This document shows, one piece after another, positions 1 through 64,000 of a stretch of 64,000 nt of DNA. Source of the stretch: Telmatactis stephensoni (lineage: Eukaryota > Cnidaria > Anthozoa > Actiniaria > Isophelliidae); assembly GCA_029948255.1 (NCBI GenBank), contig JALIZF010001504.1, positions 1-64,000 on the forward strand, given 5' to 3'. The first letter of the stretch is position 1, and each line of letters starts with the position of its first letter. Both the position numbers and the translations under genes were made by a program. The notes below the pieces were generated by a model, which searched no databases, was not told where the DNA came from, and saw only the letters and a list, made by a program, of their open reading frames with translations.

Positions 1-548
1 ACACTATTAAACACTGACTATTAGTAATTGTTTCACAGTCCGATGAAAATCACTCTAGAGCGATTTTCATCGGACTGTGAAATAGTTACTAAGCTAATAC
101 ACACTAGTAGATCCCAATTCCATTGTTTTCTTTTGTTGAATTTTGACTGCTATACACTAATAGCTAGTTAGTATTTCACAGTCCGATGAAAATCACTCTA
201 ATGCACCGAAAGAGATTGTCAACAGCTTGATGCGCCTAAGCTGCATATATAGTCAATTGCTGAAACGTTGTCGGGTCTATAAACATAGAACATAGAAGCT
301 GAGACCGCAATGGTGCTTGGGATGTCAATAATAATATTCTGATTTATTCTTTTACGCTTTGCCTTCGATGCAAAATGGCAAAAGCGTGTTCAGGACCTGG
401 GTTGGCGGGCCGTTTGGCTTCGATTTTTTTATCGGTTGCAGCTTAAATGAATAAACCAGAATATAATTATTGACATCCCATGCACCATTTCGGTCTCAGC
501 TTCTATGTTTTTAGACCCGACAACGTTTCTTCAATTGACTATATGTAA
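1..548. repeat. Two palindromic foldback elements
   Basis: At 21-92, inverted arms (TTTCACAGTCCGATGAAAAT and its complement) meet at CTCTAGAG; a further half-copy lies at 171-203. At 244-548, a longer foldback has arms of about 100 bp (TCAATTGCTGAAACGTTGTC... against ...GACAACGTTTCTTCAATTGA). No coding sequence. Confidence 0.8.
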
Positions 549-904
549 CGGAGCATAAATTATGCGTATTTAGAACTCTTTGGCAAATTTATATTGACGA
601 TCGAGTTAATTTCCATCTAATTAGCAGCAAGTGATAACATCTGCGCATGTCTCCAACTTCTATTGTCTTGGACAAATGGATGATTTTGAAAGGATAATTT
701 CTAGCTGTTCATACGGTTTCGAGCTGTTCATGCGGTTTCGTACGTTTACATTATGCACTTATCATTTGCTTCCCCGTGGGTTGACCCCCGGGACACTCCC
801 GGGGAATTGTTTTTCGTGACAAAGTGAAACAAAAACTATTCAAAGCCCCTGGGTTGGGTAAAGGGCAAAAAATTAATAATAGCCCTTCCCTAGGGGGAAG
901 TATG

Positions 905-1402
905 AACATGTCCCCCAGTGTGTGTGCCAAGGTTTAAACCAATAGACGACTTTCAAAAATGGCGGCCTAGCACATGAGAACGAGGCCACAAAGGCCTTGT
1001 TACCAGAAAATAAGCATGGCGACACTTCTATTGCTACCAAAGACGACGTGTTCCTCTTCCTTCTGAAATAACTATTTTCTGTGCATTTTACAGGATATGC
1101 TTAGACTCATTTAATGGCATAATGATTTTTGGAGGCCTTTCTGGCCTCGTTCTCGTAAAAAATGAGCCCCATTTTTGAAAGTCGTCTATATATTAGCCAT
1201 TGTATACACTGGTCTTGGGAATTGTTTATACTGGGTAGTACACACGAGAGACTTGTCCTCCTTCATGTTCTTGCAACATGTCCCCTAGTGTGTGTGCCAA
1301 GGTTTAAACCAATATATTTATTATTAGCCATTGTATACACTGGTCTTGGGAACTGTCTACTGGGTATAGCACACGAGGGACTTGTCCTCCTTCATGTTCC
1401 TA
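905..1402 (+). repeat. Tandem duplication (about 135 bp) interrupted by a MITE
   Basis: A block containing CCCCAGTGTGTGTGCCAAGG and GCCATTGTATACACTGGTCT occurs twice. The first copy is split by the 942-1189 element; the second, at about 1268-1402, is intact. Confidence 0.8.
942..1189. mobile_element. MITE family A, copy 1
   Basis: Terminal inverted repeats ATAGACGACTTTCAAAAATG and its complement. 248 bp, no coding capacity, about 90% identical by eye to 25574-25823. Confidence 0.85.
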
Positions 1403-2220
1403 GCTTAAACCAAAAACAAATAGACCAATAACCATTGACTTACATAGTCTGTTGTATTAATGTATGATTTTTGTGAATTGTGAAATTTTACAATTTATTT
1501 TCGAAATATCATCATTTATTTGCCAGTTTGGAATTCCGGCGTCGCGTTGAATTATGGGAGTGTTTTTAGGACATATAATAAAACTTCAATATATAAAAAA
1601 AGTTATTAAGAGTCGACGTTTGCAAGTATTTTACTACAATTTCAAGTGAAATGGCATCCCTCAAAACAGTCCCATGATTCAACGCGCGCGCGTTAACTCG
1701 AAAGGGCTAATAATCTTTTTTATTTATTTTCCTCGTGGTTTTCCTGTGGTCAAGAACATGAAAGGATCTGGGGCAAGAAATTCACTCGGAGGGTGTGGTC
1801 GGGAGTCATGCAGTTTTCTTGTTCATCGAAAGACTGCCGACTTGTCTCTCACACTAACCCAAAGGATTTGCTTACTTTTTTTTACTCGGGATACCAAGTA
1901 TCCCGAGGTTTAAGCACTTTCCGTCTGTGCAACAAAATGCACCACGTGGCGGTGATTTCATTTTGGTAAGACAATAGGAGCCATTCTGGTAGACGCAGTT
2001 AGCGCCATCGTACATGTCCTTTTCAAGATACTTCTGAGGCAAATACCACAGGAAGCCCAACATTGTCTTAAAAGACTTATGAAATCGTGTACTACAGTAG
2101 CGACCTATGAATTAGCGCAAGTACCGTGCAAGAGATTACTAGGTACATAAGCATTATAAAATAACTGATATAAAGCGCGCTCTGTTTGGCCAAAGAACAC
2201 GTGTCGGGCAAGTTCTATAT
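1403..2220. other. Non-coding, no recognised feature
   Basis: Downstream of the SASH1-like gene. I see no exon, RNA or clear transposon terminus here. Confidence 0.5.
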
Positions 2221-2515
2221 AGGAAAAGACAAGCACTGCTAAAGAGCAGTATATTACCGAATCTGTGTATGTTGCTTGTGTGAGAGAAGACGCACTGCTA
2301 ATGGGCAGTACATTACTGAGTTTGTGTATGTTGCTTGTGTGAGAAAAAAGCAGCACTGCTAATGGCAGGACATTACTGAGTCTGTGTATGTTGCTTGTGT
2401 GAGAAAAGAGAAGCATTGCTAATGGGCAGTACATTACTGAGTCTGTGTATGTTGCTTGTCTGAGAAAAGACTACTAATAAGCAGTACCCTACTGAATCCG
2501 AGTACGCTGCTTGCG
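2221..2515 (+). repeat. Minisatellite, about 63-bp unit, 4-5 copies
   Basis: Repeated CTGTGTATGTTGCTTGTGTG followed by AGAAAAGA...CACTGCTAATGGGCAGTACATT, with copies degrading at both ends. Just 3' of the SASH1-like gene. Confidence 0.85.
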
Positions 2516-2569
2516 CTTACGCTTAAGTCGCTCGTGAAGCCAGCCTTAAAAAGAATTATTTTCGACGAT

Positions 2570-5500
2570 TCATCTTGGCATCCGTTCCACTGACGCCAAT
2601 AAGCGACGCATGTGTCTCAAGTCGACCACGCCCGCGTATTCAAAGTGCTTTTGTTTAAGGTGAGGTATAACACTCATGTCGTCATACTCGACCTCTCTTA
2701 GATTGTCAATATACATGGGTAAACCTAATGACACCAGCCATTCCTCCAAGGAACTAATTTGACCAAGATGGTCGGGCTCTTGAGGGTAAAACGACAAATC
2801 GCACGGAATCTGTGGAAAGATGATAGTGCAAGATCTTATTGAGGCTGCGGCGTTCATACTAGTACAGATAAATCTGAGAACACATCTTTTTGCTACGACT
2901 AGACCTTCCGTCCAAACTAGAGCATATTTCGTATGAGTGTGAAATGGACTGCGTCGTACCGTGACTGTGTCACTGCTGTTTTCTCCATAAAATCTGATTG
3001 ATTGATTGATTGACTGATTGATTGATTGAGTGAGTGATTGAATGATTGATCTATCTATCGATCGATTGATTGATTGATTGAGGGAGTGAGTGAGTGAGCG
3101 ATTGATCGATTGATTGATCGATCAATCGCTTGATTGATTAATCGATCGATTAAAATCGATCGATTGATTAATTGATCGATCGATCGATTGATTGATTGAT
3201 CAACTTTGTTTAGTGATGATTGTCAAAACAGGGGGGAGATGCGTTTTCGAATTTATCAAATTTAGAGTCAAAGTACCCTAAATTTCTGTACATTATTTGA
3301 GCTATTAAAGTTTGATCAATCAAGAAAACGCCGTTTCAGAGAAGATTACAGAAACAGAAAAATACTTTAAAAATTATCCGAAGTGTGAATGTAGCCCGAG
3401 TTTTTGTACATCATTCAAGCTACGAAGCCTTAAATAGAACTACTTCTTACAATGAGGCCAGAAGATATTTCAAACATGTACTCGGGCTACTTACCGAAGA
3501 TCGTCCCTTTTCCCTTAATTTTGTACAACGTATTCTGTCCATAATTTCAACAATTTCTTTTTGAGATCTTCGCATTTCTTCAGTATATCTATCTATTAGA
3601 TTAATAGGGACACCCCAGCTGCCACTCTGAAATGAGAACACATTAAAGGAATCATTAAAATAATACTCCAGTATTTTTGCCAAGACATTAATTCGCCAGT
3701 AACAAAATGAGGTGGGGCCTGGGACCGAAATCGGATCGCAAAGCATGCATGGATTGCTTTGCTGGACCGTTATGAAGTCACCCAATCGATTGGAAGCTGC
3801 AGACTTGTAAAGGTGAAGATAACGTTCTAGTCATAGTATCGGTAGTCCCTTCAGCACGAAGCCGATCTACAAGAAAACCGATAGTCTCCTACGCAGCTGC
3901 AGTTTTGTTGTCACGCTAGGGCTTAGCCCCCAAAAACTAGCGTGACAACAAAACTGCGGCTGCGTAGGAGACTAGAAAACCGACGGCTAGGAAAGAAGTC
4001 GAAACAAGTGTGGGAGGTAGGTGACTGGAGATCAAATTCGGGACCTCTAGCTCAGAAGGCTGTGCAGTAACAAACTTGCTTCTGCAAAAATTAAAGTTCT
4101 GAGTTACAGTAGAACCCCGCCCTACGGTCACCCCGTTATCACGACCAACGATTTTGGCCCGACAACTAGAGATCACACTTAATCTCTTGTAAACACTACA
4201 CCGTTAATACGACCAATCCGTTAATACGGTCAACCCGTTAATACGGCCAACACATTTTATAACAGCTACAATCTTACGCGCGCTCTGATTGGCCAGAAAG
4301 CTATGAACTATTTGCCCATGGGCTGCACTGCGCGCGCTCTATCTTCGTCGTCTTTTTCAAATTGTTCGTTTTTAAGATGGCGACACATATAACGCGCGCT
4401 CTGATTGGCTGAAAAATCTATGAACTATTTCCCCATGGGCTGCACGGCTCCGTTTTTAACGTTCTAGGCTCTGTTATAAATCAATTAGACATCAGAAAGC
4501 CGCTTGCCCATTGCGTTATAGACGCACCTGATAAAATATAAAGAACTCTTTACAAACTAGAGTCGCACTCGGCTACGCCTCGTGCCATTCTTACGTTTGT
4601 TAATCGTTCTTTATATTTTCTCTCGTGCGTCTATAACGCCATGGGCGGGCGGTTTTCTGTTGTCTAATTGATAATTGGTGTGCAACTAAAGATTGCACTT
4701 AATCTCTTGAGAAAATACCCCGTTAATACGACCAATCCGTTAATACGACCACCCCGTTATCACGACCATCACATTTTGGCCCGACAACTAGAGATTGCAC
4801 TTAATCTCTTGAGAAACCCCATTAATACGACCAGTTATTTTTCGACCATAGGTGGCGATATTAACGGGTTTTTACGGTATTTATTAGGCCCGTTCCATAC
4901 GCCGTTCCACTCAAGTGTCATGTATTACTACCGCAGAGTTCGAGTCTCGGGCAAATTCGGAGCGGCGTGTGATACAGACGGCGTACTTAATGCTGTTTCC
5001 TGTTCGAGTTCGAGTCCCCGCTCTGGCCACTAGCTGAGGGTGAATTTGTTCCGGGCAACACTTAGTCCAAATTCAGTTTCTCAACCATGCATGTAATATA
5101 GCCAACTAGTTCACTTCCTTGCCAGTTGGGATTCTTAATTGAGGGCCATTATGTCTATACCCTCATTAAAATAAACATTCTTTTCTGTTGCTGTTGCGCA
5201 GGGCGACAGACACCTCCGAACTTAAGACAGTTGTCACAACCAAATAAAAACCGTTATATAATAATTGGTATATTACGCGCGCTCTAATTGGTCGAGAACC
5301 GTGTGTGGTTACAGTACACACACATAGATGACGTCATTGAATCTTACGCGCGCTCTGATTGGTTGAGACGTTTTGATGAATAATATATAAAAACAAGTAG
5401 ATTCCATTTTTCCGTGGGTCTGTACTCTAATTGGTGCACCGCAGAAGACGACAAACAATGGTGAGAACAACAGTCACGTCACTCGACTTCGCCTCGTAGA

Positions 5501-8500
5501 GTACTTTTTCGTTCTCAATACATATTGACGTCATCTGTGCGTCTATTAGAGTACAGACGCACGGGAAAATGGATGCAAACACAACTACTTACTTGGCTTG
5601 AATATGGTGAATCTGTTAGGTCTATTTGTTCGATACGTAAGCGCCTCTCAATCAAATCAGACAGAGAATGAGAGGGTCGTTTTTTAGTTACCGGAAGATC
5701 AGGGACATTTAACGACGATGCTTCCTCATGGGTCATTCCAGCACCTCTGTCATCAAGGTCCTCTTTTATAAAGGTACCTGGTTTAGCTGGTGGCTTTGGT
5801 GGTAGTCGTGGTTTCTTTTTAATACCAGGTTTAGGTTTTGTCACAGGGGGTACCCCTGGGGTAGGTTGTGGTACCTTAGGTGGTTCCTCAATATCTTTAG
5901 TTACGACTTTCTCAGGTTTTTTAATTGAAGGCCGTGGTGGCTTTACGAGAATGTTTTTAGGTCCTACTTCTGGTTTTCCAGCTAAAACTTCCGGTTTTCC
6001 AGCTAAAACTTCCGGTTTTCCAGCTAAAACTTCCGGTTTTCCAGCTAAAACTTCCGGTTTTCCAGCTAAAAGCACTTCCGGTGGAGGAGGCGGAAATACG
6101 TCATCTTCCAAAGAATACCTATTTGAATTATTGCAGTTATTTACAGTTTGAGAAGGCAAATCCTTCAATTGTTCTGATTCTTGTAAAGATATTTGATTTT
6201 GATCTTGTTCTTTTGCAGGAGGTACAGACGGCTTCTCTTCAGGAACATTCCTTGAGCTTTCTTCAAGCGAACTTTGCCTTGGTGGTAATGCTGGAAGCTC
6301 TTTTACTGCTGCCTTTGAAACTGAACTTCTTTTGTCATCCTCAGTCCCTGGAGACAGCAGAGCAGGGGCGGTGGCTTGCCTAGGGAGTGGTCGTGGGGGT
6401 GGGGGAGGGGCTTTGCGTACTGGATGAGGGGGAGTCGGTAGGGGTGGTTTATGAGTGGGTGTGAGGGGCAGAGAACTTTTTCTGCTTAAAGATGGATTTT
6501 TGGGTCTTGCATTTCTCGGTAGCGTACTGGTTTGTACAGGTGACCGGTTTTCTGTTATAAAAGAACATTCAAAAGAAAATATAAGCTTTCATACGATTTG
6601 GTTTTTGAGAAATCATAAGTGAATATCGGCAAATTTGTCTAATTACCATCATCATCATCATCATCTTCAATATCTTTATCATCATCATAATATCGCAAAA
6701 TATGCAAAATTAATTCAAAGGCTGGAGCAAAGAAAGTTTGGTACTTTCTTGAATATCGTCCCGGAAATGAGGATTTTTAAGGGGGGCGAGTTATCGTTGG
6801 AGCTACAATCGTTGACATTATTTGTTAGCACGATGTGTAACTCACGGTGTTTTTGTACAATACGCACTATAGGATCCCCCTACCCCCTACACAATGTTGC
6901 TGGTCGCTATAAAGTCTGTTGGATTGGTTTCAAGGTAGTAAGTACCAAACGCTTCACAGCAACATTGTAAGGTTGGATAGGGGTGAGGGTGTGGTGTGGA
7001 GGATCTATTCTCTGAAAGATCCACTTCGCACTGAAGCCAATCGCTTCAATTTTGATAATGATTATAAATATTTCTCCGACTGAAGCCTCCTACAAAGCAG
7101 AATCCCCAAACGACCAAGTATGTCCAGAATCACCATTAGATACCATTGGTAAAATATGTTTTACCAATGGTGTCTATTGGTGAATTTCCACAGGGTTCCC
7201 TCTAAAAACCCTATCACAATATATATGTACGCTCGTGTTTGGGATTGCTGTGGTATCAATTGCTTAGCTTTGGGATTCCTGTGGTATCAACTGCTGGCAA
7301 GTTCAGATTACCTTCTTCGTTATCTGCTGTTTCTCTTTTTGCGAAAACATTTTTCATTTCATTTAAAAATTGGTTTTCAGGGTGAGCTGTAACACCCCGT
7401 TTCCCAGGACTGCCCTGAGTTTCTACATCCTCAATTGTGCCAAGTCTGTCAACAGCGTCTGAGCTGCTAGAAGAACTGTGTAACGACGACGTTGAATGGA
7501 TCTGTAAATATGAACAATTCAGATAAGATTCACCACAGTTTGCAAGAGCGTAGCCTCCTCCGCAGGCACGTCTATTTTCTCTATCTTTGGGATTCCTGTG
7601 GGATTCTTGTTCCTAATTAGCACCTAGTCCCTCTCTATCAGCAACACAGGAAACCCAAGACATAAAAATATTCAAATTCTTAGATCACAGAGATGCTTGC
7701 GGAGGAGGCTAGCAGGAGCGTATCCAGGATTACCCTATGGTAGGGGTACAGCAAGGGGTCATACGTAAAGTTTCATGGGCGTGCGTAACTTACGAGTACT
7801 TTACTACGTCATACGTAAAGTTTCATGGGCGTGCGTAACTTACGAGTACTTTACTACGTCATACGTAAAGTTTCATGAGAGTGCGTAACTTACGAGTACT
7901 TTACTACGTCGTGCGTAAAGTTTCATGAGCGTGCGTAACTTACGAGTACTTTAATATGTCACACGTAAAGTTTCATGAGCGTGCGTAGCTTACGAGTACT
8001 TTACTTCGTCGTGCGTAAAGTTTCATGAGCGTGCGTAACTTACGAGTACGTTACTACGTCGTGCGTAAAGTTTCATGAGCGTGCGTAACTTACGAGTACT
8101 TTACTACGTCGTACGTAACTGTATCGCGGGCCAAAGCGTGAGTAACTTACGAGTACTTGTATTACGCATACCAATACGTACATATGTCGATTACTCGTAC
8201 TACATCGTACGTACGCAAACTGTCAACTACGTCGTATGTAAAACGTTTCAATCGTACCTGATTATATTTAGCATTTCTAAGAAGTTCGTGACCGGTCTTC
8301 CTGTGTCCAGCAGGGGAAGGATCTGGAGACGAGTCGGACGGTAAATGTGTACTGTCTTCTTCTGAGCTTGTATTGAATGAACCTTCTGTAAAAACAAAAA
8401 CATTATTGAAAATACAATACATTTGAACTTTTGTGATAGGTATATTATGATTTTGACGTAAACAGTTTTAAGGTACGAGCGATATTCACTAAAACTCACA

Positions 8501-11500
8501 GTAATTTACCTTAAAGTCAATATGTTTAGCGCGGACAATATAATTTAGCGAATTTTAACGAGTTCCTCAAAATCGCCGAATTTTATACTCGCTAAAATTA
8601 GTATCTTGGCGTAAAAAATGTCATTTCTTTCTGAAAATCGTTAAACTAAGAAGCCACTAAATAGCCCCTTGAAAAATTGCTACAGTTGCTAAAACAGTAA
8701 TCAGTAGTGTTTAACAGTAAATAGTAGTGTTTAAAAAGTAGACATTTTATTGAAGGTACAGCGTTTTGCAAAAAATTCTGAGAAAGCCAAGTATATACAT
8801 CTATACATATATACTAAAATTTACTATATATTAATTGTTGAAGACTTTAAGAATGATTTATTGTTTTATTGCTACAGGCTGTTTCGTATGATCAAAAATT
8901 GACCACACTCTTCAGGCAAGTTACAATGAATGACCGTTAAAATTCTGGCAGAATTTTAACGGTCATTCATTGTAACTTGCCTGAAGAGTGTGGTCAATTT
9001 TTGATCATACGAAACAGCCTGTAGCAATAAAACAATGAATCATTCTTAAAGTCTTCAACAATTAATATATAGTATGTCCTGCTCCTATTTTTATAGTCGA
9101 GCACTCTTTGGAAATAAGTTCATGACAATTTTAAAGTATATACTAATTTACATATTTTCAAATTTCTCTAAAATAGCATCTTTTTCATAAAAAGTAAGTC
9201 TGCTTATCACCATTACGTCTGAATAACTGCATCGTAAATTTGCAAAGAATTTGTATTTTTGCCCGTATTTTAGCAATTTTAGTTTGAAAACTACCCACAA
9301 TGCACCTTATATATGTATATATGTATATACTTGGCTTTCTCAGAATTTTTGCAAAATGCTGTAAATATATGTGGTTTTGAATATACATATATATCAAGCG
9401 TTGGTATATACTAAAACAATGATTCGCTTCACTTTTGGTATATAGCGGTTTTAGGAAATATTTACAACGACGCTGCGAGTCTCGGTAAATATTTTACCGC
9501 CATTCACCTCCAGTTCAGAGAATAATTAATTATTTCGAGATTTTAATACTTCTTTTCATATCGCGGCTTTTATGATTCTCGAGTATCAAATAAAAATTTC
9601 CGCTTTCTCACTTTCTAAACCTGTTTCAGTTCTTGTCTTCTAAGGTCCAAAAGGAAAGTTTCCTCCTTCACTTTTAGTTATGATACATCGCATTTAATTC
9701 GTAGAAGTCATTTCTGGCAGTTCGTTCCGGGACTTAAACGAAAGGGTTAAGCTAAAATCAACAACCAAGTCAATTCGAATACATTTTCATACTTATATTG
9801 TAGCGGAAATAAGCTAGCCCGTTGTGCGCTCGTAACTTCGAGGTTCTCTTCTACCACAACGGCTTTGTGCTTACCTTGAGGGTAGAATACAGCGGTTGGT
9901 TCATCTTTGGGAACTCCACTCTTAGAAAATGCTCCTGACACACGTTTAATGCTGATCCTTGTGAACGATGAGTGAGGAGACTTTGGAGAAAACTTGGGCT
10001 TGAAAGATTTTGGCTAAGAAAGCAAGAAATCGTGTTAGAATACAGTAAATGAAGGGATGCAACGATGTAAGTACATATTTATTTTCAATTTAGACCAGTG
10101 TGTACTCTCTCGCGAATACCATCAAGGCCACCAAAAAAATTCGTCTTAAGGAAGTGTTTATCTTACAGAGAGTTTAGCGTAAGTCGGTCTGTTCGCTCCT
10201 GTTGGGCTTCCTGTGTTGATCGATCACCGATGCAAAGGAGCGAAGACTGCAACTTACGGAATCAGTCTAAAGGCCCCATTATATGAACCGGGCTTACCGG
10301 TTCACATAATCAGGTCCTAATAGAGAGTTAAGAATATCGATAGAAAGGGATAAGCAATTGGACTGTTTGTTATACAGAGATGTCCATCTTCCTGAGGTGT
10401 TCTTTTGGAGAGAGTTCACTTTATTTACGTAGAACTTTATTTTGAAGATACTGACGAGCAGTTTTCAAATAGACTTCGTCCACACTAAATTGGATAACTT
10501 GAAAACACATCCTTTTACTTCCATTTCCGTTCCCTGCTAGCGGAGTCTTAAAGCCAATTTACACGATACAATTTTTGCTTACAACTTGTCGCATGCAACG
10601 ACCCTACAACTTGCTTACAACTGTTGCGTGCGACAAGAACAAAAGGTTGTAGGATTTTAAAACATGTTTTAAAACCTTACAACAGTTGTAGGAGAGTTGT
10701 AGGGTTGTTGCATGCGACAAGTAGTAAGCAAAAATTGTATTGTAAATTCTGATTTGATTCAGTCAAGTCAGAATTTTTCTGTGCGAGACTCTGCTGGCAG
10801 GAAACTGTTTTCTTAATCTACACTGAAATCACACTACACTGAATCGAAACTTCCGCTGAAACGAAATTTTCATGGACAAAGGAAAATGAGGTTTTAATAT
10901 GGACGAATGGTCTAGCCGTAACAAAAAAGATGCTTGAGTAACAATGCTTGTAAAAATATTGTTCCGATGCATTTCACTTTCCCATAAAGAATGGTTGGAT
11001 TTTCAGGCTGAGAATACGTCAACCTATGAACAATATGTTATTGGAATAAAATGCGCTAAAACTCTATTTAACAGGGAAGTTTCTTTTGTGTGACAAGTTT
11101 TTATCCAATAATGAGATTCCAAAACAATAGCTATTCAAGAAAAGTTTCCAATTTTCCAAGTTCCCCACATAGAATTTTTCTTTTAAAACTCAGAAAAATT
11201 TTAACCAAGAGAAAATCAACTAGTGAACTACGGAGAAATTAATGTAATATCTGATGAAGATATGTTGGATATTCATTTTTTAGCCAATGAGATGGATGGA
11301 TTAAACAATATAAAATTAGGCAACCTCTTACTCGGACCACTACTTAATAAGAATATTCTTAGAAAAACGTCTTAACAAAAATATATGCCACAACAGTACT
11401 GCACGATCCTGGGCGTTTCGAAGACTTCATGTCAAGTGCTTTCAAAATTATGCATGTCGATTAGTTTGAACGTATCCTTGGAAAACTGATGTAATAAGGC

Positions 11501-14500
11501 ACGGCAAGCCTAGCCGAAATCAAAGAAAATCATTCGAAAATGTCAAATGAAAACTAAGAACATTGTTTACAGTGAACTAAAAATCAATAGGTTTTCTGGG
11601 AATGGAGGCTTGGCCTCAGTAAATGTCTTTTCCATGAAATTCAGAAATGAAAAGCCACCCTATGTAGTCATAGCTCCCCAGGCAGACATGCCGACCAAAT
11701 GAACCGGCAGAGTTAGGAGTGCTGCCACTAGAAATATTATCACCAACAAGTCCTTTCCCTGTCTTCTATATAAGTGTTACTGTTTGATACCCTTATTGAC
11801 ATTCATAACAGCATCAAAACGACTTGTAACTCAGTTCTATAAGGAAAGTTCAAAAGAAATGCAGAATTCGAGCTAAATTAACTTTACTACAAACCTTTGG
11901 AGTGTGTGAATCTTCCTCAAAGCTGAAAAATAAGTGCAAAAAGAATTACAAAAATAGATTCAAACTGATATGACAGTGTTTAGCTAAGACACCACAAGAG
12001 TAACTGAGAAAGCAGTCAATACTGGCACATCAGATGCAACTATTGTACTATAATAAATATTGGATTTGTTTTTGGGAAGTGGCGCTATACAGGCAGATAT
12101 TTTAACGATTAGAATACAGGATAAGGAATTCAATATGCCAAACGTCCTATTGGCATGTGTTACGCTACGGATTTCCAGTAATTATGTATTTATTACCCTC
12201 AATGTATTTTTGAGTAATTTTACTAGTTAAGCATTTTAAGTGCTGTAACCTTGACTGTTTTGATCATAGGATTTGTGTATTGTTTCGACTTGTGTGACGC
12301 ACCCTCTTTCACTGTAACCCAAACAGACCAACGTAGGGTTTCGCTTCGACTTCAAACGTGATGTAAACAGGAAATTAGATTTAGTTTAGTTATTATATAA
12401 TAACTATATATATTCGATATTTGTCACACTCGCACACTCTTTAGTCTTTGTACAAACTAGCGAGGCAAGTTCGCGGTACGACTCAGTGTTAATTGGAAAG
12501 TACAGCCCCAAGTACGGAAAAGTGGTCGAGCAAGGAACTCCCAACCACTCCGACTAAGGAAAGTCTTTCTGGTTAGCCTGTCTCTACCTCAACTTGTAGT
12601 ACGAACTCTTGCTTAGCTTGTAAATATAACTCTTGTGCAAAGTCTAATAAACGAGTTGGCAGAGTAGGCGATTCCTCACAAAGTCCCTCACGTGACACAT
12701 GTTTTCCGATTATCTAGCCCTGGTACGCGAAGGTTGGATAGCGTTATACGCTGACTAAATCTTTATCCAGTGCCGAATAAATTTATTGGAAAATGATATA
12801 AGTGGATAAAGGATTTATCCAACGGATAGTACTATCTTGGAGTCGGTTGTACGAAGCCTGGATAAGTTGCCCGTTTTAATTTGATCCGGTAATACTCAAA
12901 GACATTAGTAAACCATTTTTACAAGGAAATTGGCACGCGCTTTCGGATGTTCACATGCTCAATATATTTGATGTCTTTTGAACATAAAGTACGAATATCC
13001 GCCGGATAAATCTAAATTCTCAAAATTCAGCGGATAAAAATAGCTATAGCTCTTATCCGGTAGACACCTGTCTGAAGGTACCCAAATAAAGTAATTTTAC
13101 GTCCGGCAGTGTCCGCATACCTTAACAGTTTCTGAAGCGCATCTTCTACAGATATTTGGTGATCTCTAACACTTTTCATAAGGTTGATTCTATCTTCTTC
13201 ACTCATTGTCATATCACAAGCAGGGATATCTGACCCAGGTCGACTAATTGTCTTCTTTTTTGTACTTCTACCAAACAATCCTCGTTTTAATTTATGATGG
13301 CTTTTAGGAGATTCTTCTTCGCTACATGAGCTGCTCTAAAATACAAAGATAAAAAACAGATACTTAGAATGAGACTAAAGGTACACAGGGTTCCCACTCT
13401 GCTGTTAAAACAAATTTTTCCGAATAGACCATATGCACTAACAGGTCACGTGACCCTATCTGCCCCGCTAAGTCAAGCAGCACCATCAAAATGAACTCCA
13501 AAAAATTAAAGAGCACCTCGATAATAGTAAAAGTGCAAAGTTTCAGTTTATAAGATGAATAAGAGAAAAAATGGCAGTAAATTTAAGAGGGGATATTTTT
13601 CTTAAGATTCGTTCGGAAAAGCGCGTTGGATGGCACGAGCTTGCCACCCAACGCGTTTTTCCAAACGAATCTTGCCACCCAACGCGTTTTTCCAAACGAA
13701 TCTTAAGAAAATATCCCCTCTTAAATTTACTGTCATTTCTCCTGTATTATATCTTATGAGCTGAAACTTTGCACTTTTACTAATATCGAGGTGCTCTTTC
13801 ATTTTTTGGAGTTCATTTTGATGATGATGCTTGATTTAAGGGAGATGGGGACACGTGACCTGTTAGTGCATATGGCCTATTTTCCCTGACCAAATCCCAT
13901 TTTTCTTAACTTTTTCCTGAACACAAATTTAGAACAATTTCTATTCCACCGATATTGGTCTACCAAATTAAGCACTTATAAACTTACCTTTCTAGTTGTA
14001 TCTTCTTTTGAAGTCTGAGTTTTCTTGTGTTCTTTTTCATAACTACGTGGAAAGAAACAATTAGAGCAGAGCCTTCATTAGAGCAGAGCCTCCATTAGCA
14101 AATACTGTAACTCAGTTTGGCCTCTATAACCAAACCATTTGTTTTAATTGTCAATGGTAACAATGATAATAGACCTGAGTGACTTCTTTGATGTGAGAGC
14201 ATACCGTATTTACTCGTTTTAGCGCCGCCCCGATTAAGCGCCGCCTTCGATTAAACACCGCATCTAAGGGCAAAATGATAAATTAAGTGCCATCCTCGAA
14301 TAAGCGCCGCATTTGTCCACACAGTGCGACGCTTATTCAAAAGACTTCCACTAGACAGTCATCTTGAGTAAGGAAAACCAAGTACGGTATAACTCAACGC
14401 TGAAATTGTGTAGAAAATAGAGGTTTTGTACATTTGAAGCACGTTTATTGTGTTGTTAACATTTGCTTCAGTTATTAAATCATTTTTGAGCCTTGTGATT

Positions 14501-14740
14501 TCTTAATAAACGCCGCCCCGAATAAGCGCTGCATCGGAAACCAAAAAAATTAAATAAGCGCCGTGGCGCTAAAACGAGTAAATACGGTAGATAGTTTGGT
14601 TTAGGAAAATCTATGAATAACCATTTTAGACCGTGAGAGAGAACTTCAGAAATCATCCGAAAAGTCACTTTTGACACTTTTTAAGGGCAACTCTTTATAA
14701 TGCTTCTTGCCTTGGTAGGCAACCTGGTAGCTCTCATGTT

Positions 14741-14784
<44 letters not shown>

Positions 14785-17700
14785 AAGAGGAGACCAATAA
14801 AAGAAAAACTGTGAGAAATGAGGGAAAGGAAGAAAGAATAGGACAGAAGAAATGAAAGGAAAGACAACGGAGAAAAGTGGAGGAGAAAGGGGAGAGTGAC
14901 TTAGTGGGAAGAAGTAATCTGTTTAGCAGTTTCAGTATATTTGCCTACAAAGGAAATACAGTGCAATCGACTTCCCCCAGGAATTTAGGTTATGTACTGC
15001 CCTGGATGTGAACGTCTTGCTATTTGCAGATATAAAATGCAGCACCTTCTTGATTATTAATAATATGAGTGTTGATCAGGTCTGGGCTCAAATCCCAACC
15101 TCATATTTAAAACACCGATGCTCAACCAACTAAGCCAACAACTTAGTCTTACCTTTCCATCTGCTGCACAGCTTCCTCGACAGTTAACTCTCCATTCTTG
15201 ACCATCAGCATAAGTGCTACTCTGTCTTCTTCACCCATAGTAATGTTACTGGCAGGAAATTCTGCGCCAGCAACGTGTTTCACAGAATTACTAGTGGTAT
15301 TCTTAGTGTCTGGTGACTTGTCATCACTTGAAGTATTTTTTCGTTTACTACTGCGGAATATCCCAAATAGAGAAGACTGCTTAGGTTTACTTGTAGATGT
15401 GTCTTTGTCAGCTTTGGTTTTAATATCTGTATTTACTGTTGATAGTAGAGCATAGAGAGAAGAAGTTTAACTTGGTAGTTTTCACTAATCTACAACATAA
15501 TCAGGAATGAAGGCAAATCTGTAAAACCATAAAAAGAGAGTAAATGTACTTCCAGCACTGGCCCTTCGTTGGAGTTAAGGTTGAAGGGTCAAGCCTCAAA
15601 ACATTAGTACTGTAAGTTCTCTCTTTTTATATAGCATTAAATCATTTATTCCTTATAGCATCTTTACACACCAATGCAGCCCAAAACAGTTCACTCACTA
15701 GTTTTCACTTGTGCAACATAATCAACTTCTTGGTCAGTGGAACTAAAATTTACCATTCCTCAAAACTTACATGAGACAATAGTGGGAGTTATACAATATC
15801 AAGAGACCATAGCACTAAGAGAGTGAAACTGGTATTGATGTCTGCCTGATGTGCTTGGCACTTAAGGTTATTTTTAGTAACAAGAAGTTGACACCATCAT
15901 ATACTCAAACAATGAAATTTGATTGCCGGAGGAGAAACAGTTCTTATTCACATGTATGTAAAACTCAAATTCTATTGTTTTAGAGCCTTGTGCATGTGAT
16001 ATGGTATCAATTTCTTGTTACTAAGAATAACCTTAAGCGCCAACACATCGTGCAGACATCAATCTGTAAGTTTCAATCTCTTAGTATTATGGTCTCTTAA
16101 CAGTATATAGAACTGTTCGCTTACGGTCCAACATCAATCACTATGTCTAGACTAGAATGTTCTCCTTACCATGAAGCTCTTTAAGAGAGTCAAGACTTCT
16201 AGAAAGTTTAGAATTTCTTTCTACGGGACGTCTCCTTTTGCTCTTCTTATGGGGAGAAGACTGGACATCAAGATAATCTGCAGGGTCGACCTATACATAA
16301 AGTACACAAAATCTTTAATTAATAATTTCATTTCTTTTCGTTAGCAAGCCATTCCATCCCAGGGGGATACTCTGACAAACATGTAAAAGTGACAGGGAGT
16401 TGTACAACCATTTATTAGGCTTGAAATTTCCAAAATATGTCTTTTTAGGTTGTGCATGTTTGGTAGCAAATTTCACTAATAACCTTCTATATTACTTATT
16501 GCTTTATAGACAGACAGCTTTTTTTGGGGAGGAGAGGAAATGGGGAAGGGGGAGGAGGGGGAAGAAGGTGTTGGTCTTGGACCACATTGGTCTTTTTTGG
16601 TGGCTGGTCCCTGGGTAACTCCTCTGAGCATAACATACACGTACAAGTAACCTTGTTTTCACTAATTTTAGATAAAATAGAAATTGGCTAACAAATGTGC
16701 TCACTGAGAATCTGGAGCAGGGGAGAAGGGGGGCTCATTGTACCTTTTAGGGCCCAAAACTAGTGGTCTGGTATTTTTATTGGTCCACCAGCATTTAATC
16801 TGGCACCTTTTTAGGGTGGTTTTCAGGAAATAAGACACCCTCATATAACTTTACAAATAGGTGTTCAAAGATAAGTGTAATTTTATTAAAACTAAAAAGT
16901 GACATTTGTTTTTGGGTTGTACTTAGTAGGGGTAAAAATCATGTGTTGCCACACCCACCTGTATAAGACTCAGGTATCTTTTAGGGGTCATTTTCAACAT
17001 TTCTGATGAGCATCCCTACCCTTCTTTATATAGTAGTCTCCCACAGGCTAAGAGTATAGTTTCAAATTAACAATACTAAAGATAGTCTCCTTCGCAGCCA
17101 TTTTTAGTCTCGTCACGTCATGCGAATCCTCCCCGTGACTATACTAAAGATCGTTACTTACTTCCTTAGTTGTTAGAGAAGAAGGTGCAGTATGCCAACC
17201 AGAAGTGTCTTTACCAACGCTGTGTAGTGGTGCAGTATGACTTCGTTTGTGTTTAGACGAATTAGGACTATGGTCATCATGGTCTGAGCTAGTAGCTTGA
17301 TCATTTCCCTAAAACAAACAGTAAGGTAATGTAAGTAAGAAAGTAGTAATGAATTACTATGTGACGCATGTACAACATGCATGCACAACTGTTTCTAGTG
17401 GGAAACATTAAATACTTCCAGTATGACAGCTCACACTTGACAAAAAACACTCAAGACATTTTTGTTCTTATGGCATATACACAGGACATTTTACTTGCAA
17501 TTTCTTTAAAAAGCTGTCAGTAATCTTTGGCAGATTCCATCAAAACAAATTATTTCTTTAATATCTATATTTTTTACAGCCAATCTCTTCAAAGCCAAGC
17601 ATGAGGTTGGCATAAAATTAAGAAATACCAAAGTTATTTGCATTTTTTGCTCAAAGTTATTTTGATTTTGTTTATTTTTTGTTAATAAAATCATAAAAAG

Positions 17701-20700
17701 TTTATTTCAAAGCCATTTTAAAAATGCATGCTTGGTTTTATGAAGCTTGATCTCAAGATTTATTTCATTTATCAAATTCTCCAGTATGCATTGTTGAAGA
17801 AAATTATAGCTTTTTTCTGTAGCAATGACATCATGCAATGACATCATGCAATGACATCATCAAATGCCAAAGACTCAGTTCCCTCAGTAAACACAAATTA
17901 AAGTATTAAATATGAAAGTGATTTGACAGTTTAGAGGCATTTTAGAGCATTTTCAAATTTCTCTAGCAATGGACAATTTTTATATATCAGTACACCCATA
18001 TATAAGTTGTATTTTCCTCTGGCTGAGGAACGAAAGAAGTGGAAAATGTTTTCTCACACATCACTGGGGCCTGGGCCCTAGGGGCCTTGGTCACGTGTGC
18101 AGTGGGCAAAATCAGTTGCTTTTTTGCTGTCCGCCATTACTGACTTGTAAGTTTGAGCCCTTAAGTACCCACCCAACCCTCAGTCGACATTGCTAGAGTA
18201 TCATTTTAATTAGGCTCTGGTTGACAGTCTTATCTAGTTTGTTATGTGTTTACCATGCTTGATGTAAGTTGAGTTTTAGTTTTGTTGATATGAAATAAAG
18301 AAGTCAGTTGGTGGTGGTCAGCTTGACAATAGCTCCCAGTGGTGTGTGAGAAGTGACTCTTCTGACAATTTTTTCAAGTTTTCTCAAATGTTCTAAAATG
18401 GTTTCAATAAACTAAGTTTCTGATTTCTAAGTTAATTTCTATTTTCTGATTGGTTATAAAAAATATGGCAAACCTGTCTTGAGTAACTATGTAATACAGT
18501 GCCCCATATTTGCTTAGTTCTCTCATTCTTATTTGGTCAAATTATGTCATAGTTATATAATAATTAAGCTAAGTTATTTAGTAGCATTAGAATAGAATAT
18601 TCAATAGTAACAAAACAATACTTACTGTCTGGCTTTTTCGTAGTTGTTCTTGCATTTCTCCTACTTGCCGAACTCGTATACTCTCCAGAGCATCAAACAC
18701 ATCTTCTTCATATGTATAAAATTTGTCAGCATACAAAGTCACTAGATTTTCTAGATTGCCACGTAAACCATTCTACAACAAGACAAAAGCAAACTCAGAA
18801 ATCTGGCTTTCTTTTGAAATGATTACATTGCTCCAAATCAGCTATTGGCTACGAAGCTTTCTCCAGGTCCCCTGGTTTTCCTCCCTCCATCAGTACAAAA
18901 TAGACTAGTGAGCTGAAAGTTATGTGCACTGAATAATTAGAATGTAGTCTGTGGTGGTGTGGTAAGAGAGTACAGTGTCTCCCAATAGTCTCCTTCACAG
19001 TTCCCTGCGCCATCTTGAAAGGTAGCCGTGCCTTTGCATCGAAGCGAGACGAACGGTGAGCGTGCAATGATAGATACCTTTTTTAACACCTAGGACAATT
19101 ATTCACAAGTCTCTATCAATGCAAGCTCACCGTTCGTCTCACTTCAATGCAAAGGCATGGCTACCTTTCAAGATGGCGCAGAGAACTGTGAAGGGGACTA
19201 TAGTTCACAAGAGCTAGACACACTTAGTGAGTGCTTGCTTGTTTTCATCAACAAAAATTTGAATAGAGCTCGCAATGTCACTTCATTTTCAAGATGGCAA
19301 CATTTCTGTATGGCATTTTTAGCCATTTCAAGGGTATTAAACAAGTTGATTTTGCATGGGATCATATTATTTTCATGAAGCTAATGAAAACACATGTAAA
19401 ATTCTATCCCATATCAAATTTTGACAAACATTGACTTTAGAAAACTCATAAATAGGTATGCATTCATTGCTGATTATCTCAAAAACAAGACACACCCTTT
19501 TTCTTTTTAATTTTGGAATCAGCATGAAATTTCACTCCAGAAAATCGTTCTTAAATTTTCTCATTGCATTTTTTTTTCAATAGCAGACAGCACGAGATTC
19601 AAAGGGAAACAATGTTTTATTCTGCTTTATCAGGAGTGCCAGGGAGAATAGCTTTCCTGAAGTGTCCCCTATTTAAATACAGCTATTATTATTATTATTT
19701 TATTATTATTATTACTAGTTAAATAAAGCTATTATTGTCCCCTGCTGTAATACAACAGACCCTGCAGACAAAATACTAATAGCACAAGTCATATACACCA
19801 AAGAAAAGCTGTCACACAAATTAATTCTGGCACTGCTCTTTTGTTGAACTTAATCTAGTAATTACTGTTAGTTACGTCATATGACAGTTGTATCATATGG
19901 AATTAACCTCAGTCAATCAAATAATCTCTAATAAATTAATAGGGTCGTGTGGGTTATTCTTAAAGGACAGAGAATTTCAACTTATGTAAATGTGTAGAAC
20001 ATTTTGACAACCAAGAGAATCCAGATGTTCCCCTATAATGCCTTCAAGAACACATCCCATGATATCTTATGACAGATTTGCCATTCCATTATCATACATT
20101 TAAATTAATAATCAGAGATAGTTTGTAAGATTGCATCAGTATGATCCACAAAATTCATTTCTCAATAGTTTTCTATCCAGCTGCCCACCCTTCTTTCAAC
20201 TAAGAGAAGTATGATTTCCAGCCCACAGTTTATATCAAGCAAGTTATTAAATATAGCAAATAAGCATATATAAACCTATTTCAAAAAAGGTTGTCACCGC
20301 TAAGAGCGATAGGCGATAGGTCATTCCAAGACCGCAAAGCACTATTGATTTCTTAATTAAGCCATCCTAAATCTTTCTTTACACTCTTCCATCAAATATT
20401 TGGCTATTCATATGTAAATCAATTAGAAATCGATCGCCTATCGCTCTTAGCGATGACAACCTATTTTGAAATAGGTGTATAAAAACATTATGGAGGAAAC
20501 AAAAAACAGATACATCATGGTGAATAAAAAATGAAAAATTCTGACCAAACTCAACAAATGGGATTTGCCTAAGGCTAACGGTGGGATTTATCGGCATTGA
20601 CATAATAACTGTTAGATGCTCCTTTCAACACACCATTTAAACAATTAATAATATGATTTAAGTGTCATTTAAGGGTCATTTCTCAAGTATTTTAATCTCT

Positions 20701-22696
20701 TTACCGTAAAGAGGAAATACATTATCATTTCATTCATTAATTCCACAAGACGTCTTTGTTTGAATTTTTCATATCAATTCCACTTCATGATTATCAATGT
20801 TTTGCACAAAACATGAGGAGGTATCTTAAGATTGTTTGATCAGATATAAAGAACAAAACCATGTTCAATATAGCTGTTGAAAACTATTGTCGTGTGCTTT
20901 TGTGTTCTTAAATTGGTATAAAATTTCTACATTGATACAGAACATGAGCAATAGAAACCACAAAAATGTGTTATTGTGAAAATCAATAAATATTTTTCAT
21001 GTTTTCAGGTAAAAATATTAGAGTTTTCAATTTCAATTTGCTAATATTTGTCATTGTAGGGTGTGAATTTATTTATATTCATTTCTAATCTTTTTGGGAG
21101 CATTATAATCTCTATAATTGTAAGTGTTAAGATGTGCAAGATTTGTGGTTTCTAAACTTTAATGAAATAACAATTAAGTAATCATAAATTAGACTTTTCA
21201 TATAAAAGTGTAAACAAATTGTTGGAAATAACAAAATTACAAACTGATAATTTCCTAGATTAAACAAAAAACAATTAAATTGAAAAATGGGATGGGTTCT
21301 CTACTTGGATGTTATCCAGACAAACTCATAACAAATTTGCATGTGGCATTGTAAAGAAGCACATGTGAAACTACAGTTTGTTCAATATTCATTAAACTAA
21401 ATCTACATAACACATGTCAGAATCTTGAAGAGCATAATAAACTGAACAACGTTATTAGAACACTAGAATTCAAAGATGGAAATTGTACCATAAAATTGTA
21501 CATTCGAAAATAATTCAATGTTACAATTTCCCAAACAAACTTTATCATGAATAAGCGCTGAAATTGTTACAGATGCACTAGAAATCTAAGAACAGAAATT
21601 TTTGTGATTACAATATGCTGAATGATAAACCACAATTTGAATTTCTGGTTTACCATTTCGACACCAACACGACAAAACACTTCCCTGCCATAACACGGAG
21701 ATTATCCCCCTAATTTTTCACAAAACACAAACAAACACGTTTACTGGAGAAAATAACCAAAACCGTGGTCGCTTTCTCGCCAAAACAAGACGATTGGAAG
21801 ACATGTCAAAGCGTTTGACAGCTGATGACTGAATTGTTTGTTGGAAATACGCTTGTTCAGTAGCGATAAGATTTATTTTGAATAAATTCACGGCCCAACC
21901 AGGAACTGAAACGTCTAAAGCTCGTTTCAGCGTTCATGTGACTAACTGGTTTTTATAATCTGCACGAGTCATCACGGATTTTAGAAATTTTATAAGATTA
22001 TATGGTTTTAAAGTACGAATAAATCGACCTCTCGAAGTCGCCTTTCGCCCTTGGAACAATCGATCACTCATCAATTTCAATAGAATTGAAATGTATTGAC
22101 CTACACGAACGTCCCGTAATTTACACAACTCTGAATGAATTGAGACTCGGCCTCATCTAAAGACGAATACATAATGCCCAATACCAATGATTTCTCAATT
22201 CATCAAAGTTATAGAATATAAGGACATGGAATAAAAAAAAACCTTACGATCAAACTCAAAATTATGTTCTGCTGAACTAGCGGTATTAAAGCAGCTTACA
22301 TCGCTAAATAATATAATTTCTAAGTAGAAAAAATTAAACTTTACTTACCGAAAGAGTATAAGGATATTCACTTAGTTTTATATTATCTTCCTCTAACGTA
22401 TCCCGAACCTGCATTTTTAGTTTCAAAGGGATAATTTTTTCCCGGGCTTGTGTGCTAGGAATAGGTTGGGTCCCTTCCTCTAACACGAAATACACGGCAG
22501 TTCCACTTTGTCTTAACCGATTAACAGCACCAAGAATATCCACACGATCTTTCATATTCTTCACACCAATAGCATCTAAATCCTCCTCTCCAATTTCTTT
22601 GCAAATATCAAGTTCATCGTAGCCATTATCAAGGAAGGCCTGAGTGTACTGAATCAGTCCCAAAGACCGAAGCCAGTCTTCAACAGTACTACTCAT
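2570..22696 (-). CDS. SASH1: SASH1/SLY-family scaffold protein with a SAMD5-type N-terminus (14 exons)
   Basis: Cytoplasmic/nuclear adaptor family with SAM domains; SASH1 acts in signalling scaffolds. Coding exons, high to low: 22696-22349, 18772-18626, 17308-17162, 16290-16170, 15435-15153, 14042-13988, 13335-13121, 11922-11895, 10013-9875, 8385-8258, 7501-7312, 6551-5593, 3626-3495, 2809-2570. They sum to 3132 nt, 1043 aa, with all phases closing. Exon 1 is a SAM domain (about residues 4-70) followed by a SAMD5-like tail. Exon 2 matches the SASH1 N-terminal segment (GNLENLVTLYADKFYTYEED). SLY-type motifs lie at about residues 319-349 (NITMGEEDRVALM) and 408-439 (DMTMSEEDRINLM). Exon 12 is proline-rich. 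Exons 12-13 match the SASH1 pre-SAM segment (IDLTDSPYS, INLIDRYTEEM). The last exon is the C-terminal SAM (LEEWLVSLGLPMYIDNLREV). I see no SH3 or middle SAM. The start is the only ATG ahead of the SAM. The family call is firm; the 28-nt exon 8 is the least certain piece. Confidence 0.88.
2919..2996. mobile_element. MITE family B (TTTCGTATGAGTGTGAAA), degraded copy
   Basis: Starts with the family terminus and the GCGTCGTACCGTGACTGTG core but is shortened. Intron 13 of the SASH1-like gene. Confidence 0.6.
2995..3203 (+). repeat. (TTGA)n / GATC-rich simple repeat
   Basis: About 200 bp of TGATTGAT-type tetranucleotide repeats with CGATCGAT interruptions. Confidence 0.95.
3882..3974. repeat. 93-bp hairpin
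   Basis: Arms TAGTCTCCTACGCAGCTGCA and complement flank a short GGGCTTAGCCCCC loop region. Near-perfect palindrome in intron 12 of the SASH1-like gene. Confidence 0.85.
4104..4860. mobile_element. Nested repeats: TAATACGACC repeat split by GCGCGCTCTGATTGG element and foldback
   Basis: CCGTTAATACGACCAATCCG repeats (4190-4255 and 4715-4830) with a shared GACAACTAGAGAT...CTTAATCTCTTG block are separated by an insert. The insert has two direct copies of ACGCGCGCTCTGATTGGC (4273 and 4390) and a foldback at 4482-4670 with arms containing GCGTTATAGACGCAC. Confidence 0.7.
4905..5180 (+). mobile_element. SINE-like sequence
   Basis: Has a Pol III B-box-like GTTCGAGTCCCCGCTCTGG and a tail with ATAGCCAACTAGTTCAC...GCCAGTTGGGATTCTTAA. 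I associate this tail with anthozoan SINEs (recollection, not checkable here). Confidence 0.5.
5255..5580. mobile_element. Foldback family C, copy 1
   Basis: Contains ACGCGCGCTCTAATTGGTCG, two TGACGTCA palindromes, and an inner inverted part (GGTGAGAACAACAGTCACGT ... CGTTCTC). Related copies at 27165-28190 and 30740-30890. Confidence 0.75.
5966..6075 (-). repeat. In-frame 21-bp repeat in exon 12 of the SASH1-like gene
   Basis: Five copies of a 21-bp unit encode AGKPEVL repeats inside the proline-rich region. Copies are nearly identical at DNA level, so length polymorphism is likely. Confidence 0.9.
7132..7182. repeat. 51-bp hairpin
   Basis: ACCATTAGATACCATTGGTA and its complement meet at AAATATGTTT. 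Intron 11 of the SASH1-like gene. Confidence 0.8.
7758..8160 (+). repeat. 50-bp tandem repeat array, about 7-8 copies
   Basis: Unit begins GTCATACGTAAAGTTTCATG and ends ACGAGTACTTTACTAC, with an exact 50-bp period in the first copies and decay at the 3' end. Intron 10 of the SASH1-like gene, about 100 bp from exon 10. Confidence 0.95.
8759..9363. mobile_element. Foldback MITE with a 253-bp near-perfect inner palindrome
   Basis: Outer arms (GCAAAAAATTCTGAGAAAGC at 8768 and complement near 9345) enclose an inner palindrome 8822-9074 whose arms meet at one base (8948) with about one mismatch. No coding capacity. Confidence 0.85.
10557..10748. repeat. 192-bp foldback element
   Basis: TTTACACGATACAATTTTTG...CGCATGCAACGACCCTACAA pairs with the complement at 10690-10748. 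Confidence 0.85.
10760..11890. other. Intron 8 sequence without a clear element
   Basis: AT-rich intron of the SASH1-like gene. The only odd item is a 57-codon coding-like frame at 11205-11375 on the plus strand, reported separately. Confidence 0.4.
12158..12697 (+). mobile_element. Solo LTR (540 bp)
   Basis: Starts TGTTACG and ends CGTGACA (imperfect 7-bp inverted termini), flanked on both sides by CATG (12154-12157, 12698-12701). Has a TATA-rich stretch and TAATAAA near 12644. No retroviral-type coding region adjoins it, so it is a solo LTR left by recombination. Intron 7 of the SASH1-like gene. Confidence 0.65.
13423..13882. mobile_element. 460-bp foldback MITE
   Basis: Arms AATAGACCATATGCACTAAC and complement. 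The centre carries a duplicated CTTGCCACCCAACGCGTTTT. Intron 6 of the SASH1-like gene. Confidence 0.85.
14202..14589. mobile_element. MITE with TACCGTATTTACTCG termini
   Basis: 25-bp inverted termini (TACCGTATTTACTCGTTTTA), internal AAGCGCCGC repeats, 388 bp, non-coding; intron 5 of the SASH1-like gene. Confidence 0.85.
14741..14784 (+). repeat. (CAA)n microsatellite
   Basis: About 14 perfect AAC units. Confidence 0.95.
15075..15142 (-). mobile_element. tRNA-derived SINE head
   Basis: On the minus strand, TGGCTTAGTTGG fits the Pol III A box and GGGATTTGAGCCC resembles a decayed B box at tRNA spacing. No full cloverleaf. It lies 11 bp past the exon 5 donor. Confidence 0.45.
15801..16098. mobile_element. 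MITE family D, copy 1
   Basis: Arms AAGAGACCATAGCACTAAGA and complement. Shared body with 30170-30476 (GGTATTGATGTCTG, AATTCTATTGTTT, GAGCCTTG). Intron 4 of the SASH1-like gene. Confidence 0.85.
16320..17150. other. Intron 3 sequence, nothing recognised
   Basis: No exon or defined transposon ends seen. GT/GA-rich patches only. Confidence 0.4.
18845..18957 (+). mobile_element. SINE tail-like sequence, copy 1
   Basis: TTTCTCCAGGTCCCCTGGTT...CCTCCCTCCATCAG followed by TATGTGCACTGAATAATTAG and AATGTAGTC. Shares its last 50 bp with 41270-41325. Confidence 0.45.
18985..19202. mobile_element. MITE family E, copy 1
   Basis: Inverted ends ATAGTCTCCTTCACAGTTCC / complement, with AAGATGGCGC and GAGCTCACCGTTCGTCTC-type arms. 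Second copy 47256-47466. Confidence 0.85.
19684..19730 (+). repeat. (ATT)n microsatellite
   Basis: ATTATTATT run with one interruption. Confidence 0.9.
20271..20481. repeat. 210-bp foldback element
   Basis: CCTATTTCAAAAAAGGTTGT...GCTAAGAGCGATAGGCGAT pairs with its complement at 20430-20481. Intron 1 of the SASH1-like gene. Confidence 0.85.
20482..22348. other. AT-rich intron 1 sequence, nothing recognised
   Basis: About 1.9 kb next to exon 1 with no repeats or exons that I can see. It could hold regulatory sites. Confidence 0.4.
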
Positions 22697-23730
22697 GATT
22701 TACCAGATCTTCGGGTTCTGTTAAGCTTTTAAGCGTGTTTCTCCCATATCTAGAGTATTTCAGTATCTCCTGTGAGTTCTTTTGTCATTCTAGTTTCACT
22801 TCTAGCCACAAAAAGACATTTTTTCAGCGAAAGTTGTTTTGTCTTTTATATTTCAGCCTTCTGATGTTATTTTACCCTACAAGGCCTGGCTACTAAGTTC
22901 GGAGATTCATCGGCTAGCCGATGGTTGAGCGATAACCTACCGAAGATTTCAGCGGAAATCGAAAAAGGGCAGATGAGAGCAGATGGACGTGAAATACCTG
23001 GACAGACACTTCACGAAGGCAGTTTAACAGAACAGAATAATGCTATCTGTAGATGATCAGTGATAAAATATGCTCAGTAACCAGTATAATCGGAAAATAT
23101 GGCCGGTAGCGAGTGGTCCGAGTGGATTTTTTTTGTCGGCTCTGAGTCACCGCGTGAAATAAGGACTAGCATAATGCTGCCGTTTCGAGCTATATTATCT
23201 CTTAGGCCTCCAACGAAGGATTAACGGTTCGAAACATCAAATATATCAGTTATAATACTATTTTGAGACAGTGTTTCAGATTTCCATTCATTTATACACA
23301 ATGTACTGTTTTAGCACTACATTTATTATCTTTCCTCCTTTCTTCCTCTGGAACTCTGTAAGTCATATATAGTTTGATAGTTTGATTTTCAGATGGTCAG
23401 AAGGAATTGGATGGACCTCTAGCTGAAAATCGGGACACCTATAAAGTCATTGTTTCTGAGTGAAGAAAGAACAAAGAAGAGTGGTCGTTCACAAATCTAA
23501 TAATAATAAAGTGGTTTATTGACATGTTATCACGTTGGAAACGAATTACAATATGTTTAACAAAATCTATAAAATCTTACACTAAAACTATGAAAAATAG
23601 GAAAATGATGAATAAACTAAGCGTAAAAGTGATAGATAAAAATTTAGGAGCGTTTAAAAGATGTGCAAGCCAGTCAGACGCAACCAATAATCTTTATCAT
23701 TGTCATCATTATCCGATCATCGGTCATCGA
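22697..23730. other. 5' flank of the SASH1-like gene
   Basis: Presumed promoter and 5' UTR. No repeat or reading frame that I trust. Confidence 0.4.
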
Positions 23731-23734
23731 GATT

Positions 23735-23893
23735 ATATCGGTTTCGTATGGGTGGGAAACTTACCGCGCCGTACCGCGCCGTACCGCGCCATGTCATTGC
23801 CAAAGTCAGTCTATAAGACAATCGACCGATTCCTGCCGTAACCGTGCCGTACTGTGACCGCGTGCTGCTTTCCCAGTCATACGAAATCTGCTG
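23735..23893. mobile_element. MITE family B copy
   Basis: TTTCGTATGGGTGGGAAAC ... CCGTGCCGTACTGTGACCG ... CAGTCATACGAAATCTGCT. Termini are complementary. Confidence 0.75.
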
Positions 23894-24429
23894 TCATTGT
23901 ATTCTGTCACGTGACATTATTTACAAAAGAAAAGACTCTTACGTTTTGCAGAATTCAATGTCTTTTCGCAGTATCACGTTCGTCAAAACATTCGATCAGT
24001 TAATTATAGCGGAGCTTTTCGCGGTGGGGAATCAACAAAGGGAGAAAACAATGCCCGCGCACCAAAAATATCCCACTGCTGGCCCGCTCGCCTTCGACCA
24101 TATTATAGGATTTCAGGCGTGAAAGGTTATTGTACTGTCATGTTGTCGCCCACACTTCTTAAGGTTCAAACATATCGTCGGCGTATGTCAGATAATCAAT
24201 TAGTTCAGACCATATTAGGCTCTTTATTCATGTTGAACCCAAACAATTATTACAGCACAGCTGGATATCGAGTCTACGACCATATGGGAACTAAGGTTAT
24301 TAATATACATGATAGCTTTTTCCGTCGCGTTAAGAAAAGTGAATAATTGATCGCAGAGAAACAGTAACAATTTACTAACTCAATCGTTATTTACCACATT
24401 TAGGTAATATAAAGGATACGCGTCGTATC

Positions 24430-24690
24430 TTTTCTTACAAAGTTGCGCACAGAATTACATAGCATGTCCACCCCCTGCAAAGTTGCGCGCAACACTAAGA
24501 GTTGCAGGAGTCGAGTCGAGTTCTTCTTCTGCAACATTGCGCACAATAAATTGTATCGTGTAAAAAATTGTCTGCGACTTTGCTTTGTATTTGTCATTAA
24601 AATTAAATTGAACTTGGCTTCGCTATCAAGCCACGTGCACACAACGTTCAAGGAAACGTTGCATCACGTGACACCCAAAACTACCTTCAA
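24430..24690. mobile_element. MITE family F (GCAAC-rich), degraded copy
   Basis: Internal GTTGCGCGCAACACTAAGAG, TTCTTCTTCTGCAACATTGC and CACGTGCACACAACG resemble the better copies at 46560-46657 and 57115-57366. Confidence 0.6.
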
Positions 24691-25573
24691 TTCTTGTGCG
24701 AAAGAAGCCAATTAACCTTTAATCTACACATGGAGCTTAGCTCCACTCTCAGGTAATGCATGTTTCGCGTAGCGTTGTAGGAAACGTTACATCGCTTGAT
24801 GACACGGGTGAAAATGCATTGCGCATACTCGAAAGTTATAAATAAAACCTTTGGAGGTTTAGTAAATCTTGAAAGTTAAGGCTGTCCGTGAAAAGTTAGT
24901 GCTTATATTTTCCTAAAACATTCCTTTAGTTGTTCTCTGTCCCTGGTCAAACAATACACGAGAAATTCGCATAATACACGACAGTTGAATCGACGGTACT
25001 TTTATTTGTAAACACGAACGCGTTTTCCCGCCGAATTTCCGAGCATGCGCAATGCATTTTTCACCCGTGTCTAGCTTGATACCTTTCAAACTATGATCTT
25101 TCGGGAAGCGTTGAAAAGTTTCACCGTGTGTCCAGGCTTAAGCTCTACTTGTTATAATAATCAGATTACAAGGAATAAACCCCAAGCGTGATGATGACGT
25201 TTTGACCCATCTCTATACCAGAATCCTTTTCGAGTAGCTTTTGTAAACTGTTGTGTTTGTATTTTCGAAGGAATATGAAAGGCTCTACGCTAGGGCTTAT
25301 TAAAGTGAGATTCAAAATTTCAAAGAATAATATTACAGGGGTTAGGATAGGCGCCTTGCGCTATTGGCGCTAAAAATACTTATTAGATGGCAGGAAGAAA
25401 AGGTAAGTTATGCTGAATCATTTTCTCTTCAGAAGAACTTAAATATGGAAACCATTTTACGAGGTGAATTTCAAAGTATTTTCGCGTGAGAAATCGCAAG
25501 GAATCAAATGGCACACTGCCGCTGTGAAAAATAGACGACATACACCATACTGGACAAATATTATTTCCTATGA

Positions 25574-25823
25574 ATAGATGACTTTCAAAAATGTCGGCCT
25601 AGTACATGAGAACGAGGCCACAAAGGCCTTGTTACCAGAAAATCAGCATGGCGACGCTTTTATTGCTATCAAAGACGATGTGTTCCTCTTCCTTTTGAAA
25701 TACCTATTTTCTGTGCATTTTACAGGATATACTTCAGACTCATTTGATGCCATAATAATTTTGGAGGCCTTTCTGGCCTCGTTCTCGTGAACAATGAGGC
25801 TACCATTTTTGAAAGTCGTCTAT
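25574..25823. mobile_element. MITE family A, copy 2
   Basis: 250 bp, termini ATAGATGACTTTCAAAAATG and complement. Same body as 942-1189. Confidence 0.85.
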
Positions 25824-26020
25824 GGCCCAAATTTTCAAAAATGGCCCTTATAACAGCTAAAATCATGCATCGCAACTGTATTTTTTCTAACTTTGGTTAG
25901 AAATTGTCTTTTCTGATCCGTCGATCATACTTGGAAGTGGTTATTTCAGATTAAGCAACGATTGAAAAAATTCACATAAGCTCCGCCACCAAGGATCAGA
26001 AAAGCCAAAAATCCCAAAGG

Positions 26021-26160
26021 CCAGTACACACGAGGGAGCTTGCTCCCGCAACACGCTCCCGCAACACGCTCCCGCAGCACGCTCCCGTAACACGCTCCCG
26101 CAACACGCTCCCGCAGCACGCTCCTGGAGCAAAGCTCCCTCAATCCCATGTGTACCAACG
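26021..26160. repeat. 13-bp tandem repeat inside an inverted-repeat element
   Basis: Seven or so CGCTCCCGCAACA units between GTACACACGAGGGAGC and GCTCCCTCAATCCCATGTGT. Confidence 0.8.
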
Positions 26161-26388
26161 ATTTCACGCAAAAAATTGTTGCGCAATAATCACCGGTTGA
26201 TACCAGCTATCCTTTTCGGTTAGCTGATCGGTTTTATCAGGGTAAACAAAGTTATTATTATTATTATTATTATAAGTTTTGCTCCCTGCTCACGCTCCCT
26301 GACTTGAAATTGGGAAAAAATATGGGTCGCGACGCAATGATTTTTGCCGAAAGTTTTGGATTGGGACTTGTTTTGGTCTATCCTAACC

Positions 26389-29300
26389 CTAGCTCATGAC
26401 ATTGCAATAAATTTCTCCATTGATGGACCCACGGCAGGCAGGACAGCGACGATTGCCGTTTTTGACTTTGCCTATACACTCTCTACAGTACAGCATGTGA
26501 GTACATGGCATAATGATGCAATCGCGTTCACGTTCAAAGCATATTTGACACTGAAGGGCTGACTCCTTGCTATCAAGTTGCTTCTGTATTTGTTTGACAG
26601 TGTCTTCGAGTTCCTTGATCTTTATTTTATAACTGAAAAAAGAAAAACGTATAGATTTAGAAAAACGTGATGAGACGCAAGAACGTCAATATACCACATT
26701 TGTTAATTCATTGCGTGACCAAAACAGTTTTCGTTTGACTGTGCAAATGTCAGCGTTACGGCACGGTTGCCACAGGAATTTCGAATGTTGTTATAGACAA
26801 TGCGGCACTGATACGGTCACATTCGTTAATTCATTGCGTGACCAAAGCAGTTTTCGTTTGACTGTGCAAATGTCAGCTTTAACGTACGGTTGCCACAGGA
26901 ATTTCGAATGTTGTTATAGACATTGCGGCACTGATACGGTCACGTTACGGCGCGGTGAAGTTTCAGTACACATAAAAATTGCTCTACTGTGACAGCGTCG
27001 CGACGCCACGTTCAGAAAACCATTTCACTATTTCCTTTCTTTGGAACGTCGAAGTTATCGACGGTTATTTGCATTATTTGACAGCGCACCTTCATTGCTT
27101 TTGCTGATCAACCTAATAAATTGATGATTTAATACAGCATCGTTTAGCAATTATATAATATTTGGGTTTTTACGCGAGCTGATTGGTCGAGAACCGTGTG
27201 TGATTACAGTACACACGCATAGATGACGTCATTGAACCTTCTGCGTGCTCTGATTGGTTGAAATATTTTGGAGAATAATATACAAAAAACTGTGGTTCTG
27301 TACTCTAATAGATGGATATGTCAGGAGGCTAGAAAAGTACAAATTTCTAACTTAGGAAAAGAACTAAGTTCATCTTTAGTTTCCTTGACAACCACTTGTC
27401 CTTGAGAACTTTTTAATTAAAAGAACAAAAGCAATTAAGCTGTTGACCTTGTAAAACACCTCAGGTCAATAGGCCGGTAGTTGGATCTTGTTGATCGGAA
27501 CTGGAAAGGTTTAGTTTAATTACTCGAAGGACTAGAGTTGGACTTGGTACTGCACCTGTCAGCAAAACCGGTTCTAAATGTAGTTTTGACGCAAGCGCAG
27601 AAGATGAATATCTGCCTGTAAATCTAAGATAGCGTCATTCATTAGTTTTGTTTACCAACAGACTTTGAGTCAAGAAAAGTATACTTGTTCTCGAATAAGA
27701 CTTTAGTTTTTATATCTCAGTCTATTTTGACTTGAATATACAAGCGATTGCCATCGACGCTTTGTTAAGTTAATCCTTTTTACAAAGAGTTATTGTAGGA
27801 TTAAGGTTATTGAGTCAATAACCCTTGACCAGGTCAGAATCATGAATATTTAATGAGTCTTCAGCAGAACTCACTACAACCAGTTGAGTGGGTTATGCTA
27901 ATGAACTTGTATAAATAAGGCTAGATACTAGCTTAGATAGAACACACAGTTTGACTCCAAAGCTGTAACTAGTAAGAACTGAACGACGAATAAAGATCCT
28001 TGTACGCTCTACCTTGGTGGAATTAATTGACTGAGTTCACCCTCATAACAGATAGAAGACGTCAAAATGTGGCGAGAACAACAGTTACCCAATTCGACTT
28101 AATCTCGTGGCATACGTTTTTGTTCTCACCACATTTTGACGTCATCTGTGCATCTATTAAATTACAGACGCACGAAAAAATGGGATCTATTTGTTAAACA
28201 AAAGTGAACATATGAACGAACGAAAGAATAAAAGCAATCGCATTATGTCCATTTACCTGTCTGTCAAATTCTTTATTTCCAAATCACGTTCCTCAATTTT
28301 ACTCTTCTTCGAATTCAACGATTTCCTGAAATCATTTTTAAGCTTTTTGACTTTCTCATCGTGCAAGTCTTTCAGCTGCTGCTGACTTGTAGCCATCTCT
28401 GAAGTCATTGCGTCTAAAGCGTCTTTTAGTTTAGAGTTTGACTGTAGCAATGATGCCTTCTCTTCATAAAGTGTTTGGTATCTTAGTCTTAGAATACTGT
28501 AGTCTCGTGCATTGTCGTTATGAGATGTTTTGCTGGCATTTGAAGGTAATTGAAGAACTCTTAAGACTTGAAAAAACAAAATAAAAAGAGGGTCAGAACT
28601 AACTTGAACAGTTAAGGTGGCTCGCAGTAGTTTCCCAATGATGTTACCTTGGCAAAGATAAACAAATAGCTGATATATTGTTATTTGCACTGTTGTGCTT
28701 CAATGCTATCCACTAGTTTGTAAAAAATAGTGCAATTAGACAATGCATGTTAAATTTTATTTCACGGATAATGCACAGGGAGCCCGGCTTTTAAGAGTCG
28801 TACGTAAATGAACGAATAAATCAATTAGTATTTTGGGTTTCCTGTGTTGAGATTTGAAACGAGACGCTAATAATGGAGAGTTTCCGGTAATTGTAACTGC
28901 CAGTAACCTGATAGGAGATTACATGGGGTAACTTGAGAGCAGTTTGAAATTCAAATCTAACGTATCAGTGTAACGCACTCTCTTAGTAACAGTCAATTAT
29001 TGTGATATATGGCGTGCACTCTAATATTTCTCTCTCTCCCTAAGGTGTTCAGGGATGTGCAAATTACCTTGTCCTTTAGCATACTCTCTACACTCCACTG
29101 TTCCATTAGGCCACGTGAACATGCCACACCCATCTGGTTCATTTTCGTCCCAGATCCCCTCGAATGAAGAGCCATCAGGATATGTCATTGTACCCACACC
29201 AGACATTAAATCATACTGCCATTCACCATTATATGCAGAACTTGATGCGAAAACCAAACTACCATGTCCGTGCCTAACATAAAGTAGACAGTTAAAGGCC

Positions 29301-32300
29301 CACTTGGATGAAAATCGATGAAAATTGGAAACTGTTTATTTCTATCTGAAGATGAACATAGCTGAATAACCAGCTACCCTCTGCCCAAAAATCTGCATTT
29401 CAAACTTATTATCAATGAGAAATTTTGATATAAAGTCTAAAAGAACAATAGGGTTGAATAAATGACGTCATTTACCCACAACTTAAATGCTAAAATACTT
29501 GACAATTTCTATTCGTCTCGTTTGAGGAGTCGTACATATAGGTTTTACTAAGTAGTCAAGACATTTCCAATTTTCATCGATTTTCATCCAAGTGGGCCTT
29601 TAACGACCACTAATGAGCTTTTATCAGGTATTTTGAAATTAAAAAATAAGAAAAATGATTACCATAGCTGGGAAGACCATGATAAAATTAGCAAAACAGT
29701 GAAGTTTGAAGGAAGTAAATTAAAAACTGGCGAAAAGTGTGAATTTTGTAAGAGAACCTTTGCTGGTAGGTATCTCTTCCCTACCAACGAATGTTTTCAT
29801 ACAATACTTGTCTTTGATGTAAACTCTAATTGCGGGCTACGCCCCACCCCACCCCGCAAAAGCACCTTCACGTCTAGAGGTAATCTCATGATCACGTCGA
29901 AGCGGCTGGGATCCGGACACCCCCTCCCCGATGGCAATCCCCTCCGTTTGAGCGAATGCATTAAAAAACGGTCAAAGACTTTTACCTCATATTGTTCCAC
30001 CAATAACCATGGTACATACCAAACTGATTCTTACTAGCACTTAGTTCTTGTCCAGAAAAGATAAATGCCTTTCCAAAGCCCCATCTTTTACCTGTGAAAG
30101 AGATAACCAGATATTGCTCAGCACATCATGTCCTCACTTATCAAACAAATTCTGTTCTTGCAACAACATCCACTGGCAAAGACCATAATACCGAGAGAGC
30201 GAAACTCGGTATTGATGTCTGAGCGATGTTCGTGGCAATTAAGGCTATTTTTAGTAATTTCGCCATTGCGCGCGCAAGGCTCTTACACAATAGAATTCAA
30301 ATGCCGAAAGCAAACGATCCCGTCCGCTCGCACGTCAAAAATCAAATTCTATTGTTTGAGAGCCTTGCGCCCGCGATGGCGAAGTTACCAAAAATAGCCT
30401 TAGCCGCCACGAACATCGCACAGACTTCAATACTGAGTTTCGCTCTCTTAGTATTATGGTCTCTTGCCACTGGTAAACAACCGAGTACAACGCGTCAGCT
30501 CAGTAACAGGGCGTGGCGGGAACCCAAGCTAGAAATTACAGAATAGGTGATATTTCCATATTTACAGCATATGTATATTTAGCGTCGGTAGTTCCTTCAG
30601 TTGAACGCTGGTCTCCCAGGAAGCCGACGGTGCGCTTTTTACCCCCCTCTTTTCATAAGTACTCCGTTTTAAGGGCATTTAAAGCTAATTAAAGCTGCAA
30701 TGAATGGAAAGAAGTGGAAACAAGTGTGGTGACTGGGAAATGAACTCGGAAATGTGGTGAGAACAACAGTGGTGCGAACAACAGTTACGCCACTCGACTT
30801 CGTCTCAGGGCGTTTTTTTCTTCCTTACCACATCTTGCGTCATCTGTGCATCTATTAAAGTACAGACGCACGGAAGAATGGACTCTATTTGTTTTAATAA
30901 TATCATTTAATATCGAGCTTGGGCTCCCTGTGCCCTCTCTTCTTACCTCTTTTCCACTGTCCATCGTATATAAGATTCCCAGAAAGACTAACAAGTCGTC
31001 CTTTACCGTGTGGTAAGTAATAGGAAAAAGGATGAGGACTAAATAGGCGATCAGTACCACAGGAATACCGAAGGTCTGAAGAATACGGGTTGACGAGATG
31101 AACACAAACAAGGGATTGGACAAACGACGTGCAATTCATAAGAGATCGACTTTCGATTAGTTGGTCGTCTTTGGCTTCCAGGTCAATCTGCTTAAAATGC
31201 TTTTGACTAAGGAAGGAATCTGGAAGAGGAAAAAAATTACGAAAAAATATATCTTATGATATTGAAGATGTTTTCGGTTGGCACCACTGTACCCAACGTC
31301 ACAATTCTCTTTCTTTTTCTCTCCTCTTCCCTTCCTCTCTTTCCCTTCTCTTCCCTTCCCTTCTCTGCTCTGCTCTGCTCTGCTCTGCTCTGCTCTGCTC
31401 TGCTCTGCTCTGCTCTGCTCTGCTCTGCTCTGCTCTGCTCTGCTCGTCACTTTTTCTTTCCTTCTCAGAGTCCGTTTAAATGTAGGTAGGGCTATAACTC
31501 AGGCTACCGCTTTGGTTCTTTGCGTCGCAAGAAAAACCAACACAAAACAGTTAGCCCTAGTGCTCGGGACACTTAATGTAAACAGGCTCCAAAACAGCTC
31601 TTTCTATGACACAGGTAGCCCTAGTAACGTTCAATGGGCGTCTTAATTTTAGAATATTTGTATAGATATCAATTATTTGTGTATACATTTAGTTACTAAT
31701 ATTTGTTAACTGATGTTTTAACCGTGTTTTAAATATTTTTTTTTTTTACCATCTTATCAGTTCAAGTATAACAATGAGAAAGTTATTTTCAAAAGTGAAA
31801 GTTACCTTCATCACTCGAGCCTAGTTCTTCAGTATCCTCACTGACCTCGTCCAATACCACACTCAAACTATGATTCAAACCAACTTGAATATCAAAGCAC
31901 TTCAATAAGCCTTCGACAAGTAACACCAGTGATTCTTGTAGGACAGTCACTGATTCATTCGAGCTTTGATCGTTTTTTTCATGCTTGTTATTGGCTTCTA
32001 GCTTTCTGAGATCGAAAACTAAAGACTCGATCAGTGAACTTTGGACCACATAGCAGTTTTGCTTGACTTGGTAAAGTTTGTGATAGAGTTCTATTATCGT
32101 TGAATTCGTTGTGTTTAGACTTTGCTCTTCCTGATCATTTCGTTCAAATTTCTTCGGAAAATTCTCTGCTGTAACAAGTCCAGAATCTGCCGAAGCTACA
32201 ATCTCTGCAATTTCTCCATTTAAATCTTCAGTAGCTTTTTCTGTATCCACAGCTGCTGATTTTCCCTTGAACTTGGTCCCTCCGTTTTCCATTAATGGTG

Positions 32301-34556
32301 AAAGTGGTTGTTTAGAACTTTCACCAAGATCGGTGACTTTGTGTTTTGTTGAGGCTTGAGCAAAGGCACTTTGTTCGTCAGCTTCGGTAACTTGCGAAGT
32401 AGTGTTGGGCGTTTTCCCAGTTTTGGACACCTTAACCGCAACTGGACTTGTTGCTGGCTTGCTAATATTCGATATAAGATTCTTTTTTTCAAATGATTTA
32501 GAAAATCCATCATCTACTAGAGAGTTTAGTCCAAAAACTACATGTGGAGAGGGAACTGGCTTCGCAACACTCGATTCTGCCTTGCTACTGCTAGTGTTAA
32601 TGGTTAGCGGTGTCGTAGAAGAGATAGGATTTGTCAGAGAGAAAGTTAGTGTAGGCTGAGTTGGCCCAAGAGTGGCTGATGCACATGCAGAGAAACTGGA
32701 AGGCTTAGTTGATGAAATACTCTCTGTAAAGGGCGTCGGCTGAGCAGAAGACGAGGTAGTAGAAACTACTGAAACATCTGGTGCTGTGCTGATAGATTTT
32801 CCTTCAGTCTTTCCAATTGCCACTGAAGTTGGATGATAAAACGAAGGTGATTTCCAAGAGGACGTCGGAGCCGTCATATTGGTTGAAATTTTACCTTGCG
32901 AAGCAGATTGCCAAAGAACACTCGATTTAACGCGTGGGTCTTCAGTGCTTTCCGTACGCCAGCGTCTCCGAACTTTTCGCACTTTATTTTTCCATTCTCT
33001 TCCTTTCAGTTCGCTTATTTTCGACAAATTGTCCTCCTTTTCTAAAGAGGAAGAAAAAAACTCGTTACAATATCTGTGGTTCTGCCTTCAAATAAAATTA
33101 TATATTCAGACTGAATGCTACTCAATAAAGGATTTCAGGAAGTGCTTGGTAAGGTGTCAGGAAGTGGTTGGTAAGATGTCAGCAAGTAGTTGGTAAGGTG
33201 TTATTAAGTGGTTGGTAACGTGTCAGTAAGTGACTGGTAAGGTGTCAGTAAGTAATTGGTAAAAAATGTGTTAGTAAATGATTGGTAAGGTGTTAGGAAG
33301 TGGTTGGTAAGGTGTTAGGAAGTGGTTGGTAAGCTGTCAGGAAGTGGTTGGTAAGGTGTCAGTAAGTGATTGGTAATGTGTCAGTAAATGATTGGCAAGG
33401 TGTTAGCAAGTGGTTGGTAAAATGTCAGTAAATGGTGGTAAGGTGTCAGTGAGTGGTTGATAAGGTGTCAGTGAGTGGTTGGTAGGTTGTCAATAAGTGG
33501 CTGGTATGGTGTCAGTAAATGGTAAGTAAGCTGTCAGCAGAAATGGCTGGTAAGTTCATAAGGTGTCAGTAAGTTGGTAAAGTGTCAGCAAGTGTTAATT
33601 GCTAAATTGTGAGAAAGTTGTTGGTAAGGTATCAGTAAGTGTTTGCTAAGGTATCAACAAGTGGTTGGAAAGATGTCAGAAAGAGTTTGGTAGGTTGTAA
33701 ATAAGTGGTTAAGCTGTTTGCAGAAATAGATGATAAGGTAATCAGTAAGCAAATGGTGAGGTATCAGTATGTGGTTGCTAAGGTGTCAGTAGTATGTTGC
33801 CAAGGTGTCAGCAAGTGGTGGATAAGGTGTTGGTGAGTGGTTGGTGAGGATTCCTGTGTAAGGATTTGGGAGTGAGGGACTGGGGAAGAGGGGACCCACA
33901 TCTCTACACAGGAACTCCAGCTACGCAGGCTACAATATGATGTGATGCGGTGATGTGATGTGAGTCTGCATAAGCAGCTTGTGCTTTAATGCTTGCATTG
34001 CTAGTATGAACCAGGCTTACAGCTCAAAGCTCAAAACTGTGACCAGTATTAATATATTCGCATATTTTTGTCTCGCCCTCCTCCAATTAGCTCTTAGATA
34101 AGAAATAAGATAAGAGAGTCCTCGGATGCTGATTGGATGGTTGGTCTTTCAAAAGAATGCAAATATATTATTGCTGGGGTGCATGTGACGTCACGGCAGC
34201 CATCTTGGTTGACCTTCAACAAAAGATTTCTCATTAGCGTTTATTGTTTGGTCAACCAACATGGCTACCGCTTCATTGTCTTTGGATTCCCAAAGGTATG
34301 GATGCACCCCAGCAATAGCTGGTCATACTTTTGGGCTTTGTGCTGTAAATGATTACAACCCTTGTTACTGTGCTATTATATATTATTTACCTGCACGTTT
34401 ATTATTATCAACATTATGATATAACACTAATTGACCAGTGTATATCATTTCTTCACTTTCGTCTCCCAAACTAACGTTAAGATTTTTACATTCATACACT
34501 GGTCCTAAAGGACCCATCTTGTCTGTTTTAATTTCAGTGATATTTGCAGCTTTCAT
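26389..34556 (-). CDS. MORN-repeat, coiled-coil, C3HC4 RING protein; probable E3 ubiquitin ligase (7 exons)
   Basis: Coding exons, high to low: 34556-34391, 33041-31806, 31219-30947, 30091-30020, 29273-29068, 28566-28257, 26632-26389. Exon 2 encodes about 412 residues: a basic start, then Ser/Thr/Pro-rich low complexity, then an acidic end. Exons 3-5 carry MORN-type repeats ([66 protein letters not shown]), known to form membrane- or protein-binding hairpins. Exon 6 is Glu/Lys/Gln-rich coiled coil. Exon 7 ends in a C3HC4 RING ([20 protein letters not shown]), so ubiquitin transfer is the inferred activity. All junctions keep phase except exon 4 to 5, which is out of frame by one base. The summed length, 2507 nt, is one short of a multiple of three, so I suspect a single-base indel, a missed micro-exon or a disabled allele. 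I know no named vertebrate orthologue with this layout. Confidence 0.75.
26695..26975. mobile_element. MITE family B, copy with internal 123-bp duplication
   Basis: Two direct copies of a 123-bp block (TTCATTGCGTGACC ... GCCACAGGAATTTCGAATGT). The sequence is the complement of the family B body seen at 45862-46040. Confidence 0.7.
27165..28190. mobile_element. Foldback family C, copy 2, split by a solo LTR
   Basis: Left half 27165-27314 matches 5270-5440. Right half 28055-28190 matches 5455-5580 and 30740-30890. A 732-bp LTR lies between. Confidence 0.8.
27319..28050 (+). mobile_element. Solo LTR (732 bp)
   Basis: Begins TGTCAGGAGG and ends CCCTCATAACA, flanked by the 4-bp duplication GATA (27315-27318, 28051-28054). 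Contains TATAAATAAGG near 27911 and AATAAAG near 27990, the usual promoter and poly(A) parts of an LTR. No internal retroelement genes adjoin. Confidence 0.8.
29293..29602. mobile_element. 310-bp MITE with long terminal inverted repeats
   Basis: Ends TTAAAGGCCCACTTGGATGA and its complement, about 36 bp of pairing; contains one TGACGTCA. Lies in intron 4 of the MORN/RING gene, directly beside exon 5. Confidence 0.9.
30170..30476. mobile_element. MITE family D, copy 2
   Basis: Ends CCACTGGCAAAGACCATAAT and near-complement. Body matches 15801-16098. Intron 3 of the MORN/RING gene. Confidence 0.85.
30740..30890. mobile_element. Foldback family C, copy 3 (half element)
   Basis: GGTGAGAACAACAG...CACTCGACTTCG...CATCTGTGCATCTATT...CAGACGCACGG, equal to the right half of the 5255-5580 element. 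Confidence 0.75.
31363..31445 (+). repeat. (TCTGC)n pentanucleotide microsatellite
   Basis: About 16 perfect units after a CCTTC-rich run, in intron 2 of the MORN/RING gene. Confidence 0.95.
33130..33845 (+). repeat. Degenerate minisatellite, about 22-bp unit, 30 or so copies
   Basis: GGTAAGGTGTCAGTAAGTGG variants run for 700 bp in intron 1 of the MORN/RING gene, ending 90 bp from exon 2. Confidence 0.95.
34164..34320. repeat. 157-bp foldback element
   Basis: ATTGCTGGGGTGCATGTGAC ... GGATGCACCCCAGCAAT with inner GGTTGACC/GGTCAACC arms; includes GTGACGTCAC. Confidence 0.85.
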
Positions 34557-35203
34557 TTTGAAATCAATTCAACCTGAAATAAAAAGCAAGCATTATTAAT
34601 TGTGGGTCTCTTAATAACCCATTAATCACAGATAGCTCAAGCCCAAGTTTGATCTGAATGAGAACCAATTAGTCCAGATCCCACACCCATTTTTAACCTA
34701 CTACGGTAATGGTCAGGTTGTGGGGTAACACTAGTCTAAAAGAACGTTTGTGCATGGCATCTGTTAGCTAAAGACAGATGGCCACCATTGTCATTGCTGA
34801 CATTCTAAAAGTGATATCATGATATCATAGTATAGCCACATGATGAACTAATGTGATTTCTTGGTCATCTTATGTGGTGGCACTGCATATGCTAAATCTT
34901 GCTCATAAAAAAGGCCTAGATACACAATCACTTCCTGTAATATTTACTACAACATCGCAAGTAACACTGTGTGTAAACTCCTGCATTATTGTATGCAAAT
35001 ATATATATTGTATGCAATATAATTGCAGAAAATATTGCAGAATTAGTAACTCAAACCAAAACCTGCAACTGTTGAGCTCAACATTGTGTGCAATAGTTAC
35101 AGGGTGACACATATAAATGCAATACTTGTGCACAATGATGCAGGAAATATTGGATGTGTCTTGCCATAATTAATATCACCATGTATCATCAAAACCTAAA
35201 CGC

Positions 35204-35521
35204 TCTAAAATTTTATATTTGTGATTTCCTAATTAAAAACAAGCATTTTTTCTCACAATTGTGTCCTCAGACAAGAACCACTCTTGCCTCAAAATGTTGT
35301 TCTACATATACTTATTTCACGAAAAACATTTCTTAAAACAAGCATTTTTATCTCAAAATTATCTCAGGACACAATTTTGAGATAAAAAGTGCTTGTTCTA
35401 AGGAAATGTATTTCTTCAATGCAGAACATTGTTTTGAGGCAAATGTGGTTCTTGTCTGAGGACACAATTTTGAGGAAAAAATTGCTTGTTTTAAGGAAAT
35501 CACAAATATGAAATTTTAGAG
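35204..35521. repeat. 318-bp foldback element
   Basis: CTCTAAAATTTTATATTTGT against ACAAATATGAAATTTTAGAG, with arms of about 150 bp carrying CACAATTGTGTCCTCAGACA. Between the MORN/RING and MBTPS2 promoters. Confidence 0.85.
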
Positions 35522-36571
35522 TGAAATAAATCTTGATAGAATATTGGGAAAAAAGATTCATTAAAAATCTTACCCATAAATCCTCACAAAACAATTTTTA
35601 CAGGAACCTATAAATTTTCTTGTGGGAAACTCTACTACTAGAGAAAGCTGAGATCTTGTACAGTTCAAATATCAGAGTACTATACTGATCTGCCCTACAG
35701 CTAATTCTGAAAATACAGTTGCATTGTGTTGCACTATTTATGCCGGAAGTAGCCCCAAAATTGAATTAGCTTTATAAGTACTTGAATAGTTTCACTTAAC
35801 ACTGAATAGTACTTGTTTGGACCGTTATTTCCTTGTTATTTTAAATCAAAAAGACGGCTTCTCGTGCAAGGCGGACATTTCTCAGAAATGGGCTGAGCTT
35901 GCAGCACTGCTGACATTCCCATTGCAAAACGTCTTTTCTGATCAGTAATCTATACAGTGCACTATCGTATAAAACACTAATTGATGAGGCTATAGGTCCA
36001 ATAGAACACTCCAAAAACACTATTCTTACCCTAATTGAATGGAGATGATTATTTTTCCAGCCAAATGTCATTGTTTTTCACTATCACTTTCGGATGTCGC
36101 GAAGTGACAACGGAAATACAGAAAGGGACTAAGTACTAGTCACCAGTCTGTCAATTTCCAAAATGGCGTCGTTACTTGGAGAAGTTTTGTCACTGTGAAA
36201 TCTTTTTATTTTCTTCATTTTTCTATGGATTATATTAACTGGATCATGGAATTTGATCGTGGAAATACAGTGAAGTCCTTGGCTCAGAAATTTTAATGGT
36301 TCTTGTTTGTTTTGGTATTTAATTTCAACCATTCAACGCATGGAAAACATCTCCTTTTGTCTTCCAAATTTTGCTTGTTTTGAAAGGATTAACGCAATTT
36401 CCGATAGGATCTTTATTCTTTTGATCTCTCATGAAAGAATTTATCCGATTGTCTTTCACAAAGGCATCATATACCTGTCTCTCCTGGGAATTATTCTCGA
36501 ATTTATGTAAACAATCACAAATAGTCCAGTCAGCAGAAATTGGAGCTCGCAGATTGTGAGATCAAAGAACA

Positions 36572-39500
36572 ATGCTGCGATCTTCTGGGGTTTATCTGGT
36601 AATCATATTTTGGACACTGGTTTTTATTATCAATGTAGCTCTAAAGGTTAGTTTTATATGAATACGTTTTGTAACATCACCTTCAATAATGACATTTGAT
36701 GGCTATGCAGCTATCAATAATCAGATACCATTGTGCAAGGGTCTGCCCTCCTCTGTCCCACACCTCCTGGGGGGAATTTGACATTTTTATTTAATAATGC
36801 CAGAGTCAAATTCTCCACAAGTATCAATTTACATATTCATTACCAGATCCCCTTTAGACTAGTTGACCATGTCAAATTCCCTACCCAGGGGAAGTTCTCC
36901 AAATCAAATTCCCATGGGTAGTAACACCCATAGGTGCATTAGGTAACGATGATGATGATGACAATATAATATTCGTAGTCAAATCAATAAAGTATTGTGT
37001 AGTTCCAGAAAATATCCACATCCCCACCATGGAGGAATTTGTAAATGGAACTCCCTATCCTTTGGAACTTCCATTTTTTATTCCATACAAACTCTGTAAT
37101 TTGGTTCTTTCTCTGACCCCCCTCCCCTCCAAAATTTCCACTTCCCTCTGTGGTGGGGGTATGGATATTTTCTGGAACTACACATCATGAAAAGTGCAAT
37201 AATGCTGGGCCACTGCTTAAAGAATTAACTGGAACACCAAGTCTGACTCAGCCATCTCGACACAGCAGACTTTGGTCAACAACCTTAAAACTTAAATCAG
37301 AGCAAAATATAATATAACTGTAATTACTACATGTTTTTTTGATGTAAATATGATTACTAAGAACACTAATAATAATAGTTGAGGTTTGTTTATTTTAGAG
37401 ATACAGACGCTACTCCCGTAAATATAGAGAACTTTTAGATGAAAATGGGGTTACAGTATCTCCATGTCAGATACGATGGTACACTACACGGTATAATCGC
37501 TGGTTTACCAAGATTGGTCAGTTTAATCCATACCTTTTGCATGTCTGGTTAACGATAGGTGTCTGGGTAGGTGTGACATTGATGTTTACATCTGTCATTG
37601 TTTTAACGATGACGTTGTACAAGGCTTTTACCAAGGAAGCACCAGAGCAGATACTAACGCCAGTGGTAAGTGGAAATTTTGATATATGCTATGAAATCAC
37701 AGCAATGCTCCAGCCTTTAAACTGACTTGGACACCATATTGGCCAGGTGCCATATTGTTACCATATGCCCTGACAACAATGGAACCATGGCAACCATTCA
37801 TGGTCCACCACCAGCAATGTAGCACCTGTCACACTAATATTAGAGAGCATAATTATGCACAAGCATGCTTTTGTTAAAACATATGTGAGTTCTTCTATAT
37901 GCACATGCCTTTGCCAAGATTGTAGAAAGTGAGAAAGCTTGGTGGGTTCTTCAGGGTCAAAATGCTAGGAATGATCGTCGGAAACCTCCAAAACATACCC
38001 TAAAAAATACCCAAATGCCAAAATTTTCTACCCTAAAAAATACCTAACAGCTCAAAAATACCCCTAAAAATACCAAAAAATCAAACAAATTGATTTTAAC
38101 GGTGTTCTAATAAAAAGGCAGTAAGTAAAAAAAAATCATCTCATTTATTTTGTACCCCTAAAAAAATACCATCTTTTCTGAAAAACCTTGGATTTTCTCT
38201 GACGACCCCTAAAAAATACCAAATCGGTGATATCAACCCCTAAAAAATATGACGATCATCCCTAGCACACCAATATAGGGAGTACCCCACCCCCCCGGTA
38301 ATAAATATTGTTCTATAGTGAAAATGGGAACCCCATCAATGATGGCACACACACGAAAAAGAAACTACATGTACTTGTATGCATGACGTCCTGGTTGACA
38401 AAAACATCTAGTGCTTGAGCTCTCTAATATAAAAATACTCATCTATCATATTTACTAGGGAGAGGAGAACAGGGCCAAAGCAATAAAATAATGAAGGGTT
38501 CCCTGTGAAAATGGCCTAAGTGACTTTTTTGATGATTTTTATTCAGTGGTTTAAAATGAACTTAACTTTCCTATGCTAAAAAAAACAATGTCTGGACATC
38601 CATAAAAAAGTCACTTAGGTCATTTTCACGGTAAACCCTTAAATTGATCTGCAATCAAGAATGGCCACATATGAGAGCCCAATATGGCAAATAGGTACCC
38701 TGCCCATGTAAGCAAGATATTTTGTAAGGGTATCTTGGAGGGTTTATGATTTTAGGAAGTACTTTAATTAAATATAATAAAGCAGATTATTTTATAAAAG
38801 AGAGGGAAAATGCATCTTGAAAACTAACATTTGAAGGGCTCCCTATGAAAGTGGCCTAAGTGACATTTCTGGTGATATTTCAATGGTATAAAATAATATC
38901 AATTAACTTTCCTATGCTAAAAAAATCAATGTCTGGACATCCATCCAAAAGTCACTTAGGTCATTTTCACAGAGAACCCTTCATTTCATATTTTCAGATG
39001 CCTGGAGTTAACCTACCATGGAGTCAAATATTGTACTATCTTATAACACTTGCAATCAGTGGTATTTATCATGAGATTGGGCATGCTGTTGCAGCTGTTA
39101 GGTAGTGTTTATTTGTTTGTTTGTTGTACATGGAATTTTTTCACAGTCTCACATAATTGGATGACCAGTAGTATTGCACTAAGAGCAGTTTTTTTAAGAG
39201 TGTTTACTGGACTATGCCTTGCTGTGGCCTTATCAGTGCTGTTATGTTATGTTATGTTATGTTATGTTAAGTCCATCACTATAAGATTAGCTTGGGGTTG
39301 GGTGTAGAAACAAAGGGAGGTCACCATGACAACCCTGCCACAGTTGACCACTCATCACACCAAGCAAACAGTGGGACTATACCTAACTAGTAGCCCTCCC
39401 CAGCTCAAGGGGGAGGGTTGGGTGGGGTGTGTGTGTGTGCTGAATGGGACAAATGATCCACAACAATCAGCAATCACAACAAGCAGCAAAGCTCAAATTC

Positions 39501-42500
39501 AAACTTAAATTTGTTTATTTGCCAATGAATACTACACATACATATATAAAAGTAATTGTATGCATATCTGGAGTGGTGACGAAATTTGACAGCAGACTTG
39601 GCATAAGTACACATAACCCCTGAACATCCTTGAGGGGCCCCCCACATTCACCCATTGAAATAGGAATTGGCCCAGGACATTCTTCTAGAATGTGCACTTT
39701 ATGCAGTTTATTGCTTTAACCTTTTGGACCTGCTGCCTCATGCTAGACACCTTTTGAGTGTATGTTTGAATCAAATTTCAAATTTTGAATATAATTTCTC
39801 ATTTTAAAGGGAGCAAGTCCGTGTAAATGGCTTTGGTTTATTTTTCATGGCAATATACCCTGGAGCTTATGTTGATCTCCATACTGATCACCTCAAACTG
39901 ATCTCACCCTTGCGTCAACTGAGAATTTACTGTGCTGGAGTATGGCATAATGTTGTGCTAGTGTTACTAGGGTTACTGTTGCTATGGTTACTGCCATACT
40001 TAATAGTTCCCTTGTATATGACTGGGCAAGGTGCTGTGGTGACAAACGTCATGAAGGTAGGTTTCAGTTTGAAATGTGATGATGATGATGATGATGATAA
40101 AGGTATGCAAAATGTCATATTTAAGGAATATAAAATGCGTGTGCATGTCTCTGTTCTGTGATATAAACACGATGGAAGATGTAGAGCAAGAGAAAAGCAA
40201 GATTAGGAACACAAGGCGTAGCCGAGTGTTTCTCTTGCTTTTCGAGTACTTTACATCTTCCATTGTGTTTATATCACAGTACAGAGACATAAGCAATCAT
40301 TTTATATTGCTTTTATAAAATATTTTCAACGTTTTTGTGTGAGCCATGTCTCTGTCCTCTGATATAAACATAGTAGCCAGCCAACAGCGGGCGTTATATC
40401 TCAAATATTTTATAATTATATGATAGAAGTATGACTGTCAAATGTACAATGTTGTGGTTCTGGTCTAAAATTTCTATAACACCATGACTTACTACCAATC
40501 GGGGATGCCTGAAACATCAGACTTTGAACCAACAAAATAATGCAAATAAAACTCAAACAAAAGCGTAGCATGTTACTCAGGGTAAAGAGCTGACTTTTCT
40601 TCCAGAATTCTAGGCCTTACTGCCAACCTGGAGCACCAGCCTGAATTACCTTAGACTTTGAATCCAACAAACAAATGAAGGGTTCCCTGTGAAAATGACC
40701 TATATAGATAAGTAACTTTTTGATGGATGTCCAGAGATTAATTTTTCCAGCATAGGAAAGTTAATTATACCATTTTATACCATTGGAAAAATATCATCCA
40801 AAAGTCACTTAGGCCATTTTCACATGGAACCCTTCAAATGCAAACAAAATCTACAAACAAAATAATACTCCCATAAATAAACTACAGCATTTTCTAACAG
40901 AATTCCCCAGTTTATGGAAGCATCAAAAGAGGAGACATCATCATGTCAGTTTATGGTTGTCAAGTATACAACAAGAATGACTGGTCCAATTGTGTATTCA
41001 AGACACTAAGCAAACCACAGCATGGCTACTGTAGTAATATGATTACAATAGCTAGGAAGACCTCATCTGATGGTAAGTGTCATTAGAATCCATCCAGACT
41101 GAGTTACATGTATGTGCGTTTTACAACCTGCAAGGGTGGCCCAGTAGTCCCAGTTTCAATTCCTAGATTGGATATCACGTGTCTGGAGTTTGTTTGTTTG
41201 TTCTCTCCCTTGCTTCAAGGTTTTTTCTGTGGGTCCTTTGTCTGTTTTTTTTCCTCCGTAAAAAAACAAAGCAGTAAGCTAAGACAGTTGTATGCACAGA
41301 ATATTAGAATGTAGTCAGGAAGGATGTGAGAGAGTGCTTGTAAATTAAACTAGCTGTATAGCTATTAGTACTCTTCCACTATAAAACAAAGTATTCATTA
41401 TAATAATTATAATCAAGGAAAAAAATTAAGGCTGTCCATGCTCTAGAAGTGCCTGGGTGCCTGAGGCACCAAACATTTTTTGATATTTTATGTAGCGTTA
41501 CACTATTTTTGTTGCAGGTGGTGTCTATATTGATGGTGTTTTTGATTGTTGTAAAAATGCTACTTCTTCAAGATTCTGTTTCAGATATCTTTCCATCAGC
41601 CATGCAAAGGTAAAACTGTGTTTCCTTGAAAGCCATTTGTGTGTTGTGGATTATTTTGGTAGTGCTCAACTTGTGTGTGCAAGTGATTTCAGAATCAAAC
41701 AGTGAACAAGAAATGACAAGAAACAATTGCCTAAATCATTTTCAACAGGAGTCAGATTGTTTTTGGACAGTCAGATTGTTTTTGGAAAGTGATTATTAAT
41801 CGAAATGCCCGTATTTTTCGATTAACTAATAATCGAATTTGAGGCGTATATGAAGATTCTGCTTTTTACGCGTACGAAAGCAGAATCTTCATAAAACTTT
41901 AATTCTTTGTTCTGCAAAATGTATTATGAACATTTTTACTTTTTTTGACGTTCTCAAAAATTTCTAATCACTTTGTTTTCTGGTTGGTTGCTGTGGTTGT
42001 CTTCAGAAGTTTTTCTGGACTTGGAAAGCCAATTTGAAGTTAGCTCATGTTTTTTTTTGTTTACATATAATGACAGCCAATCATCAAGCGAGAAACGTTT
42101 TCTGTTTCTCCGCCCGCTTTTCTCCGCCCTCATTTGCATATTGATCAAATACGCTTCAGTTGAATGCATTTTTGTTTATCAGTGTCAGTAGTTTTATAAT
42201 TCACAAATCAAAAGTTATAAATTACACAAGTTAAATTACACAAGTTAAATTACACAAGTTTATAATAATCTGGAGGGGTTTTTTTCGCGTGAATTCACTT
42301 TCAAAAACATACAAATATATTTTTCCTTTTTTACGTTCTAGAAAATTTTCATTCACTTTGTCTTTGACTTCCAGGTTCTCTTGACTTGGGAAGCCAATTT
42401 GAAGTCGACTCATTTTTTGACCAATAATCGTTTGTTTACATATAATGACAGCCAATCATCAAGCGAAAACGTTTTCTGTTTCTCCGCCCGCTTTTCTCCA

Positions 42501-45500
42501 CCCTCATTTGCATATTGATCAAGTACGCTAGCTTCAAAAATGCATTTTTGTTTATTCTATAATTCACAAATCAAAACTTATAAATTACACAAGTTAAATT
42601 ACACAAGTTTATAATAATCCGGAGTTTTTTTCGTGTGAATTCACTTTCAAAAACAAACAAATATATTTTTTTCCTCTTTTACGTTCTAGAAAGTTTTCAT
42701 TCACTTTGTCTGACTTCCAGGTTCTCTTGACTTGGAAAGCCAGTTTGAAGTCGACTCATTTTTTGACCAATCATCGTTTGTTTACATATAGTGACAGCCA
42801 ATCATCAAGCGAGAAACGTTTTCTGTTTCTCCGCCCGCTTTTCTCCGCCCTCATTTGCATATTGATCGAGTACGCTTCAAAAATGCATTTTTGTTTATTT
42901 TATAATTCACATATCAAAACTTATAAATTTCACAAGTTAAATTACACAAGTTTATAATAATCCGGAGGTTTTTTTTCCTGTGAATTCACTTTCAAAAACA
43001 AACTATATATATTTTTCCTCTTTTACGTTCTAGAAAATTTTCATTCACGTACTTTGTCTTTGACTTCCAGGTTCTCTTGACTTGGAAATCCAATTTGAAC
43101 TCGACTCATTTTTTGACCAATCATGGTGTGTTTAAGTAGAGACAGCCAATCACCATGCGAGAATTACTTTCTGTTTCTCCGCCTTCCTTTTTTCCGCCCT
43201 CATTTGCATATGCAAAACATTTTAATTTTTGTCTCTAAACTTCAGAGTTAAAAATTCAGGATTTTGTACAATCACGCGAACAAAACTCCGTAAAATTATA
43301 AACTTGTGTAATTTATAACTTTTGATTTGTGAAGCTACCAACACTACCAACATGCATTTTTGGATCGTACTTGATCAATATGCAAATTAGGGCAGAGAAA
43401 AGAGGGCGGAGAAACAGAAAGTAATTCTCGCATGGTGATTGGCTGTCTCTACTTAAACACACCATGATTGGTCAAAAAATGAGTCGACTTCAAACTGGCT
43501 TTCCAAGTCAAGAGAACCTGGAAGTCAAAGACAAAGTGAATGAGAATTTTCTAGAACGTAAAATAGGAAAAATATATATATATATATTTGTTTGTTTTTG
43601 AAAGTGAACTCACGTGAAAAAAAATTCCGGATTATTATAAACTTGTGTAATTTAACTTGTGTAGTTTATAACTTTTGATTTGTGAATTATAAAACTACTG
43701 ACACTGATAAACAAAAATGCATTTTTGAATCGTACTTGATCAATATGCAAATGAGGGTGGAGAAAAGCGGGCGGAGAAACAGAAAACGTTTGTCGCTTGA
43801 TGATTGGCTGTCATTATATGTAAACAAACGATGATTGGTCAAAAATGAGCAAACTTCAAATTGGCTTTCCAAGTCCAGAAAAACTTCTGAAGACAACCAC
43901 AGCAGCCAACCAGAAAACAATGTGATTAGAAATTTTTGAGAACGTCAAAAAGTAAAAGTAAAATCACTTTCCGAAAACAATCTGACTGTCCAAAAACAAT
44001 CTGACTCCTGTTTTTCATATTAAACAATAGTTAAATCTCTATTTTTAGGATATTTTTAGGATACATATATACATATATAAGTTGATTTGTTTTTATATAT
44101 ATATTTTTTCTTTTATCATTTTACATTATTTTTGATTTATTGTGTTCTAGTTATTTTATTTGATTATTTTATAGGCGCATTAGAGCATATCCATATGAAT
44201 TTTGCGCCCTATAAATAATATATTATTATATTCTTATTATTATTCTTGATTTCTCCCACATTTATTGTTCGTGTCACAGCTGCCATGTGGAAAGACTTTT
44301 TCCCTGGAAATTCATGCTTTGTTAAAATCAACAATATTGTGAGAAGAATCATCATCCCTTGAGAAAATCAATATTATGCTTGGTTTTTTGTTTGTTTGTT
44401 TGTTGTTGATGATGTTGTCGTTGTTGTTTTTGGCCAGTTTCATCCTCACTATATGCAGATGAAATGAGCAAAACAAAACTCCCTTCAGACCACCTATAGC
44501 TATAACGAGCCATTTTGAAATTGAAATGCCTGCTGCTTATATTGTTGTTACATTTTCTCTTTTTAACGAACATTTCAGGGTTATGCTTGTCTACCTGCAC
44601 GAAGTACAATGCAAGTTCGATCGTTTTGTGATAAACCTGAAGATTGTGTAGGGCCAGGTACTTCATGTAACACCAACTGATGCATGTGACTACGATTTAT
44701 GTTATGATTTATGAAGATGTTTCAATTGTATCTGACACTACAGCCTATCAGTGAACATAGCTTTATGATTGACCTACATTTTTTATTTTGTTTGTTTGTT
44801 TGTTGTTTTTGCCCAAAATTGATGTGTTGGGACACAATATGTTTTTGTATCAAATTGATGGCAATAATGTTGTGAGTCTTTGGAGATCGCTATGGAAAAC
44901 AGCAACATACTGCTTCCAGAAGAAATCGCTAAAATTCATAACTGCGCATCATATCACAAAATCTCAAATTTTATTTACGTTTTCAATGGCACTTGAAAAG
45001 CCCTTGAATTTTAGAAATTCTGCTCAAACTCCTTGAAAATTCCTTGAATTTATACTTTTAACAAAAAAAAGTAAGAGACTTGAATGGGATGGGAAACATA
45101 GAAATTCACTTTTTCTTTTACATGTAAGTGAGGGAAGAGGATGTCCTAGTATTTCAGTAAAACCATTAGTAAAAAATCGGGTAACACTATTCCTTGAAAA
45201 ATCGTTTTTGGGTCCTTGAATACTCCTTGAATTCTCCTGGAATTTTAAATTTATATATCTCAACACGAACCCTGATTGAAAGAAGAGATCATTCAAAACC
45301 GGCGTAACTGCAGAACGCACGTTAGAAAATCTCATTTTTTAACGCAAAGTGGCGCCTGTGTAATGCAACCTTTATTCCATGCAGGTGATAAAGCTTGCCT
45401 TCTCCCATCTCTGGATAACTCCAGCCGTTTACTAAGAATTATAAGAAATCAGGACTCTGATGTGTTGTATGTTGGTGACCCACGTTTACTTCATTACACA

Positions 45501-47152
45501 GGTAAAACAAGCAACTGGATCTTTTCCTGGGGGGTGGGGTGCTTTTGCAACTCGTTGGCTGGTTTATAAAAGCGCCACTTGTAAAGACTAGAGCTGGAAA
45601 GCACACTCTAGCGATCGCAATCGCATAGATGAATTTTGTTCTAAGATCAGTTTTGTGCAATCGTACCGGTCGTAGCGATGGCAGTTTTCGTATGAGTGTA
45701 AAACGGCAGTGGCGGATCCAGGGGGTTCGAAGGGGTCCATGGAACCCACCTTGAAGGTTTTAAGCCTTTTTTTGTCAAACATCGACCAAAGAATAGAGTA
45801 TTATACACAGCTGGGTTTAAAAAACGGAACACCCCTCGGAAAAATCCTGGATCCGCCACTGAACGGACCGCGCCGTACCGCACCCGTATCAGTGCCGTAA
45901 TGTCTATAAAAACATTTGAAATTCCTGCCGTAACCGTGCCGTACCGTGACCGTGACAGTACCGTAATGTCTATAAAAACATTTGAAATTCCTGCCGTAAC
46001 CGTGCCGTGACCATGCTGTTTTCACAGTCATACGAAAACTGCTCTATGGCAACCAGGCTCCCGTTTCACAAAGCGTCCGTAAGCATTATGAAATATTTAA
46101 GATATAACGCGCGCGCTGATATAAAAATAATAAAGCACTTGTTATTAAATGCTCGGAAAAATCGAAAACGAATTTGAGATTTATGAGTACTCGTCAGTTA
46201 CATACACTTTGTCAAACGGGAACCAGACCCAGTTGTGCAAAGGCTGGATAGCACTAGTAGTTGCTTTTATCCACTTGATAAGAATGTATCACACGGATAG
46301 CACTATCCACCCTTGCAAAAAAGATGGCGATGTGTAGAGGCTTACTCATTTAGTATGATTAATTTTTAAACTGTTTGTTTGCATTGCAGTGCTGATCAGC
46401 AATTTTATCCCTAGAAGTCCATTTATACCCTTAGATCTACCAAGTATAATTGAAACATTCCTAATGTATCCTTTTGATGCATCACAAGAAAATCGTTTTG
46501 TGGAGACATTACAAAGGTTCAAGGCCCGGGCAAATGATTCAACATTTTCTGTAACGTAGTTGCACCGTGTGTCCACCCCTGCAACGATTGCACACAGCTG
46601 CAGTTTAGGATAGAGTTCTTCTTCTGTAATATTGCAGGGGTGGACACACGGTGCAACTGTGTTGAGCGCTATGTTGCAGAAAATGGTCCGGTTCTTTAGA
46701 CAGACACAAACACACAGACCGACTGACAGACAGACAGTAAGACAGACAAATTCTCTGGAAGTTGGTAAGTAGTCATCACTAAACTCTGCTGTCACCACCA
46801 TCATCATCATCATCATCACCACCACCATCAGCAGCAGCAGCATCACCACCACCCCCATTATCATTGTCATCGGCATCATTGCCATCATATAATAACCAAC
46901 ATCGATCATTCTTCCTTAACACGTAACAGATATTTAATTTCTCTATCAGGGGCGTTGGCATTACTCAATATGGTCCCTTGTTATTCTCTTGATGGTCAAT
47001 GGGCCCTTTTTGCTTTAGTTGAACATACCCTTGTAAATATAGTCCCCAATGAAGATCAACGAAGCACACTATGTAATGTGATATTGACCCTGGGTACTCT
47101 TTTATTGGGTGCTAACATAACTCTAGCATTATGGACCCTTGGAAGTGTATAG
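36572..47152 (+). CDS. MBTPS2: Membrane-bound transcription factor site-2 protease (10 exons)
   Basis: Intramembrane zinc metalloprotease (S2P, M50 family) that makes the second cut in SREBP and ATF6 precursors in the Golgi. Exons: 36572-36646, 37399-37665, 38998-39101, 39810-40056, 40901-41072, 41518-41609, 44579-44657, 45385-45501, 46390-46465, 46930-47152; total 1452 nt, 483 aa, all phases consistent. The zinc motif HEIGH is at residues 139-143 ([20 protein letters not shown]). The third ligand lies in [12 protein letters not shown] (Asp431). A PDZ-like lumenal insert with many cysteines (SCFCFR-type region, exons 5-8) and several hydrophobic segments follow human S2P order. [13 protein letters not shown] matches the human protein almost exactly and fixes the exon 9/10 splice sites. 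The Ser-rich linker of human S2P (519 aa) is absent. Introns hold many MITEs and a 2.3 kb foldback element. Confidence 0.95.
36996..37186. mobile_element. 190-bp MITE in MBTPS2 intron 1
   Basis: Ends TGTGTAGTTCCAGAAAATAT and complement (about 24 bp), AT-rich core. Confidence 0.85.
38486..38642. mobile_element. MITE family G, copy 1
   Basis: TGAAGGGTTCCCTGTGAAAA termini, AACTTTCCTATGCTAAAAAA core; MBTPS2 intron 2. Confidence 0.85.
38828..38984. mobile_element. MITE family G, copy 2
   Basis: Same orientation as copy 1, 190 bp further on; ends 14 bp before MBTPS2 exon 3 and so contributes to the acceptor region. Confidence 0.85.
39238..39269 (+). repeat. (GTTAT)n microsatellite
   Basis: Six GTTAT units in MBTPS2 intron 3. 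Confidence 0.9.
40131..40312. repeat. 180-bp foldback element
   Basis: TGATATAAACACGATGGAAG / CTTCCATTGTGTTTATATCA arms with AAGAGAAAAGCAAG near the centre; MBTPS2 intron 4. Confidence 0.85.
40676..40838. mobile_element. MITE family G, copy 3 (inverted core)
   Basis: TGAAGGGTTCCCTGTGAAAA start, with the core reversed relative to copies 1 and 2; MBTPS2 intron 4. Confidence 0.85.
41115..41325 (+). mobile_element. SINE tail-like sequence, copy 2
   Basis: GGATATCACGTG...GTTTGTTTGTTCTCTCCC...GGTTTTTTCTGTGGGTCC then TTGTATGCACAGAATATTAG. Decayed. Confidence 0.45.
41744..44012. mobile_element. Composite foldback transposon (2.27 kb)
   Basis: Ends CAGGAGTCAGATTGTTTTTG and complement. Left half has four tandem units (about 345-375 bp) and the right half two inverted units, each with a GACAGCCAATCATCAAGCG block, TTTCTCCGCCCGC and CATTTGCATATTGATC. 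No transposase. Lies entirely in MBTPS2 intron 6. Confidence 0.9.
45681..46043. mobile_element. MITE family B copy with internal duplication and a nested insertion
   Basis: GCAGTTTTCGTATGAGTGTA ... CAGTCATACGAAAACTGC. The body AAAACATTTGAAATTCCTGC occurs twice. Split at 45707-45861 by another element. MBTPS2 intron 8. Confidence 0.85.
45707..45861. mobile_element. CAGTGGCGGATCC element, 155 bp, nested
   Basis: Termini CAGTGGCGGATCCAGG / complement, flanked by the 5-bp duplication AACGG (45702-45706, 45862-45866). Confidence 0.9.
46560..46657. mobile_element. MITE family F copy
   Basis: GTTGCACCGTGTGTCCACCC and complement, 98 bp; MBTPS2 intron 9. Confidence 0.85.
46795..46860 (+). repeat. 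(CAT/CAC/CAG)n trinucleotide repeat
   Basis: Imperfect trinucleotide run just before MBTPS2 exon 10. Confidence 0.85.
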
Positions 47153-47201
47153 TTAGCTCTCTATTTATTTATTTGTATCTTCTAAAGGTTTTATATTATG
47201 A

Positions 47202-47207
47202 AATAAA
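47202..47207 (+). promoter_or_regulatory. Poly(A) signal of MBTPS2
   Basis: AATAAA hexamer 50 bp after the MBTPS2 stop codon; a second near-copy follows at about 47218. Its position is right for the 3' end of this transcript. Confidence 0.6.
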
Positions 47208-47255
47208 AAAGGTTTAAAATAAATGGACTGGTTTGTTTCTTCATTGTGTTTTGAA

Positions 47256-47466
47256 TTAGTCCCCTTCACAGTTCTCCACAGTGCCATCTTGAAAGGTTGC
47301 CATGCATGCCTTAATTTGCATCGAAGCGAGAAGAACGGTGAGCCTGTGAATAATTGTCCTAGGTGTTAAAAAGGTATCTGTCATTGCATGCTCACCATTC
47401 GTCTCGCTTCGATGCAATGGCACGGCTACCTTTCAAGATGGCGCAGAGAACTGTGAAGGGGACTAT
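47256..47466. mobile_element. MITE family E, copy 2
   Basis: Matches 18985-19202, including AAGATGGCGCAGAGAACTGT at the right end. Confidence 0.85.
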
Positions 47467-47566
47467 TACAGATCTGTAGATCCGGAGCTTTTAGGTCATC
47501 GACCCATCTTCCGGGGAAGGGAAAAAGAATATTTACAACGCCAATGAATAATTAAGCCAATGGCCG

Positions 47567-47665
47567 GCTCTCAAGGGAGGGAGGGAGGGAGGAGGGGGAG
47601 GGGAGGGGAGGGGGGAAGAAGTGGAAAGGGGAGGGGGACTGGGGAGAAGGGGAGGAAAGGGAGAC
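47567..47665 (+). repeat. GGGA-rich purine tract
   Basis: About 100 bp nearly all G/A (GGGAGGGAGGGAGGAGGGGG). Confidence 0.9.
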
Positions 47666-47784
47666 CAAGTGTTAAATTTATGAGAGGTTTAAAATGCTTG
47701 ACAATGTCTGTTTTTATCGTTGGCAAACCTTTTTCTTTTTCATTTGGTCACACACGGCGGGCTGTGGTCTCAACGCAACCTCTG

Positions 47785-48075
47785 CAAAATAACAATTGCA
47801 CACATGTATCTACCCCTACAATGTTACGCGCAACGTAGAACTCGATCCTAAACCTGAAGCTGTTGCGCGCAACTAAACACGATGCAATTCTATTCACCAA
47901 TTTCCATACATCGGTTCAGTGATCACACAAAGCATTGAAGCGAGGCTCCAGGGTACACACAAAGGATTATTCCAATTTGTACCCTGAAGCCTCGCTTAGA
48001 TGCTTTATGTGTGACCACTGAACCAATGTATGGAAGTTGGTGTATGTTGTGCGCGATGTTAGAGAAAGTGGCATC
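47785..48075. mobile_element. MITE family F copy split by a nested foldback
   Basis: Family F halves (ACGCGCAACGTAGAACTCGA; TGTTGTGCGCGATGTTAGAG) flank a separate foldback at 47894-48045 (CACCAATTTCCATACATCGG / complement). Confidence 0.75.
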
Positions 48076-48282
48076 GTACAGTAGTCACTAATAATTTAGA
48101 TGATTCTTACTCGATCTAGACGTTTCGGACTTGAAACTGCGACCTTGATCGGTGGAAAATTGTGTAGTTATTGCAGCTTTTGTATATATACTAGGGATAT
48201 GGATGTGTTCACTGATTGCATGTTGATCCGCACACCGAGTACCATGCTTCTAAGTCTCTTGTTCAATAGCTCTTGTCCAGGC

Positions 48283-48442
48283 CAGGGACGGATTTAGGGG
48301 AGGGGTGCAAGGGGTGCACACCCTCTCCTGAGATGACTTTGAGTCCTTTTTTTCTCAATATTTTTCCAAAATATCCTCTCGGCAGTTTCCAATTTATATG
48401 ATGGTGCACCCCCTCCTGAAGATAATCCTGGATCCGCCCCTG
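48283..48442. mobile_element. CAGGGACGGATTTAGG element, 160 bp
   Basis: Ends CAGGGACGGATTTAGGGG / CCTGGATCCGCCCCTG. Internal ATATCCTCTCGGCAGTTTCC is shared with the 61020-61060 region. Confidence 0.85.
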
Positions 48443-48883
48443 CTTATCGCAATGATTACAATGATTCCGAACAAACATTTATCAGGTCAAAAGTACAAGA
48501 ATTGAAACTTACAAAAACTTGCGCGATACCCTCGAACTGAAATCTTTGTTCAGAATCACTGGAGTGTAATTGCGATGAGGTGATTCACGGTCGACGACTT
48601 CCCCACATCGGCATCATATGCATGCCGGGACCTTTAATTTTGCAACTTTGCGCTCAATTATTAATTTCAGTCAAGTTTCATTTACAAGTTAATTGAGATG
48701 GTCCAAATTTCTACGTAACACATATTATATTTGTAACTATTGTGGCTCAAAGCGTTACGAGAATGCCCTGCAAGCAGATCATTTCTAATCCAGATCTGCA
48801 TTCAGAGTATGGCATTAACTGCAAGGATCTCGATTGGCCGTATATATTTTCAGTACCTTAACGTGACGGTATCGTTACGCGTA

Positions 48884-49015
48884 TAGAGCAGATTTCGTAT
48901 GAGTGTGAAACGGACCGCGCCGTGCCGTGCCGTGTTGTCTATATATAAAAACATTCGAAATTCATGCCGTAACCGTGCGGTGCCGTTTTCACAGTAATAG
49001 GACCGGAAATCGACT
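48884..49015. mobile_element. MITE family B copy
   Basis: GAGCAGATTTCGTATGAGTG, GTGCCGTGTTG, AACATTCGAAATTCATGCCG, degraded right end. Confidence 0.8.
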
Positions 49016-49555
49016 CTATCGCATCGTGTGTATACTTCGTTTTCCCGCTCAATCGAAATTATTTGTGTGCAAATTTTCCGTGCCATGACTCTTTGACAGC
49101 TTTTGAACCCATCAACAAAATTTGCGCGATACATATCAGAGCCAAAATAAGTTTCAAATGAGTTTATTGATTGAAGATTTAGATTAGTGAATAGACCATA
49201 AAAATCCATTGCATGTCCGTATCTATATATAACCATATTTTTTATCAGTATACAAAATATTTGCCCTATAAATCGTTACAAAAGCAATGCATTGCAGATA
49301 AAATAAATTACAATTCCGAAAGCAGTGATGAAATACATACTTATTTATAATCTCTTTCTGACCGGACTTAACTTCCTGAAGGACTGCCAAAATAGGCGAA
49401 AATTGCTTAACGAATTTTGAATTAAGATAAATAGCCTTTTAGCAAGCAAGCCTGTACCGGCCAATACAGATTTAATACTTTAAGTCATCAAGAAGGGCAA
49501 ACTCTAAATGTATATGTGTATTTTTACAATCAAATTTGATACAAATATAGAAAGC

Positions 49556-52382
49556 TTAGGAATCTTCTTGGCTTTCATCGACAGTTCCAGCGCTTGGGGG
49601 TTCTGCTTCCTTGTCTCCCGGCGTTTCGTCGGGCGTTGCTTCCGCTTGTGGCTTTTCTGAGTCTGCTTCAGATTTAGGCGTATCTGCAGTAATCTCGGCC
49701 GTTATTTCCTCGATTTTTCGTTTTTGTTCGGCAGCTCTGGCCATAGCTTCATTTTGCTGAACTTGTCGAATTTCTTCGTCTAGTTTGCCGTAGATTTGTT
49801 GTCGTTTGGTTACAACTTCTTTAATTATTGCTACAGAAAAAAACGTGACAATAACGTTTAGCACAGTTGTGAGATGGAGCACTTTTGTTCTGTTCTATGG
49901 CAAACGCATTTGTGACAAGAAATTTGGTCAAATCTCATCTACACGAGCAAAATCTATTTGTCAAAGAAAATTTATGTGGAAGGGTATTGACACATGAAGG
50001 GTTCTGCTCCCAAGGAACACTCCTCAAGCAAAGCTCCTTCATATGTACCAAAGATTTTATGTTTTAAATCCTTCCTCAAGAGCAGAATAGACCCTGCGAA
50101 ATGCTCTATAATATCAAAACTGTTAAATATTTTGGAGCATTATCTGGCAGTGTATAAATTTTTGTGTGCAAAGTGACCGTAGAGCAAAGTCCTTTGTGTG
50201 TACTAGCCCTAACGTATCTGGGATACCACTGGTCCCATCAGGACAGATGCAGAGTATAAGAAGTATAAAATTACGAATGATCAGAAAGGTACTTACAATC
50301 TAAGAGGAATCTTGCAGCCATAGCTTGATTCAGGTTATCGTCTACTTTTTCCATTAGCCATGGCATGAAATACGTTTCAACATCTATGGAAAAGACAGAA
50401 TCCATTTAATAATAATCTGCTATAATTTACTTTCTCTGTTAATGAGGGTGTGACAACAGAGATTGACCCCCCTCCCCTCCCCCCATGTTAATCTGCAACA
50501 TCTGGAGACCACCTGATTATATTTTGTTTGAATTGCATACCTCTCTCCACAGGATCATAGAAGTATCCATTTTCATTGAGTGTGCCAAACACAGAAGGCA
50601 CTAAATCAGCCAAGTAACTCTATAAGAAATGAAAATAATGTCATTATTGCACTGAAACCACTCTTCAGAATTATAAGACTTAAAATGAGCAATTTGTCAC
50701 CCTCTTCTCACCTGGGCAAAGGCCCGAGCAGCAATCTTTTCTCCAGTTTCCTTTTCCTTGCGTAAGACATCAGCTTGTTGTCTCATACGTCTTTCTTTCT
50801 CTTCTCTATGTCGTCGTTCTTGTTCTTCTAGCCTCTGTGTTTCTACAAGTTCTGCATTACGTAGCTCTTCGAATCGTCTTTGTTGAGCTCTGAGATTTGC
50901 AAGCTCTTCTTCTTCCATGACTTCCAGGAGAGCTTGTTCGACAGTCTTTCCAACGAGGACTTCAAGGATTGGTTTGACTTCAATGTCAAAATCAAACAAC
51001 TAAAAGCAAAATGAAAGAAGGCATGATCAGCATTAAGCCCAGCAAGTGTACAAGGTTGAAAAATCTTGTCACTACAGAAGTCACCAAATTTTTTACTTGG
51101 AGGGAAAAGATAGAAGCTAAACAAAAATGATTGATGTACCTCTCCTTCCAAGATTTGAGTTGCAACATCTACACCAGTCTTTGCAGGGATGAACAGAGGT
51201 GAGGGTGGTCTGTCCAAGAAAGCATCTGTTTGTGTTTCTACTTCAGCTTCCTCTACTCTATCACTTAGTTCTTCTAAATAAAGTTCTGTTTGTACATCAA
51301 TATGTTTTCTGCCCTCAACTGGCTCAGGTGAACGTGGTCGAAGCTGTTCCTTAGCTCTCTTTCTGGCAATGGCTCTTCTTCTCATTTCTTGTTGTCTTTG
51401 GATTTCGATTGGGTCTGGTTGTGACGACTACAAACAAATAATGTTTATTACTTCATAGAGTACTACCCAAGCCAGTATCAATATAGTAATATTACAGTCA
51501 CAATACACTCATGGCACCATGCAAAATTGAGTTTATAAATGTGTATTCCAGCACCTGATCACGTCATCTTTTTCCAAAGGTTTTATTAAGGGCGTGTGAG
51601 CAGGGAAACGCAGGTCATATGATAATTCTTATTTATTTTTCAGCTAGTGCTCTGTACATAACTATTTCCCCTCACAAAAATATACTTTAAAATGAAAATG
51701 TACTTACTGCAGGAAGAGTTCTTTGTGCATATGTGTTCCCTCTGACAATTCTTTTGTCATACATAATATTTCCATATGGCATTGGTGACTCATTTCTGCA
51801 AGTCAACATTTTTTACATTAACAAATTTCATTACATCAACAACTTACTAATAACTTGCACATTTGATAGCACCAGGGAAATTGTTTTTGATTTCCTGATA
51901 TATAAGCTTACTATTAACGACAACGCAAGAAGACAGAAATAAATTTACATAATATGTTTCTATGGTTGTTAAAAATATTGCTCAAGTATCACAATAATTA
52001 TGATTTTTGTACTATTACTCGATTTGTTAAATCTTTCAAAGTTGAAGATACCCGAAATTTCTATTCTAGGAATAAGAGGGCCCAAGAAGAAGCGAAGTAT
52101 ACAATATCATGCTCCGATGAGATGTTCTTCGACAAAGTTATTTCACCAAAGTAAATTTGATTTAGTATCCTTAATTGTCAATAACCGAAACTGGTATAAG
52201 TCTTTCCATTTGAATTGTAAGTTAGAACGATAAAACTACTGAAAGATAAGAATTAAAAGCAAGAATACTAACTGTTGAGTGAGAGGATCTCTGAATTTCT
52301 TTCGCTGTTGAACTGGTCGTGGTTGACTCGCGAATGTGTACGTCCTCGAAGGATCGCCTTTTTGTGCTACAACTGCCGCCAT
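49556..52382 (-). CDS. RSPH3: Radial spoke head protein 3 homologue (7 exons)
   Basis: Axonemal radial-spoke stalk protein that anchors the spoke and binds PKA (AKAP function in animals), needed for motile cilia. Exons, high to low: 52382-52273, 51795-51708, 51427-51140, 50999-50712, 50619-50541, 50383-50297, 49830-49556; total 1215 nt, 404 aa, phases all consistent. Diagnostic stretches: NIMYDKRIVRGNTYA, LRPRSPEPVEGRKHIDVQTE, TDAFLDRPPSPLFIPAKTG, LFDFDIEVKPILEVLVGKT, EEQERRHREEKERR (long charged helix), SYLADLVPSVF and GYFYDPVER. These run colinear with human RSPH3 in its shorter form; the N-terminal extension of the long human isoform is missing. The C-terminal tail is acidic and low complexity. 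The gene lies head-to-head with Ashwin, and the shared promoter contains an X-box, as expected for a ciliary gene. Confidence 0.95.
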
Positions 52383-52559
52383 TTTTATATTAGATTCTTC
52401 TTAAAGTGTATTTCTGTTCTTCGTTTTATATAATCCAAATATTCGTGAGAAATAACTGGTCTTTTATCGACGGAAAACTCCCTACAAGACGAAGAGTTTC
52501 TTTCAAGTGTTCTTCACCAAAACAACATGGCGTTGCTAAAGTATTATTTACACGTCACG

Positions 52560-52573
52560 GTCACCATAGTAAC
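52560..52573. promoter_or_regulatory. RFX X-box in the RSPH3/Ashwin bidirectional promoter
   Basis: GTCACCATAGTAAC fits the X-box consensus GTNRCC-NN-RGYAAC at every defined position. It sits 178 bp upstream of the RSPH3 ATG and 321 bp upstream of the Ashwin ATG. RFX factors control ciliary genes across animals, so RSPH3 is the likely target. Binding itself is inferred. Confidence 0.7.
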
Positions 52574-52893
52574 AAAATATTTCATTCTCCATAAGCCTTT
52601 TCGAAAGTACAGCTCATGTGATTGGTTTTCATTATCCAATCAAAACTATTGTAATAAATAAATTCAAAAAAAGGTAAGCGATGGGAGGGGTACTAGACTA
52701 ATTTTTGTATTAGCCTAAAATGCTTGTTTAAAATTAACAAATTATTTTGAAAGTCATCTTTTTCTTAAGATTGACAATATTTAAAATCAATTAATACTTT
52801 AAAGCTAGATTTTAGCTGCTTATTGCGAAATTACAGTTCAAGATACAAATTCGATTTCTCCCCTCCCTCCTGGTGTTTTAAATTCATTCCAAG

Positions 52894-54936
52894 ATGGCGT
52901 CCGACTCGTGCACAGATGTCCTTGACCATCCTGAAGTTTTAGATCGCGAAAATCTAATCAAATTCCTCCAAGAACGTTGTATTCCTCTCCATGAAATCAA
53001 CAGTTTAGACAAGGAACAACTAGTTTTATTATTTTATAAATATGTAGCGCCATTGCCTCAAAGACTACATCAGCTAAGACGAGCAAAACGAGAGCCTCCA
53101 AAATCAACCAAAACTGTCGAACCATCGTCAAGTGTGGATAATCAATCAAGGAAAAGGTAAGTATTTAATTCATTCTTGGTTTGGATGATGGTTGAGCCAT
53201 ACCTACCGACCTTTCGTGATTGTTGATCTGGAGCAATAGGACGTCAAAGTACTTACAAAATGAGTGAAGGTCACATGTCAATCTCTATCATCATGATCAT
53301 CACTTTATATCACATAACATGATCATCAACATCATCTGGTGTCATCGAAAGCAGTTTTCATGTGATTGGGAAAACAGTATGTTCACCACACGGCATGGTT
53401 ACAACAGGACTCAATAACAAACATTTGAAATTATTTTCCTAGTACTATAAAAAAATTGCATTGTATGCACATCAGGGGGCAAAGGTCCTTGCAAGGCCAC
53501 AAACGTTATATACAATATAGTATGCAATGAATGTGATCAGAAGTACATAGGAGAAACGGCAAGAAACACTTACAGCAGAGGAAAAGAACACCTTAAAGAT
53601 CTAGAGAACAAGAATGGAAATTCTGTATTATGGAGGCATGCCAAAGAAAAACACCGATCGAATATACCGAAGTATACTTGTAATGTGGTAAAGTCATTTC
53701 ATCACGATGCATTACTTAGACAAGTCAGCGAAGCTGTTCAAATAAATAGAGGAGAACCAAAGATCAATAACAAGAGCGAATGGAACTTTGTAAACATTCC
53801 GCGCGCTAAGATAGACTAAGACAGTTAGTGCGCGCACTTATGTTGACATGCGTGATCGTTTCAAAACATTGTAAACTGTGGATTGAAAAGGGAATAAATC
53901 TGAAACTAGTCTCCACAAAATGGACTTGTTTGTACGTTTGTGACTTGTAACAAAGGGTTTTTAAAAACCTAAGACACATATATAAATTTATAAAAAAATT
54001 CTTCTTGCAGAATCAATATTTTTTGGGTTTTTATGATTTCAGGCTTCATCTTCTCGACCATAAAGTCTCAAAAGTCAAAATCCCAAAATCAGACTTAGAG
54101 CATGTTTTAATCAATAATGGTCCTTCAAAGAAGCAATCAGAGAAGAACCATGAATCAAGTACTGTAACAAAACCAAAGCAAAGTGTGGAAGTAAAGTCTA
54201 AACCTGTGAAGCTTAATAGAAAGTCACTCAACTTGGATCTGAGTTCATCAGGGAACTCCAGCAATCAAGTAAAGAATAATAAACACGTGAGTTATCAAGG
54301 GAAGAGCAACCATCAGTTGGAAAACTCTCAAAAACAGGTAATTTATAAGATTGTAGGCTGATATCTGATCACTGATGTCAGAGGTTTCAACCTAATGTAG
54401 AACATTCTTTCTTTTTTTGTTTTGTTTTGAGATGGTGGAGGAATTGTACAGAGGTGGTCATTGTAGAGAAGTGGTCATTGTACAGATCTATGTGGTCATT
54501 GTACAGTGGTGGTCGTTGTACAGAGGTGGTCATTGTATAGAGATGGTCATTGTTGTTGTTGTAGCTTGCTTTATTTGCATGACTTATTTGATTACAAGTA
54601 TTGCAAAAGCTATTTTTTTTCATTGTACAGAGGTGGTCATTGTACAGTGGTGGTCATTGTAAAGAGGTGGTCATTGTACAGAGGTGTTCAATCATTGTAC
54701 AGTGGTGGTGGTCATTGTACAGAGGTGATCATTGTACAGAGGTGGTCATTGTACAGAGACGTGTTCAATCATTGTACACAGGGGTGATCTTTAGTGAATG
54801 TTTAGTAATCTTTAGTAAAGAAACTGATGGGTCCATGATTGACTCTTTTTAGGTCTCCAAGTCAAGTAACTCTCCAACAGATGATGTTAAAGAAACAAAA
54901 AAGAAATTTCAGAAAATTGCCATATCATGGCCATAA
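52894..54936 (+). CDS. ashwin: Ashwin homologue (3 exons)
   Basis: Ashwin (human C2orf49) is a small nuclear protein linked to the tRNA-ligase/RNA-processing complex and, in Xenopus, to cell survival and axis formation. Exons: 52894-53156, 54043-54337, 54853-54936; total 642 nt, 213 aa (human 232 aa). The N-terminus holds the conserved block (HPEVLDRENLIKFLQE, DKEQLVLLFYKYVAPLPQR) that parallels human HPELL...YVQHAIPLPQR. The middle is Ser/Lys-rich and unordered. The last residues, KKFQKIAISWP, match the human ending IQHVTWP, which confirms the short third exon. Intron 1 contains a Penelope endonuclease remnant and intron 2 a minisatellite. Confidence 0.88.
53451..53819 (+). mobile_element. 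Penelope-like element remnant: GIY-YIG endonuclease end
   Basis: An open frame without ATG (about 122 codons, stop at 53817) encodes a GIY-YIG nuclease: cysteine-rich start (KNCIVCTSGGKGPC), NVIYNIVCNECDQKYIGET with the paired tyrosine motifs, then arginine and histidine in TYSRGKEHL. Canonical Penelope-like retroelements carry this domain after the reverse transcriptase. No reverse transcriptase is readable upstream, so this is a 5'-truncated copy in intron 1 of Ashwin. The frame is still intact, which suggests a fairly recent insertion. Confidence 0.8.
54437..54785 (+). repeat. Minisatellite, about 17-18-bp unit
   Basis: GAGGTGGTCATTGTACA units, split by about 80 bp of unrelated sequence, in Ashwin intron 2. 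Confidence 0.95.
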
Positions 54937-55282
54937 ACAGGTTGACTGTGTTAAATATCCTCCAAAGTGACAACCAAATATTGTACAATTACCAAGATTT
55001 TTATTGCTCTTTATTATTACAAAATGAAATTGTAAAAACAATTTTAGCATTTGATATGAAGAAGACAAAATGGGACCACAGCAATCAAATTGGCTCTTGG
55101 CTCATATGTCTTTTCTCGAAAATTTTCCCCATAATTTATATATAGGCATCATATTTGTTCAATCACCAACATATTCTCTTAGCTAACTGGACTGCAAAAC
55201 CAACAGTTGCTACAATAAATTTTTCTTTAGAATAGTATCAAATTTCTGTATTTACTCTTTAACTTATGAATTTCAAGCTGTA

Positions 55283-55288
55283 AATAAA
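55283..55288 (+). promoter_or_regulatory. Probable poly(A) signal of Ashwin
   Basis: AATAAA about 350 bp after the Ashwin stop, in AT-rich non-coding sequence. Another AATAAA lies near 55216, so the true site could be either. Confidence 0.45.
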
Positions 55289-55414
55289 GTATTTTAGTCA
55301 AAGATTGTCAGATTTTTTGTATTCAGTTTGCTCTGCCAATGCTCACTCTTCAAAAAGGTTATTAGAAGTTCTGTTCTTGTTACGAAAAAATTCCAGAGTA
55401 AATATCATGTTCTT

Positions 55415-55747
55415 AGGAGCTGTTTATATGGAAGTGAGCCAGCCCAGTAAGCGGACTGACTTCTTTTTTTTTCTTTTCCCTGGGGGACAAAGCAGGGGCA
55501 TATCCAGAATATTTCAAAGGGGGGGGGGGGGGGGGGGGGGTCACACTTTCCATTTTCCACCAAAGGGGGGTCACACTTCCAATTTCTCAATCTTTCTCCA
55601 GTCATTCTTTTATTTCTATCATCTTTTTGTTTTCAAAGGGGAGTCACGGGCACCCTGGGACCCCCCCCCCCCGGATACGCCCCTGCAAAGAACTAAGAAA
55701 GTCAGCTCACTTACTGGGCTGGCTCACCTCCATATAAACAGCCCCTT
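55415..55747. mobile_element. Foldback element (GGAGCTGTTTATATGGA) hosting a nested insertion
   Basis: Arms AGGAGCTGTTTATATGGAAG...CCAGCCCAGTAAG and complement. The centre is occupied by the 55493-55685 element. Confidence 0.85.
55493..55685. mobile_element. CAGGGGCATATCCAG element, 193 bp, nested
   Basis: Ends CAGGGGCATATCCAG / CCGGATACGCCCCTG with target duplication CAAAG (55488-55492, 55686-55690). Contains a 23-bp poly-G run. Confidence 0.9.
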
Positions 55748-55965
55748 AGATATTCCAGATGGTTTACAATGATAAAAAAAAGATGCATAAAAAGTAAAAT
55801 AGTCATGGAAAGTAAAAATCATAAACAAGGTCCATAATGACCCTGCATGACTTGCTCTAGTGGGAAGAGATGGGAAAATCATGTGAAGGAGGAGGAGGGA
55901 AAGGAAGGAAGAGCTCCCTTGTTGAGTCCTCAGCTCGTGTTGGAAATAAGTAAGCGCGCTGACAT

Positions 55966-56113
55966 AGAGCAGATTTCGTATGAGTGTGAAGCGGACCGCG
56001 CCGTGCCGTAACCGTGTCAGTGCCGTGATCTCTATAAAAACATTCGAAATTCCTGCCGTAGCCGTGCCGTGACCGTGCGGTGCCGTTTTCTCAGTCATAC
56101 GAAATCTACTCTA
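55966..56113. mobile_element. MITE family B, best-preserved copy
   Basis: AGAGCAGATTTCGTATGAGT and complement, with CCGTGCCGTAACCGTG core; 148 bp. About 375 bp upstream of the 203-aa ORF. Confidence 0.9.
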
Positions 56114-56487
56114 TGCAACTTTCGTATATTTATAATTTTAGCGCGCGCACTAAACGGCAGAAGAGCACCGAGCAGTGAATGGGCTCGCAGTGTCACAAAT
56201 TTTTGGCGCGTGGTTTTGCCCTTGGTTTTTCCTTTGTTCATTTTCTATGTGTATGGAGCTCCGCTTTCGAGGATCTTTGTCCCGCGAAGAGCTCCGCTAT
56301 GATTTTGTTAAAAAGGAAAAAATAAAAAAATAAAAAATTCATCGCGCGCAACGGAAGTCGAGAAGGCCGCGCGTGCGCGTTGACGAAAACTTCAAATTAA
56401 ATTTCACAGCGCGCGCGCTAAACCGTTTGCAAACCACCAAACCGACTATCAAATCTTAGAAGTTTTTTTAAACTGTAAGAAGAAAAA

Positions 56488-57099
56488 ATGAGCCACAAAA
56501 CTCCGAGCCCAATCCTTCAAAGCCCTGAAGACTTTAGTAGACACATGAATAAAATCAAAGTGGCCAACCATACACCCGAACCTCAATGGAAACTTGCAGA
56601 AGAGCCAGTTCAGTCAACTTTTATCGCAGTGGTCGAGCCTCATCGAAGCCAAAGCTATCCAGGAACATGTCCTAACTGTCAGAAAAAAGGCTTCTTTAAA
56701 AAGATGTTTTCCAGTCTGGTTGAGCGCTGGATGCTGGAGATTAAACTTAAGCATTATAAAATTGCTTACACCAAGTCAATCCATCCGCTGAATGTTTTGA
56801 AGAAGCATTTCACTCAAGTCGGAGTTTCTCCCAACGCTGTTTTGAAATTTCTTCCGAACGAGCTATCTATGCTGAACAGTGCGCAGTTAAAACAGCTGAA
56901 GAGCGCATTACAAAGCCTTGTGGAAATGACGACGAAAGTGTTAGAGGTTGAGCAGGAAGAGAAGTTTTTGCTAAGCAACAATCAGCAATCATTAAAGAAG
57001 CAGTCTTTGGAGTTAGAGACTTTAGCAAAGGAAATAATGAAACCGTACACCAATATTCATCCATTCTGTGAAGAACTTGCACGACTGATGTTGGCGTAG
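56488..57099 (+). CDS. Intronless 203-aa protein, not recognised
   Basis: An uninterrupted frame from ATG to TAG, preceded by an AT-rich leader and followed by AATAAA at 57497. Composition is coding-like: few low-complexity runs, Lys/Leu-rich. It has a CPNC pair near residue 70 followed by a basic GFFKKMF stretch, a hydrophobic block around residues 78-125, and leucine/glutamine-rich helices that may form a coiled coil (about 130-190). No transmembrane segment or signal peptide is obvious and I cannot assign a family. It could be a lineage-specific gene or a retrocopy. The presumed 3' UTR contains a MITE at 57115-57366. Confidence 0.6.
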   Translation: MSHKTPSPILQSPEDFSRHMNKIKVANHTPEPQWKLAEEPVQSTFIAVVEPHRSQSYPGTCPNCQKKGFFKKMFSSLVERWMLEIKLKHYKIAYTKSIHPLNVLKKHFTQVGVSPNAVLKFLPNELSMLNSAQLKQLKSALQSLVEMTTKVLEVEQEEKFLLSNNQQSLKKQSLELETLAKEIMKPYTNIHPFCEELARLMLA

Positions 57100-57114
57100 T
57101 TATTGGTCTTAAGG

Positions 57115-57366
57115 CACTGACACACGGTGCAACATTTCTTGAAACATTTGCTGAAACATCGCGCGCAACACAATGTTGCAGCATGTGTTCACCCATTCCA
57201 GTGTTTCGCGAAACGTTGCGCGCAACAGCCGCAGAAGTAGGATCGAGTTCTACTGCAACTGTCCAGAACTGTTGTGCGCAACATTGCACGAGATATTTTA
57301 GTGCAACCGTGTTGCGCGCGGTGTTTCAGCAAATGTTTCGGGAAAAGTTGCACCGTGTGTCCGAGC
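57115..57366. mobile_element. MITE family F, long copy
   Basis: GACACACGGTGCAACATTTC ... AAGTTGCACCGTGTGTC, with internal GCGCGCAACA repeats; likely within the 3' UTR of the 203-aa gene. Confidence 0.85.
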
Positions 57367-57496
57367 CTTTATTATTTTGGTAAACGAACAACAAAGAAAG
57401 AACATCATGAAAATGTACGAGATTTAGCTTGGAATGTAAATTTGTTTGCTTTACGTTTCTGTACAAAACTATTTTCAATCAATCCTTGTGTGGAAG

Positions 57497-57502
57497 AATA
57501 AA
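57497..57502 (+). promoter_or_regulatory. Possible poly(A) signal of the 203-aa gene
   Basis: AATAAA about 400 bp downstream of the stop, just past a MITE that would lie in the 3' UTR. Confidence 0.4.
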
Positions 57503-57560
57503 AGCGTTTCTACTTGCGTTGGTTGTTGAACCCGCCAGTAATATCAAATCAGATACATAC

Positions 57561-57748
57561 CAGGGGCGTACCGAGGGGGGAGGGGGTCCCAGGGATTCCC
57601 TCCCCCACCCCCCCCCCCCCCCCTTTGCAACCCAACCCCCTTTTCAACCAAAAATTTTTAATAATGAGTTTATAATCGCTGAAATAAGTAAACACATTCA
57701 CGGATCTAGAGCCCCTCCCCTCTTACAAAACTCCTGGGTACTCCCCTG
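57561..57748. mobile_element. CAGGGGCGTACCGAG element, 188 bp
   Basis: Ends CAGGGGCGTACCGAG / CTGGGTACTCCCCTG; C-rich core. No clean target duplication. Confidence 0.75.
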
Positions 57749-58136
57749 AATACAGTGCACGCATGCAGCAAATCGTTCATAAGACAAGTGTGCGACTCAT
57801 GCTATTGCACAAAATAGCACCAGTTAAGGCTTAAAAACGCGATGTAACTTCTTCTATGACAGCTAGGCACACGGACAATCGCACAGTCGGTCCACCGCTG
57901 TAATGTTGTACTTAACGCATCAGAAAAAGTTGTAGAATTAGATATAACTCAATCAACAATCGACAACTGTTTAGTTGTAGTGGTTGAGACATAGTACAAT
58001 CCATGTGCTGCCAGTAATATTGCAGAAAAAGTTGCGAGAAAAGTTGCAATCATTATGTCCCGACGTTAAGTTTCTATTTGAGAGATTAGATTAAAAAATC
58101 GCGCAAAAGTGCAAGCCCGATGAAACGCACTACTTT

Positions 58137-58350
58137 GTTAGAAAAATTGCACCGGGTCTCAACTCCTACACCAGCCCTACACGCAGATACGCGCAACATT
58201 ATATGCCATCGCTGCAGAATTCTACTTCTACTGTTGTGGAGTTCTGCAACCATGCTGCAACTTTACGCGCAACTGAAAGTAATCGACACATGATGTTGCA
58301 AATGCTGTTGCGCGCATCTTTGCTAGAAAAGTTGTATCGTACTGTGAAAC
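58137..58350. mobile_element. MITE family F, degraded copy
   Basis: ATTGCACCGGGTCTCAACTC ... GAAAAGTTGTATCGTACTGT, with GCTGCAACTTTACGCGCAAC inside. Confidence 0.6.
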
Positions 58351-58944
58351 GGGCCGTGACTTGGCCCGGCACCCAAAAAGCTCTCAAACTGTTCATTCCC
58401 TATAGCTTCCTTAGCGCTCAATACTTACGGCTGAGGGGGAATTGAAAAAGCCGTCGTCAATGCTTCAGTCCCCTCGGCTTCAGACCGCGAGCGTTGTCTA
58501 CCTAAGAAGGCTACTCACTTTCTTGTTATTGAGAGATCAGAAAAACCGCAGCAGGGGACACCGTCACGGCTCAGTACAAATGCATGAGCGAACTCATGAA
58601 CATATGACTCCAAATTGCATGACTGAAAATCTCTTCACGTCATTACTTCGTCACACCTCGATTGAAGCACGATTTCGTGATTTTGACACATCGTACGGAA
58701 CTTGACATGACACAGTCACGGATATAGTATGGTGAAAACAATGAGTTGTTTCCAGACCACACGCATATCACAAACTCTGTTATACGTATCTAAATATTGG
58801 AATACCCGGATGAACTTGATAGTGATGACGTCACAGAAGACTCTAGACTGCTCACAGTCTAGATCGTCTAGATTTAGCAGTTAATCAAAATAAAGAAATA
58901 TTGGATATGTGAAATAGAAAAGGAAAAAGTTATTATAACATTAA
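58351..58944. other. Upstream region of the CLIC-like gene, nothing recognised
   Basis: No trusted reading frame or repeat. Confidence 0.35.
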
Positions 58945-59034
58945 GCTTTTCAAATGCAACGTCACGCAGTATGTTCTAGTAAACATATGACGTCACTGAG
59001 TACTCCATCCATGGCAAATACACGGCTGGACAAA
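58945..59034 (+). repeat. Direct repeat, copy 1 (upstream of the CLIC-like exon 1)
   Basis: Near-identical to 60258-60343 (both begin AAGCTTTTCAAATGCAACGT and continue to ACACGGCTG). The two copies lie in the same orientation 1.3 kb apart and bracket the first exon. Confidence 0.85.
58988..58995. promoter_or_regulatory. CRE/ATF palindrome upstream of the CLIC-like gene
   Basis: TGACGTCA, 137 bp before the ATG. It lies inside an 88-bp segment that is repeated in intron 1 (60258-60343), where the CRE is kept at 60302-60309. Function is inferred from position only. Confidence 0.4.
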
Positions 59035-59131
59035 ATTTGCATTTGACAAGTACAATAGAACAGTTAGGCAAGAAACCTCTGCGTCGATACACCAATTTTC
59101 TTAAACGTTGTAGAAGAGCTTCAATCTAAAA

Positions 59132-63452
<4,321 letters not shown>

Positions 63453-64000
63453 ATGTTGTTTAGCCTAACGGATATAAATATGTGCACGATGTAAAATTGC
63501 AAAAAGTCCATGCGGTTCAAATGGTCATGGAAAAGACTGCGGCAATTTTAGATTTTTTTCTATAAAGATACTATTTAGTTGAAGGTTAGAGTAAGGAATT
63601 CAAGAGCCTTTGCATCAAGCAGGCTTGTAACAAATGTCAATTCATGTGATTGGGTTACATTGTAAAAGTCATCAGAAAGTTATAGAAAAATTATTGAATT
63701 TTCTTTCCCATTTTCTGTGCGACCGGATGCTAATTTGTCGTAATGGATAGAGCAGTGCTGACATACAATGATAATTCCAGTAACTTCGGAATAAGAGCGA
63801 AATATGCGAAACAATTTCCAAAACATCTCAACTTGATTCTAATGCTAAAGGCATGGGAGTGGAATCGAAATGAGATTTTCGCGCGCAAAGATCCAGCTTT
63901 ACCCTCAGCTATAGGGCACACATTCACCGCAATTTATCAAACGTTCATTTCCTTTCCAATTGTATTTTTCAAAGGCCCCATTTTTCTTCCATTACTTAAT
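63453..64000. other. 3' flank of the CLIC-like gene, nothing recognised
   Basis: No clear poly(A) signal, exon or repeat found. Confidence 0.4.

Follow-up and report, generated by a model that had tools for sequence, protein, structure and literature searches.

A predicted 14-exon gene on the minus strand of the Telmatactis stephensoni window (the whole stretch of DNA analysed, 64,000 nucleotides) joins counterparts of SAMD5 and SASH1 in one reading frame. A domain newly described here, HB1, has the SAMD5 tail as its first half and SASH1 exon 2 as its second, and another copy, HB2, sits before the C-terminal SAM. The architecture, SAM - HB1 - two SLY motifs - proline-rich linker - HB2 - SAM2, is very probably that of a single scaffold gene and the ancestral state. 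The joined form is most likely older than the two-gene state, and goes back at least to the cnidarian-bilaterian ancestor, since the human gene border bisects a domain that is whole in HB2, in NUB1 and in other animals. With the junction inside one domain, the two-gene state is most simply the derived one. The sequence-only reading of the window had proposed an ancestral single unit; joined predictions from other animals and the position of the junction support this as far back as the cnidarian-bilaterian ancestor.

The exons run on the minus strand from the start ATG at 22696 to a TGA stop that ends at 2570, and splice into one frame of 1,043 residues and a stop in which all phases close. All 13 introns have GT...AG borders. 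Exon 1 (22349..22696) holds the start codon, a SAMD5-type SAM and a SAMD5-type tail, and ends in phase 0 after 22349, with TCG followed by the donor GTAAGT. Across a first intron of 3.6 kb, the acceptor TTGTAG precedes the AAT that opens exon 2 at 18772, also in phase 0; both sites score well. The sequence-only reading had placed the gene at 22696..2570 and the junction at 22349/18772, which is exact in splice sites and phases, and it had exon 2 following in phase on the same strand, as it does (phase 0 on both sides, in a frame that closes through 14 exons).

Exon 2 (18626..18772, phase 0 in and out) carries the second half of HB1 (NGLRGNLENLVTLYADKFYTYEEDVF...), supported by AlphaFold2 models of orthologues, and is where SASH1 homology begins. 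Exon 3 (17162..17308) follows from splice sites and phase, and exon 4 (16170..16290; VDPADYLDV...SLDSLKELH) from alignment with the joined predictions P0001 and P0002. The first SLY motif, NITMGEEDRVALMLMVKNGELTVEEAVQQ, lies in exon 5 (15153..15435) and the second, DMTMSEEDRINLMKSVRDHQISVEDALQK, in exon 7 (13121..13335). Between them the small exon 6 (13988..14042; SYEKEHKKTQTSKEDTTRK) was placed from phase and from homology to SYEKEHKKVPTSKE of P0001 (Actinostola SYEKEHKK...). Exon 8 (11895..11922) is a candidate of 28 nt that restores phase and was placed as the SYEEKHK of P0002; its donor is weak (gtttgt) and it is the weakest part of the model. Both small exons, 14042-13988 and 11922-11895, are needed, since the phases close only with the two together. 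An earlier model of 1,010 aa, with a poor acceptor at the second SLY exon, had a phase gap and was dropped after homology to P0001 gave the small exon and a better acceptor. Exons 9 (9875..10013), 10 (8258..8385) and 11 (7312..7501) come from the splice model. Exon 12 (5593..6551) is proline-rich and ends in phase 0 with the first half of HB2, exon 13 (3495..3626) carries the second half, and exon 14 (2570..2809) the C-terminal SAM (SAM2-like, by Pfam) and the stop. At about 5950-6085 on the minus strand, exon 12 contains a coding repeat with the unit LAGKPEV, where Actinostola and Nematostella have a gap.

Residues 1-538 of the model are 77% identical to the joined Actinostola protein, so the resemblance is not due to chance. 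Among named relatives, sea anemones come closest, in keeping with an actiniarian source. The joined Nematostella protein aligns with the model over its full length in MAFFT, and local BLAST against it matches model residues 886-1043 only. The fish protein P0018 matches residues 3-382 and 896-966.

The same stretch could be read as two adjacent genes, with exon 1 a SAMD5 transcript of its own and a SASH1 promoter inside the 3.6-kb first intron. Exon 1 read past its donor does stop after four codons (VSKV), and an Exaiptasia 'SAMD5' model of 143 residues (P0031) ends soon after the junction, with a different end. P0031 could reflect a genuine short isoform or a mistaken annotation, and its end has no convincing match within the window (best E 1.7). 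Among 91 proteins of the size of exon 1, 65 fit the tail pattern (misplaced in P0061 and P0062) and 26 do not. Fifty of those 65 continue into VS, VR or VK, as read-through of a GTAAGT-type donor would give, which argues against a separate gene. So do the good scores and phase 0 of both donor and acceptor, the joining of both parts in the Actinostola and Nematostella predictions, and the fact that both halves form one domain. We regard two genes as very improbable and favour the single gene.

One domain across the junction

The first half of HB1, which resembles the NUB1 N-terminus and spans up to the junction, lies at 22349..22432 on the minus strand (IPLKLKM...YPYTLS) and was recognised by the HB2 profile. 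Profiles of HB1 (29 sequences) and HB2 (22 sequences), both built from other animals, align over 64 columns with an hhalign probability of 99.0 and an E of 5.7e-18 for one comparison. On the joined HB1 of the window the HB2 profile reaches 35.6 bits, against 14.2 for its first half and 14.8 for its second; shuffles reach 8.1 bits at best (2,000 made, 1,810 reported). In the window, HB1 and HB2 are each interrupted by a phase-0 intron, at an identical alignment column. This shared intron is probably older than the duplication of the domain, since position and phase agree in both copies.

AlphaFold2 models of two joined proteins are confident across the junction. Ten-residue pLDDT means are 89-97 over residues 91-160 of the Nematostella protein (junction 118/119) and 91-97 over residues 131-190 of the loach (Misgurnus) protein (junction 157/158). 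The whole models are mostly of low confidence, with mean pLDDT of 56.8 for Nematostella and 54.8 for loach. In both, HB1 and HB2 consist of a helix, two bridge residues, a helix and a further helix, and the junction falls between the two bridge residues of HB1.

Searched against the PDB, a profile of HB1 only matches the NUB1 N-terminus at E 1.1e-8, as a single stretch across the junction, and a profile of both HB copies together does so at E 1.2e-9. NUB1 is a proteasome cofactor with a named N-terminal domain, the profile homologue of HB1, to which it adds UBL and UBA domains (PMC12285911). Homology between HB and NUB1 is thus indicated by sequence profiles; with the Nematostella model, Foldseek gave no NUB1 in the best 50 of 170 rows and no row at all at E<=0.001, the top rows being SAM domains. 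PF26285 (SASH1/NUB1 homeodomain-like) stands in the precomputed Pfam lists of all 28 joined proteins (28/28) found by the first homology search (see below), and had no match in the Pfam scan that covered P0001-P0003.

In human SASH1, residues 1092-1170 are predicted to form a 'SAM-like' bundle that is described as never reported and possibly an artefact (PMC10252437). By its location before SAM2, this bundle is HB2, a NUB1-type domain. The result offers an identity for the helical bundle in front of SASH1 SAM2, together with a partner copy.

Joined proteins in other animals

A search with the earlier 1,010-aa joined model returned 28 homologues at E<=0.001, which, grouped by name, are 5 cnidarians, 4 molluscs, 3 arthropods, 1 nemertean, 2 lamprey isoforms, 8 fishes and 5 without a name. 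The SAMD5 part of the loach protein (residues 1-165), searched against long proteins, matched 993 of 1,288 candidates at E<=0.001; 120 of these were listed, and the other 873 may include other SAM proteins. Among the 120 matches listed, 119 bear fish names (by eye) and one is nameless, with no tetrapod joined protein. As far as seen, the joined proteins are database predictions, labelled SASH1 isoforms or SAMD5 at more than 1,000 residues.

The spacing at the junction is identical in all 147 joined proteins returned by both searches (147/147). A profile derived from 29 of these proteins recognises an N-terminal HB1 in all 147, and the mid-loop pattern of the SAM is likewise present in all 147; the SAM lies within the first 30 residues in 146/147, and two HB copies are present in 134/147. 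Two sea urchin proteins, P0100 and P0101, come without the SAMD5 tail. Compared across cnidarians and invertebrate bilaterians, gene models are joined in cnidarians, molluscs, arthropods and the nemertean. The sequence-only reading had made SAMD5 and SASH1 separate neighbours in vertebrates, which is only partly right, as fish and lamprey gene models are joined; a later split in vertebrates, also proposed there, overstates the case for vertebrates overall, since fishes keep joined models. No literature was found on an ancestral unity of SAMD5 and SASH1, or on anthozoan proteins as such a unit, in a search of largely open-access literature.

These distributions bear on a secondary fusion, in which SAMD5 and SASH1 were originally two genes, the human arrangement is old and some lineages fused them. 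It is common for neighbouring genes to fuse. Human SASH1, for its part, is described with two SAM domains only (PMC10252437). Such a history would require cnidarians, protostomes, lamprey and fishes to have fused the genes independently at one and the same junction, and every fusion to have assembled a NUB1-type domain from two unrelated ends, and yet the domain is whole in NUB1 and in HB2, where the window has an intron at the same place. We find it scarcely credible, and retain an ancestral joined gene.

The N-terminal SAM of the anemone gene (22508..22690, minus strand; mid-loop DNGYDELDICKEIGEEDLDAIGV, with Y26 and D39) scores 51.7 bits with Pfam SAM_1 (cut-off 23). Its nearest solved structure is SAMD5 (5zrz_B; 64.7 bits, E 6.8e-17), against 34.6 bits for the SASH1 SAM (8j1i_H), and the Nematostella AlphaFold2 model is 52% identical to 5zrz_B across 62 columns. 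The SAMD5-like SAM that had been proposed for exon 1 is thereby borne out. The proposed SAMD5-type tail likewise agrees with the tail of the joined proteins, with which it was compared here. The C-terminal SAM scores 36.6 bits with Pfam.

The two motifs of exons 5 and 7, called SLY in the sequence-only reading, align with P0001 and P0002. The motif weakly resembles Pfam SHOCT-like_DUF2089-C, at 14.2 bits for exon 5 and 31 bits for P0003 (cut-off 27). The exon-2 region, HB2 and the C-terminal SAM occur in the order in which SASH1 has them. A SPIDER-SH3-SAM1 block is conserved in SASH1, SASH3 and SAMSN1, according to PMC10252437. Pfam detected no SPIDER, SH3 or SAM1 in the three minus-strand frames of 2501-12400, and no SPIDER or SH3 in P0001-P0003 (Actinostola, Nematostella and Stylophora). 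Over 2,154 pieces of the window, including the gene model, an SH3 profile made from 24 non-cnidarian joined proteins scored 5.7 bits at best, and on the same pieces a SAM1 profile exceeded 6 bits at the two known SAMs and nowhere else. SH3 is present in 139/147 joined proteins and in none of P0001-P0007, of which five are named cnidarians and two, P0004 and P0006, resemble these; the partial P0028 is the eighth protein lacking it. To judge by the domains recognisable in its sequence, the anemone gene is not a canonical SLy-family protein, though it is colinear with SASH1. The claim that everything from exon 2 onward is SASH1 therefore stands for the exon-2 region, the two SLY motifs, HB2 and the C-terminal SAM, but not for SPIDER, SH3 and SAM1, which were not found.

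The anthozoan joined 'SASH1' predictions P0001-P0003 share the architecture, the junction, the two SLY motifs and both HBs, likewise show no SH3 or SAM1, and differ from the anemone gene in sequence only. The fish protein P0018 (Misgurnus) and the mollusc protein P0010 (Biomphalaria) share with it the N-terminal SAMD5 SAM, HB1, SLY and HB2, but carry SH3 and SAM1, and P0018 also SPIDER. The loach isoform P0018 stops before SAM2, which the anemone gene has.

Y26 and D39 of the window correspond to Tyr27 and Asp40 of SAMD5, in a residue numbering that we presume to be the published one. PMC5993539 reports that the SAM of SAMD5 binds the SAM domains of EphA5-8 and EphB1-4 via its mid-loop, and names both residues in contacts of the EphA5 complex. 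SAM1 of SASH1 also binds EphA8 and EphA2 (PMC11820823). With no SAM1 found in the anemone gene, the end of its protein that docks on Eph is probably the N-terminal SAM, and the original protein would likely have docked on the receptor in the same way.

Human SAMD5 and SASH1

Human SAMD5 has two exons, the second of which stands in place of the second half of HB1. Human SASH1 has a first exon of its own followed by the same exon 2 start, with the second half of HB1 only, and is not known to have the N-terminal SAM. Mammalian SAMD5 shares with anemone exon 1 the SAM with its Eph-binding mid-loop and the tail, but is a separate short protein that ends inside HB1. Human SASH1 has the SLY region, HB2 and SAM2 in common with the anemone gene and adds SPIDER, SH3 and SAM1 (PMC10252437).

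We propose that a single scaffold gene was ancestral at least to cnidarians and bilaterians. Its N-terminal SAM would dock by the acidic mid-loop on the SAM domains of Eph receptors, in the manner of SAMD5, and so link the receptor to the scaffold. SAMD5 would have arisen in the human lineage through an alternative last exon that follows exon 1, and SASH1 through an alternative promoter with a first exon ahead of exon 2, each of these shorter proteins carrying half of HB1. Transcription across both human genes would still sometimes yield the joined form, and the reported 'fusion' transcripts would be that isoform.

Transcripts of the kind that the sequence-only reading had suggested looking for in vertebrates have been reported in human. 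In-frame SAMD5-SASH1 transcripts occur in 4/5 chordomas with RNA-seq, with breakpoints at SAMD5 exon 1 and SASH1 exon 2 and no copy-number change in the fusion-bearing samples; the two genes lie 772 kb apart at 6q24 (PMC5352057). The fusion was also found in 3/48 neuroblastomas, two of the three cases being non-high-risk (PMC7653769), in four meningioma samples, all grade I (PMC6489307), and in ACTH-secreting tumours (PMC11852724). The last paper lists the 'fusion' in almost all oncology databases that it checked, and describes read-through as one way in which transcripts of this kind generally arise, though not for SAMD5-SASH1. In the portions available, all four papers term it a fusion and none invokes read-through for this pair.

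It is conceivable that the joined gene is ancestral and that the human tumour transcripts are nevertheless products of rearrangement that use the same exons by chance. Publication as gene fusions would fit this, as would the expression raised with the fusion (SAMD5 in PMC5352057 and PMC7653769, in neuroblastoma SASH1 too, PMC7653769) and the finding of PMC6489307 that none of that paper's fusions appeared in one consortium's set of paediatric brain tumours. We consider it unlikely nonetheless. The evidence against it can be summarised as (i) the same pair recurring in several tumour types; (ii) chordomas without copy-number change; (iii) mostly non-high-risk neuroblastomas and uniformly grade I meningiomas; (iv) two genes 772 kb apart at 6q24; (v) read-through being a general source of such transcripts, though the pair is not named. 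The recurrent in-frame human 'fusions' are plausibly read-through of the ancestral unit. On balance we lean towards human SAMD5 and SASH1 still being one transcription unit, whose exon 1-exon 2 'fusion' is a conserved normal isoform that predates the cnidarian-bilaterian split and restores the NUB1-type domain, SAMD5 and SASH1 being its shorter isoforms.

If this is true, two human genes studied apart in cancer and in Eph signalling are one ancestral scaffold gene. Normal tissue free of rearrangement would then be expected to contain the 'fusion' transcripts, and whether they count as tumour events would have to be reconsidered.

Elsewhere in the window

The window holds several other coding pieces. 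A RING finger exon (zf-C3HC4_3, 51.5 bits) is found at 26392-26685 and MORN repeats (61.3 bits) at 29024-29335, both on the minus strand. On the plus strand, 39808-40158 and 46769-47149 give peptidase M50 pieces that score slightly below the 27.2-bit cut-off (26.5 and 25 bits) and look by eye like a site-2 protease (MBTPS2); 37399-37722 (plus) has no Pfam match and by eye seems part of the same M50 gene. Radial spoke protein 3 (98.6 bits) occupies 50846-51427 on the minus strand and by eye likely extends within 49559-50999. An Ashwin domain (67 bits) at 52882-53157 and a GIY-YIG-like piece (20.7 bits, cut-off 22.6) at 53451-53816, perhaps a retroelement remnant, are both on the plus strand. 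Two further plus-strand pieces, CLIC-like by eye, match GST-type domains: the N domain at 61995-62582 (29.1 bits, above cut-off) and the C domain at 63105-63449 (22.8 bits, below cut-off). A long simple repeat at about 60293-60707 reads KKER/RKEG.
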